DNA of 64,000 nt from Mesostigma viride (Eukaryota > Streptophyta > Mesostigmatophyceae > Mesostigmatales > Mesostigmataceae). The stretch is from positions 2,912,828 through 2,976,827 of the forward strand of contig RPFO01000079.1 in the NCBI GenBank assembly GCA_009746045.1. Direction: 5' to 3'. Under the pieces are notes generated by a model. It made no database searches. It saw nothing but the letters and a program-made list of their open reading frames with translations, and was not told where the DNA came from. Both the position numbers and the translations under genes were made by a program. Shown one piece after another: positions 1 through 64,000 of the stretch (within the stretch, counting starts at the first letter, position 1; each line of letters starts with the position of its first letter).

Positions 1-2
1 GC

Positions 3-113
3 AAGGCCCCAGGGGGAGGGTCTGGCAAGAGCAAGTGTTTTGCTTGTGGCAAGGAAGGTCACTGGAAGAGGGATTGCCCAAACAAGAAGAAGGGGCAGTC
101 TGATCAGAAGTGA
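3..113 (+). CDS. Gag C-terminus with CCHC zinc knuckle (element 1, partial)
   Basis: The frame reads a basic, Gly-rich stretch followed by a zinc knuckle of the form C-x2-C-x4-H-x4-C (CFACGKEGHWKRDC) and a lysine-rich tail, typical of the RNA-binding nucleocapsid end of retroelement Gag. The frame ends at TGA 111-113, followed directly by CTAG and then by pol in the same frame. The start lies outside the window. Confidence 0.85.
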   Translation, partial: KAPGGGSGKSKCFACGKEGHWKRDCPNKKKGQSDQK

Positions 114-1265
114 CTAGTGAAGCAGTCCCGTGTACATAGTGAGACACCCTGTGGGGACACAGCTTCACATGTAAATAAATCTGGGCAGGGTGCCACCTCT
201 GATCAGCACCAGGGGTGTACTGATGTTCTCATTCCACAAGATTGCATGCATGCTGCAGCACAACAATCCCCTCAACTGTCAACAGGTGGAGGGTCCCCAG
301 ACAGGGTTGGCTCTGGGAGCCTAGATGCTCTGCTGGGAGGGTCTGCTGGGTCCTCTGGATCCAAGATGCAGAAGGTGGATGTTGCGTCCTCACACGCAGG
401 GCCCGTCCAGGCGTCTTCCCAGGTGCGTAATCTGGCTAGGCAACTGAGCTACACGGATGCTGGACGCAGGCTGCACAATATCTTTGGTCACACAGCCATG
501 GCTGAGATGTTTGGTTGGAAGATTGGAGATGAGCCACTGAGGGAAGCATGCAGGGCTGCAGCTGAGCAATGTGCTTGTAAGGAGAATGCTGCCAAGAAGC
601 CAAGGTCCCATGCTAGGGAGCCTGCCAGGGAGAAGGGGGACATCCAGGTAGACGTCCAGCATATCAGGGGCTTATACATTTTGGTGGCAGTGGACAGATT
701 TAGCAGGTACAGGCTGCTCCAGATTCTGCCAGATATGAAGGGGAATACCCTGCTGCTGGGCTTGCAGACTCTCTTACCAGGCTTTGGGGTGTACAAGACA
801 GTACAGGCTGATATTCAGTTTGAGTGCCTACTGTCACAGCAGGAGCAACTGCCATGCAAGCTGCTGGTCACGCCCAGGGAGAGCCATGGACAGCAAGGTG
901 CTGTGGAGAGATCCATCAGAGAGGTCAAGACCGTAGTGCTGGCAGAACCTAAGGTGCCACTGGTAGCATCTGCTTTGGAGAGGGCAGCGTGGACCAGGCA
1001 GGTGGAAGAACAGCTGAACCTCAGAATAAACTACTATTATGACGGGGTGGCTGTCAATCCTGTAGCACTGCAGTTTGGGATGCTAGCCCAGGAAGTGGTC
1101 CAGGCATGCTTGAGGAAAGCAGACAGGGTGTTTGCTCAGTTGAGACGCAAGGATAGGGGCTGGAATGTGCTGAGGCCTCAGGTGGGGCTGAAGGTCAGAA
1201 TGTGGAAGGAGCCATCAATGCAGGGCAAAAGGGGCAAGTGGCAGAACGGGGTGGTGACCTGTGTG
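114..1265 (+). pseudogene. Pol N-terminal part: integrase (element 1)
   Basis: Open from the codon after the gag UGA up to the insertion point of element 2. After about 100 residues of low-complexity linker comes an integrase zinc region (H-x4-H then C-x6-C-x-C), then the catalytic core with acidic residues in GDIQVDVQHIRG, VQADIQF and HGQQGAVERS, then an SH3-like C-terminal domain with basic and aromatic residues that is cut at 1265. There is no protease between gag and integrase. An open frame that runs on to 1355 continues into the inserted LTR and is artificial beyond 1270. Confidence 0.85.
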
Positions 1266-1270
1266 GAAGA
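1266..1270. repeat. Target-site duplication GAAGA (left copy)
   Basis: GAAGA directly precedes the left LTR of element 2 and recurs at 9100-9104 directly after the right LTR. Keeping one copy restores the integrase reading frame of element 1, which proves the insertion point. Five base pairs is the usual duplication made by Copia integrases. Confidence 0.93.
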
Positions 1271-1887
1271 AGTTGTGAGGGTAAGAATGCCACGAATTCC
1301 GCCATGGTTCTTGCAGGAAGTTGCCTTTATTAATAATCAGGAAACACAGACGTAAGTCACGTCACTTCCAAGACTGCACGCAGCACAGACGACAGGGTCG
1401 CAGTGCCAAGAGAACGTGCACGCAAGAACTAGCGTCCCGGTGTGACCAAGTCACTCATATAGCTTACTAGGGACGCGTCCAAGTATTCAGCTGCACTGTC
1501 ACAGCTGAACTGTCAATCAATTGATTACACAGACTCTGGCACGCCTTTGGCGCGCAGATCTATCAATTGTCCATACGGCTAGTCCTGTGGACCTATCCGT
1601 ACACTAGTCAGCATCAATTGTCTCATAGGTCCTGGCGCGCTACAGTGCGCCTACCTATCAATTGACCATCAAGTCCTGTACAAGTCCTGTCAACGTCCTG
1701 CGGACTATCAAAGTGACACTTGTACATCCTGTGTCCGTACGCGCCCACAGTGGCGCGCCGGGTACTGTCGGCACAGCCTAGGAAACGTCATAACTTTTAC
1801 GTTCCTTAACCAAATGAGGCGTTCAAGGTGCCGTTGGAAAGAGCGTAACAATCTCTATCCATCTAACGTAAATCCTTTACGTTAACT
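1271..1887 (-). repeat. 3' LTR of element 2
   Basis: 617 bp, a near-perfect direct copy of 8483-9099. The ends are AGTT and AACT, an inverted pair but not the usual TG...CA. The copy contains several short palindromes around GGCGCGCC and CAATTG. Confidence 0.93.
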
Positions 1888-1909
1888 CCAATCCCTTCTT
1901 TTCTTTAGG
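1888..1909 (-). promoter_or_regulatory. Polypurine tract of element 2
   Basis: On the minus strand the bases just before the 3' LTR read AAAGAAAAGAAGGGA then TTGG, followed by AGTTAACG of the LTR. Element 1 has the matching arrangement at 12441-12451 (GAAAGGGTTGG before AGTTAGCA). This is the expected primer site for plus-strand DNA synthesis. Confidence 0.8.
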
Positions 1910-2836
1910 GATCACATCCCCTGCCAGGGACCCTTGAAGTAGCTTGAAATGTCCTTCACTCCAGCTTGAAGCTTGAACAGATGTCTTTAATGGCCATTGC
2001 CATTCCCCCAGCCCTTTCTTTTAAGGAACTGGAAAAGAAACAGATCTGCCACAGGGAAAACCATTTCATGAGAAATGGAGAAAACCTATGGAAGTGGCAT
2101 TACAGAGTACCACCAGATATTAGAAGCACACAAAATTAAATACATACAGGTTAATTCTATGAGGTCTTCTCCAGGAATTAATCCCATCACCTCGGTAGAG
2201 CCTCCAGTACAATGACCTTCTGGCGGTGAGTTACATTAATCCCAGATACTAATCCCATAAAACCCAGTACATATTCAATATAAGTACAATAAATCCATGA
2301 CAATTAAAATACCACTTGACAAAGTAAGGCGTATTACAATAGTTTGCCTGTCATTCTCTCAACAGGGGTCTATTGGCGCCCGTCTTACGGCGCCCGTCTA
2401 CTTGCCAGATGGTAAACTGCCACAGCAAACAAATGACAAAATGAAACACATAGGCAACAATTAAATCCTGCCCTGGGGAACTAGGGAAGTCTGAACAGGC
2501 AAACACCTGAACAGGCCAGCTTGTAGAAACATAATACCAGGGAATCGAACCCCGCCCTATAAACCCCAGAATAAAGGTTCCCAGACCATTGTGAGAGGTA
2601 TGTACAAATATACATTTCTTTTAAAATAGAATACATGGTCTGTAATGGACCTGTCAACCTTGTGTAGTCAACAGCATGAACCCCAGCCAAAACCTGGCTG
2701 TATCCTGATTAAAATCAGAGTGAGTGTACCATGGTCCATGAGCCTTAGTACAGACTAAAATACAGGTATTATGCCAGTCACAATGCTGACACTACCACAC
2801 AATCTGCTCTCCAATGCCCTATAACCATGCACCAGC
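1910..2836 (-). other. 3' noncoding region of element 2
   Basis: Roughly 930 bp between the pol stop and the polypurine tract with no convincing ORF. Read on the minus strand it holds a GGGTTCGATTCCC motif (around 2545-2560), a repeated ACGGGCGCC unit (around 2374-2400) and the octamer GTAATACG (around 2330). All three have counterparts in the 3' noncoding region of element 1, so they are probably functional RNA or DNA elements of this lineage. Confidence 0.6.
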
Positions 2837-5800
2837 TTAGACAGCTTGCTGAGATGGGTCCATCAGAGACTGAAGAACCTTGTATTGCACTGCTGCCTTC
2901 TGCACTAGCTTGGTCAAAGCATCAGCAGGATTGTCAACCCCAGGGATATGCTCAATATTGGCCAAGGAGGACAACTCCTTAAGAAGGAGATAATCCAAGT
3001 CCCTACTTCTGGCCATCTGCCTGTGCACAAACTGCACCATCCCCATGGAGTCTGTTTTTAGAAGAGTGGTAACCTGAAGTGGCCAAGGAGTGTTAGAAGT
3101 CATCTGATGAAGCAACTCCTTCAGATAAAGGCTTGTGTGAATGCCTTCACAAATAGCCCTGCATTCTGCCACATCACTGCTGACAGCCACCCGTTTGTGC
3201 AGGCGACTAAACCAGCTCACCAAACTCCCCAGGCCTTCCTGTCTGAGCACAAAGAGCCCTGCAGCCCTGCCCCTGACCTTGGAGACCTGCCTGCTGTCCA
3301 TTGAGCTATCCACATACAGCTCCATGCAAATGGGTTGTGATAAATCCACTGCAGACAACAGAATGCCAGATGAAGCCCTGACCTGATCAGCCACCTTGGC
3401 AGACCCTAGCTCCACCAGCATGTCATCAGGCAACCTGGCTATGACCATAAGGTCTGGCCTGGAAATGCCTGCCACCCAAGCAACCATGCCCCTCACCATG
3501 GGACACAGTGCCTGTGTGATGGTTGGAGGAAGCTTGCTAATGAGGGTCTCTTGATAGTCATTGCCCCCCACCAGCAGCATACGCCACTCCCCTCCCTTCT
3601 TCACCAGTGTGGCCTCCATGCCCACAAACAGCAGAGGCTCATTCTCCACCTGCCATTGCTCCCTACCCAGAGGAAACTTGGACTTAATGATGGAGATCAG
3701 CTCCTTAAGCCACGACGTGGGAGCTATCAGATGTAGGTCATCCCCGTGCAGCGAAGCATACACTGGCAGGCCTTCCCATTGCCCCAGAAACAGACAGGGG
3801 TCTACAGGAGAGACCTTCAAGTTGCAATGCTCCTTCAGGAAACGGTTGAGAGTCTCCCTCCAGATTATTGGACTTGACCTCAGGCCCTCCAGGCCCTTGA
3901 GGATTTTAAGGAACTCCGTGTGGATGTCCCTTTTCCATACAGCAGGCACCCTAACATAGAAAGGCGTCTTGCCCTCCCACTTTTCCTGTGCCACATCTGC
4001 ATCACCCTCCAGAAATGCCCTCTTGAAGTCTATCACCACTGAGCCATAGTCCAAGCCCTTGTTGAGAAGGCCTAGAAAGACACACAGCAGCAGCCTCCAA
4101 GTATCATGCAGCATGCCAGGGGTATACAACTCCTCAGCAGTGCACTCACCAGTACCCTTGAACTCATTCAGCACTGGCCTGACATGTGGTACCTTGACCC
4201 CGTCCACCTCCTTCATCTTGATGACAAACTTGAGCTTGAGTAGACGTCGTGCAGGAGGCAGGTCATTGACAGGTTCCACGCATTTCTTGGAGATCCAGTC
4301 CTCCCCAGATTTAATCAGACCCAGTGTGACCTGGGGACACATAATGGGAGAGGACATGAGCTTCACCAGGCCTTGGTAGTTGATAGGGCTGTGTCCAGCA
4401 AGTGAGTGAGGACCAATGCCCAAACTGCTTGGATGACTAGCAGCTGGCAGTATGAGGTCATCAACCAAGGGCTCCTGCCCCTGGCACACTTGCACACGCT
4501 TAACCGTCCTGGTTACTGCACGTGATAGGTGAGTGGTCCTGAAATTAATCAGTGGGACCTGACCAGCCCCTTCCTTAGTCAGGAGAGAGGACGTGATCAC
4601 TACCCCATCCTGGCATAGGAAATTCTGCCCCAGAAGAGCAGGTCCTTGATAGCCCTCCAAGACACAAAAAGCAGTGTCCTGTCCAAGGATAGGAATGAAT
4701 ACCTCACCCAGTACCTTCACGTGTACCCCGCCACTGAAGTCAGACACAAACTGATAGCTGGGTTCAGACATGCTGTACCCTGCTGCAGCCCTGGTCCCAA
4801 TAATGGAGACCTGAGAATTAGTGTCTACCTCTAAGGCAGTGTCCAGCCCCAGATTGCCATGCCACCTGAGCTTGGCTACCTTGGGCTGCTTCTTGGCCCT
4901 TTGTAGAGCCCCAATCAATCCAGCCAAACTTGTCCCCCTGGGCTTGGTTAGTGCCTTGGGCTTGACAGTTGACTCCCCAGCTGTTGACCTTGCAGCCTGT
5001 TCAACAAGTACCTCTGCAACCTGGCCAGGGCTGACAGATTCCCCTGCAACAGATGTGGTCGTTGCGTCAGTGATGTCACCTGGGACCTGAAAATCCTGCA
5101 GATCCTGTGAGCCTTGTGCCTGACTGCCCTCATTCATCAGGTTAGGCTTGACATATGACCAACTCAGCCGGTGTACATGCTTTGGTTCGTCCTCCATGCT
5201 GACCAAGCATGCGTGGCTAGCTTCATCAACCTGGGTAACCACCCCAGGACTCCAGCTACCACGTTTGCCATAAAGGCTAGGTTCCTTCCAAGCTAGGACC
5301 TTCTGACCCACTTGTGGCTCCAGCATCTTCCAACCCCGGTCCTTCTCCCTCAGCTTGGCAAAGGTGACATGTGCAGCATGTTTCCAGCCCTCCAGCACAT
5401 GTGGTGGGCACAGGCCATGATATAGACCCATTGGGCTGACAGCAACTCCATCATAGTAGAAGTTAACCCTGCTGTTCAGCTGCTGCTCCACGTTCCTCAG
5501 CCATGCACTCCTGACAAGTGCAGGTGCAGACAAGGGTACCCAGTCTTCAGAGATGATCAATTTCTTGACCTCCTGGATTGCCCTCTCGATAGCACCCTGC
5601 TGCCCATGAGCCTCCCTAGGTGTAACCAGCAACTCAGGAAGGGTAGGATCACCCTTGAGATGCTGAAACTGCATGTCCACCTGGATCCTTGTGGTAGGAA
5701 ACTTGGCTCTTACATTCTGCAGGGCAGCCAGCAAGTACCTGTTCTTCATAGAAGGTAAATGCTCCAGCACCTTGTATTTCGTGTACCTGTCCACGCACAC

Positions 5801-6463
5801 CAACAGTTGCATGCCCCTGATGTGTTGGATATCACACTGCAGATCACCAATGCTCTGAGGTAGAGCTTTGGCATGTGATTTCCTGGGCTTGTTGGAGGAC
5901 AACTGGCACTTACACCGTGAGGCAGCTTGCTGACACGCCTTAAGAAGGGGTGCCCTGCCCATACGGAAGGCAAAGTTGTTTGACAGAGAAGTGGCATGCC
6001 CAAACATGTTGTGGATTCGGGCACCCAACTCCTGGTACACAGAGGAAGCAGTCCCTGGCACAGTCAGGACTGTGCTGTCAGGTTGTCCAGCATCACCATG
6101 CTGACTTCCATCCTGTTCTGACTCAGAGCCTGAGTCACCCTGCTCATGCCCAACACCTGGACCGCCAGCAGGGACCACATGCATACCACCAGAGGCCTTC
6201 ACACCCCTCTGTGGTTGTACATTGGTTTCTCTCAAAATGAGAGGTCCACCCTCGTGCCCAGCACGAGGATGCATAGGGTCAGACATACTTACAGCTGCAT
6301 CAGCTGTCAAGGACGTCTTCATAGGAACCTGTACCTCTCCAGGTGACCTGGGGCCACACTGAACCTGGAGATCACCCTCTTGTTGCCCAGATATAAAATC
6401 TGCATTGGAGCACCTGGCCTCCCCCTTGGGTGAATTAAGGTGTGTAGGGGTTGCCTCAGACAG
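2837..6463 (-). CDS. Pol polyprotein: integrase-protease-reverse transcriptase-RNase H (element 2)
   Basis: Open in the gag frame from the codon after UGA; the first Met is at 6322, and numbering from there gives 1161 residues. Integrase: zinc ligands H104, H109, C130, C137, C139 and catalytic D164, D216, E246, then an SH3-like domain at about 338-392. A retropepsin-like domain follows at about 488-575 with active site LEVDTNSQVSII (D500) and closing motif ALLGQNFL. Reverse transcriptase: D765 in VIDFKRAF, and HGDD at 859-862 where Copia normally has YVDD. RNase H: D1005, E1053, D1091, ending in ADALTK, a Copia hallmark. The order integrase-protease-RT is not the Copia order (protease-integrase-RT) nor the Gypsy order (protease-RT-integrase). 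The protein would be made only by read-through of the gag UGA or by separate initiation. Confidence 0.9.
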   Translation of the reverse strand: MSEATPTHLNSPKGEARCSNADFISGQQEGDLQVQCGPRSPGEVQVPMKTSLTADAAVSMSDPMHPRAGHEGGPLILRETNVQPQRGVKASGGMHVVPAGGPGVGHEQGDSGSESEQDGSQHGDAGQPDSTVLTVPGTASSVYQELGARIHNMFGHATSLSNNFAFRMGRAPLLKACQQAASRCKCQLSSNKPRKSHAKALPQSIGDLQCDIQHIRGMQLLVCVDRYTKYKVLEHLPSMKNRYLLAALQNVRAKFPTTRIQVDMQFQHLKGDPTLPELLVTPREAHGQQGAIERAIQEVKKLIISEDWVPLSAPALVRSAWLRNVEQQLNSRVNFYYDGVAVSPMGLYHGLCPPHVLEGWKHAAHVTFAKLREKDRGWKMLEPQVGQKVLAWKEPSLYGKRGSWSPGVVTQVDEASHACLVSMEDEPKHVHRLSWSYVKPNLMNEGSQAQGSQDLQDFQVPGDITDATTTSVAGESVSPGQVAEVLVEQAARSTAGESTVKPKALTKPRGTSLAGLIGALQRAKKQPKVAKLRWHGNLGLDTALEVDTNSQVSIIGTRAAAGYSMSEPSYQFVSDFSGGVHVKVLGEVFIPILGQDTAFCVLEGYQGPALLGQNFLCQDGVVITSSLLTKEGAGQVPLINFRTTHLSRAVTRTVKRVQVCQGQEPLVDDLILPAASHPSSLGIGPHSLAGHSPINYQGLVKLMSSPIMCPQVTLGLIKSGEDWISKKCVEPVNDLPPARRLLKLKFVIKMKEVDGVKVPHVRPVLNEFKGTGECTAEELYTPGMLHDTWRLLLCVFLGLLNKGLDYGSVVIDFKRAFLEGDADVAQEKWEGKTPFYVRVPAVWKRDIHTEFLKILKGLEGLRSSPIIWRETLNRFLKEHCNLKVSPVDPCLFLGQWEGLPVYASLHGDDLHLIAPTSWLKELISIIKSKFPLGREQWQVENEPLLFVGMEATLVKKGGEWRMLLVGGNDYQETLISKLPPTITQALCPMVRGMVAWVAGISRPDLMVIARLPDDMLVELGSAKVADQVRASSGILLSAVDLSQPICMELYVDSSMDSRQVSKVRGRAAGLFVLRQEGLGSLVSWFSRLHKRVAVSSDVAECRAICEGIHTSLYLKELLHQMTSNTPWPLQVTTLLKTDSMGMVQFVHRQMARSRDLDYLLLKELSSLANIEHIPGVDNPADALTKLVQKAAVQYKVLQSLMDPSQQAV

Positions 6464-6466
6464 TCA
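6464..6466 (-). promoter_or_regulatory. Candidate recoded UGA stop between gag and pol (element 2)
   Basis: The codons read CAG TGA CTG, and the same frame is open on both sides, from the zinc knuckle into pol with no further stop. Element 1 has AAG TGA CTA G at the same place (111-117). UGA followed by CUA is a well-known read-through context in viral and cellular genes. Confidence 0.7.
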
Positions 6467-7578
6467 CTGCTCCTTGTTGTCTTCTTGCTGACTGCCCTTT
6501 GAAGGCTGGCCTGCCTGGGACTTGTTGTTGTTCTTCTTGTTGTTGTTGTTATTCTTGTTGCTGCCCTGGCCCTGGGACTTCTTGAAGCTGGGACACTCCT
6601 TCTTGATGTGCCCCCACCCCTTGCACAGGTAGCATTGTATCTTGGACTTGCCCTGGCCACTGCCCCCATTGTCAGACGCGTTGCCCTGCTTGGGCTGACC
6701 ACCCACCCGCCTGAACACCGACTTGGAGTGTGACCTCCTGTCAGAATCAGGTGAATGATCTCCCTTGCGCTTGTGATGGTTGCCCCTACGCCCTCCTTGG
6801 CTTCGGTCAGCCTCAGACGTCTTGGAGCCACCCTGGGTACGCCCGCCTGCCTGGGTAGCCTTCACTGCTGGCACTCCACCCTCAAACAGCTCCTCTGCCT
6901 CGAGAGCTTGTTTAATGATGACCTTGTAGGCCTTCAGGGTAGAGTGTGGGGCACACATGACTTTTAAGGAGCCACGTGTCGCCTTATCCAGCCCAGAAAC
7001 CTTGAGCCAGTTGGTTAGGGCTATGTTATCAGCGACATTAAAGCCGTGAGCCCTGCCCTCCTCAACCATCTTACAATAGTTGAGAAAGTTCTGGATCAGG
7101 TCCCCCTTGACCTCCCACCCTTGATACTTGTCCTGCCAATGGATGCCGACCTTTTTCGTTGGTCCTCCAGCAGCTCCTTCAGCTCAGCCACGTACAGTGC
7201 CCAGGCCTTATTGGCCTTTTTGCACTCCCTGGTTAGGTCCTTAATCTGGTCAGTACACTTGCCAAAAGTGCTACTGCCTATCCAGATTTGATAGTAATTT
7301 GTACCACCGTACAAGCTAGGGAACCCTTCCAATCCCTCCACAAACTCTTCAGCCTGCTTAGGCTTGGAGTCTGAGGTTACAGGCTGCAACTGATTGACAA
7401 TTAAAAGACCCTGTGTGGTAAGATCAAAGCCATGAATAGCTTGTGCATTATTATTATTGTGAGGAAGGTTGGTAATCTCTCCGGTAAGCCCCACGTCATC
7501 TACGTGAGCGGTTCCACTACCAGCACCCCCATTATTATTCCCACTGGCTGGACCCTTGCTACGGCGTCCCTCAGCCAT
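6464..7578 (-). CDS. Gag (element 2), with one frame change
   Basis: The ORF starts at 7578 with an Asn- and Gly-rich leader. A helical capsid-like part follows, then a basic, Lys- and Asn-rich tail with a zinc knuckle (CYLCKGWGHIKKEC) near 6630. The frame from 7578 closes at 7096, while similarity to a continuous Gag continues in the -1 frame (7150 down to 6464). The change falls in a run of five A after CGA near 7153; six A would restore one frame of about 371 codons. This may be an inactivating deletion, a homopolymer error in the assembly, or slippage. Otherwise the product is a normal RNA-binding structural protein of virus-like particles. Confidence 0.8.
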
Positions 7579-7747
7579 CCTGCACTACCAGCTATTCAAA
7601 GAACACCTTAACAAAGCAGCAGAAAATATGTACAAAATTTTTGTGTCGCCTCTGCCGCCTGCGCCGGTGTCGCTGCCGCCCCCGCGAATTGCCGCCGAAA
7701 TTCGACAAAAAAATGTCGACAAGTACTGCAGAAGAAAATTAGGCCGA

Positions 7748-8458
7748 CTAGTAGTCAAGGCCCCTGAAGTCGCAGTACGTGTATACGAACTCACGATCCT
7801 CCATATCCAGCTCCGGACCTGCACCGGTATGAATTAAAACCGGCGTGCTCCCCGCCGCGTAAGTTGCGACGCGCCGACGCGCGACGAGGCGCAGAGGATG
7901 TGTAAAGATCGTCAATAATTCCCACCCCGCGGGAATCCACTCTCGCACAGAGGCGAGAAATGCCACCAGGTTAATTAAAACCTGGCGCTCACGACTGCGT
8001 ACGCCGCGAGTGAGCAGCGATAACAGCGCGAGATCCTGAAACAAATTTGTTGACACCGCCGGCGCGCCCCCCGTGCGAAGCGATGCCCAGTTTTGCAGGT
8101 TTCTCTGGTAACCGGTGAGTGAAGAGAGGACGTTGTCCAACTCCTCAATGGCAGTCGTGACTTCGGTCACCGACCGCAAACCTCCCCGCACCTGGACCGT
8201 AAATGTCGATAAAATGTTTCGAATCTGGTCCAACAGGTTGCGGATTGCCGGCACCAGTGCTGGCAAATCGGGGTCCTCGGGGTTATCCCCGAGCAATGCG
8301 TGAGCTGCACGCTGCTGACGATGAAGCTCGTCGAGCGAGACCGTTACTTCGTCGAGCAATTGCTGCCACGACGGCACCGTCGGTCTTGACGAAGAACCAG
8401 CCGGCGGAGCGGCTATTTCCTCATCGTCCGGAATCCGAAATTCTTCCGAATTTGGCAT
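7748..8458 (-). CDS. Unclassified 236-codon ORF between 5' LTR and gag (element 2)
   Basis: It begins 25 bp inside the 5' LTR boundary at an ATG (8456-8458) and ends at TAG 7748-7750, before gag starts at 7578. The open reading that runs back to 8548 enters the LTR and is ignored. The protein has an acidic, Pro- and Ser-rich N-terminus, a predicted mostly helical middle rich in Leu, Glu and Arg, and a Tyr- and Asp-rich end. I see no zinc finger, protease or nucleocapsid motif and cannot assign a family. Base composition is clearly more G+C-rich than the neighbouring gag, which suggests separate origin. Copia elements normally have no ORF here. Confidence 0.6.
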   Translation of the reverse strand: MPNSEEFRIPDDEEIAAPPAGSSSRPTVPSWQQLLDEVTVSLDELHRQQRAAHALLGDNPEDPDLPALVPAIRNLLDQIRNILSTFTVQVRGGLRSVTEVTTAIEELDNVLSSLTGYQRNLQNWASLRTGGAPAVSTNLFQDLALLSLLTRGVRSRERQVLINLVAFLASVREWIPAGWELLTIFTHPLRLVARRRVATYAAGSTPVLIHTGAGPELDMEDREFVYTYCDFRGLDY

Positions 8459-8482
8459 CTTTTTGACAGAGCGTGTAATACG

Positions 8483-9099
8483 AGTTGTGAGGGTAAGAAT
8501 GCCACGAATTCCGCCATGGTTCTTGCAGGAAGTTGCCTTTATTAACAATCAGGAAACACAGACGTAAGTCACGTCACTTCCAAGACTGCACGCAGCACAG
8601 ACGACAGGGTCGCAGTGCCAAGAGAACGTGCACGCAAGAACTAGCGTCCCGGTGTGACCAAGTCACTCATATAGCTTACTAGGGACGCGTCCAAGTATTC
8701 AGCTGCACTGTCACAGCTGAACTGTCAATCAATTGATTACACAGACTCTGGCACGCCTTTGGCGCGCAGATCTATCAATTGTCCATACGGCTAGTCCTGT
8801 GGACCTATCCGTACACTAGTCAGCATCAATTGTCTCATAGGTCCTGGCGCGCTACAGTGCGCCTACCTATCAATTGACCATCAAGTCCTGTACAAGTCCT
8901 GTCAACGTCCTGCGGACTATCAAAGTGACACTTGTACATCCTGTGTCCGTACGCGCCCACAGTGGCGCGCCGGGTACTGTCGGCACAGCCTAGGAAACGT
9001 CATAACTTTTACGTTCCTTAACCAAATGAGGCGTTCAAGGTGCCGTTGGAAAGAGCGTAACAATCTCTATCCATCTAACGTAAATCCTTTACGTTAACT
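8483..9099 (-). repeat. 5' LTR of element 2
   Basis: 617 bp, matching 1271-1887 with one mismatch by eye. The internal region starts with CGTATTACACGCTC just below 8483, which does not match the usual initiator-Met tRNA primer site, so the primer is not identified. Confidence 0.93.
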
Positions 9100-9104
9100 G
9101 AAGA

Positions 9105-11481
9105 TGCCAATCGTTCCTGCCTTGTGGCCTTGGAGAGTAATCCCAGGCATGTTTACAGGTTGAGCTGGGCCAACGTCAAGGAACGCAAGCCACATGCAAT
9201 CTGGCCTGCAGACGGGCCTGGACCCCAGTGTTGGCTGGAGGGCCAGGTTGAGGACCAGGTAGTTGATGTGCCTGTCACTGACGTGGGAGGTGGCTATCCC
9301 TCTGATGATGATGAGGTGCAGGAGGCAACTGCATCACCTGTGGTGGAGCCAACGGGGGCTGGGCCTGCACCAGGGTCCAAGAGGCCACTCATGGCAGACA
9401 TTGTCCGGTCGCTCATGTTCAACAAGCACAAGGATCCCAAGGTATCTAAGTTGACTGAATGGGGTTCTTGCTGGGCTGCTACCCTAGAAGTGGATACTAA
9501 CTCAGAGGTGTCTATCATCAGGGTGGAGGATGCTCAGGGCCTGAAGGTGAATAAGGCTGGCTGCAGGGCAGTGAGTGACTTTACGGGCACTGTAACAATG
9601 AAGATCCTAGGGGAAGTGACTGTGCCTATCCTGGGTGTCCCCACTGCGTTCTGTGTGGTGGAAGGGTACCAGGGGCCTGCCATTTTGGGCCAGAATTTCT
9701 TGTGCATGCCAGGAGTGACTCTGTCAGCAGATGAGCTTGCACTAGAAGGTCACGGCAGTTTGCCCCTCCAGAGATATCACTACTCCAAGGGTCTAGCTGT
9801 GGCAGTCAAGGCTGTGAAGGGGCAGCAGAGTGTGGGGCCTGAAGGCAAGGAGCCCATTGCTGAGGACTTGTTGATCATCCCAACCACCCTAGATCCACGG
9901 GACTTGGGGGTGCACAAGTACCAGATTGCTGGTCACAGTCCTATTTCCTGGCACCAGTTGGTAGAGTTGATGCAAAGCCCCAAGATGGCTAAGGCATGGA
10001 TTCTAGGGTTTGTCTCCAGTGGGCATGACTGGATAGTGTCTAACTGTGCTGAGCCTGTGGATGAGTTGCCCAGGGAGCATCAGTTGCTAAGGCTCTTGTT
10101 TGTGCTCAAGCTGAAGGAGATAGACGGGGTGCAGGTGCCACATGTGAGGCCAGTTGTGACTGAGTACCATGGCACGGGGGAGCTGACAGATGAGGAGTTG
10201 TATACGCCTGGGATGCTGCATGATACCTGGAGGATTGTTCTGTGTATATATCTGTCTTTCCTGGTCAAGGGCATTGCGTGCTGATTGATTTCAAGAGGGC
10301 TTTTCTCAAGGGTGATGTGGAGCAGGCCAAGGAGACGTGGCGTGATATCCCTCCCTTCTTTGTAACAGTGCCCAAGGTGTGGAGAGCAGAGATCAAATCA
10401 AAATATCTCAGAATACTCAAGGGTTTGGAGGGTCTCAGGTCCAGCCCTATCATCTGGAGAAAGAGCCTGGAAAAGTTTCTGAAAACTCACTGTGGCTTTA
10501 CTGTGTCTCCAGTTGATCCTTGCTTGTTCCAGAGTACTCATGAAGGGTTGCCTGTGTTTGCATCTCTGCATGGAGATGACCTGCACCTTTTAGGGCCTCC
10601 TGAGTGGGTGGATTCAGTACTGTCCAAGATCCAGAAGAGGTTTGAGTTAGGAAAGGTCCAGCACATGAAGCAGGATGAGCCCATGGTGTTTTGTGGAATG
10701 CAGGCCACGCTGATCAAGAGGGCAGGTACTTGGTTTATCAAGATGGAGGGTGGCAACAACTATCCTCAGCAGATCATTGATGCCCTCCAGCAGCCCATTA
10801 CCCAGGCCAGGTGTGCCACAATCAGGGGAATGTTGGCTTGGCTAGCTAGCATTTGTGCCCCAGATTTGTTGGTGCTGAGTAGGCTCACAGATGCTCAGCT
10901 GGTTGAGGTAGGGGCAGAGCAGGTGGTTGAGTCTGTCAGGAGCTCACCTCCACTCATACTGGCAGCTGTGGACTTGTACAAACCACTCAACATGGTGCTT
11001 TTTGTGGACAGTTCCATGGACAGCAGGAAGGTGACGGATGTCAGGGGTAGGGCAGCAGCACTCATTACACTACAACAGGAGCACACTTCTCTGGTCAGCT
11101 GGTACAGTAGGTTACAGAAGTTACAGGGTGACGCCCAGCAGTGACATTGCTGAGTGCAGGGCAATATGTGAGGGGCTACACACTGCTCTTTACCTCAGGG
11201 AGTTATTCTACCAGCTCTGTCAGGTAGCTTCCTGTAGCTTGCAGCTGCACACACTGGTCAAGACAGACAGCATGGGCATGGTGCAGTTTGTGCACAGACA
11301 GCTCGCCAGGAGCAGGGATCTGGATTATTTGTTGCTGAAGGAGATGTCTTACCTTGCTCATCTTGAACATGTGCCTGGTGTTGACAACCCAGCAGACGCC
11401 CTCACCAAGCTGGAGAGCAAGGCTGAGCTACAATACCCTGTGCTCAAAGGGCTCATGGACCCCTTTTCTGGTGGGACTTGA
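9105..11481 (+). pseudogene. Pol C-terminal part: protease, RT, RNase H (element 1, frameshifted)
   Basis: The frame of 114-1265 resumes at 9105. It first completes the integrase C-terminal domain, then shows the retropepsin-like segment (LEVDTNSEVSII near 9490, AILGQNFL near 9690), then RT. A frameshift near 10280 separates the palm N-terminus from VLIDFKRAF; the second piece carries HGDD (near 10575). A second frameshift near 11120 precedes the RNase H end with SSDIAECRA and ADALTK, stopping at 11481. Similarity to element 2 is clear along the whole length. Confidence 0.88.
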
Positions 11482-12451
11482 AGTCCAGCCTTTGCCAGTT
11501 GGTGGCTGACCAGTGCTGTTGTCCCCAGGGGGGAGGGCAACAGGTAGCCTACCTGTCACCAAGCAGGTAGAAGGCTCAACAGGAGCAAGCTCTTCCTGTA
11601 AAGGATTAGCACAATGGGATGCCTTTGGCCTCGGGCAGTTAGGCCATGACAGGGCAGGCCATGTTGAGAGTTCTTCCAGGTTGTTTGTATATATCTCTCT
11701 TGTTTAGTTTTCTTTAGCTGTGAATAAGTGACAACCTTGGATATTATGGTGCTGTAACCTGACAGTTGGGCCTTGCTGGTGCAGGCTGGTCCACTGGGAA
11801 CACTCAACATTGGTTTTGGTGGATATTCTATAATAAAACATAATCATGTTGTATGCCAATCTCTCTTGTTGTCTGTCATGTGACCAGGTTAAGTTTAACC
11901 TGGGGTTCTGGGGTAGGGTTCGATTCCCTAGTTGAGCCACAGCCTGGTATGTATGACTCCTGGGCTTTAACACCCAGTGATGACATGGGCTCCCCATCAA
12001 GCAGTGGCACAGTGGTGTTGAAGTGGCTTCCATTGGTGAACATTTGGATGGATGATGCCTGGAACGCTCGGGGCGGGCGCCATGAAACGGGCGCCAGTGA
12101 TAACTGGGAAGACCAGGAACTCACTGTAATACGTTTCCTGTAGTCAGGGCCTCTCATTCAGATATCCAGGATATGTTGCCTAAGGAATATTCAATATCCT
12201 CCTTTAAGCCCAAGCCAATGTACAGTTGCAAAAGAAAGGGTTGGGGATGACCTGCAGGTCAAGTTAATGATCAGATGGCAGGGTTGAACCATAGATCCCT
12301 AAAAGAGGATACCATTTGGGTTAAGGTGGCAAAAGGGGTGCTCATGAGGCTTATTATAAGTCCAGGGTAACCAGGTGTCCATTTCACAAGGCAGCAAGGA
12401 ATGGGTTGGTCATGGTGTGAAGCTTGCAGCTCCAAAACAAGAAAGGGTTGG
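11482..12451 (+). other. 3' noncoding region and polypurine tract of element 1
   Basis: About 970 bp without a convincing gene. It contains GGGTTCGATTCCCT (11916-11929), a doubled GGGCGCC unit (12073-12097), GTAATACG (12126-12133) and a purine tract GAAAGGGTTGG next to the LTR. The same features occur in element 2. Confidence 0.6.
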
Positions 12452-13072
12452 AGTTAGCATATTGGTGATGCAATATGCTAAGCATATCATACTTGAAGTG
12501 GCTTTTCCAACGCCGTGCTAGACGCCTCATTTGGACAAGGAACTTGAGAGTTATCAAGTCCCGAAGTAATGCCGCCGGACGCTACAGCAGTACCAGGACT
12601 AAGGACACGTGAGGGACAGGGCACGTGGCAGTGTTGGGTGAACCATCACACGTTACGTGTCACAGGACCGACTGTCACTAGGAGGTACTGTGGTCAATAT
12701 TGGTTGATGGTACCAAGAATGTCACAGGACTTCAGGACTGGCAGTCCTGCAGGCCTGGGATGGACGGGTACTTGTCATGACGGATAAATCCAGAGCGTTA
12801 CTGTCATTCATGGAAGGACAGACGTCCTGGATTGATGCAACCAAGGAAATTGACAGTGGCGGACCTGCCAAGGCGTGCAAGGCCTGGCAGCAATGGTGAG
12901 ACCTAGAAAGGCTCGGACACAGCAGTGGCCAAGCGTCTTTTCCCAACACCGTCCGTGGGTGCTGCCGCCTCAGGCTAGTGACCACAGGGTAGTGAGGCAA
13001 CTGTGGTAAAGGTTAAAAGCCGCTGGTTGAAACCATGGCTCCATTCATCACATCTTGGGAAGACCAGAAACT
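12452..13072 (+). repeat. 3' LTR of element 1 (boundaries approximate)
   Basis: Begins AGTTAGCA right after the purine tract and ends near GAAACT at 13072, about 621 bp, close to the 617 bp of element 2. A block around 12506-12545 (TTTCCAACGCC, GACGCCTCATTTGG, AAGGAAC) matches the same part of the element 2 LTR, and AACCATGGC near the end matches as well. The left LTR is outside the window, so the right end is less certain. Confidence 0.65.
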
Positions 13073-13795
13073 CACTGATCCGCGTTCATCTAAATCATGC
13101 AGGTGGCGCGTGACATTGTGCTGGCGTAGCAGATGTTGAAGCCGGGTCTTGATGCTGCACGTGTGGGCGACAGAGCCGTTAGGGAGTTCAATTCGCGTGA
13201 CATGGTGCGTTGGGAGCTCCTTTTCCACCTTCCTGACCACAGGGAGCGTGAGCCGGTCGGCATCTTCCGATCGGTACTTGGGGTCTTGTCTCATGGCAGT
13301 TCTGCACAGCACGCCTTCGTCAGTCCGAGAATCGATTCGCTTATGGTATGCAAACTCCAGAAACTCCGAGTGCGACCGAAAGATCCCGTACCCAGTCTCA
13401 TTTCCCTGGCCGTCTGTTGGGGCCGAAGGCACTGAGCATGGATCAGGAGCTGCCACCGTCATGCGCCCGTCTATTTTCCCCCCTGGACAATGGCTAAGTC
13501 TCCGTTGCACGGCGGGCTCCTCAACGGAGTCAGCACTATTCCCGCCGTCGCCTCCATCCCCTGATTCAGTTGCATCCACTTCATCTGACCCAGCGTCGCG
13601 CGACAGAGCCCTCCCAGCGTCAACATCATCACCAAGTGCAGCGTTATCCACCAACTCGTCCTCAACGTCCTCATCGCAGTTGTTGATGCCAATGACGGTG
13701 TGAGCCACGGCGATGTCTTGACGCCTTTTTTTCTTGCTGAAGAGATACCGGTGCGGCATTTGTAATCGCTTTCTTCGACGGGAATAATTAGGCAC
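13073..13795 (-). pseudogene. Unclassified ORF truncated by the element 1 insertion
   Basis: A minus-strand frame of about 241 codons runs from an ATG at 13795 to the boundary of the element 1 LTR; the last codons down to 13013 lie inside the LTR. The N-terminus is very basic (arginine and lysine clusters, nuclear-localisation-like), followed by an acidic Asp/Glu/Ser-rich stretch and a charged C-terminal part with His and Arg. I do not recognise the family. A host nuclear protein or a DNA-transposon ORF are both possible. Confidence 0.4.
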
Positions 13796-14117
13796 CCTGA
13801 AACCGTCCCGGTGGAGGGTCGTCCGTGCCTTTCATCATAAGGCTCAAAGACACCGACGACCAGCCATGCAGCTAAAGCCACTGTTTGAGTTCCTGTGCCG
13901 AGGGTCCTCCACTCCCTTGAGTATCCTAGTATCCAGCGTGTAGTTCTTCTTGCCTGCGTTAATTGGGCAATGAACGGTAATTCAACAAGGCGAACCCTTC
14001 ACATTAATTCCATGCATTCGGCCTGGCCAAGTTTTGCGCTGTGCCGCCGCCACTTCACGAACCACGGTAATGACGTTTATATAATATAAGCCCTAACCTA
14101 CTGTGATATAATGAAGT
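13796..14117. other. No gene recognised
   Basis: Short ORFs only; nothing with recognisable composition or motif. It lies between the truncated ORF and the palindromic tract. Confidence 0.5.
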
Positions 14118-14169
14118 TGGTGTCACGTGAGCACAGGACCTTCAATTGCTATTCTCCAAGTGGCAGGGA

Positions 14170-14510
14170 TTATTAGGACTATCTACTCCACACTAAGCTA
14201 TGTACTCGAGTCATGACGCGGTGAGACACGCCCGTATTACATAGGAAGCAGTGACTATGTACTCCGGACTATGTACTCCAAGAGTACATAGTCCGGAGTG
14301 ACTATGTACTCCAAGAGTACATAGTCCGGAGTACATATGATCCGGGATTTCCGAATAGGGGACTGCCGACGCGGTGAGACACGCCCGTATTACATAGGAA
14401 GGAGTGACTATTTACTCCACACTATGTACTCCAAGAGTACATAGGGTGGCACACTATGTACTCCAAGAGTACATAGTGTCTCCAATGCAGCAGCACTCCG
14501 CTATGTACTC
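14170..14510. repeat. Palindromic repeat tract (CTATGTACTC / GAGTACATAG)
   Basis: CTATGTACTC followed within a few bases by its complement GAGTACATAG occurs repeatedly, several times as ACTATGTACTCC-AAGA-GTACATAGT, so perfect hairpins can form. A larger direct repeat starting GCGGTGAGACACGCCCG (14218 and 14371) spaces the hairpins. The tract ends about 190 bp before the start codon of the 14700-16267 gene, so it lies in its promoter region. Confidence 0.75.
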
Positions 14511-14699
14511 GACTCATGACGACTGCCCGAAGCAGCTCCTCTGCGAGTGAGCCACGTGGACCGGGGCCGACGCGTCGCCTTGATTTTTGAATTTCCGAAC
14601 GCGCCTGCGTTACATTTTGCACGAGCGCACGCTTGAAAGCCTCACCAGTGCCCAGAACGCAGCACCAGTGCAGAACGCAACAAAGCAGCGGAAGTGAAT

Positions 14700-16267
14700 A
14701 TGGGAAAGCGCCGGAGTGACATGGCGGCCGCAAAGGGTGCAGCCACAACAAAGGGCATGGTTTCGGCACGCGATGCCACAGCGAGAAAGAAGGCCAGGCG
14801 GGCCGACGTGGAAAAGGACGACCACTGGGGGAAGCAGGAGGCGGAGAACCTGGAGTCGGAGGAGGACTTACAAACCTCCTCCGACGAGGACGACCAGGAC
14901 GACGACTATGACGACGATGAGTTGGACACCACGCCTCAGAAGGGTAGGCAGGACAAGGGCTCGGGCAGCAAGGGGAAGACTAGGAAAGCTGAGGCAGGCA
15001 GCGGGGGCGCTACTCGTAGCAGGCTGGACCCTAGCGGGACAGCCGCGGACGTCCGCCAACTCAAGAGCGACATGGAGAAACAGAAAGAAATGACCTCCAA
15101 GATGTATGAGATGCTTCAACAGTTACTGGACCAGGGTCGGCAGCCCCGGTCGCAGGAGGCCACGCCCACGCAGCCGACCCGGCTTTCCAGTGCCTCAGGT
15201 CCTGAGGGGAGCCCGGCGAGCGACGCTCGCGGCTCCATCGACGCTGGCTTCGTTCCAGTCTTCGAATGGGTAAACCCCTCTGCTGTATTAGGGGAACCCT
15301 TTAAAGTGCATCATGCGATTTTTCTACGCGTCGTTTGCATTCCGTATGGTTCTCCTTGGAGTTGTTTGGGGTGATTATGATCTACGAAATGCAAATGCAA
15401 TCAACAGTACTTGTCACGTGTGTCGTTGCAATTCTGGTTGTGTGTTTTGTTTGGGTCTCGCAGTGGAAAAAGAAGGAGATCCAGGCTGTGTTTGACGACA
15501 TGGATGGCCACTTTCTCACCCCTGAGGCCATGGACCAGGAGGATGACGGGGGGCTGTGGAAGAAGTATGTTGCCATCGTGGCGGACGTGGCCATCCAGAA
15601 CAAGTACATGCCAGCGGGCAGGAGGGAGGCCGCCGCCAAGCACGCAGCATCGGCGATGCGATGCCACCTGACATCGGGGAGGTCCAATGCCAAGAAGCAG
15701 ATTCGAAAGATGACGCTAGACAACAAGAAGTACGTTGAGGCGGCGGCAGCGCCAGCCGGCGACATCCGCTCCAAGGGGCGTAAACGCCTGGTGTATGACG
15801 TAAGTGTATGACTTATGGGGTCACTTTAATGCTCAACTAGGTTTAATGGGTGGTGGCCTGTCGAGGAACGTGTGGTCTAAAAACGATATGGTAAAGCCTT
15901 GCTGTTCTTCCTTGTGTCCTTTGCAACATCATGCATTATATATCCATGATGTCGTATGCATTACATTCTACACTTGCTCACTGTCATGTATGTGTGTACG
16001 CTTGCAATTGGACTTGCTCGTGGTGTCAATGCGCAGTTCCTCCTTCGCAAGTTCAAGCACTGGAACGTGGACACGATGAAGCAGCGAAAGGTCCTGATTG
16101 ACCATGTCGGCCTTGTGGTAGACTCCGTGTGGGAAGCTGAGGCTGACATGAGGGCCAAATCAGCTAGCGCCCTCGTGGCGAGGAAGTTTCTGACCACCGC
16201 TGACGCAGCCAAGTTCGATGCAGACCTGGACGACCTCATTGAGGAGGAAGCACTGGACGAGTGCTGA
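14700..16267 (+). CDS. Three-exon gene of unknown function, acidic and Lys-rich product
   Basis: Exons 14700-15269, 15464-15799 and 16037-16267, each junction GT...AG and each exon a whole number of codons, give 378 residues ending at TGA. The N-terminal 60 residues are basic (RKKARR type), then come about 40 residues almost entirely Asp and Glu with Ser, then a Gly/Ser/Lys linker, a short predicted coiled coil (MEKQKEMTSKMYEMLQQLL) and a Pro/Ser/Thr region. Exon 2 has a charged helical domain with an Ala-rich, basic second half, and exon 3 a helical region with a very acidic C-terminus. No enzyme motif is visible. It may be a nuclear protein, or belong to a DNA transposon given the flanking palindromic arrays. 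Confidence 0.55.
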
Positions 16268-16629
16268 TAAATGGCATTAGCGGAAGACAATAATGACTAT
16301 CCACAACTTGTGCACGGTATACAATGGCATCAGGCCATGCCTTGGCTGGACCCCAAGTCCAGGCTTACCACCAGCTGGTAATGTTACGCTAGGTGGAACC
16401 TTGTATTATGGCAGGACCTTGAAGACATTGATGATGATACTGCCTTTGAATACTCTGTGTTTTTCTGATGTGAGCCAATGATGCTATGTGTTTTATCATG
16501 GTGGGCCGCACCTTGTCTTTTACACTTACACTTATGGTTCTCTGAATAAATTATTTTAATATCATATGTATGTGCATAATAAATTGTTAGAGACTGTCTA
16601 CATCAAATCCTGCATTTTGAGATCCATAC

Positions 16630-17312
16630 CCAAGACGGTAACTAGTTATGGGTTTGGTTACTGGGCCATAACCATGGCAGTAACCAGGCCTGTTTACGGG
16701 GCAATAACTAGTAGTGGTTACTGGCCTGGTTACGGGCCAGTAACCAGGCCCGTAACCTGCCCCAGTACATAATACCGGACCAGTAACCATGGCAATAACC
16801 AGGACCGTTTACGGCGCCGTAACTAGTAATGGTTACTGGCCAGGTTACGGGCCCGTAACCAGGACAGTAGCCATGCCCGAGACTGGCCCGTAACCTATGC
16901 TGATGCCAAATACCGGACCCGTAACCATGCCAGTAACCATGCCCGTTTACGGGTCAGTTACTTGTACAGGTTACGGGCCAGTTACCGGTCCCGTAACCAG
17001 GCCAGTAACCCATCCCGGTTATCAGAACTGGTCCCGTAACCATGTCAGTTTACCGCCCGGTAACTTCTACTTGGGCCGTAACCATGCCCGTAACCCAGTA
17101 AGGTTACGGGCATGGTTACGGCTCCGGTAAAAGTTACCGCCCAGTAAACGTTCCGGTAACTATTACCGCCCGGTAACCATTACCGGCCGGTATTTAGTCT
17201 GTTGCATTCCGGGTTACCGGCCGGTAACCTGGCCGGTAACCTTAAACGTACATGGTTACCGGCCGGTAACCGCCCCGGTAACCTTAACCGGGGCGTTTAC
17301 GCCCCGTAAAAT
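16630..17312. repeat. GGTTAC / GTAACC inverted-motif array
   Basis: About 680 bp in which GGTTAC(N)GG and its complement CC(N)GTAACC alternate densely, with variants GTTTAC and GTAACT. Early units read GGTTACGGGCCAGTAACC, later ones GGTTACCGGCCGGTAACC, so the spacer evolves along the array. It lies between the 3' ends of two convergent genes (16267 and 17319). Confidence 0.8.
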
Positions 17313-17318
17313 TAACTC

Positions 17319-18612
17319 CTAGTGTCGATGTTGTTGGCCCAGTGACCGAGGTTGTTTACCAGCAGTGGGCATCTCTCTAAACCGCTGGAAGGCAGGGGTG
17401 ATCTGGGCCAGCTCCACGTCGCTCAATGTGTTCACCCTCCCCCCCAGCGGGCCTGTGATGTGCACATCACGAGCAGTGACACGGCGAGGCAGCCTAGGTG
17501 CAGCAGCACGCCGAGCACGTGCACGTGTGACAGGGCGAGCCTCCTCCTCCTCACTCCCGCTAGCGCTACCCTCATTGCCAAGCAAGTCAGCACGCCAGTT
17601 CATTGGTGCTGAGGCAGGAGGTGGGTTATTCAAAAGCCATTGCATGGCTGCATCGCGCGTGGCTTGTGGGATGGCTGGCACAGTGCAGTTGGCTGTGCTC
17701 CTGTCTAAGGCACGCGAGGCAGCCGCACGCTGGACAAAATTCCTTGAGCACCGCCTTCTACCGTGTTCCTCCCCCCCAACCCGTTGGCAGCAAGCTCGTT
17801 GAATTGATGATCCCTAGCCACATTCACACTCCCCATTGGGTTTACCACGACCCAGCTGAAGTGAACTGTCAACTTGGTGATGCCCTCGTGGGGAGATTGA
17901 GTCCAAACAAGCTTCATGGGAGGGGCCACAACACCTACACTGCCAGCTGAAAACAACACTGCTCCCTCCCATTTATTCTCCCCAGGCACAGCCTGCTTGA
18001 GGAGATCTTGAATGTCTCGAGGAAGCATCAATAGGCACACTTTACGCTTCTTTGGCGCTGCCTTGCTATGATATGCTCACATGGGTCTTATTGCACCCAC
18101 AGTTTGCCGGATCGTTAGCCTGTCCTTTTAGCTAGCCGCGCCCGATTGCAGCTGTGGCATGCCTTCGGCATGAAGGAGACTGGGGGTCTCTGCCCTTTCT
18201 CCTGTAGTGCACACACAGGGATTAAAAGCACTTCGGTGCTCCGTGACTCCCCAACGGGAGCACGAGTTTAATTAATTAATTAATTAATTAATTAATTAAT
18301 TGGCGCTGCCTGGTCATCCTCACGCTCGCGGCTCCAGTTTTCTATTAGGCGCCCGTAATTTGTAAACATGGTGCGCTCAATCGGCTCAGGAAAAGGAGAC
18401 ACGCTGAAACTGAACTTGTTGGCGAAAGGTGTGGGCTTCACTAAGCTGTAAATGCGGTAATTCTGGACGTGTGCGTACCACTCTCTTGTGTCGACTCCAG
18501 CCATGCAGCTCGCGTCTGTGCCGCAGGAATCACAGACGTAGTTGAGCGACGCGTGCAGGCGCTCATCGCACCTTGGGCACGAGAGTAGCGAGGGATGTGC
18601 TCTGGAAGCCAT
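17319..18612 (-). pseudogene. Zinc-ribbon ORF with PKKRKV signal, broken by a SINE and a frameshift
   Basis: The ORF starts at 18612. The first 100 residues hold two CxxC pairs (CPRC and CDSC), a zinc-ribbon pattern. At 18300 a SINE (18064-18299) interrupts the frame; leaving it and one duplication out, the frame continues directly through PKKRKV, a classic nuclear-localisation sequence, into a hydrophobic and then Arg-rich C-terminal half. A second break lies in a G-run near 17780. The end is at 17319, close to the GGTTAC array. About 350 residues in the original state. Family not recognised; the NLS supports a nuclear, possibly DNA-binding, role. Confidence 0.5.
18064..18299 (+). mobile_element. 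SINE-like element, TTAA-tail family (copy 1)
   Basis: A 236-bp insert with a 12-bp target duplication TTGGCGCTGCCT (18052-18063 and 18300-18311). The 3' end has a hairpin GTGCTCC...GGAGCAC and a (TTAA)n tail. Close relatives lie at about 52557-52763 and 53457-53687. A LINE on the minus strand near 63080-63140 has the same 3' hairpin and tail, so it is the likely source of the mobilising reverse transcriptase. Confidence 0.75.
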
Positions 18613-18619
18613 TTAATCT

Positions 18620-19205
18620 AAATATTTTGGTCAAAACTGTTTCGCCGAACGGGGTTCACCGTTGGATTAATTTAGTGGACTAAATATGCAACATTTATAA
18701 ATCAAATGCGCAAATACGGCCAAATATCATTTATATTTGTCCGACCTGTGTAAAACTATGCCACTGTTTGGTTTCTTCGAATTTGGTCGTTCCACTTTCT
18801 CAGGCCGTTTAATCCAACAGCGAAACAGTTTTGACCAAAATATTTAGATTAATCCAACGGCGAAACAGTTTTGACCAAAATATTTAGATTAATCCAACGG
18901 CGAAACATTTTTGACCAAAATATCTAAATTAATCCAACGGTGAAACCGGCTTTGAATATTTAAATTAATCTAAATGAATATTTAAATACTCGTGCCGCCA
19001 GGGCCTTTAACTTTAACATCTGAAGTTTCAGTCTGAACTGGCCGCGTCTGCGAAACGAATGGCATTTCGGCAAAAAATATTTGGATTAATCCAACGGCGA
19101 AACAGTTTTGACCAAAATATTTAGATTAATCCAACGGCGAAACATTTTTGACCAAAATATTTAGATTAATCCAACGGCGAAACATTTTTGACCAAAATAT
19201 TTAGA
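18620..19205. repeat. 40-bp satellite array, left part
   Basis: Units of about 40 bp contain TTAATCCAACGGCGAAAC and TTTTGACCAAAATATTTAGA. One unit at 18616-18672 is inverted relative to those from 18795 on, giving a fold-back. The array resumes at 21472-21560 after a 2.26-kb insertion. Confidence 0.85.
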
Positions 19206-21471
19206 TTAAGGGGTCCGGACGGACCGGAATTATTTCGCGCCAAAAAATTCGCGCCGGTACCCGGCACGTGAAATTGTGGTGCACGATGCGCGTAACCCTT
19301 GCGCCAAGTTGGCCATGGCGACGTGCGTTAGGTAATAAATGCAGTAATATGGCAATAAGACCGCAGAAAATTATGCAGATGCGTCAAATCAAAGTTTCAT
19401 CATGATCTTGCGTAGCCGAAGATGCATTATTGACGAGATCGATGCCATTTTTCATCCGCGTTTGCGAGGGGGTCTGGCCCGGAAATCTTGCCGCAACGAA
19501 TAAGCAGCAATACATGCCTACAGCGATAATTACAAAGGTTCTTAGTCCCTAGCGATGCAGAAAGCAACGTTCATTAACGGGGAGATTGAAAATGTTAAAG
19601 AACCTTTTATTTTATTACTTTTCCTCGTCATTTTCGGAAAGAAAACGCCAGGTCCTGCTTTATGCGCTGTCAACCCGTCCATGGGTGGCTGGCATTTCCT
19701 GCGCGCCTTGTCAGGAAAGATAGCATGCCATTGTACGTCTATTATCCAGTGGTTACCCCCGAAGTCTATTGCGTTTAGAAATCCCTTTATTCTAAGCTTT
19801 CAGCACGGTTTCCTGGAAGGGTGCGTTGTTTTGTTCGCCACTTGCTGCATGCACGTCTCTAGTTTTCCGGCAGCTTTCAACCGATTCGCTTACGTTATGC
19901 GTGGCAAGCTCTGAAATCCTGTCTAGGATTGGGTAATATCAAGGTAAGCTGCTACGTTAATGTAATGATATATGGAAGGATTTGGATGGCAGAGTGCTTA
20001 TATTGCATATTCAACACGTACCCCGGCATGCCTCGAGGGCGGCATGCAACAAGCTGGCGAGCATATGAACCGTGCGTCTCAACGTGCTGCATGGGAAACA
20101 AGGTGGCTATACTTCTCTTGCTGGCCATGCTTTGTATATGTGTAAGCTATGCTTACGTGTGTGTCCTCTTTAGATTTGTGGATCACAGCCACTATGCTTC
20201 ACAATCAATGTGCTCTCAAGGATGCTAGCCATGCTTATGAGGATGGCTGCAAGCCATTTCTCTTATGGCTTTGCTGTATTTCGTGTTTGCGCTTACAGTT
20301 CTGTTTTGTTGGTTGGTTTTTGAACGGGGTGATGTGAACCTGCAGGGTTAGAACATTGTGTTATTATTGCTGGTTGATTGAGGCATCATCCTCTACTCTA
20401 AGTCAGCATAGCACGTGTAGATGAGCATGCTGTTTATGCACCTTATTGTTGAGCATGGTTTACAACCATGGTGAGGTGTGGGGTGTGGCTAGCATGTACG
20501 AGTCACCCATCTAATCCCACATGTTTCTGTTGCTATTGAACGTTGCTTGGGCCTCTAAACATTTCTGTTATTACCAATGAAGATTGCCAACTATGCTACC
20601 ATAGTGTGGTGCTGCATGCTATGAATGACCTCTCTAGTACTCAAGGCTCATGCTCAGCTTGATCCTGCATTTGGTGGCTGTTTGTATAACTCAATTGGCA
20701 GCCGTCTATGTTAGGATTCTGATGATTTGTGGTGGGCAGGTGATGAAAAGGGTTATGTTTGAGCTCATGCCAGTCTATACTAGGGTTGAGGGGTGGCAGT
20801 TGAGGACACTAGTTTATGCCATCAGTCTAGCTCAGAATGACCTGAATTTTGATTCCAAGATAGTTTGCATGATAAATAACTTGCTGGCACCTTGTTTGCC
20901 CCACTTGGTGGTGGGCAAGGTTGTGATTGGTGCAGCCATTTGGCATAAAACCGTATTTTCGTGCATTTTTTTTTTTCATACAACAGAACATAACAGTTCA
21001 CATACGTGGTCAGAATGAGCTGAAAATTGGTCCCATTGATATTCCCACCCTGTGGAAGTTATTTTTGTCTCCCTGGGCCCAACCCATGCGTATTTGATTT
21101 GATTTTTTTTTTTTAGTCACAAAAAAGACGTATTTTTCGGTAAACTGCATAAGTATGCCCAGACGTGCGATTTTGGTGCTGCAAATTAGCTCCATTCTTT
21201 GGTCTGGGTGGGGATTTGACAAAAATGAGGTGTTTGGTCCACAAGTGTGGGGGGGTTGTCCTAGGCAATCCGTGCTTTTAGGGGGTGTGCGCGCTAAAAA
21301 TAGCTCCGTGCACATGTATGGTGATGGACCTTGAACTCAAAAAGTAGCCAGATGCATGCCCAAGGGTCATATTTATGGCCCCCCATCATAATTTGCATTG
21401 CCAGAATGGGTATTGAGTGCAAAACATGTGTATTCAATTTGGGGGGGTTCAGGTCCGTCCGGACCCCTTAA
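19206..21471. mobile_element. 2.26-kb DNA transposon with TTAA duplications
   Basis: Element 19210-21467 has perfect 16-bp inverted ends GGGGTCCGGACGGACC and is flanked by TTAA at 19206-19209 and 21468-21471, inside the 40-bp satellite. TTAA duplication is typical of piggyBac and Kolobok superfamilies. The interior holds no recognisable transposase; the longest ORF (19555-19914, 119 codons, hydrophobic) has no known motif, so the copy is probably non-autonomous. Confidence 0.8.
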
Positions 21472-21560
21472 TCCAACGGCGAAACATTTTTGACCAAAAT
21501 ATTTAGATTAATCCAACGGCGAAACAGTTTTGACCAAAATATCTAAATTAATCCAACGGC
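21472..21560. repeat. 40-bp satellite array, right part
   Basis: Continuation of the array at 18620-19205, two to three units, followed by TTTATATTTGTCCGACCTGTG, which also occurs near 18730, so a longer higher-order unit was duplicated. Confidence 0.8.
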
Positions 21561-21679
21561 GACCGGTAAGCAGCCAAAAGTATTTGAATCATATTTTATT
21601 TATATTTGTCCGACCTGTGTAGTTTTACGTTATAGTGCACCATTACCGCTCCCCAGCGGCTTGGACAGCCAGGGCGGCA

Positions 21680-22057
21680 CATTCTGACCTGGCCTGGCCC
21701 CAAGGACATTCCCAAAAGGGTAGGGAAACCTGTCACGAACTACGTTCAGATGTTGCTGGACGACCTAGTGGTCCCAGCCCAGTTTGAGCACCGCATCCAC
21801 TCTCTCTCCCGTCTTTGGACTGCCATGCAGGACAAGACGCGGTGGAAGAAGATTGTCAAGGCGCACACGCCCGACCCTGTGGGCAAGCCACCTCCCCCCA
21901 AGCGGAGGAGGCGTTTTGATGAGTAGTGCAGTTAGGATTTTCTAGATAGAGTTAGGATAGTTCGATCACGCGGCTTCCTCCACCCCATCCATCATGAAAT
22001 ATGTGCTACATGACCTCCCCACGGAGGCATGTTATAATTTAATTTTTTTTTTAATTA
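21680..22057 (+). mobile_element. 5'-truncated LINE 3' end (family B)
   Basis: An open stretch ends in a typical LINE ORF2 C-terminus (LTWPGPKDIP..., ...PVGKPPPPKRRRR) with stop TAG at 21924-21926. The 3' UTR ends in a hairpin ACATGACCTCC...GGAGGCATGT followed by AATTTAATTT and a T-rich tail. The same C-terminus and tail recur at 49540-49800 (+) and 52140-51900 (-). Confidence 0.75.
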
Positions 22058-22761
22058 CCGCTCCCGCAAGCACCTCCCAGCAACAACATAATTTGCGGTA
22101 GCGCAGCATTTACAATGGCAGTCGTTTTAACAAAAAGTTTTTCGGTCAAAAATTTTTGAATCATAGAATCGAGGAAGCGGCTTACCTCGAACTGCACTGT
22201 CGCCGTTTTCGATAAGTTTCCGGTGTGACTTTTTGGGGGTCCACTGCAAAATGCAGCGGACCTGACCCGACCTCGCGAAAATGCCCGCCCTTTTTCTGTT
22301 TTCCTGAAAAAATGGGCCGATTTCTTTAGGATAAAAAAATATCTACGTGAAGTAGATGAGTTATGAAGGCTCAAAATGAATTCGCTGTCCGTAATGTGTT
22401 CTCAGGACGGTCGCTAGGATTTTCACGGCCGCCATGGGTGCTGCGTGACTTTTTGCCTCGTCGTCACCTTCCCGCCCACCAGATTTTCGGGATCTCGCGC
22501 CAATTTGGTGACGGAGTAAGATGGTCGTTTTTGGCGGGGCACGGACCGTTGTGAAGTCATCAACTAATCTTCTGCGAAATTCATGCATTTTTCTAGCTTT
22601 TTAGATGCCATATCGATAGTACTCCGTGGCATAGTACTCCGTGGCATGCCTTTGCGCATGACACGCAAGTATTTACTTACTTATCAAATCTTTACACTAC
22701 AGTATAGCTGAAGTCCTTTTGCACTGCCTCTACACTGGTGACCGTGGCCCGCTCACTTCCA
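22058..22761. other. No gene recognised
   Basis: AT-rich start, then ordinary-looking intergenic DNA with short ORFs only; ATAGTACTCCGTGGC is repeated in tandem near 22615-22645. Confidence 0.5.
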
Positions 22762-22846
22762 TCCGTCCGTCCGTCCGTCCGTCCGTCCGTCCGTCCGTCC
22801 GTCCGTCCGTCCGTCCGTCCGTCCGTCCGTCCGTCCGTCCGTCCGT
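22762..22846. repeat. (CCGT)n microsatellite
   Basis: About 21 perfect tandem copies of CCGT, ending in related TTCG units. Confidence 0.97.
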
Positions 22847-23086
22847 TCCTTCGTTCGTTCATATATTAATTCATTATTGATGAATATGGTAGCCGTATAT
22901 CAAGTGCTTTATCATATTCATGCACAAGCACAACTTGCAACGGTAGATGTAGAAGCTTCAAGTTTCCTTAAAACTGCTGGTGCCCGCAACCTGCAAAAAC
23001 AAATGATTTGCTCTGATTATTGTACAGCTAAACATGGAGGGGGGTGGGAAGGGTCTATCATGTTGACAGCGCGGACTTCATGGTTG

Positions 23087-26000
23087 TCATCTGGATCCTT
23101 TGTCCTCCACCAGGATGCGCACGCGGGGCAGGATCTCCTCCAGCGTGCACACCTGCAAGACATCATACAACGTGTGGATTGTCTTCTGGTACTGGGGGAA
23201 CACAGACTCGAACCGAGCCAGTCGAGTGAGGACCTTCTGCATCACTGGCACAATGCGGGCAGGATCGTTCACCCCCAGTAGCCGCATGACCGTCTGCAGC
23301 AGCTGCCGACTGTACGCATACGCCTCACTTATGCTGTCCGATGCCTGCCTGTTCTTCTTCACTTCCGACACGCCCACGTCGCCACCGGGGCCCCCATCCC
23401 CACCCCCACCTCCACCCCCACCCCCACCCCCACCCCCACCCCCACCAGGGCCTTTCCGATTCCCACCAAAGACAGCGGGAGGGTGCTCCTCCTGCAAGCC
23501 CAGCTGGGCCGCCTCTCCTTGATCCAGAAGCCGCCGACACACTGCTTCCAGGCACACCGCGGTGCCTGCAGACGGCCGCAACCCCAGCATGCTGCGCAGC
23601 GCCTGCAGCAAGTTTGCCGCCTCCTCCTTGGCCTGGTACGCCGATGTCACCGCGGGCAAGATGCCCTCCAGGTGCGGCACGTCCAACAGGCGCATGACGT
23701 GGGCCACCACGCGGTGGAGCGGCGTCGCGTTGGGGCTGGATTTGAGGGCTGACTCGGCCCCACGGAACGCAGCCACCTGGGCCGCATGTTCCTGCTCAAA
23801 TCGGACCAGCTCCGTCACCGCGACCGCCGCCATCGGTAGGCTCATTCTGGCATCCCTGGCCGAGGATGGTGGCGGTGACAATGCCTCCGCCGACATGTTA
23901 ATTCTAGCACCGTTAAGGGTATCCATATGCCGCTTTGCCAGCTCAGCCATGATGACGCGCTGGAACTCCCTCAGCGTCACCAGCTGGCGCAGCTCCTGCA
24001 TCCAGGTCTTGAGGATAGCCGGGACGTCCGATGGTGCTGGCGGCCGGTACGCCCAGGGCTCGCCCTTGCTGCCATCATCACCACTCCAGGCATCTCCGAC
24101 ATTTCCTGGACGATGCGGTGGCAGCTGCTCCCTGATCCTGGTTACCATTCCACCTCCCCCGTCCCCTTGCTCCTGCTGGTGTGGCACTCCCCTGGTCGTC
24201 TTGGAATCGGACATTTGGGAGGGTCTGCCGCCCAGAGACTCTGATCCAGCTGCTGAAACACTTGTGGGGGGGGCGTACGATGACTGTGCCAGCGACTGCC
24301 CGGCAGCCGCCAGCAGTAGTGGCCGCATGCGCGCCTCCCCCTCCACCACCACCCCGCACACCTCGCTGATGAAGCTCTCCATGCGGGGGATCGCTGCTAC
24401 CGCACGGCACAGCTTGGCCACCGCGACAGGCGCCGCCGTGACGTCGCGCAGCTCCAATAATACACACACGTCCACCAGGAGATCTGTCGCGGTGCCGGGG
24501 GGCAGTAGCTCCGCAGACCCCAGCCCAAGCCGGTGCACCTCCTTGTCACGTCGGATCTGGTCACGTGCGGACACCGGGCGAGGCGCGGCGATGCGAGAGG
24601 GGCGCCCGTTGAGGCCCACGGTCCTTCCCCTATTGTTGCGGGCATTTCCCCCAGGCCCCTTGGTGCCGGATGCCAGCCCCGTGTCCCAGCCAGGTTCATG
24701 GCCATCCTCGCCCTCCTCGTCACTGCCCAGCATCCCTGCCCTGGAACCGCGCAGAGCAGCCACCCCTCCATGATCCTTGTTGGCCAGACTCTCCTGGCCG
24801 CGCCTGTCGTCGTTACGGCGGTTCCCCCCCTCCCTTCCCTTCAAGCCATCCTCACCATCATCACCATCACCGTAACCACCCTCATCGTCACCACTCTCCA
24901 ACGCCTCCCACTCCTCCCGATCCAGGTGCCCGTCCACTCCCCCGCTGCCCGCCTCCCTCCCTTTCAACCGCCGTACCAGCCGCCAGAGGTTATCCGCCCG
25001 TCGCTGCAGCGCCCGCACCGCCTTGACGCTCGGCCTGGACGCCAGCTCCGCCACCAGCTCCCCATTCTCCTCCAATAAGGACGATACTCTCCGCTCGGCC
25101 GCCGCCGCCTGCACCTCCGCCTCCTTGACCCCATTCTCCCTGGCAGTTTCTGACAGGGCGAGCTTCCCTTCCAATTCCCTTATCCTAGCCTCGGCCACCG
25201 CGGCGCGTTCCATCTCCTCCCCTTGGCTGAGGCTGCGCCACCCCTTGGACTTGTCCTTCCGGATGATAACATTCTCCAGCTCTCGCGTGTGTGCCAAGAG
25301 GGAGGACACCTCGGCCCTTAAGCCATTCATCTCCTCTTGCATCGCTGCCTGCTTGGCCTCATACAGGCCCACAATGTCCTGTGGCCGCAGCTGCCGCAAG
25401 ACAGCGCCCAACGCCGGCGATGACAACCCACTGCCCCCGGCCCCACTGCCCCCTGGGCTGGTCCCGCTAAGACTGCCTGCGTCCCTGACACGCCCCTTGG
25501 GATCCGGTGACGATGCTGACGACATCTGCTGATGGGGGATGGCGTGCCTGCCACCGCCACCGGCTCGCATCGCCCGCTGTATACTGGCATACGTCTCCTT
25601 CTCCTTGATCCTCCTCCTTCCCTCCTTCTCCACCATCTCCCTCAGCTTGTCCTTGAGCCGCTCTAGCTCTCCCTCACGCGCCCGCGCCAGGTGCTCTGCC
25701 TGCGCCACCGCGCGAGTAATGTCCGCCAGCGCCGCCTCGTGCTTGTGTTGCCGCGAGGCTGCCGCAGCAACCGCTTTGTCCCTCTCCTCCTTGACACGCC
25801 TCAGGTCCCTTGTGGCGGACACCAGCTGCCCCTCCAGCTGGCCCTTCTCGCGGGCCGCTCTGTCGAGCTCCCTCGCCAGCGCGTCGGCTTGCGCCTGGGC
25901 ATCCCTCGTGTCTGTCAGCAATTGCTGCACGAGGGCGTCACGTCGTCGCTGGTGGAGCAGCACCTCCTTGAGGGCGGCGTGGAGGCAGCGGGTGAGGGAG

Positions 26001-29000
26001 TCCTGCTGCCACTGCTGCTGGTTCTTCTTCGGCGGCTGATTTTGCTGCTGGCGGTGTTGCTGCTGATGATGATGCGGAGGAGGAAAAGGATGATGGGTAG
26101 GAAGTTGACCCTGAGGGCCTCGCTGGTCTCCCTGTCTCCAGGGATCATGATGATGAGGGTCCTCTCCAGCATCAAATGATGTCGATGACGGACTTGGAGA
26201 CCTGGCCGCCGTCCCACCCCCGCTACAACCATCCTCCAAGACGTCTCCCTCTGATCTGGTGGTGGGTTCGTAGCCATCACTGGCACCTCCATGGGAGCAC
26301 CCATCCATGCCCCTTCCCCCGGGCTTGATCATGCTGGTCTCCGTAACAAAAGACGATGTGGCGTCGTCCAGCAGTATGGGCGCGTAGCCGCCGCCGGCCA
26401 GCATCTGGTTGATCTGCTGCAGCTCAAAGGGGGAGATGGCCGGGGGCCATTGTGGATTGCTGTCATCTGTCCCCTTGGATGCACCATCCCCACCACCATC
26501 CCCGGCTATGTCTGAGTAGCCAGAAGCGTCCTGGGTCCCGCTCCCATGCCCCCCAACCCCCTTATCCCCTTCCCTATCTCCAGTCCCATCCACATCAGCG
26601 TCAACACCGCCTGTCACATCCCACCCATCCCCGTAGTTCCCTGCCCGCACGCCAGCTGGCAGGCGCGATGCCATGAGGCCGTTTGAGACCAGACCACTGT
26701 CATCCGACACAGCCCCACCACCATACGCGTGGTCACTAGCCCCATCAAGGCCAGCCCCATCTACCACACGCAACACCGCGGGATCCTGGTCATGGGAGGG
26801 CTCTTGCACTGGGCGTGGGGGCAGGTGACGGTAGTTGGGACCCTGGCCCTGGTAGCCCATCCCGCCCTGGGACGTGGGCAACGCGTCGCCAGGGACCCGA
26901 CAGGCCTCCCCCCTGGCAGGGAGCCCCACGCTGGCACCGAGACGAAGATACTCGTCGGTTGATTCTGCCGAGGGCACAGGCCTACCCCCCGCCGTCACAG
27001 GTCGACGAGAGGGCACCGGCAATGGAGGATGAGAGGCCGTTAGAGCCGACAAGTGTGAGTCACTGTAACCACGTGGGTCACTGTAACCATCTAGGTCATG
27101 AAAACTGCCCCTTGATGGGTCAGCGTGATGCCCCTCACCTTGCCGCGTGCCTGGCAGAGCCTGTTCCGATAACCCAAACCCACGTGGAAGCATCGCCCCC
27201 AATCTTCCATGGCCAGGATAAGCCCCTCTAGCTTGGGACAGTTCCAACCCGAGGGATGCGTCCACCCCCTGATCCTCCTGTGTGGTGATGCTGCCATCTG
27301 CACCGTTGGCGTGGTGGTTGCTGCTGCCCCCGCCCCCGTGTGCCAGCTCGTGTAAAACCGAGTGGTTCGCGCTGGTCCCGTACGAGGACGAGGTCATGGA
27401 CTCTCGCAGGCTGGTGATCTGTGAGCGCAGCTCCTTGGTGCCCTGCAGGGGAGAGCGAGGACGGATGGCGCACGCATAACAAGCCAGGAGGGACGGCGTA
27501 AGCATAACACGGTAAGCATGACAGCGTGGAGTGATGGCGTGCGGCGTGGCGAAGAGTGACGGGGTAAGCGTGACGGCGTGGAGTGTGTGTGCGGTGACAT
27601 GCCGTCGTGGTAGTAAATATTACACTGTGGCGGTGTGGGGGGTGCGTGTGTGGGTGGGTGTTGACATGGCATGAAGGTAGACCAGGCGAGCGCAGCGGTG
27701 AGAATTTAGGATAGAGTCTAAGGTTCAAATTACAGGTCTACGGTCACTATAGTAATACAAGGGTCGTCGCCCGTTCAAGCAGGAGAAGGGGCAGTCTGTT
27801 CAGGGGTCATCCATATATAAAGTGCCCAGACAAGACAAAGACAAGAGGAAACAATGGGGAGCAAAGGCGTTGTGTTGGCTCCCCATCAACCTTCGCCCGA
27901 AAGAGCTCCTTTTTGCTCATTACGTCAATAAATTGGCCAGTGTACGCCTGGTCTGCTTTATAATATCCTGCCACTCTGGCGGAAACGGGTTCAGAGGGCC
28001 ATGAATGAACTTCACGCCCCTACGTTGCAAGGCCCTTGGCCACAGCTCTGGCCACAGAATCTCTAGTCACCACTTCCGCAACATTCGAAACAAAGTCGCC
28101 TGATAAATTCTCTCAAAAGCCTTGGGCAGGATGCCATGCTGTGGAAAGCGGCGCGCGAGCCAATTGCTCCCCCCATCGCTTTCCACAGTCACTTCTCGTG
28201 ACCGGACGACCCTACCCCTCCGCACGCCAGCCATCGTCATGTCTGCCCACTGCCGACTAGCATACCCACACACATCCGGGTAGGCAAACGGTGAAAAACA
28301 ACACTGGCCAGCAAACGGTAGTAGACAGTCGTGGAGGCCTGCGGTTTTGTTAACCCAGGGCCTCTGGTTGTCGTCATGCCAAGCAGGCAACAAACATATC
28401 ATATCAAAGATGACAACATTGCGGTGACAAAGACCCCGTGCTTCCGCCGCGCAAACCGCAACCACATCATATTGGTCAGGGGGATGGGTATCTAGGTTTG
28501 CTTTGGCAACAAGGGCACCTCATCAAACCTTACCCAGGTTACATGAGCAAAGAGTGGTGACTAACCATTGCCAGTTCTCATGACTGTCAAACTGTACCCA
28601 GATACAGCAAAAGGAGCATTTAAGTTTTAGTAAACCATTCTGGTAACAGACCTCCCTCATGAAACTACATCAACGCTACATGATTAAGAGTGTGTGATAT
28701 TCGCAACTGTCTAGGCTTTGGTGGCGAGCCACAACCCACCTCATCAAACTGCACTGACAGAGCCTGCATCTCCCGCGCAAACTCGCTCAGATGACTGCCC
28801 TCGTGCCCGCGCCCATCGCCCATACCCCTGCCATTGCCGCCCACCATCACATCCACCAGGGTACCGGCCGCCGCTGCCGTCCCATCCATTGACGGTGCAG
28901 ATGACCCCACGCCACCGGTAACGTCCTGCACCGAAGACCCAACCGCACCGGTGACATCCTCCCATCTCTGCCACTGCCTCGCTACCCCATGATCGAGCAA

Positions 29001-29935
29001 CGGCTCCTCACCCCCCGGCCCATCTTCATATTCATGCGCGTCAACCCCAGCAAAAGACAACAATGCCGGCTCCATCACAACCGCTGCCCCTGCACCTGCC
29101 ACATGGCTTGTCGAGCTAACGGCTGCCGCCGCAAACGTCGCTCCCCGGGTAGCCCATGGCCGTGGGGGCTTGGAATCACCCACCCGGGGGTGGCCCGCCA
29201 CCCCCCCCTGGGAACGACCCTGGGCCGCCTCCCCCAGGGGGCCACGTGGCGGCAGCACCCCATGGCTGTACCCGATCGTTACGTTGCCGGCAGCTTCCAG
29301 CGCAGGAACCGCGCTGGCCTCCGTCACCAGCGAGGGGGGCATGCCCCCAACTAGGCTGACCTGGCCATTGGTGGAAGAGGAGGTGGCAGCGAGATCACTG
29401 TTCCTGGCACTGCTGAGGCCAGGGTCCCTCACAGTAGTTGCATCGCGGGTTCGGGCGTCACGGGTCGGGGCACGCTCGGTAGGAGTGTCACGGGTGGGCG
29501 CTTCGTTGATAGGGATTCGGCTGTCCTTTGCCGCCTCATACAATCCGGCACCTTGGTCACCCATGTTGGCCAAGGCATCATGTGGGTAGCTGCCGCCCCC
29601 TGCTAGCACGCCAGCTGTACGGCGGTCGTCCCTCAAGTCGCCGTCACCCTGGGAGGGTGGTCCCAGAGTGGTGCCATAGCGCTCGATTGAGACTGGGCTC
29701 GTGGAGCCGGTCTCATCCTCATCATCGAAGACGTCGTCTTTCTCGCCTCCTCCGTCGGCGGTGCTATGACCGCTGCCATCACTGGTGTCGTCGTTAACAT
29801 TATTGTCGCCCATGTCATCGCCGGCAGTGGTGCTGCCGCTGCTGTTGTCGATGAGGTCGTCATTGTGGGCGCCTACGAGGCTGCAGCGGCGGAGCAGGTC
29901 GTCCACACGGGACAGGTCGATGTCCGGCAGGGAGT
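23087..29935 (-). CDS. CEP70: CEP70-like centrosomal coiled-coil protein (5' end not resolved)
   Basis: Two long exons are supported: 29935-28740 (acceptor CCCCGCAG, donor GAG|GTGGGT) and 27442-23087 (acceptor CCCTGCAG), joined in phase, giving about 1849 residues to TGA 23087-23089. Earlier exons must lie above 29936. The N-terminal half is low-complexity, rich in Gly, Ser, Asp and His. A long coiled coil occupies about 26000-25570 and shorter ones about 25350-25000. The last 230 codons (about 23780-23090) match the CEP70 C-terminal domain: paired helical repeats such as RLLDVPHLEGILPAV and DVLQVCTLEEILPRV. A poly-Gly run (23401-23450) interrupts them. CEP70 acts at centrosomes and basal bodies and binds gamma-tubulin and microtubules. 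The animal protein has about 600 residues, so this one is about three times longer. Confidence 0.75.
27443..28739 (-). other. CEP70-like intron holding an unclassified ORF
   Basis: The intron contains a frame on the gene's own strand, open from 28519 to a TGA at 28067-28069 and then again to TAA at 27920. Composition looks coding (Trp, Cys, Pro spread evenly, WLARRFPQHGILPKAFERIY). The family is not recognised. It could be a relic of a mobile element or an unannotated alternative exon. Confidence 0.4.
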
Positions 29936-30071
29936 CTGCGGGGAGCGAGACGACACAGCAATGGAGGGGAAGAAATCAGACGCTGTTTTCTTTGGGTTAT
30001 GTACATGTCAACGAGACAAACAGCCAATATAGGGCAATGGGCCTCTGCAAGGGATAGGAAGGGATGATGGG

Positions 30072-30396
<325 letters not shown>

Positions 30397-30820
30397 AGTA
30401 TGTGTGTGTGCGTGTGTGTGTTGACACACATGTTGACACACATCATGCTGTGAGCTACGCAGACATAGTCATGGTCGGGCAAGAAGTCTTCAGGGGCAAA
30501 AAGGGCACCAGGTTGGCAAGAACAGATCCATGAGGCAACCAGTAGAGGCGAAGACCCGCAACAAAGTATTCCAGATCATGTCTGCCTCTGTACCAGGCAC
30601 GTAAACTAACTCACGTTCCGGTCGATGGAATAAAGTAAGAGTGTGCAATGTGCGTTTGCGTGATTGATGAGCTACGTGAGCGATGGTCCATGTTGGGCAA
30701 GGAGTTCATGGGGAACAGAGGGGACACACCTACATAAAGAAATGATGGATATATAGGCACATGATGGATATGTAGGCGGGTGATGGATGTGCAGGCAGGT
30801 GATGGATGTGTAGGCATTAT
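30397..30820. other. Probable 5' part of the CEP70-like gene or intergenic DNA
   Basis: No exon could be assigned with confidence. A short degenerate repeat of GATGGATGTG near 30740-30810 leads into the AACTG array. Confidence 0.4.
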
Positions 30821-32406
30821 AACTGAACTGAACTGAACTGAACTGAACTGAACTGAACTGAACTGAACTGAACTGAACTGAACTGAACTGAACTGAACTG
30901 AACTGAACTGAACTGAACTGAACTGAACTGAACTGAACTGAACTGAACTGAACTGAACTGAACTGAACTGAACTGAACTGAACTGAACTGAACTGAACTG
31001 AACTGAACTGAACTGAACTGAACTGAACTGAACTGAACTGAACTGAACTGAACTGAACTGAACTGAACTGAACTGAACTGAACTGAACTGAACTGAACTG
31101 AACTGAACTGAACTGAACTGAACTGAACTGAACTGAACTGAACTGAACTGAACTGAACTGAACTGAACTGAACTGAACTGAACTGAACTGAACTGAACTG
31201 AACTGAACTGAACTGAACTGAACTGAACTGAACTGAACTGAACTGAACTGAACTGAACTGAACTGAACTGAACTGAACTGAACTGAACTGAACTGAACTG
31301 AACTGAACTGAACTGAACTGAACTGAACTGAACTGAACTGAACTGAACTGAACTGAACTGAACTGAACTGAACTGAACTGAACTGAACTGAACTGAACTG
31401 AACTGAACTGAACTGAACTGAACTGAACTGAACTGAACTGAACTGAACTGAACTGAACTGAACTGAACTGAACTGAACTGAACTGAACTGAACTGAACTG
31501 AACTGAACTGAACTGAACTGAACTGAACTGAACTGAACTGAACTGAACTGAACTGAACTGAACTGAACTGAACTGAACTGAACTGAACTGAACTGAACTG
31601 AACTGAACTGAACTGAACTGAACTGAACTGAACTGAACTGAACTGAACTGAACTGAACTGAACTGAACTGAACTGAACTGAACTGAACTGAACTGAACTG
31701 AACTGAACTGAACTGAACTGAACTGAACTGAACTGAACTGAACTGAACTGAACTGAACTGAACTGAACTGAACTGAACTGAACTGAACTGAACTGAACTG
31801 AACTGAACTGAACTGAACTGAACTGAACTGAACTGAACTGAACTGAACTGAACTGAACTGAACTGAACTGAACTGAACTGAACTGAACTGAACTGAACTG
31901 AACTGAACTGAACTGAACTGAACTGAACTGAACTGAACTGAACTGAACTGAACTGAACTGAACTGAACTGAACTGAACTGAACTGAACTGAACTGAACTG
32001 AACTGAACTGAACTGAACTGAACTGAACTGAACTGAACTGAACTGAACTGAACTGAACTGAACTGAACTGAACTGAACTGAACTGAACTGAACTGAACTG
32101 AACTGAACTGAACTGAACTGAACTGAACTGAACTGAACTGAACTGAACTGAACTGAACTGAACTGAACTGAACTGAACTGAACTGAACTGAACTGAACTG
32201 AACTGAACTGAACTGAACTGAACTGAACTGAACTGAACTGAACTGAACTGAACTGAACTGAACTGAACTGAACTGAACTGAACTGAACTGAACTGAACTG
32301 AACTGAACTGAACTGAACTGAACTGAACTGAACTGAACTGAACTGGACGGAACTGGACGGAACTGGACTGGACTGGACTGAACTGGACTGAGCTGAACTG
32401 AACTGA
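30821..32406. repeat. (AACTG)n pentanucleotide satellite
   Basis: 305 consecutive perfect AACTG units (30821-32345), then about 60 bp of degenerate units (GGACGG, GGACTG). The 633-codon minus-strand ORF across it encodes only the repeat pentapeptide pattern and is not a gene. Confidence 0.98.
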
Positions 32407-32436
32407 AGATTTACCTTTTCCTTTGGCTATGGAGGT

Positions 32437-32721
32437 GAGTGCATGCATGTAGTAAAGAAACAGAGGCATTCCAAGGGATACACAGGGCACTTTGAGTGCA
32501 TGCATGTAGTAAAGAAACAGAGGCATTCCAAGGGGTACACGGGGCACTTTGAGTGCATGCATGCAGTAAAGAAACAGGGGCATTCCAAGGGATACACGGG
32601 GCACTTTGAGTGCATGCATGTAGTAAAGAAACAGAGGCATTCCAAGGGATACACGGGGCACTTTGAGTGCATGCATGTAGTAAAGAAACAGAGGCATTCC
32701 AAGGGATACACGGGGCACTTA
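32437..32721. repeat. 57-bp minisatellite, five copies
   Basis: Five tandem units starting GAGTGCATGCATG and ending GGGCACTT, nearly identical. Because 57 is divisible by three, several frames stay open over it. It directly follows the AACTG array. Confidence 0.95.
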
Positions 32722-33505
32722 TCGGTGAATACGCCTCGACGGTACGTGTTTTGTATTGAACATGACGCGTAAGAAGAAGTGTGGCATGGGCCAGAGCCGG
32801 TTTGCTAAGAAGGAACATGCGGCAGACACACAGCCTAGCCAAGAATGCAATCGGTACGGGGCATTGAGCCTGAGAACGACGGCTTAAACTCAGTTTGAGT
32901 GTAGTTGATGAGATTCACGCGAAACAAATAAGATTTGAGCGGGTGAGTATACGACAATTTACGTACCGTCCATGCCCTTGAGAGACTTTTAAATGCCGAG
33001 CTGATATTACGAAGGTTTGGAGTCTTGGTTTTTCGCTCTCATCGCCGGCTGATCAGGATACCGGGCATTCGTTTGATCAGCTATCATCTTCAACCTATCT
33101 CAATGGTTGTAGCCTCGTCCATGACCTATTATTGCCTGCTTGCCAATTACGTACACTGCATACGTTGCGCCTGCGTCCCATAGTCTGCTTTGCATTACCA
33201 TTGCCGAAATTCTCGCTCCTAGCTCGTTATTCGCTCCAGTGTATAGCAGGTTTAAACCATTAACCCGCACCCCTTTCCTTTGCCATACGTGAGCATCCAG
33301 GCAAAACATGAATATGAACGATCATAAATCGGTCGCAAAAGACTGGACAAGCCGCCTTTGTGTACACATTAGCCAGCCCTCGGTATTCCCGTCATCCTTT
33401 ACCCAACGCATCCAGCACATGGCCATTTTCGTGTGCTCGATATACCGCGCTGGAATTATTGCCGCCCGCTTGCATGTGCGCGGGTAATTTGACCGCCAAT
33501 AATCT
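32722..33505. other. No gene recognised
   Basis: Mixed-composition intergenic DNA with only short ORFs. Confidence 0.5.
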
Positions 33506-33870
33506 GGCGGAGCCAATTTTCGGAAGAACCGTTAGGTTCGCCAGAATTGGCGAAGCTTATAAGGCCGTACACGTGAGAAAACATAGGAATAGGGGATGAA
33601 AATCCGTCAATCCATCCATCCATACATACATACATCCACCGAATTTGTCCCGAATTTGCAAGCATAAGGGTGAGGTTCTTCCGAAAATTGGCTCCGCCGT
33701 AGAGTTTCAACGGGCAAGTTGCAAACACGCACGTTACTTGATTATAAGAGCTTTTGACAGATCTGAAAAGTTAGGGCCCGAAAAATACAGATGGCTAGGC
33801 GTATATGCAGATCTGTTTTTTTATTCCAGATCTGTACGTAAACTCCGACGTAATGCCCTTACGTCTTCGA
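33506..33870 (+). repeat. Fold-back element with 25-bp inverted ends plus flanking module (copy 1)
   Basis: 33506-33698 begins GGCGGAGCCAATTTTCGG and ends with the exact complement, 25 bp on each side. It is followed by about 50 bp (GTAGAGTTTCAACGGGC...) and a 118-bp module containing three ACAGATCTG or CAGATCTG motifs and GTACGTAAACTCCGACG. A second copy lies at 37136-37512 with the 118-bp module inverted and on the other side. Confidence 0.8.
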
Positions 33871-35220
33871 GACTCGTCCCGGGCCATGCATGCGGGCGGT
33901 GCGGCACAAATACCTGAAAATTAGCCAAAATTAGTCAGCCATGGTTTTAAAAGTAAGCTAGTGGAATTTTAAGGCATGGTAAAACCAGTCCTGAAAAGCT
34001 AGCAGCCCAGTTTTATCGCGTGTAGATTGTTTGCTTTCTCGACATTTTGTTCGGACGCGAGTGCATTATCACGGGAAGCATTACGATTGGTAGGCAACGA
34101 TGTCGACGTACGTGAAGCCTCTGCTCTATGACGGGAAGGCATCTGGCGTTGCTGCAACTGGAATCAGGCCAGTGCCATGTTCGGCACCGTGCACGCGGAA
34201 ATAAGGCGCCGTCACGTTAGATAGCACTGCTGAGGACGAGCTGCGCCTGCCTGCCCATAGTTACCGAGTTTTTCTCGCATCGCACTGCATTATTGCTGGC
34301 CAGACTTTGCTGCCTTTATGCCCGACAGATTGGTTCACGAACCGTTTTAATTTGCTGCGTGCGTGGCTCCTGCCCTTCCATGGCAATGTTTGCAATTTCG
34401 CACTTTTTCGTTGTGATTGTTGGCACATACTACATAGCCATGCACATGACATACTGCATGAAGGTCGCAAAGTTAGGTATAGTTTCTGCTTGTAAATCCT
34501 GACGTTATTGCTTCACACACGCTTCCTTGCAATGAAGGCCCTGGCCGAAGCTCGTTGCTTGCCAAAGCCTTCCTGTGTTGAACAGCGGTTCTCAGTGGGC
34601 ACATGAAAGAGACGTTGCCAGGCATTGTAAGATTTCCAACCACACGCTTGTCCTGTAACCATGCAATTCATTCCATTTGCGTTATGAAGCTGGCAGCTTG
34701 TGAGCCTGCAACCATTAATTGCAGTTTGGCACATGTTACAACAAGTAGGCTCCTTGAATTTAGGCTGCTTTCTCGCTTATTTTTGCTGATGCTACAGGCA
34801 ACTTTGGACTTTACACGAACTTGAGTCCCACCCGCATCCAGCCCCCCCAATCATCCATCCACTCCGTCCCTACCCACCCAATTATACCACCGTCTTCCCG
34901 CCCACTCTTGAACTAATCAGCCCAACCCCCCAGCCCAAGACACAGGCAAATGCCCATGTAGCCACCCATGTGCGCGTGCAAAGAGACACTCAACTAGCTA
35001 GGCTGCATATACGTGCCATGGGGGCATAATAGGTGCATGGGCGCAGGTGCACATGCAGGCCCGCAGGCATGCACACAAGCAGGCAGACAGGCTGACAGAT
35101 GGGTGGGCAGTAGGCGGGTGGCAGACATGCAGGCGGGCAGGCGGGAGGATGGGCAGAACGTTGGGTGGACAGGCGAGTAAGAAGGTCGTTGGGTCCAAGC
35201 AACCAGTTTATTGGTGATGG
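33871..35220. other. No gene recognised
   Basis: Short ORFs only. 34850-35170 is C-rich, then G/C-rich with repeated GCAGGC and GGCAG units. Confidence 0.45.
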
Positions 35221-35391
35221 ATTAATGTATGTGGCGCATGTGTGCAAGTCTGCCTGTGTTTGTGTGGGATTGTATGCATGTGCACGTGTGCTCGTGGGTG
35301 TGTGCACATTTGTGTGCATGTGTGTTCTGACGACGATGTGTGTGTTAGTGTGTGCGCATGTGTTAGCGTGCATGTGCGCACGTGGGTGTGT

Positions 35392-36000
35392 GCATGTGTG
35401 CATGTGTGCATGTGTGCATGTGTGCGTGTGTGCGTGTGTGCATGTGTGCGTGTGTGCGTGTGTGCGTGTGTGCGTGTGTGCGTGTGTGCGTGTGTGCGTG
35501 TGTGCGTGTGTGCGTGTGTGCGTGTGTGCGTGTGTGCGTGTGTGCGTGTGTGCGTGTGTGCATGTGTGCGTGTGTGCGTGTGTGCGTGTGTGCGTGTGTG
35601 CGTGTGTGCGTGTGTGCGTGTGTGCGTGTGTGCGTGTGTGCGTGTGTGCGTGTGTGCGTGTGTGCGTGTGTGCGTGTGTGCGTGTGTGCGTGTGTGCGTG
35701 TGTGCGTGTGTGCGTGTGTGCGTGTGTGCGTGTGTGCGTGTGTGCGTGTGTGCGTGTGTGCGTGTGTGCGTGTGTGCGTGTGTGCGTGTGTGCGTGTGTG
35801 CGTGTGTGCGTGTGTGCGTGTGTGCGTGTGTGCGTGTGTGCATGTGTGCATGTGTGCATGTGTGCGTGTGTGCATGTGTGTATGTGTGCATGTGTGTATG
35901 CGTGCGTGTGTGCATGTGTGTGTGTGTGCGTGTGTGCATGCGTGCATGTGTGCATGCGTGCATGTGTGCATGTGTGCATGTGTGTATGTGTGTGCGTGTG
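35392..36000. repeat. (TGTGTGCG)n octamer array
   Basis: About 60 units of TGTGTGCG with scattered CG-to-CA changes, more variable at both ends (TGTGTGCA). An octamer is not a multiple of three, so the His/Thr and Cys/Val ORFs on both strands are artefacts. Confidence 0.96.
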
Positions 36001-36119
36001 TGCATGTGTGTGTGAACATTTGTGTGCATGTGTAGTATGTGGGCGTGTGTGTGTGAACATTTGTGTGCATGTGCAGTATGTGGGCGTGTGTGTGTGTGCA
36101 TGTGTGTGTGCTGGGGGGT

Positions 36120-37135
36120 AGGATGGATAGGGAAAACAAAGAGTGAAAAATGCAAGGTGTGGGGGAGTTCAATGTTTCACCTCGCGGCAAAAGTCATTGT
36201 GCCTGCCGCGTGTATTGACAAGCAGCTGTGGGCACGGTTGCAGCAAGTGAGTACACGCCAAGGGCCTAGACGGTTCATGCACTAGCACACAGCCAATGGG
36301 ACGAAACATCTGCACATATAACTTGGGTTCATCAATTCTGCACATTACCGGCTTGGGTTCATCAACTGAATTCTGCACCTTACACTTGCATGGCTCATGG
36401 TTTCAATCGCTGCTCAATTGACAGAAAATGCACAGGCCATCAACATTCAGATATGTTAATCCTGAAAAGTGACCTTCCACACCAGGAGAATGAAGGTCGA
36501 TGCTGCTTTGACGCATGAGCCTAATCCACGTGCTCTCGGAGGTCTCCACCTCGGCAGGAGCACCTGCAGGCGTCGTGGCTCGCTTACCTCAAGCAATATG
36601 CGCATGCTGAAAGCTACCGGGGTCTATGCAGAGTTACATTATCGGCCCGGACAAAGCACATCTTTCTCGGCAACGAAGCTCTGAGCAGCGCTATATTGTC
36701 GTGGCCGGACTTCAATGTCGCCATTAAAATGTCAAAAGCTGTTTGATTCGTCCAAGGAAAATGCGTGCATGGTAGACAGATAATAAGATGCCCGGGCGTA
36801 TAGACATGACAAGCAACTGCTTAGATGGCGCTCCTCGCGTTTTCCCTCGACTCAGTTCGTAATGGCGCCTAATCCAATGCAGCAAATGCACATGGGTGTG
36901 ACCAGAATACAGAGCCTAGTGCACGCGGCATTATTGTTTGGTCTGTCGCACAATTGCTGTTGTGTTTGCAATTATTCTGCTCGCTAAGATGCAGGATTAA
37001 CTTCGGCTTGATTTCTTAATTACCCTCGTGTGCAGGTCATACGGCTGACATTCCTCTAGCTTTCGTACAGTAGCCATGGCTGAATTTTGCTTCCAGGTAC
37101 TGAACAAGTGAACACGGCCTGCACCTCGACCCCCG
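36120..37135. other. No gene recognised
   Basis: Intergenic DNA. CTTGGGTTCATCAA is repeated twice in tandem near 36320-36366. Confidence 0.45.
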
Positions 37136-37512
37136 AAGACGTAAAGGCATTACGTCGGAGTTTACGTACAGATCTGGAATAAAAAAACAGATCTGCATAT
37201 ACGCCTAGCCATCTGTATTTTTCGGGCCCTAACTTTACAGATCTGTCAAAAGCCCTAATCAGGCGGAGCCAATTTTCGGAAGAACCGTCAGGTTCGCCAG
37301 AATTGGCGAAGCTTATAAGGCCGTACACGTGAGAAAACATAGGAATAGGGGATGAAAATCCGTCAATCCATCCATACATACATCCATCCATACATACATC
37401 CACCGAATTTGTCCCGAATTTGCAAGCATAAGGGTGAGGTTCTTCCGAAAATTGGCTCCGCCGTAGAGTTTCAACGGGCAAGTTGCAAACACGCACGTTA
37501 CTTGATTATAAT
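37136..37512 (+). repeat. Fold-back element (copy 2), flanking module inverted
   Basis: 37262-37462 has the same 25-bp inverted ends as 33506-33698 and is nearly identical inside apart from a small length difference in the CATC/CATA tract. The 118-bp CAGATCTG module lies to the left (37136-37253) in inverted orientation, whereas in copy 1 it lies to the right. Confidence 0.8.
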
Positions 37513-38041
37513 CCTCGGAATTGCCCGGAGGAGTTGCCGCCAAATTGCCTGGACACATCATCCCATTTCGTCCCGCCAAGGCGCCAACACTACTGTTAAA
37601 CATGAGATACTGTACGGAGGTCAGTAGTGGAATCGGTGAACGAATAACGACACGACACGTAGTAACTTGGTAAATTCGGGGTCTGTTGGCAGCATAAATG
37701 CTAATGTTGCGATAGTGTAGCAGGCTTTACTGTAAGATACATACATACTGTAGCAGTGACATGTAGCAGTGGTGTGGTTGCAAGTAGCCAATGGATGGCT
37801 GCTCAGGTTCTTCCATTATCTTGTGCACCCGGGAAACAGTCGAGACAAACGACGTTCGTCCAGGAGGTTTCGTCCTGGACGTGCACAGTGCTAGCCGTGC
37901 TCGCGCGTGGTGTTTTACAGCGATCATCATTTTTGGCCGTGCCTAGTGACTTCTTATCCTGCTCACACGTGCATAGGGACCTCTTACTCTGCCGAGGTCT
38001 GAACAACTTGAATTGCGGGCTGCTGACATTACAGGTTCAAT

Positions 38042-41000
38042 ATGGCGACTTGCTTAGCGACTCCATTTCCGCAGGGCTTCGCAGTGCTTAATAATCAACC
38101 TGTTAGAAAGAATGCCTTGGTAGGGCAACCTCACAGCGTGGAGGAGAAGCTTCGCCTGTCAAAATGTGCTGGATCCGCGTTCCCCGGTATGCGCAAATAA
38201 AATCAGTCGCGCATTTTGGCCTTATCCCTTTATCCGGATAAGTTGGAAAGTCACGTGCTGCGTTTGTGAATGGCATAGCTTAATACGATGTGGCTTTTGC
38301 GAGTTTGAACGAAATAATAGTCTGCTTGTTGTGTTTTTAGGTATATCCAATAGAATGCTATTCCACTATTTTGCGATTATGCCTATTGACTTAAATGAAT
38401 GCTTCTTGCATCCGACTTACGTTACGTGGTATGGATACCCTTTTTCCTTGCTGGGCCCGTTGCAGCGAAGAGAGTGCATGCGGTAACGGCCGAGCAGCAG
38501 CGGCCAGAGAGCCAGCGTCCACGCGAGGATGGCATGGATAGAAGGGCATTCCTCTCCGCCGCTGTCAGTTTTGCGGGCAGCGCCTGGGCAGGGGCGGCTT
38601 TTGGAGCGGCCGCGCCGGTCGACAACAGTGACATTCTGTACGAAGAGAACTTGAGGATCCAACGGCTCAACGGCGCCCCAGATAACTTCCCTGCGTTTAT
38701 CCGACAAGGTAACCCATTCTTGCAGGATGCTGCATTTTATGATGGCCTATCTTTGATGTTTTGGGTGAACGGTCTTCAGCGCTGGAAACTGCGTCTGATG
38801 GCAGAAAGACGGACCCAAATGCTGCGATTAACGAGCATATCGATGCTGGCACAGCCTTTTGCCATTTGCATTGGAAGTTGTACAAGCAGCCTTGGCTGGC
38901 AGCCTTAGACGGGTTCGTGGCTATTGAGCAATCACAAAGCTGCAGCACCACTGCCGGACGCCTGGGTGCAAGCGATGCATAGTCCATGTAGCGCAGTCTA
39001 CTTGGCAATAGTGCAGCATCGTGAAAGACACTGGTCAGGCAAGCCGAACAGGACACACGGCTGGATTTGACTCCAGTAGATTCTCTGCCGGGCAATACCC
39101 CTGGCAATTCTTGGATTGTGGTGGCATTTTGGCTGTTGGCAGTAGCACCAGTCCCCTTTGTGATCCTTTTTTACAGGAGGTAGGGATGAGATGGGGCCAA
39201 GGTGAAGGAGAGTGCCTCGATATATTCCTCCGCTGCATCCTTGGACTTTTTTATTGATCATCCCCACCACTTCCTTCCCCATAAGATACTCATCCCCCAC
39301 TTTTGCCTTCTCAACCGAAACCGGTGCCTCACCATGCTTTACCACACGTGGCGCCTGCGATGGTTATGCGCGCGTTGCATCTGCCATTGTTGAACATCCG
39401 TGGTGTGTCATCTCTCTGTGTGGCGTGCGCCAGGTTTCAACGTCACGGTCCTCACCCCCCCTGGCTACACCACCACCCCCACGGGCCTCATGTACTATGA
39501 CTTTGAGGTCGGGACGGGAGAGGAGCCACAGGATGGCCAGGAGGTAAGCGTGGCTGGGACTGGGGGGGGCAGGTGTTACAGTTTTGTTACCAACAGTTTT
39601 ACTTACCGAGCGTATTAGCAGTAGAGCCTAGTAGTAGTATCGATTACAGGGTCATGACATATATCAATCAGTATAACCATAAGTTAACCGTGCTTCTCTT
39701 GCCCGCCGCATGGAGGCCTGCCTATGATACGTGTGCAACCAATCATGCGGTGAAGGATGCCCGGCACCGCGTCCACTGGGCTCTGTATGGCAGCTGGGCA
39801 CACACGCATATGAACACTCATGCACGTGCGCACATGCACATGCACGCACGCACGCACGCACCCGTACACATGCACATGCGCACGTACACACACATAGCTG
39901 CTATGTTTCTCGCTGGGGAGGCTAAGGGGTTGTGGCTGCCCCACCCCTTTGACCCCTACTCAAGCCCCCTATCTCATCATGCAATCACTTGCCTGCGTGC
40001 CTGCATTGAGAATGTATGCTACTTGATGCAAGGCCGCATTATTTTATTAGTTTCTTTGGGGGAGGGGCTACCTTGCCCCTGGCCCTCCTCCACCCAGGCC
40101 GTGTTTGACTGTATCGCCTACAGCAACACGTACTCACCCCCCTAGTCCAAGCCTTCCATCCCTTGGCTCTTGCCTTCCCGCCCCCCCCTCAGGTCGTGTT
40201 TGATTACATCGCCTACAACGAGAACGGCAAGCGGATTGACAGCACGTACAACAAGGGGCAGCCCGCGCAGACGCGGCTGGGCATCAGCGGCATGATCCCA
40301 GGTGCCTGCTCACCCATGGACGGTCCAGCGATCAACCACTAGCGATCGCGTGTCTCTGGCAATACCTGGACAGCAGGCCGAGCCTTGGTGCTGTGAGATG
40401 TTCTAGAAGTCCTATAAGCAAGCAGTTGTGAGTAAAGCGCCAAAAATAACCTGGCATGGAAGCGATGCGGCTGGAACCCGTTGGTGTTGTTCCTGTGTGC
40501 GCTGCTATGCTCTTCTTCCCGTGTCCGCGTCCTCTCCCCTTTCCTCCATTTTGTCTCTGCTCTGCTTGCAACGGCACGCTCGCCTCCTCCACACTACCTG
40601 ACCAGCCACAAAGTACCTGACCGTACCCCCGTGATTGCTGCATGGCGCGTTCCCTCCTGTCGGCCTGCCACGCACCTGCCAGGCTTTGAGGAGGGTCTGC
40701 GGGGCATGCGCGTGAATGGCAAGCGTAGGATCATCGTGCCCCCTGAGCTGGGACCACCGGTGAGTAGCCCAGCGCTACTCTATCAACGGCATGCTGTGGT
40801 TGGTTTTTTCCGTCGTGCGGCATGTGCATGGCAGGAGACTGCTGTTGTTCCTGGATTTATTTCACTGTCGAAAATAGAACTGGGGAGGGGTTGACCTTTC
40901 CGTTGCTCGTGGGTTCTGCCTTAAGCCCAGACTCGTGTAGATCAAACTGACACGGACATATCTGTTAATGTCCAACATGACCTGCGTCTGCTGTGCATGG

Positions 41001-41780
41001 GCCTTGTGCTATTTAGCCAGCCCAGCATGTCAAGGTTACAGAGTCTGTTACAGAGTCTGCATGCTGGTAGCGTCTCCCTTATGCATGCAGCATTCACTTT
41101 TGTTGGATGGTGTTAACTGTATCTCCCAGGCATCCACCCTGCTGACGGCACGTTTGTACTAGCTTCTCCTTAGTGCATATGGCATCCGTTGGAAACATTT
41201 GAGTGATGGTGCTCACCACTAGACACTCTGGCCTGCGCTGGTTGTCTCATTGACACATATTGTCCAATCTGTTTCCCCCGCATATTTACCCTGTGAAGTG
41301 TACCATGGTTCTTTGGCAATAAGGTCGTGAGGTCCTTGCTTGGTAATGTGCATGAACGCTGCTAACAATGTCAGGACCTCCCTATGTACTAGCAGCTTCG
41401 CTGTATCAGTTATTATCAATGAAAGTTGACTTGATTTTTCAGGCTGGGTGTGCACAAATGGCCAGGGGGTGCGAGGCACAGACAACCGTCCTTGGGGCTT
41501 GGCCACGTTGAACATTGGGGCTCTTCCCGGGCATCTGTGGTGTCTACGTAGTTCTCCGCGTAAAGAAACAGAACTAAAAATTACAGCCCATGCCTGGCTA
41601 ATTTTGTTTTTCTCTGACTTCTTTTGGTCAACACCTGTGCGTTATACTGTACAGGTCGGTCCGTCCACATTCTTTAGCGCCAAGCAGTACGAGATTTTTG
41701 ACATTTCGTTCTTGAAGCTGAGGAACTGCACACGCAAGTCCTTTGCCATGTTTTCTAATGTTGTTTGCGGGGATGACTGA
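38042..41780 (+). CDS. FKBP20-2: FKBP-type peptidyl-prolyl isomerase, thylakoid lumen, FKBP20-2 type
   Basis: Six exons with GT...AG junctions and matching phases: 38042-38186, 38466-38708, 39434-39543, 40193-40301, 40683-40759, 41655-41780; 269 residues. Exon 1 gives a Ser/Ala/Arg-type plastid transit peptide. Exon 2 has MDRRAFLSAAVSFAGSA...AFGAAA, a twin-arginine motif, hydrophobic core and Ala-x-Ala site, so transport into the lumen by the Tat route is likely. The FKBP domain follows (YYDFEVGTG, VFDYIAY, GFEEGLRGM, RRIIVPPELG, GPSTFFSAKQYEIFDISFL). The C-terminal cysteine pair (NC...VVC) matches plant FKBP20-2, where it is redox-active and the protein helps PSII supercomplex accumulation. 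FKBP domains often lose isomerase activity, so activity is not assured. Confidence 0.9.
40098..40145 (+). other. Duplicated pseudo-exon in FKBP20-2 intron 3
   Basis: After a good acceptor (CCACCCAG) the sequence GCCGTGTTTGACTGTATCGC copies the start of true exon 4 at 40193 (GTCGTGTTTGATTACATCGC), in the same phase, but reaches TAG after 15 codons (40143-40145). It is a tandem duplicate of the exon 4 splice region. Confidence 0.6.
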
Positions 41781-41900
41781 TTTGGGTCTGCTAGCAGGAG
41801 TGTTTCAGGAGCGTTAACACCATGCATTTTTTCTGCGACCATTTGTCATGAAAATGCTTGCCGTGAAAGTGTTTTGTCAATAATAGAAAATACGTATATG

Positions 41901-42235
41901 TGTTCAGCCCGTCTCACGGTTCGAGACTGAACAAGTCTCGAGTGCAGACACGTGTGTAGTACTCCTACACACAGATCTCGCATGATTTATCTAGTACCAA
42001 ATCCGAAAGGCTTGCATCACTCCCCGGAAAGGAGAACTTTTGCGGATGACTGTAGGTGTCAGTTGGCGATGCCTTAGGATCCGGAGACGTCCGTCCTATA
42101 GTCAGCAAAATTGGTGCGAGAGGTCCCCAGTTCGATTCCGGCCTGGATTCATTTGCAGATCGGGTTTTTCCGCGTTTTCCGCGGACCGGCACTGAACGCA
42201 AATGGTTTTCACCTTTGCGGCGTGCCAAATCAGAA
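41901..42235 (+). mobile_element. Structured tRNA-like SINE (copy A)
   Basis: About 335 bp with target duplication TACGTATAT (41891-41899 and 42236-42244). It contains a pol III B-box-like AGTTCGATTCC two-thirds of the way in, preceded by TAGTCAGCAAAATTGG as a possible A box. Internal hairpins include GTGTGTAG...CTACACAC. There is no poly-A tail. Confidence 0.7.
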
Positions 42236-42377
42236 TACGTATATTAATAATATAATTACTTACAGCAGAGTGAAATCACTCAAACCAAAGCAAACGCCCA
42301 GCTATAAACCTCTATACAGAGCCATGTCAAATCTCTATACTACGATAAGACCAATGGAAACTCCTAACGGGAGGAGT

Positions 42378-42730
42378 CTAATAGCCCTGCTGCACCGCAA
42401 AATCAGCCCGCGTACGGCGGAGCATGATGTCAGCCATGGCCCGAGTCAGCGCCACCGACAAGCGCTGACGCCAATATGACGTCCAGGTCCGCGCCGACCA
42501 TGAGGCCCGCTGGCCCTCCAGGTCCAGCCGGTCCTCCCGGAGCCGGCAACACTCCTTGAAGAAGGCGGAGGTCAGGGGCCCCATGGCCCCAAACTCCTCC
42601 AGGACAAAGGGCACCACACGATGGTGCCCGACGTCGCCATAGGCCATGCAGGAGCTTGGCCCGCTCCGCCCGGTCCGCCGTGTAACCTGCCGTGAGGGAG
42701 GCCCCAGCCACGTGGCTAAGAGCCAAGGGC
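42378..42730 (-). pseudogene. LINE C-terminal fragment, frameshifted
   Basis: Two overlapping minus-strand frames together read ...TADRAERAKLLH, then YGDVGHHRVVPFVLEEFGAMGP...WTSYWRQRLSVAL, a C-terminal pattern seen in non-LTR reverse-transcriptase polyproteins. The break lies near 42650. It lies between tRNA-like SINE copies A and B. Confidence 0.5.
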
Positions 42731-42839
42731 CGCGCCACCGATACGTATATAGTCAGGCTTGAGTTCATTAGGCCTGAACGTACAATACCAAGGATCGAGA
42801 CAACCAGCGCAGGTACAATATGCCGAATGTGATCATAAT

Positions 42840-43185
42840 CTGATCAGACACTCCGCAAAGGTGAAAACCTTTGCGTTCAGTGCCGGGCCGCGGAAAACGC
42901 GGAAAACGCGATCTGCAAATGAATCCGACCGGAATCGAACTGGGGACCTCTCGCACCAATTTTGCTGACTATAGGACGGACGTCTCCGGTTACCATGGCA
43001 TCGCCAACTTACACCTACAGTCATCCGCAAAAGTTCTCCTGTCCGGGGAGTGATGCAAGCCTTTCGGATTTGGTACTAGATAAATCACTCGAGATCTGTG
43101 TGTAGGAGTACTACACACGTGTCTGCACGCGAGACTTGTTCAGTCTCGCACCGTGAGACGGGCTGAACACGGCTGAATCCTTCAT
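42840..43185 (-). mobile_element. Structured tRNA-like SINE (copy B)
   Basis: 346 bp, with target duplication AATGTGATCATAAT (42826-42839 and 43186-43199). Nearly identical to copy C over most of its length. It has about 16 extra bases at its 5' end compared with A and C. The 3' end carries the hairpin CGCAAAGG...CCTTTGCG. Confidence 0.75.
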
Positions 43186-43199
43186 AATGTGATCATAAT

Positions 43200-44217
43200 A
43201 TTTGTAATGCCACGTGGATCAAATTTTTACTGTCGAGGCGGTTGCCGGCTACTAAGGTCGTGGCGCGTGATAACTACACAGGACTTCGACGTGATAGTCG
43301 AGATCATGGCTGCGCAACATACGAATGGGATCGCGCGTGTAATTCCTTCCTTCATGCATGACTGCGCAGATATCTCCCGAGATCACCGAGCGAACAGCCA
43401 CAATCGCCGCCCAACCTCGTGCTGGTTGGGCCAGCGATGACCTCTTGACTTGCTCCTGGGTGGACCTGCTGAAGAGCCAGCTAGGCCATCTCCACAAACC
43501 ACCGCCGCCATGCCACCAAGGACCAAGCTAGAGGAGCTGGAAGACGGCAAGCTTGCGTGTAACTGCATCGAACTGATTGTAAAGCAGTGTGGAAAGGAAA
43601 GCTTCGACTGCCGTGCGATTGGCCATATTTTTGAAAAAAAATATGATTGGTGAGAAAGCCAGAAGACGACCATCAATCTTGACATCCAAACATGATTCCA
43701 TAAGATGGCGATTGCTTAGATATAAGCCAGCCATAATTTCAATGCACAAGGATACACATTTCCATCACCATTCATCTTCATCATCCTGAACGACTCGAAA
43801 ACGCGGAAAAGATAACGGCAGGCTCGAGCTACCATGGTCCGGATTCTCCCGATTTCTGGCCTGCGCTGGTTGTCTCTTTGATATGGCGCACTTGTGCTAG
43901 GCTGTGCACAGGCAGTGCCATTGATCTGAGGATTTTGAGCTGCAAAAGATGTCCCATCAAACAGCTGGTCAACAGGCACGGGCATTCTACACGATGCCAT
44001 ACCAGTCATACTCAAACAAAACACCAGCTACAGAGCTGCCTTTGACCAACACAGTGTGACATGCTCGTGAATGGCGTTGCCACGAATGAACCTGCCGCTA
44101 CGGTTGCCTCTTGATAATAGGTATAGCAGGTCGAGCCCATCTGCATGCCTGGGCTGACCAAAGGCCAGCCCTGGAACATCTACAGCAGGATCCCCAGTGC
44201 CAGTTCCAGTAGGACGC
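43200..44217. other. Intergenic DNA with a 160-bp dispersed repeat
   Basis: 43718-43876 is a repeat also found at 52368-52520 (minus) and 53922-54076 (plus), ending in CCTGCGCTGGTTGTCTC. A short ORF at 43510-43650 (47 codons, Cys- and Lys-rich) is not recognised. Otherwise nothing. Confidence 0.6.
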
Positions 44218-46270
<2,053 letters not shown>

Positions 46271-47171
46271 CTCAACAACCTGCTATCGCTTTCAAAATGG
46301 ACTGTCTGCCTGCCTTAAGCACGCGAGGCAAGCTCCCGAATTCCTGTGGGTTGGCCTGGAGCAGCAGTAACGCGTTTCTGCCGGATCCCTAAGACACGCC
46401 ACGGCCGACGTTCTTTCCAGCTCTAGGAGAGATTATTGATGAACTTTGTTATTCCGTGTTCGTAAACTTACTGCCAAGAATCGAACCACAGACCACGCAG
46501 AGACGGGAAAACTTCCACATCACTCCCTCGATGATGCCAAAATTTGCCATCATCGTTCGGGCTCGCCACGGTCCTGTCTTCCTCCATCCCGCCAAAACGC
46601 GGAGACCAGAAGTCATTAGACAACTACTTCACAGGTAGTGGAGGGTACGAATGTGATACTACTGGCAGCGCACCCGGCCCCCGGGCAGGCGTGGGGGGCA
46701 ACAAGCCAACAACAACCACAACAACAACTCAGTCGGCTTCCAGTCCGGATGACTTGTATCCCGCGCCGCACATGAGCAGCAAAGAGCCGGAATACGGAAT
46801 ACGGTATCGGATGCTACAGTAAGAGATTAGCAGCTGCTTCAGGGGTCAGTCAGTCAATGTCAGTTCTATCCCACTTCAGGGGTGCTTGAAGCTTTGGAGC
46901 CGGGAGGCTTCAGGCTTGCCCAGGTGGCCGGCAGATCACCCCAGCTTGGAGCCTGCGGTGGAACGCGCTGGAAGCGAGTCAAGCGACCCAGAACTTAATC
47001 CCGCCGGGTCAAACTTTTGGGCATTGCCATGGCGGTTGTCGGCTTGTCGCGGCGCCGGGCGGTTGCTAGCCCTTGGTGCGTTGGCGTGGTTTGGCGTGCC
47101 GGATGACGTCGGGCATTGATATTTGCTTTCCGGGGCGAACGCGACCAGCTCGCCATTATAAAGCCACCATT
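46271..47171. other. Intergenic region between RBX1 and ASD (divergent promoters)
   Basis: The two genes diverge from this 0.9-kb stretch, so it must contain both promoters. A plus-strand ORF at 46544-46822 contains QKSLDNYF, a PCNA-binding (PIP) box pattern, followed by a Thr/Ser/Gly-rich stretch. I cannot say whether it is a gene. Confidence 0.45.
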
Positions 47172-48350
47172 ATGGCCTCGCTGTCGACGGCATCTTGCGT
47201 TTCAGCTCCCAGTGTTGGCTTGAGGAGGGCTAATCCCGCGCAGCAGCTTCGCCTGTCTGCTTCGCAGCCGGCTGTCCGGTTACATTCTCGAAGAGTGCAG
47301 GTTACACGAATGGGACTTGATCCGAAGGGGCCATCGATTTGCATTACCGGTGTGACGGGAGCCGTCGGGCAGGAGTTTTTGCGGGTTCTTGACGAGAGAA
47401 ATTTTCCTTATTCGAATCTCAAGGTGACTGCCTCGGAAAGAAGTAAGGGCCAGAAGATCAATTTCCAGGGCAGGGAGTACACGGTCGAGGTCGCGGACCA
47501 GAACACTTTTAAGGATGTTGACATCGCCCTGTTCAGCGCCGGCGGCTCCTTGAGCAAGGAGCTCGCCCCCCTCGCTCGCGATGTCGGCTGTATCGTCATC
47601 GATAACAGCTCCGCCTTCCGGATGATTGACGGCATTCCCCTGACCATTCCCGAGGTTAACCCGGAGTCTATCAAGGGCATCAAGGTGGGAACCCGTAAGG
47701 GAGCCATCATCGCCAATCCAAACTGCTCGACCATTATTGCCTTGACGGCCATCAATGTGCTGTACAGGGAGGCGGGCATCAAGCGCATGGTTGTCAGCAC
47801 ATACCAGGCCGCCAGCGGCGCCGGCTACTCCGCCATGCTCGAGTTGCAAAACCAAACCCGGGAGGTACTCGACGGGAAGCCACCAACCATGAAGATTTTC
47901 CCTCAGCAGTACGCCTTCAACCTCTTCTCCCACAATACCAAGATCGGGCCCGAGGGCTACAACGAGGAGGAGCTGAAGATGCTCAAGGAGTCGCGTAAGA
48001 TCTGGAACGACCCCGAGATCCGTGTCGCGGCCACCTGCGTCCGCGTCCCTGTCATGCGCGCGCATGCGGAGAGCATTAACCTGTCCTTCCGCAAGCCTCT
48101 CTCGGAAACACGGGCCCGTGAGCTGCTTCTGAAGGCCCCTGGCGTTGACGTCGTTGATGACCGGGAGAACAACCGCTTCCCTACGCCCCTGCTGGTGTCC
48201 AATAAGGACAACGTTGCGGTTGGCAGGATCAGGTCGGACATCTCGCAGGACAAGGACATGGGCCTGGAGTTGTTTGTGTGCGGCGACCAGATCAAGAAGG
48301 GCGCCGCCCTGAACGCCGTCCAGATTGCTGAGTTGATCCTGAAGCAGTAA
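47172..48350 (+). CDS. ASD: Aspartate-semialdehyde dehydrogenase, plastid-targeted
   Basis: A single exon of 392 codons. I start at the Met that opens a Ser/Ala/Arg-rich transit peptide (MASLSTASCVSAPSVGLRRA); the frame is open further upstream, but those codons do not resemble a signal. The mature enzyme starts near residue 50 with the nucleotide-binding motif GVTGAVGQEFL. Other family motifs are SAGGS, DNSSAFRM, the catalytic cysteine in NPNCST, SGAGYSAM, QYAFNLF and a basic substrate site with VRVPVMRAHAE. It reduces aspartyl phosphate to aspartate semialdehyde with NADPH, the branch point to lysine, threonine and methionine in the plastid. Lack of introns contrasts with all other host genes here. 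Confidence 0.96.
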   Translation: MASLSTASCVSAPSVGLRRANPAQQLRLSASQPAVRLHSRRVQVTRMGLDPKGPSICITGVTGAVGQEFLRVLDERNFPYSNLKVTASERSKGQKINFQGREYTVEVADQNTFKDVDIALFSAGGSLSKELAPLARDVGCIVIDNSSAFRMIDGIPLTIPEVNPESIKGIKVGTRKGAIIANPNCSTIIALTAINVLYREAGIKRMVVSTYQAASGAGYSAMLELQNQTREVLDGKPPTMKIFPQQYAFNLFSHNTKIGPEGYNEEELKMLKESRKIWNDPEIRVAATCVRVPVMRAHAESINLSFRKPLSETRARELLLKAPGVDVVDDRENNRFPTPLLVSNKDNVAVGRIRSDISQDKDMGLELFVCGDQIKKGAALNAVQIAELILKQ

Positions 48351-48997
48351 GCAAATCAAAGGTGTCAGCAAATCTATGCAGTAAGCAAATCACAGCTGTC
48401 AGCAGACCACAGCCGTGGTTTGTGGCAGTCTGGAAGAAAGGTTGTTTGTTTTGAAATGCATACGTGAAGTGGGACAACCTAACCTGTGCCCACAGTGTGT
48501 GGCTGGCGAGCTAATCCGCGACATGCCTGCAGCGGCCATCGTGCGGTTCTGCATGGAGCAACTGAAAAGTGATTCCCAGTGAATCTTGAATTTTTAATGA
48601 CGGACAGATGTCCGTGAAGGGTAGGGGTTGACTGTTGGTATGACTTGACAAATAAGTGGTAATGGCCACATGCAGTCTTTTTGTTATGAATAAGTATTAA
48701 GTGGGTACAAAACTATGCAGTGGTTTTGGGTTCAGGCGAAAATTCAACACAGAACTTCGTGGTGGCATGATGAGCGCCATGCGGTTGAGGGGAAATTTAA
48801 TGAAGAGCGATTGATAGAAGTGCAACATACCTTATTGTATCATTGAAATCTAGTGACCCCTGGAAATCCCTGGCCTCGTCGTATTATTTGTATTGGCATT
48901 CTCTGAGGTCTTCACATGAAGATCATGTGCAGCAGCGAAGAATAACACTTTAGCAACATCATCTTATTTTGGATTATTAGCTAGACATGTTGAGTGT
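48351..48997. other. 3' flank of ASD
   Basis: AGTAAGCAAATCA is repeated twice just after the stop codon (48348-48395). Otherwise plain AT-rich intergenic DNA. Confidence 0.45.
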
Positions 48998-49509
48998 ATG
49001 CCGTGTAGGTTCAGTGTTGAAGTACGCGCCGAAATGAATAACAGCTGTGAAGACCTTCGCCAGGCACAACAACGGGAGGCCACCGACCGCGCTCGCCGCG
49101 ACTGCCGGGTGGTGCTGCGTCGCTTCCCCCAGAAGCCAGGTGAGACGGCAACCACCCTTAATTGCCGACGAGCTCAAGTAACAGCTCATTACCCCTCATG
49201 GGCCTGGTTGGTAGAACTGCGTGGGTGCCACCGCCTTCCCCACTCACGGGACAAGGCGGTTCCCCCACCAGTCCTGCTCACCTTCCCCTCCCCCGAGGAC
49301 AAGCAGCGGTTCCTTTCTCGTCGCAAGAAGTTGCACAACCTCACCTGGACGGTGGACGACGACCTGACCCCCGCTCAGCAGCAGCAGCGACGCGACCTGT
49401 GGCCAGAATACCTCCGCCACAAGCAATCGACCCCCAGAAGCCCAAGGTGTACTGGAGGGGCGGGGACCTGATGATCAACCACAAGATGTGGACGCCCCCT
49501 GCGGGCTAG
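48998..49509 (+). pseudogene. LINE ORF1-like fragment (copy 1)
   Basis: The frame reads VLLTFPSPEDKQRFLSRRKK and later DDDLTPAQQQQRRDLWPEYL, the arrangement found at the C-terminal end of L1-type ORF1 proteins. A two-base difference near 49430 shifts the frame; the other frame continues to KVYWRGGDLMINHKMWTPPAG and stop. A second copy at about 52985-53262 lacks this shift and shows the original reading. Confidence 0.6.
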
Positions 49510-49535
49510 AATAGCTAGTATAATAGCCCTAGGCA

Positions 49536-49833
49536 TATCCTGACCTGGCCTGGCCCTAAGGACATTCCTAAGAAGGTAGGCAAACATGTCATGACCTACC
49601 CACAGCAGTTGATGGCTGACCTAGAGTGGTCCCAGCGCAGTTTGAAAATTGCATTCACTCCCTCTCTCTTGCTTGGACTGCTATATGCAGGACAAGAGGA
49701 GGTGGAAAACCATTGTCCAGGCTCATACGCCCGCCCCTGTGGGCAAGCCCCCCCCCCCCCAAGCGGGAGGGGCGCTTTGCTGAGTAGAATAAGTAGGGTT
49801 TTCTAGATTAGATTAGCTTAGAGTTAGACATTT
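49536..49833 (+). mobile_element. LINE family B 3' end, split by later insertions
   Basis: Degenerate copy of the C-terminus seen at 21680-21926 (LTWPGPKDIPKKVGKHV). Its 3' UTR breaks off at about 49833, resumes at about 50938-51004 after insertion of a second LINE, is broken again by SINE copy C, and ends at 51353-51385 with the TACATGATCTCC...GGAGTCATGT hairpin and AATTTAATTT. Confidence 0.6.
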
Positions 49834-50937
49834 TGCAGGCCGTTGCATTGCAGGCCGTGCCCCTGGCCTAGCGATCACGAACGAGCTTGGGGAAGGGGGG
49901 CCGACTAACAAGCAGAATTTACTAGCTGACCTCATTTATGCCGACGACATCACGCTCATCGAGAAGCCGGAGTCTGCCCAACTTTGGCTGGACTGCCTGG
50001 CGCTCGAGGCTCGGGCGGTTGGTCTAGAAATCAGCCCCAAAACGGAGGCCCTGGCCCTCGGCATGGCAGGGCCCCCACCCACACTCCGCCTCTTAGACGA
50101 TGCGGAGGTCAACTACCCTCCTTCAGGCCGCTTCAAGCTGCTCGGAAGTTGGCTTCCCGACTGCGAGGACGACATGACGACACGGATCGGCATGGCGTGG
50201 GCGTACCTCCATGACCACCGCCGCTGGTGGAGCAACCCCGCCCTACCCCGGATCGTCAAGCGTGACCTCTTCAAGGTCGTCATTCTGACGATCCTGACCT
50301 ACGGCGCCGAGACGTGGGCACTGACGCAGGAGCTGGAGCAACGACTCGACGGCGCCGTCACCAAGATGCTGCGCCAGGCCCTTAACATCCCCTTTGGTTT
50401 GCACATTAGTAATGAGGATTTGTACGCTGATTTGCCCTATGTTTCCCACATTATTAGGCACAGGCGCCTGGGCCTAGCCGGGCACCTGGCCCGCACAGAT
50501 CAGGTAGATACATCAGATAGACTAGCTGGCACCAAGCCCGCCCAGCCTGGGCGATATGTCCTCACCTGGCGTGCCCCCGGCCGCGCGCGGCAGGGCCGCC
50601 ACCCGTGGACTTTTCGTGATAGACTCGGCATGGACATGTGCTACACTAGACGTGACGGGCTCACCCCGGGCAGCCTCCTGGTTTGTCTGTAATATGGAGG
50701 CAGATGGTGCGCAAGGATAGATGGCAAGTAGTGATGAAGGAGACCACCCCCAAGCCTGTGGGGGCTCCGCGTGTGACCAAGTATGGCATTCATAGCGATT
50801 CGGGCCGCGGTGCCCACACCCCTGTAACTAGGACCTAGATAGCTTATACCATCCATTCCATCCCATGTTCCCCTCCCACTGAGGACTTATGCTCACGTGA
50901 CGCAGTCACGTGTCTATTAATTAATTAATTAATTAAT
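49834..50937 (+). pseudogene. LINE reverse transcriptase C-terminal half (family A, truncated)
   Basis: One frame is open from about 49834 to 50692: RT box with YADDITLI near 49938, then the thumb and C-terminal region (DLFKVVILTILTYGAETWAL, EDLYADLPYVSHIIRHRRLGLAGHLAR). The last residues shift frame, with a PKPVGAPR end as in its relatives. The 3' UTR ends in (ATTA)n at 50917-50937 after a CACGTGAC...GTCACGTG hairpin. 5'-truncated, as usual for LINE copies. Confidence 0.75.
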
Positions 50938-51012
50938 AGAGTTAGATTAGCTCGGTTTCGCGGCTTTGCCCCCCCCCCCTCCATCCATCCACGGGAATAT
51001 GTGCTATACATG

Positions 51013-51344
51013 TGTTCAGCCCGTCTCACGGTGCGAGACTGAACAAGTCTCGCGTGCAGACACGTGTGTAGTACTCCTACACACAGATCTCGAGTGATTT
51101 ATCTAGTACCAAATCCGAAAGGCTTGCATCACTCCCCGGACAGGAGAACTTTTGCGGATGACTGTAGGTGTAAGTTGGCGATGCCATGGTAACCGGAGAC
51201 GTCCGTCCTATAGTCAGCAAAATTGGTGCGAGAGGTCCCCAGTTCGATTCCGGTCGGATTCATTTGCAGATCGCGTTTTCCGCGTTTTCCGCGGCCCGGC
51301 ACTGAACGCAAAGGTTTTCACCTTTGCGGAGTGTCTGATCAGAA
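51013..51344 (+). mobile_element. Structured tRNA-like SINE (copy C)
   Basis: 332 bp with target duplication TATACATG (51005-51012 and 51345-51352), inserted into the 3' UTR of LINE family B. Nearly identical to copy B. Confidence 0.78.
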
Positions 51345-51479
51345 TATACATGATCTCCCAACGGAGTCATGTTGTAATTTAATTTAATAGCCCTAAAATT
51401 AAATTAAATTAAATTAAATTAAATTAAATTATAACATGCCTCCGTGGGGAAAATACAGCAGTAGTAGTGTAAAATAGAT

Positions 51480-51900
51480 AGACCGTGGCCATGTACATGT
51501 ACGCCTCCTAGAGGCACTATCCCAGCTATAAGCCACGCGCTTTACTTAATCATGTACATGTGTGCCTATGATGAGCCACACTCCAGATGATGCCTAGCTT
51601 TATTTAGTTATGCTGTGCCCATGCAGAGAGTTGCTCTCTGCTGAGATGCCACGCTCTAGTTTTGTATATAGCCATGATGATCTTCCCCCTCACAGGCATG
51701 CTCCCCCCCTTACCCGGGCATAGCGTGATAGACCATGAGGGTGCAGGTGCCCTGGTGCACCTAGAGCAGGGGTCCTTTACATCCCCACCCTTGCAGGAAG
51801 CAGCTTAGGATGTATGATAGGCCATATGCCCCCTCTCAAGGGCTATGTGCTACATATACTCCCAACGGAGTTATGTTACAATTCAATTCAATTCAATTCC
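51480..51900 (+). mobile_element. SINE-like element, CGGAGTTATGT-tail family (copy 1)
   Basis: Non-coding repeat whose 3' half (GTGCAGGTGCCCTGGTGCACC, CACCCTTGCAGGAAGC, CATATGCCCC) matches 52766-52990. It ends in ACATATACTCC...CGGAGTTATGT and (AATTC)n, resembling the 3' hairpin of LINE family B. The left boundary is uncertain. Confidence 0.55.
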
Positions 51901-52142
51901 GTGGGGAGGTCATGTAGCACATATTTCATGATGGATGGGGTGGAGGAAGCCGCGTGATCGGACTATCCTAACTCTATCTAGAAAATCCTAACTACACTAC
52001 TCATCAAAACGCCTCCTCCGCTTGGGGGGAGGTGGCTTGCCCACAGGGTCGGGCGTGTGCGCCTTGACAATCTTCTTCCACCGCGTCTTGTCCTGCATGG
52101 CAGTCCAAAGACGGGAGAGAGAGTGGATGCGGTGCTCAAACT
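51895..52142 (-). mobile_element. LINE family B 3' end, inverted copy
   Basis: On the minus strand this reads the same C-terminus as 21770-21926 (EHRIHSLSRLWTAMQDKTRW...PVGKPPPPKRRRR) and the same 3' UTR and hairpin, almost identical over about 240 bp. Its tail abuts the tail of the SINE-like element at 51900 head-on. Confidence 0.75.
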
Positions 52143-52360
52143 GTAATAGCCCTAGCTTGTATCTATATTGGTATAGTCACTGCCGCCATGGCAGCCATGC
52201 TTGGAATGTTTGCCACGCTGTGCACATGTGCCACCATACCTAGACACGTGCACCGCTAACACAGGGTACACAACCAGCCCTAGAGCCTTAGCTTAGCCCT
52301 TGTGCAGCCATGCTACGTCCTGGCTATCATCAGATCACTTGCCCACGCTCCTTGATATGA
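52143..52360 (+). repeat. Dispersed 200-bp repeat (copy 1)
   Basis: Starts TAATAGCCCTAGCTTGTA and ends CCCACGCTCCTTGATATG; a second copy is at 53266-53457, directly upstream of a TTAA-tail SINE. The two parts may together be one longer SINE. Confidence 0.6.
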
Positions 52361-52556
52361 TATCAAAGAGACAACCAGCGCAGGCCAGAAATCGGGAGAA
52401 TCCGGACCATGGTAGCTCGAGCCTGCCGTTATCTTTTCCGCGTTTTCGAGTCGTTCAGGATGATGAAGATGAATGGTGATGGAAATGTGTATCCTTGTGC
52501 ATTGAAATTATGGCTGGCTTACGTGTGGAGCGACTAGATGACCTAGACGGTGGGGC

Positions 52557-52763
52557 TCCTTGATATGATATGCTCACATGGGTTCTATTGCACCCACAGA
52601 ACTTGCCGGATCGTCTACCGTGTCCGATTGCAGCTGTGGCATGCCTCTGGCATGAATGAGAAAGGGGGTCTCTTCCTAGGTTGTGCACATACAGGGATAA
52701 AAGCACTTCGGTGCTCCGTGACTCCCCATGCAACGGGAGCACGAGTGTAATTAAATAATTAAT
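52557..52763 (+). mobile_element. SINE-like element, TTAA-tail family (copy 2)
   Basis: Matches 18064-18299 with small deletions; same 3' hairpin GTGCTCC...GGAGCAC and a shortened tail AATTAAATAATTAATT. Confidence 0.7.
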
Positions 52764-52765
52764 TA

Positions 52766-52990
52766 GGTGCTGGAATACATATAGCGGTGTGCAGGTGCAT
52801 GCTTTGTGCACCCAGAGCAGGTGTAGTTTACACCCTACCCTTGCAGGAAGCTAGTAGCCAAGAATGTATAAAAAGCCATATGCCCCTTTTCAGGGCAGGG
52901 ATATCAAGGAGATGCAACACTCGGGGATATGTGCCACATGTACTAATTGACAACGGAGTTATGTTACAATTTAAATTTATTTTTAATGCC
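52766..52990 (+). mobile_element. SINE-like element, CGGAGTTATGT-tail family (copy 2)
   Basis: 3' module shared with 51480-51900, ending ACATGTACT...CGGAGTTATGT and AATTTAAATTT. Confidence 0.55.
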
Positions 52991-53262
52991 ATCGCGGTCC
53001 CCACTCACGGGACAAGGCGGCTCCCCCACCAGTCCTACTCACCTTCCCCTCCCCTGAGCAGCGGTTCCTCTCTCGTCGCAAGCGGTTGCACGACCTCACC
53101 TGGACGCTGGATGACGACCTCACCCCCGCTCAGCAACAGCAGCGACGCGACCTGTGGCCGGAATACCTCCGCCATAAGCAGGACCCCCAGAAGCCCAAGG
53201 TGTACTGGAGGGGCGGGGACCTGATGATCAACCACAAGATGTGGACGCCCCCAGCGGGCTAG
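52985..53262 (+). pseudogene. LINE ORF1-like fragment (copy 2)
   Basis: One frame reads PPPVLLTFPSPEQRFLSRRK, DDLTPAQQQQRRDLWPEYL and KVYWRGGDLMINHKMWTPPAG before the stop at 53260-53262. It is a 5'-truncated copy of the sequence at 49220-49509, with a small internal deletion. Confidence 0.6.
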
Positions 53263-53456
53263 AATAGCAATAGCCCTAGCTTGTAACCATTGGCGTCACT
53301 GCCGCTAAGGCAGCCATGCCTAGAATGTTGCCTAGCTGTGCCAACACACCTAGTCACGTGCCGCCAACGCACGGTACACAACCAGCCATAGCCTCAGCCT
53401 AGTCCTAGTACAGCCATGCTACGCCCTGGCCATGTTCAGATTACCTGCCCACGCTC

Positions 53457-53687
53457 CTTGCTATGATATGCTCACATGGGTCTTATTGCACCCACAGTTT
53501 GCCGGATCGTTAGCCTGTCCTTTTAGCTAGCCGCGCCCGATTGCAGCTGTGGCATGCCTTTGGCATGAAGGAGACTGCATGGGGGTCTCTGCCCTTTCTC
53601 CTGTAGTGCACACACAGGGATTAAAAGCACTTCGGTGCTCCGTGACTCCCCAACGGGAGCACGAGTTTAATTAATTAATTAATTAAT
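53457..53687 (+). mobile_element. SINE-like element, TTAA-tail family (copy 3)
   Basis: Nearly identical to 18064-18299, with a small ATGG insertion near 53580, the same hairpin and a TTAA tail. Confidence 0.75.
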
Positions 53688-53689
53688 CG

Positions 53690-54868
53690 CGGCTACTTGG
53701 CGCGATATCGATTGCTAGGACTGACCAAGCTGCTGTTACCAGCGCGGGTGTCTCTGATGATGCAACGATACACAAATGGTTTTCACCTTTGCGGCGTGCC
53801 AAATCAAAATCAGAATACACGTCACACTAGACACTCCCGGCCAGTTAGGCTCGAAACACACGCCCTGATCAAGCATGCTGTTTCCGGCCCCACCGTCTAG
53901 GTCATCTAGTCGCTCTACACGTAAGCCAGCCATATATTTCAATGCACAAGGATACACATTTCCATCACCATTCATCTTCATCATCCTGAACGACTCGAAC
54001 ACGCGGACAAGATAACGGCAGGCTCGAGCTACCATGGTCCGGATTCTCCCGATTTCTGGCCTGCGCTGGTTGTCTCCTTGATACATGTTACAGTACCCTA
54101 GTACCATCGGATATACTATTAATACTATATCCGGCTTGATATTAATACTATCCGGCCCTCGGCCTCTACAGACTCTCAATCTGGCTATGACCGGCGTGGG
54201 ATCCCGACAACACCCAACAACAACAACTGTGCGGTATGTTGGCTCGCACGTGGCTTCGGGCCAGCTAATAAACTTGACAGGTGCCGCTGTACTTGCTTAC
54301 ACTAGCGGGGCCATACAACAGCTAGAGTCACTCAACATGGGTCACCCTCGTGTTGCTCATGGCCTCCAGCAGCGCCACTACATGCGGAAAAGTGTAGCCT
54401 TCAGAAATAACATGCAGCTCACACAATCTGACAGGCCCGACGATGTGCTTCCACGCCAGGGCTGGAGGCATAAGCACAAAAAGAAGCTAGACGTTCTAGG
54501 CAAACGAGAGGCCATGGGAGCAGCGAATGGTTGGCATGACGGAATCGTACCATGAGCATAAAGTATGACTTGATCAGTTGTCCACATTAATCACACTCCT
54601 AGGTAATAAGGGATAGCCCCGAAAACTATGAACACGCCAACCAAAGCCAGGCTATTATGAATAGCCGTTCGACAAGAGGTACCTTTTCCGAGTAAACACG
54701 GTGACTTCTTCAGGGCCATCTTTTGCATCCATCATGGCCTGCTAGCTGGCGGCAAGAGCTACAGGGGGCTGAGGGGCTAGGGTTGGCCGCACCACCAACG
54801 CACCACTATTTACTCTATTAAGTACACAACCACTACTGAGAATGAAATAAGACAAGCAACGGCAGAGG
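53690..54868. other. Repeat fragments and unassigned DNA
   Basis: 53757-53818 is a piece of the tRNA-like SINE 3' end and 53922-54076 the 160-bp repeat. A 156-codon plus-strand ORF at 54085-54555 (Gln-, His- and Lys-rich end) is not recognised and probably not a gene. Confidence 0.5.
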
Positions 54869-58585
<3,717 letters not shown>

Positions 58586-59394
58586 TTTTGCGCCGCCTAG
58601 TGGAATTCACACCCGTCTAAGCCCGTTCAGCATTGCAGGGAACCCTCCATGGCTTGATTTGAGCTAGGAAACCATGGGCTTCTTGCGGAATCATCCCGCC
58701 ATTAACAATTTTGTGGCACCCACAACCAGTGTCGCTAGGGCAGTGGCACGACAGGAGCTGGAGTGAACTGCAATCAGCAACAATGGCATCATCAAGTCGT
58801 TTTGTGGCGTTGGTTTGCAGCCGGACGCTCGGGACGTGCGCTAGTTGGCAGTGACGCGGTTCAAGTGCGTGAAAAAGGTGCCATCCGAAGATACTCCATG
58901 CCGGATTCTGGCATCCGTGATCAAATTTGCAAGCAGATCCTTGTTACCCTGATTGTTGACTGGAGCCTGCTTGGGAGATACCAATGGAGCACCACTGTGG
59001 TCTATAGTAGAAGCGTTTTGTGTACCTTGAGGTACCTTGTGGAATTTGCAAGACGTGTACAGTACAGCGTGGGCAACAACAACAACAACAACAATACCGG
59101 CCGGGGGCCGCAATATTTTGTACACTGTATACGGTACGGTTTTAAGACCCTAGAATCCCAAGGGAGCGCTGTATTCTGGCACCCCTTTGCCCTGCACTTT
59201 GCAAACTGCCAGCCTTGACCGTGACGACATGCGAGCCCAGGCCCCAGTGCTGCAACCCGGCATGGCAGCGAGGGAAGGGCATACATAACCCGAGTTTGAC
59301 ATACCTTTTCGGTTGAAGGGAACGATCTCGCAAAAGCCGAGTTCGAGCAGGCAAGGCAGGTCATTTTAGATCGAAGCGTGCACAGCTACGAAAA
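58586..59394. other. Intergenic region between the TMEM41-like gene and COX6A (divergent promoters)
   Basis: No gene recognised. A CAA triplet run lies near 59074-59091. Both neighbours start from this 0.8-kb stretch. Confidence 0.5.
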
Positions 59395-62023
59395 ATGGCT
59401 CGCGCGTTGCAGCGTTTGCCCTCTCAGCTTCGCAGTGCGATGAACCCCATCGTCCGCACTGCGACTCGCTCCATGTCTGGCGCTGCAGGCATTGAGGAGG
59501 AAGTGGGTACGTGCAGCGGGTTTTCTACAATAGCGCAGGAAATGCTAACTGGATTGTGCAGAGATACGTAGAGGAATTCTGCTAGCTTACTTTGTGCACC
59601 TTTCCCGAAAATTTGGCAGTGCATTACCTGTTGGGAGAGAAAGTTTGGCACAATATACCCGGATTGGAAAATGGCTCCTGCTGTCAAAAGGGAGTTCTTT
59701 GGCTACCGGCTAACTCTATTCCATTCCCCTTGGAATGCATGATCGCGCCTTGGCACGGTCACTTGACAGTCAAGGCGTGGCATCGCGGAGCACATTTAGA
59801 TGATGTTTTGTTTGAGATAATCATTAATCTTATTTGCCACGGGATGTGATCTTTGCTTGTCCTGCTGGCGGTGCGCTCGCCTTCAGCCGAGATGAACAAG
59901 TGGAAGAAGATCACCGGGGGTGCCGTTGTCCTCTGCGGCGTTTTGACCGTGTACACCCTCGCCAACACCGAGCATGTCCACAAGGACAAGGTGAGCCCGT
60001 CTTGCAATTCTGCAGCATGGCGTCTAAATTACTGTTGGTCATAGATCGGATGCCCCTTGGCACGATATGAACGAACAGAAGCAGCCTTCAAGAGCAGCAT
60101 GGCCTAGTATTGGCAATCACTGTGTTGAACAGAGGCAGCCATTTTTCTTTCTTGATAGTATGTGTACCAAAAGCCACATGGCCTTGTCATGGCCTTTTCA
60201 CCATATTGAGCACCATGGCCATCCTAGGCTTCGCATGTCAGTAGTGGCTATCGCATAGCTCTTGTTTTTTGGCAGTCATGCTGTGGCATATGGCTTATGG
60301 AAGGACTCTAGGCGGGGTGGGAATCTAGGCGGGATGGGAAAGTAAATAGGACTGTTCTAGTAAGGCATGAAAAGCGGGCACTATTGCGACATCAACACTG
60401 CGTAAGTCATGCGCATGGAAAGGGACGAGCCCAGGAGGTGATGGTTATTGCAAGTTGCAGTTTTAACGGCTGTCAAGCAACAGAACGCATATACAGCAGC
60501 GTGTCGGTTATGCTGTTAAATGGCGGCTGTCAGTGTTTGTGTAATAGGTACAGTTGCCCATGATGAGCAAAAATAATTTGCCCTCGCTATTGAATGAAGT
60601 CTGTGGGACATGCGTGATGATGCATTTCAGTGCTGACCAATCATGGTCCCCCCCACCCCCTGTCCTTGAATACATGCCACACTACGCTCGTGTGTGTGTG
60701 TGTGATGCCCCCCATGTGTGCTGCATGATGTCATGTTGCCGTGGCCATGGTGCCCCGCACACATTCCCGTGGTGTTGCCATCGCTTGGCGTGCTGCCATC
60801 CGTGTGGCTTGTACTGACACATGCACATCCCCTCCTTCAACACATGTTGTGTCCCCCACTTTGTGCGTGGTCTTGCCATTGTGTGGCGTGCTGCCATCCG
60901 GCCAGACCTACCCCTACATGCGCCTGCGCAACAAGACCTTCCCATGGGGTACGTTCGCGCAATGCCCTGCCTCTCGGGGACGCTTCTTTCGTTGGTGGAG
61001 GGGTCTGTCTGTGTCACTCGGTCGGCTCTCATTGCACCACTCTTGGGATCACTCTCGCCCTCAGTTTTTGTACAGCTATTTGCATAACTCTCTGCATCGC
61101 TTGGATTGTTTGCTACCCGTACCGGTGGTGTCATGCATGTGGTTGCTGCCGACCGCGCTCGTGCATGGTGTGCATGCTGCATCGCATCTTACATAGCAAG
61201 CGCTGTATATTGCTTGCCATGCATCTCGTGTCAGCGTTTTTTGTCTTATTAGTAGGGGGGCTGTGCGAGCCAGACCAGGGCAGCCCGCCCCAGGCGTGGT
61301 TGGTCTATTGTGAGGGCGTTTTGTGTGCATGGCCCACGCTAGTGTTCAAGTGTTCTGGTTTTCTAAATTTCCTATTGCTGAAAAGAGGCGCATGCCGAAG
61401 GGACATGGGTCTTATCGCGCCGCCATGTGCTCCATCCATCAAGCAAGGGAATATGTGCTACATGATCTTCCAACGGATTCGTGTTGTAATTTAATTTAAT
61501 GTAATTGTAATGTGGCTAGCTATGCCGCAAGGATCGGTCTTGTGTAAAGACCCTTTCTGCATCATAGTATCGGGTACAACGGTTATGTGAATGAACTTAC
61601 AGTTTTGATGTCTTGATGTCGATGCCCTTGTTGCTGAAAGCCCTATTTGACCCTTCCTGACCCTAGCTGAAGACCCTGTCTGAAGACCCAGGCTCTTCTA
61701 GAGAAGCGTGGCACTGGGTTAAGACCCAGGATCCTCTATTTACCCCCCGTGCACTCATCCGGCTTCTCTTCGTATATTGGACCATGTGCCATGGGTGTGC
61801 TGTCGTATCTCCCATGCCCACCCTTGTGGCGCATCTTTCTCCTTTGGCACATCGTTGTTTGGCACATTGTCTTTTGGCACGTTGTTGTTTGGCCCGTCGT
61901 CCTTTTGGGACATGGTTGTGTGACGCATTGCCGTTTGGCCGGTTTGCTTTGCCTCGTTTCCCACCACCAGGCGACTGCGGCCTCTTTGAGAACTGCGACG
62001 GCGAGCACGCGGGGCACCACTAG
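59395..62023 (+). CDS. COX6A: Cytochrome c oxidase subunit 6A (mitochondrial)
   Basis: Four exons: 59395-59506, 59887-59990, 60906-60948, 61971-62023, GT...AG with matching phases, 103 residues. The N-terminus is a mitochondrial presequence rich in Arg, Ala and Ser without acids (MARALQRLPSQLRSAMNP). Then come MNKWKKITGG, a single membrane segment (AVVLCGVLTVYTLA), the conserved YPYMRLRNKTFPWG motif and the C-terminal DCGLFENCDG with a His-rich end. This subunit sits at the dimer interface of complex IV in the inner membrane. Length and motif order match plant COX6a. Introns 2 and 3 are about 1 kb. Confidence 0.93.
61445..61515 (+). repeat. LINE/SINE 3' tail inside COX6A intron 3
   Basis: GAATATGTGCTACATGATCT, then CCAACGGATTCGTGTTGTAATTTAATTT: the family B hairpin and tail, with the 5' part unrecognisable. 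Confidence 0.6.
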
Positions 62024-62769
62024 AGCACCCTTGTTCGTCCAAAAGTCACATCCAAAGCCAGCCGGTTCCAAGGCCGGCTTTTGTTCCGGGATGCAGCAGT
62101 GTGTTCCAGTGCCCATGGCTTGGCCACGAGCTCCGGGCTTGGCGGTCCGTGGGCAGAATCTATGCCATAGAATTCATTTCTTATGACAAATGGTTTGTCA
62201 ATTGGAAGCATGGCATGACCGTGTGTTAAGGCGATCGGCAGCATGTGGCACATGGGCAGCATGAGAGAATACCCCAGCTTCCTTTAATTATTGCAGTGGT
62301 TGCGGGCCGGTGAAAGGCTCTATTGGGCCCGCCATGTCAGATACATGTAATTCGGTGATCATAATGGCTGGGATCGGTGGCTGCCTGATTCCTACCAGAG
62401 CTTTTTCTTCCCAATCCGGCTGGCAGGCAGATGAAATTCTGGATTTGGGGTGCGTGGTTGCGCGCTTCGGTTAGAGTACCTGCTTTCCATTGTAATAATA
62501 TTTGGTAAAGACAAGTCGCCTGGAGTTGGTATTCTTGTGGACATGCATGATTTGTATCTGTTTTGCTTTGTCTGTTAAGTCAAAGTAAGTTACCACTAGA
62601 CAACTATTCCTGGTCGCAAAAAAAATTAAATTATAACATGTCGCCGTTGGGGGGTCATGTAGCACACATGGAATCGAATGGCCTATGGGACAGCCATGCC
62701 AAGAGCGGTATCCACCTGGCTTGGTCTAGCAAGATGTCGACCCACAAAGTAATGCTCTTCTACGATATC
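62024..62769. other. 3' flank of COX6A with an inverted LINE tail
   Basis: AAATTATAACATGTCGCCG near 62628 with GGGTCATGTAGCACAC is the family B tail in minus orientation. Nothing else is recognised. Confidence 0.5.
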
Positions 62770-63060
62770 TAAGTTCGGCGGAAATACGAGGCATACCAAG
62801 GTTGTACAGAGACTCCGGTGACTGATGGGCGGAAAATCCTACATTCAAAGTCTAGGCTTCGCGACAGCAACCCCAGGGGGTCGGATGGGCCAGATCTAGG
62901 CCTGCCGTAGCATCCTGGTGACCGTGCCGTCCAGTCGCGAGCGCATGGGACCAGTGTGCGTCCACGCCGCTGAACCATACTGAGAACCGTGAGCACCAGG
63001 ACCTTGAAGAGCCAGCGCGGATTCCTGGACGCATGGCGGGCCAACTACGTCGTGTGAGGA
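62770..63060 (-). pseudogene. Degenerate LINE RT fragment
   Basis: On the minus strand, frames with KVLVLTVL, WTHTG-like and LDGTVT-like pieces correspond to the region after the RT box of the LINEs at 50260-50400 and 63800-63650, but frames shift several times. Confidence 0.5.
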
Positions 63061-63069
63061 CTAGCTAGA

Positions 63070-64000
63070 GTAGTCGTCTGAGAGGAATTAATTAATTAAT
63101 TAATTAGACTCGTGCTCCCGTTGGGGAGTCACGGAGCATTAACCCCGATGGATGGATGGATGGGTGCAAACAGTCCTACCGGTCTAATCTATCTACATTG
63201 GCTACGTACTACATCTATCTAACAGCATTCTAACTACAACATCTATCTAGGCAGCCGCACGCTGCCCTAGGGGAGCTATCTGGCGTGCCTCCCACGGGAT
63301 TGCACACGCGGGCGCTTCCCCACTGGGGGGGGCTCGTTGTCCTCTATGACCTGGGCCCACTTGGCCTTGCCCATCATCTTCTTCCAAATTACGGAGAGGC
63401 CTAGGCCCCCCATGTCCTCTACTAGCTGTTCTTTGAAGGTGCGGGCCTTGCGGCGTCTAACATCACTGGGCCCCGCCCACGTCAGGAGGTGCCGGCCAGG
63501 CTGGGCTGGTCGCAGTCCTGCGGGGGGGCCACGTGAGGTGTCTACCTGGTTGGTGTGAGCTAGGTGCCCTACTAGCTGCAGGCGGCGTTGCTTAATGGTG
63601 CTGGTGATATAGGGCATGCCCTGGTACAGGTCCTCATTGCGGACATGAGCAGCATATCCTACTCTGAAAATGGAACGCAACATGCTGGTGACCGCGCCGT
63701 CCAGCTTGCGGGCCAGGTCGGCGGTGAGGGTCCACGTCTCGGCTCCATACGTGAGAACAGGAAGGACGAGGACCTTGAAAAGGTCCTGTTTCTTGATCTT
63801 GCCCAGGGGCTTGCGCCACAGGGCCCGGTACTGGCGTAAAGCGTGCCAGGCGAGGGAGATGCGATGGTCCACATCAACCTCGCAGCTAGGGAGCAGGCTG
63901 CCCAGCAGCTTAACGCGGTCCCGATACAGGACTCGAGAGCCGTCTAGGAGATAGAGGGGCGGCGGTGAGTTGGTCTGAGAGGAAGGTTGCGCGAAGATTG
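63070..64000 (-). CDS. LINE ORF2 C-terminus (family A, partial) with 3' UTR and TTAA tail
   Basis: One frame is open from the window edge to the stop at 63276: KVLVLPVLTYGAETWTLTAD, EDLYQGMPYITSTIKQRRLQ, LVGHLAHTNQVDT and the basic end PPPVGKRPR. It is clearly homologous to the LINE at 49834-50692, but with few defects. The 3' UTR on the minus strand ends at about 63075 with GCTCCGTGACTCCCC...GGGAGCACGAG and (AATT)n, the 3' end also carried by the TTAA-tail SINEs. The RT catalytic part lies beyond the window. Confidence 0.8.

Follow-up and report, generated by a model that had tools for sequence, protein, structure and literature searches.

Two nested LTR retrotransposons

The window, a 64,000-nucleotide stretch of Mesostigma viride contig RPFO01000079.1, contains two LTR retrotransposons (elements 1 and 2), with element 2 lying as a young insertion inside element 1. 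Element 2 has two LTRs, a target-site duplication, gag and pol. Its 617-bp LTRs differed by a single mismatch between the 5' and 3' copies in pairwise comparison, and the insertion site was read through without a break in an uninterrupted copy of element 1 (L027). Target duplications of 5 bp, which are typical of Copia, were observed in the window and in all eight further copies with both ends seen. The features are as follows.

Element 2 (minus strand)
1271-9099, minus: whole element, with 617-bp LTRs and a 5-bp target duplication
8483..9099, minus: 5' LTR, 617 bp, termini AGTT..AACT (pairwise comparison with the 3' LTR)
8459..8482, minus: presumed primer-binding region, 24 nt, starting CGTATTACA, as in element 1
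7751..8458, minus: ORF1, 236 aa, without known domain (Pfam)
6467..7578, minus: gag, frame disrupted near 7154 in the window copy
6587..6637, minus: gag CCHC zinc knuckle (Pfam zf-CCHC, E 0.0016, narrowly short of the cut-off)
6464..6466, minus: in-frame UGA between gag and pol, CUG next
2837-6463, minus: pol open reading frame, no interruptions, with the 1208 aa over 2840..6463
5144..6019, minus: integrase with HHCC (H151, H156, C184, C186), D211/D263/E293 and a C-terminal GKRG stretch
4538..4882, minus: retropepsin-like protease, residues 528-642 (profile and motif comparisons)
4823..4825, minus: putative catalytic Asp547 of the DTN motif (family alignment)
3494..4261, limits approximate, minus: Copia-type reverse transcriptase (RT) with HGDD (Pfam RVT_2)
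2906..3346, minus: Copia-type RNase H with D1052, E1100 and D1138 (alignment and profile match)
1888..1906, minus: polypurine-rich tract ahead of the 3' LTR (sequence)
1271..1887, minus: 3' LTR (pairwise comparison with the 5' LTR)
1266-1270 (left copy) and 9100..9104 (right copy): target-site duplication GAAGA (pairwise comparison)

Element 1 (plus strand)
384..1270, plus: integrase, the opening portion of the split pol (tblastn with element 2 pol)
9439..9783, plus: protease, Asp codon 9493-9495 (alignment)
10278..11463, plus: RT and RNase H, with a frame change in the window copy

In ORF numbering, element 2 pol carries integrase motifs first (HHCC from 149, D211, D263, E293), followed by retropepsin-like motifs (LEVDTNSQ at 544, containing D547, and ALLGQNFL at 609), RT motifs (IDFKRAFL at 811, HGDD at 906) and the RNase H motif YVDSS at 1050; D1052, E1100 and D1138 we take to be the RNase H catalytic residues. 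An earlier note had proposed this order, which holds within the single 1208-aa frame; its D164, D216, E246 and D500 are D211, D263, E293 and D547 here, the earlier count having begun at Met48. The same order had been claimed for element 1, and it was indeed found there, although pol of the window copy is cut in two by element 2 (384-1270 with the integrase, and 9100-11481 containing protease-RT-RNase H) and has a frame shift downstream of the protease. Pol was intact at 1179 aa, in the same order, in six of six full copies fetched elsewhere, which were selected for a long frame.

Gag of element 2 was in frame in four of eight other copies. A conserved in-frame UGA-CUN stands between gag and pol; it was found in 14/14 copies of elements 1 and 2 and in six of the seven survey loci examined; the zinc knuckle was not found in the seventh. 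An in-frame stop between gag and pol also occurs in the Copia element pCal of Candida albicans, where it is read through; the domain order of pCal is, in contrast, the usual Copia one.

Domain order across the genome

The pol order of integrase, retropepsin-like domain, RT and RNase H is genuine and constant in three diverged families, none of which shows the Ty1/Copia order of protease, integrase, RT and RNase H. Because element 2 sits inside element 1 in the window, the arrangement could be suspected to stem from chimeric joining of nested insertions or from misassembly. However, the order of element 2 lies inside one open frame, and its pol was found 100% identical at 38 scored genome places on 32 contigs. 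The order also occurs in uninterrupted copies of element 1 and in a diverged third family (L036), with a 1196-aa pol that is 49% identical to that of element 2. These observations rule out an artefact, to which we give practically no weight. The genome additionally held 103 scored matches to the 401-aa protease-RT stretch of element 1. Among eight loci sampled from 1,195 genome motif matches, a number that includes fragments, seven ran from integrase through protease to RT, and the eighth (L042, partly masked) showed only the protease end and RT. The three canonical Copia families fetched from this genome have protease first, then integrase and RT, and the integrase-protease order was absent from them. 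No relatives were found in viral or prokaryote contigs (sets that may omit records near the window's own genome), as expected because the element is eukaryotic.

A two-part retropepsin motif, composed after the sequence was seen and with the Gly position left free, occurred once per pol in the three pols, always after the integrase, and in 0 of 20,000 shuffles of element 2 pol. The sole strict motif match, a DSGS in element 2 pol (residue 110), falls within acidic low-complexity sequence and has no counterpart in element 1 or L036. Consistent with the earlier claim that no protease lies between gag and integrase, a motif scan found no second retropepsin in gag, ORF1 or the stretch upstream of the integrase. 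We consider it very improbable that gag or ORF1 conceals a true protease of some other type, leaving the domain after the integrase with a different job. ORF1 has no known domain, and both ORF1 and gag are known from sequence alone, which leaves room for such a protein; yet, beyond the motif scan, ORF1 differs between the elements. Element 1 has a 321-aa ORF in the corresponding place, and the two dissimilar sequences could not be aligned (best E 0.62), unlike the enzymatic parts.

Affinity of the enzymatic domains

RT of element 2 matched Pfam RVT_2 at E 4e-6 (scoring 27 bits where the cut-off is 31.6) and did not match RVT_1 at E up to 1. In a profile comparison, RT-RNase H matched that of canonical Copia over 417 columns (E 4e-10). 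By sequence, then, RT-RNase H is of the Copia type, in keeping with the earlier description of a Copia-like polyprotein. The integrase segment matched Pfam rve at E 0.0063, short of the cut-off; its HHCC and D/D/E residues are invariant in the three families, and HxxxGH is common with Copia integrase. A profile of the three integrases gave no alignment to three canonical Copia integrases above that of shuffles (213/300 reach it), and neither integrase nor protease was aligned in a domain-by-domain profile comparison with canonical Copia.

The retropepsin-like domain

The likeness of the post-integrase domain to retropepsins is weak but concordant. At E up to 10, 15 of the 16 PDB sequence matches of a five-sequence profile were retroviral proteases (best E 0.005), as were 20 of 21 for a two-sequence profile (best E 0.003), in register with residues 45-98 of HIV protease, i.e., the C-terminal half only. 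The best E-values belong to tethered dimers because two stretches add up there; single-stretch i-Evalues were at least 7, and the best single-chain proteases reached 0.09 and 0.19. Pfam gag-asp_proteas was matched by three of five members (best E 0.052), and the segment of element 2 itself had no Pfam match. AlphaFold models of the segment alone and on a two-sequence alignment were of low confidence (mean pLDDT 33 and 39); for the second, no protease was among the matches listed of 77, and a PDB fold search was without a match at E 0.001.

Retropepsins have a hydrophobic-hydrophobic-Gly motif some 60-70 residues past the Asp, and here Gly612 of such a motif lies 65 residues downstream of D547. 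This motif reads ILG or LLG in 5/5 aligned proteases, against LLS in 3/3 canonical Copia proteases of the same genome. The D-[ST]-G triplet of retropepsins (A2, clan AA) was not found; the triplet is DTN, not DTG or DSG, at 39 of the 40 loci fetched, and DTG was seen in none.

The domain is under purifying selection, with dN/dS of 0.17 and 0.11 (element 1 against L040 and L039) compared with 0.68 and 0.44 in the preceding linker, similar to 0.14 in the integrase (one pair); dS in these pairs is high (0.8-1.4), and pairs further apart are saturated. An alternative is that the domain is the relic of a retropepsin, or a retropepsin-like fold without catalysis, in which DTN is unable to cut and maturation is left to a host protease or is unneeded; this would fit the replacement of Gly by Asn in all three families and the three genome matches to a DTG version of the motif, against seven for a control. 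We regard it as unlikely: Asp and Thr are invariant in the aligned families, whereas loss of the Asp would be expected in a relic, selection on the domain resembles that on the integrase, and the elements were recently active, as indicated by LTRs differing at 1/617 positions and by identical copies.

Proposed mode of expression and maturation

We favor, at a probability of roughly 80%, an autonomous LTR retrotransposon lineage with a Copia-type RT-RNase H, a post-integrase retropepsin and Gag-Pol made by UGA readthrough. The layout is LTR, ORF1, gag, UGA, integrase, protease, RT, RNase H, LTR. Translation of the first frame would give Gag, and a minority of ribosomes would pass the UGA, in its UGA-CUN context, to yield Gag-Pol. 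The retropepsin, presumably folded as such and acting through Asp547, would dimerize in the particle and cut the polyprotein on both its sides, releasing integrase, RT-RNase H and the Gag parts. RT would then copy the RNA, and integrase would insert the DNA with a 5-bp duplication.

Comparison with known elements and origin of the protease

The lineage resembles Ty1/Copia in RT-RNase H type and its C-terminal place, in having integrase ahead of RT, in the gag CCHC and in the 5-bp duplications, but differs in the protease following integrase, in ILG/LLG instead of LLS and in DTN. Its LTRs end in AGTT..AACT or AGTT..AAAT, unlike the usual Copia TG..CA. EARE-1 (PMC5258746) is an example with these usual ends. 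According to PMC2774666, protease is upstream of integrase in all known Ty1/Copia genomes and LLS is a feature of their protease; GAG-PROT-INT-RT-RH is likewise the order of the 5,410 Copia elements in a plant survey (PMC6317226). Gmr1-like Ty3/Gypsy elements share a rearranged pol with integrase ahead of RT, but their protease precedes integrase (PMC2774666) and their RT is Gypsy-type, neither of which was found here. Ty3/Gypsy elements and retroviruses share an ILG-type protease immediately upstream of RT; their integrase, however, is usually last (PMC2774666), and RT here matches RVT_2, not RVT_1.

The protease may have been acquired by capture and not by a move within Copia, because its C-terminal motif is ILG/LLG, as in Gypsy and retroviruses, and not the Copia LLS. 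The best alignment (20 columns) to six Gypsy/gag-asp_proteas-type proteases of the genome, used out of 17 such segments, places VDTN on VDTG and was equaled by 10/400 column shuffles, compared with 128/400 as good for three canonical Copia proteases; both comparisons are weak. Together with the motif, they disfavor simple relocation of a Copia protease. We see an even chance that this is a separate family-level lineage in which the Copia protease upstream of integrase was lost, an ILG protease of the Gypsy/retrovirus type was taken up between integrase and RT and its triplet later became DTN, and in which Gag-Pol is made by UGA readthrough.

Implications

The earlier note knew of no described lineage with integrase-protease-RT, and we found none in the open-access PMC literature searched, including the portions consulted of PMC2774666, PMC8226300, PMC5258746, PMC10085805, PMC8402755, PMC12440569 and PMC6317226. 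LTR retrotransposons are defined and classified by domain order, and surveys may drop unexpected orders; according to PMC6317226, every element with an unexpected order was discarded there as likely mispredicted. The 1,195 motif matches, fragments included, and the intact frames in three families show that protease position is not fixed and that order filters can conceal true lineages. What a retropepsin needs at the third position of its triplet can be tested directly with DTN. Proteases may be exchanged between retrotransposon groups and, if the capture is true, this lineage would represent a modular exchange between the two great groups, with a working polyprotein of new order.

Structure of the elements and their insertion

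Element 2 is a young LTR retrotransposon inserted in element 1, a second family with the same pol order. Its LTRs are 617 bp each and differ at one position, GAAGA is present on both flanks, and the element 1 pol gene is interrupted by it; in L027, an uninterrupted element 1 copy fetched from the same genome, the insertion site reads through unbroken.

Window 1271-9099, minus strand: element 2, with an LTR pair and flanking duplication
Between these LTRs: 24-nt presumed primer region; ORF1 (236 aa); gag with zinc knuckle; in-frame UGA; 1,208-aa pol
Window 7751-8458, minus strand: element 2 ORF1, 236 aa
Locus L029: element 1 ORF1, 321 aa

Target duplications were 5 bp in the window and in all eight further copies with both ends readable (four of the eight fetched element 2 copies and four of the six element 1 copies). 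The LTR termini, AGTT..AACT in element 2 and AGTT..AAAT in element 1 (L027, L029, L030, and L032), are not TG..CA, and the primer region starts with CGTATTACA in both elements. In each, ORF1 begins 24 nt past the 5' LTR, ahead of gag; comparison of the 321-aa and 236-aa proteins found no mutual similarity, and element 2 ORF1 had no Pfam match of note. In L031, a Gypsy-type protease-RT frame of 397 aa adjoins the element 1 copy; it lies on the reverse strand and starts at reverse-complement base 8709.

Elsewhere in the window, a tandem DNA repeat is suggested at 30611-32718 (minus), where each of three overlapping same-strand frames gives pentapeptide repeats. A 1,510-aa open frame within a 63% G+C stretch (23087-27619, minus) had no Pfam match at E 0.01. 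An aspartate-semialdehyde dehydrogenase occupies a single 426-aa open frame (47070-48347, plus), with an N-terminal extension of ~86-89 aa and 2yv3_A as best PDB match.

Domain order of pol

The 1,208-aa pol of element 2 reads as an integrase (HHCC finger and D,D,E core), a segment with LEVDTNSQVSII and ALLGQNFL, RT, and RNase H, the order described in the earlier note. The same order, also claimed there for element 1, was found in the 1,179-aa pol of all six full copies fetched, which were chosen for a long frame. Pfam matches in element 2 pol were below the curated cut-offs, both for RVT_2 (E 4e-6) and for rve (E 0.04 with the whole protein, 0.006 with the segment).

No retropepsin motif in a hydrophobic context was found in gag, ORF1, or the pre-integrase stretch of elements 1 and 2, in keeping with the earlier claim that no protease lies between gag and integrase; the only strict string was a DSGS of element 2, inside an acidic low-complexity run. 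The pre-integrase stretch of L036, a third family of this order, likewise had no such motif.

Distribution in the genome

Element 2 pol was scored at 38 places on 32 contigs, all at 100% identity, out of 10,087 first-look candidates; the window's own copy is not among them, and the copy number is therefore a lower bound. Element 1 gave at least 103 matches (103 scored of 6,067 candidates). A YTPGMLHDTW DNA pattern designed to exclude the codons that elements 1 and 2 use had 1,195 genome matches against 0 for the control, a motif count that includes broken copies. Eight of these loci were fetched (L036-L043), seven with the integrase-protease-RT order; the eighth, the partly masked L042, shows only the end of the protease and RT. 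L036 had the sole intact pol (1,196 aa). L036 has near copies in L041 and L043, and the other five loci (L037-L040 and L042) fall in the element 1 group, which leaves three clear families, all from one genome.

Identity of the segment between integrase and RT

We took the segment to be a putative retropepsin, on evidence that is weak but concordant. Retroviral proteases made up nearly all PDB sequence matches with E no higher than 10: 9 of 10 with the single sequence (best 0.055), 20 of 21 with a two-sequence profile (best 0.003), and 15 of 16 with a five-sequence profile (best 0.005). These matches line up in register with HIV-1 protease over its C-terminal half; the best were tethered dimers with two stretches summed, single stretches having i-Evalues of at least 7, and the best single-chain entry reached 0.09 and 0.19 with the two- and five-sequence profiles, respectively. 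Pfam gag-asp_proteas was matched by three of five members (best E 0.052); element 2's own segment gave no match, nor did longer stretches of either element 1 or element 2. A two-part retropepsin motif was present in 3/3 pols versus 0/20,000 shuffles. Against this identity, no confident fold was obtained from AlphaFold or a PDB fold search.

The active-site triplet, DTN, also counts against retropepsin identity. HIV and foamy virus proteases have DTG and DSG, respectively, according to PMC8402755, whereas DTN was found in 39 of 40 fetched loci of the three families (32 of 33 copies with overlaps removed), L042 being the sole exception. The DTG form of the motif had 3 genome matches versus 7 for the control.

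Purifying selection acts on the segment. In comparisons of element 1 with L040 and L039, respectively, dN/dS was 0.17 and 0.11 for the segment, 0.68 and 0.44 for the linker ahead of it, and 0.22 and 0.26 for the region that follows; integrase gave 0.14 (L039 only) and RT 0.08 (L040 only). These pairs had dS of 0.8-1.6, other pairs being saturated. The segment is likely active as a protease.

Gag-pol junction

In each of the 14 element 1 and element 2 copies examined, gag and pol share a single frame, divided by UGA then CUN (UGA-CUAG in element 1, UGA-CUG in element 2). UGA-CUA is a recognised readthrough context. Among the seven survey loci included (L036-L041 and L043), UGA-CUN was the first stop past the zinc knuckle in six, and no zinc knuckle was found in L043. 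Several retroelements read through a stop between gag and pol (PMC10085805).

The gag frame of the window copy is broken at about 7154 (minus), at a short purine-rich site that varies between copies; gag is in frame in four of the eight fetched element 2 copies and shifted in the other four, as in the window. These copies are otherwise 99.4-99.8% identical, and the break may be genuine or may come from misassembly.

Relation to Copia and origin of the protease

Across 417 columns, a three-family RT-RNase H profile matched the canonical Copia pols L033-L035 (three loci of the same genome, taken from 150 RVT_2 matches scored) with E 4e-10; profiles of the integrase and of the protease did not match them. 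An RT phylogeny, a check proposed in the earlier note, separated five elements of the integrase-protease-RT order from these three Copia elements by a 100/100 branch, in an unrooted tree of eight rows without outside references. Protease precedes integrase and RT in a single frame in L033-L035 (3/3); the earlier note gave protease before integrase for Copia, and PMC2774666 places integrase downstream of protease in all known Copia genomes.

That paper also gives LLS for Copia proteases, with very few exceptions, and ILG for most others. LLS was found in 3/3 canonical Copia proteases of the genome, whereas 5/5 aligned proteases of the elements described here, downstream of integrase, had LLG/ILG. 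Because of this difference, the data suggest that the lineage may have captured a Gypsy/retrovirus-type protease. The sequence comparison behind this reading is weak: the catalytic motif aligns with Gypsy-type proteases of the genome over 20 columns, and 10 of 400 shuffles did as well.

No description of the integrase-protease-RT order was found in the parts of the open-access literature covered, in line with the earlier note; Troyka has the Gypsy order in PMC12440569. Elements with unexpected domain orders were discarded as likely mispredictions in PMC6317226, and the order may have been missed through such surveys.
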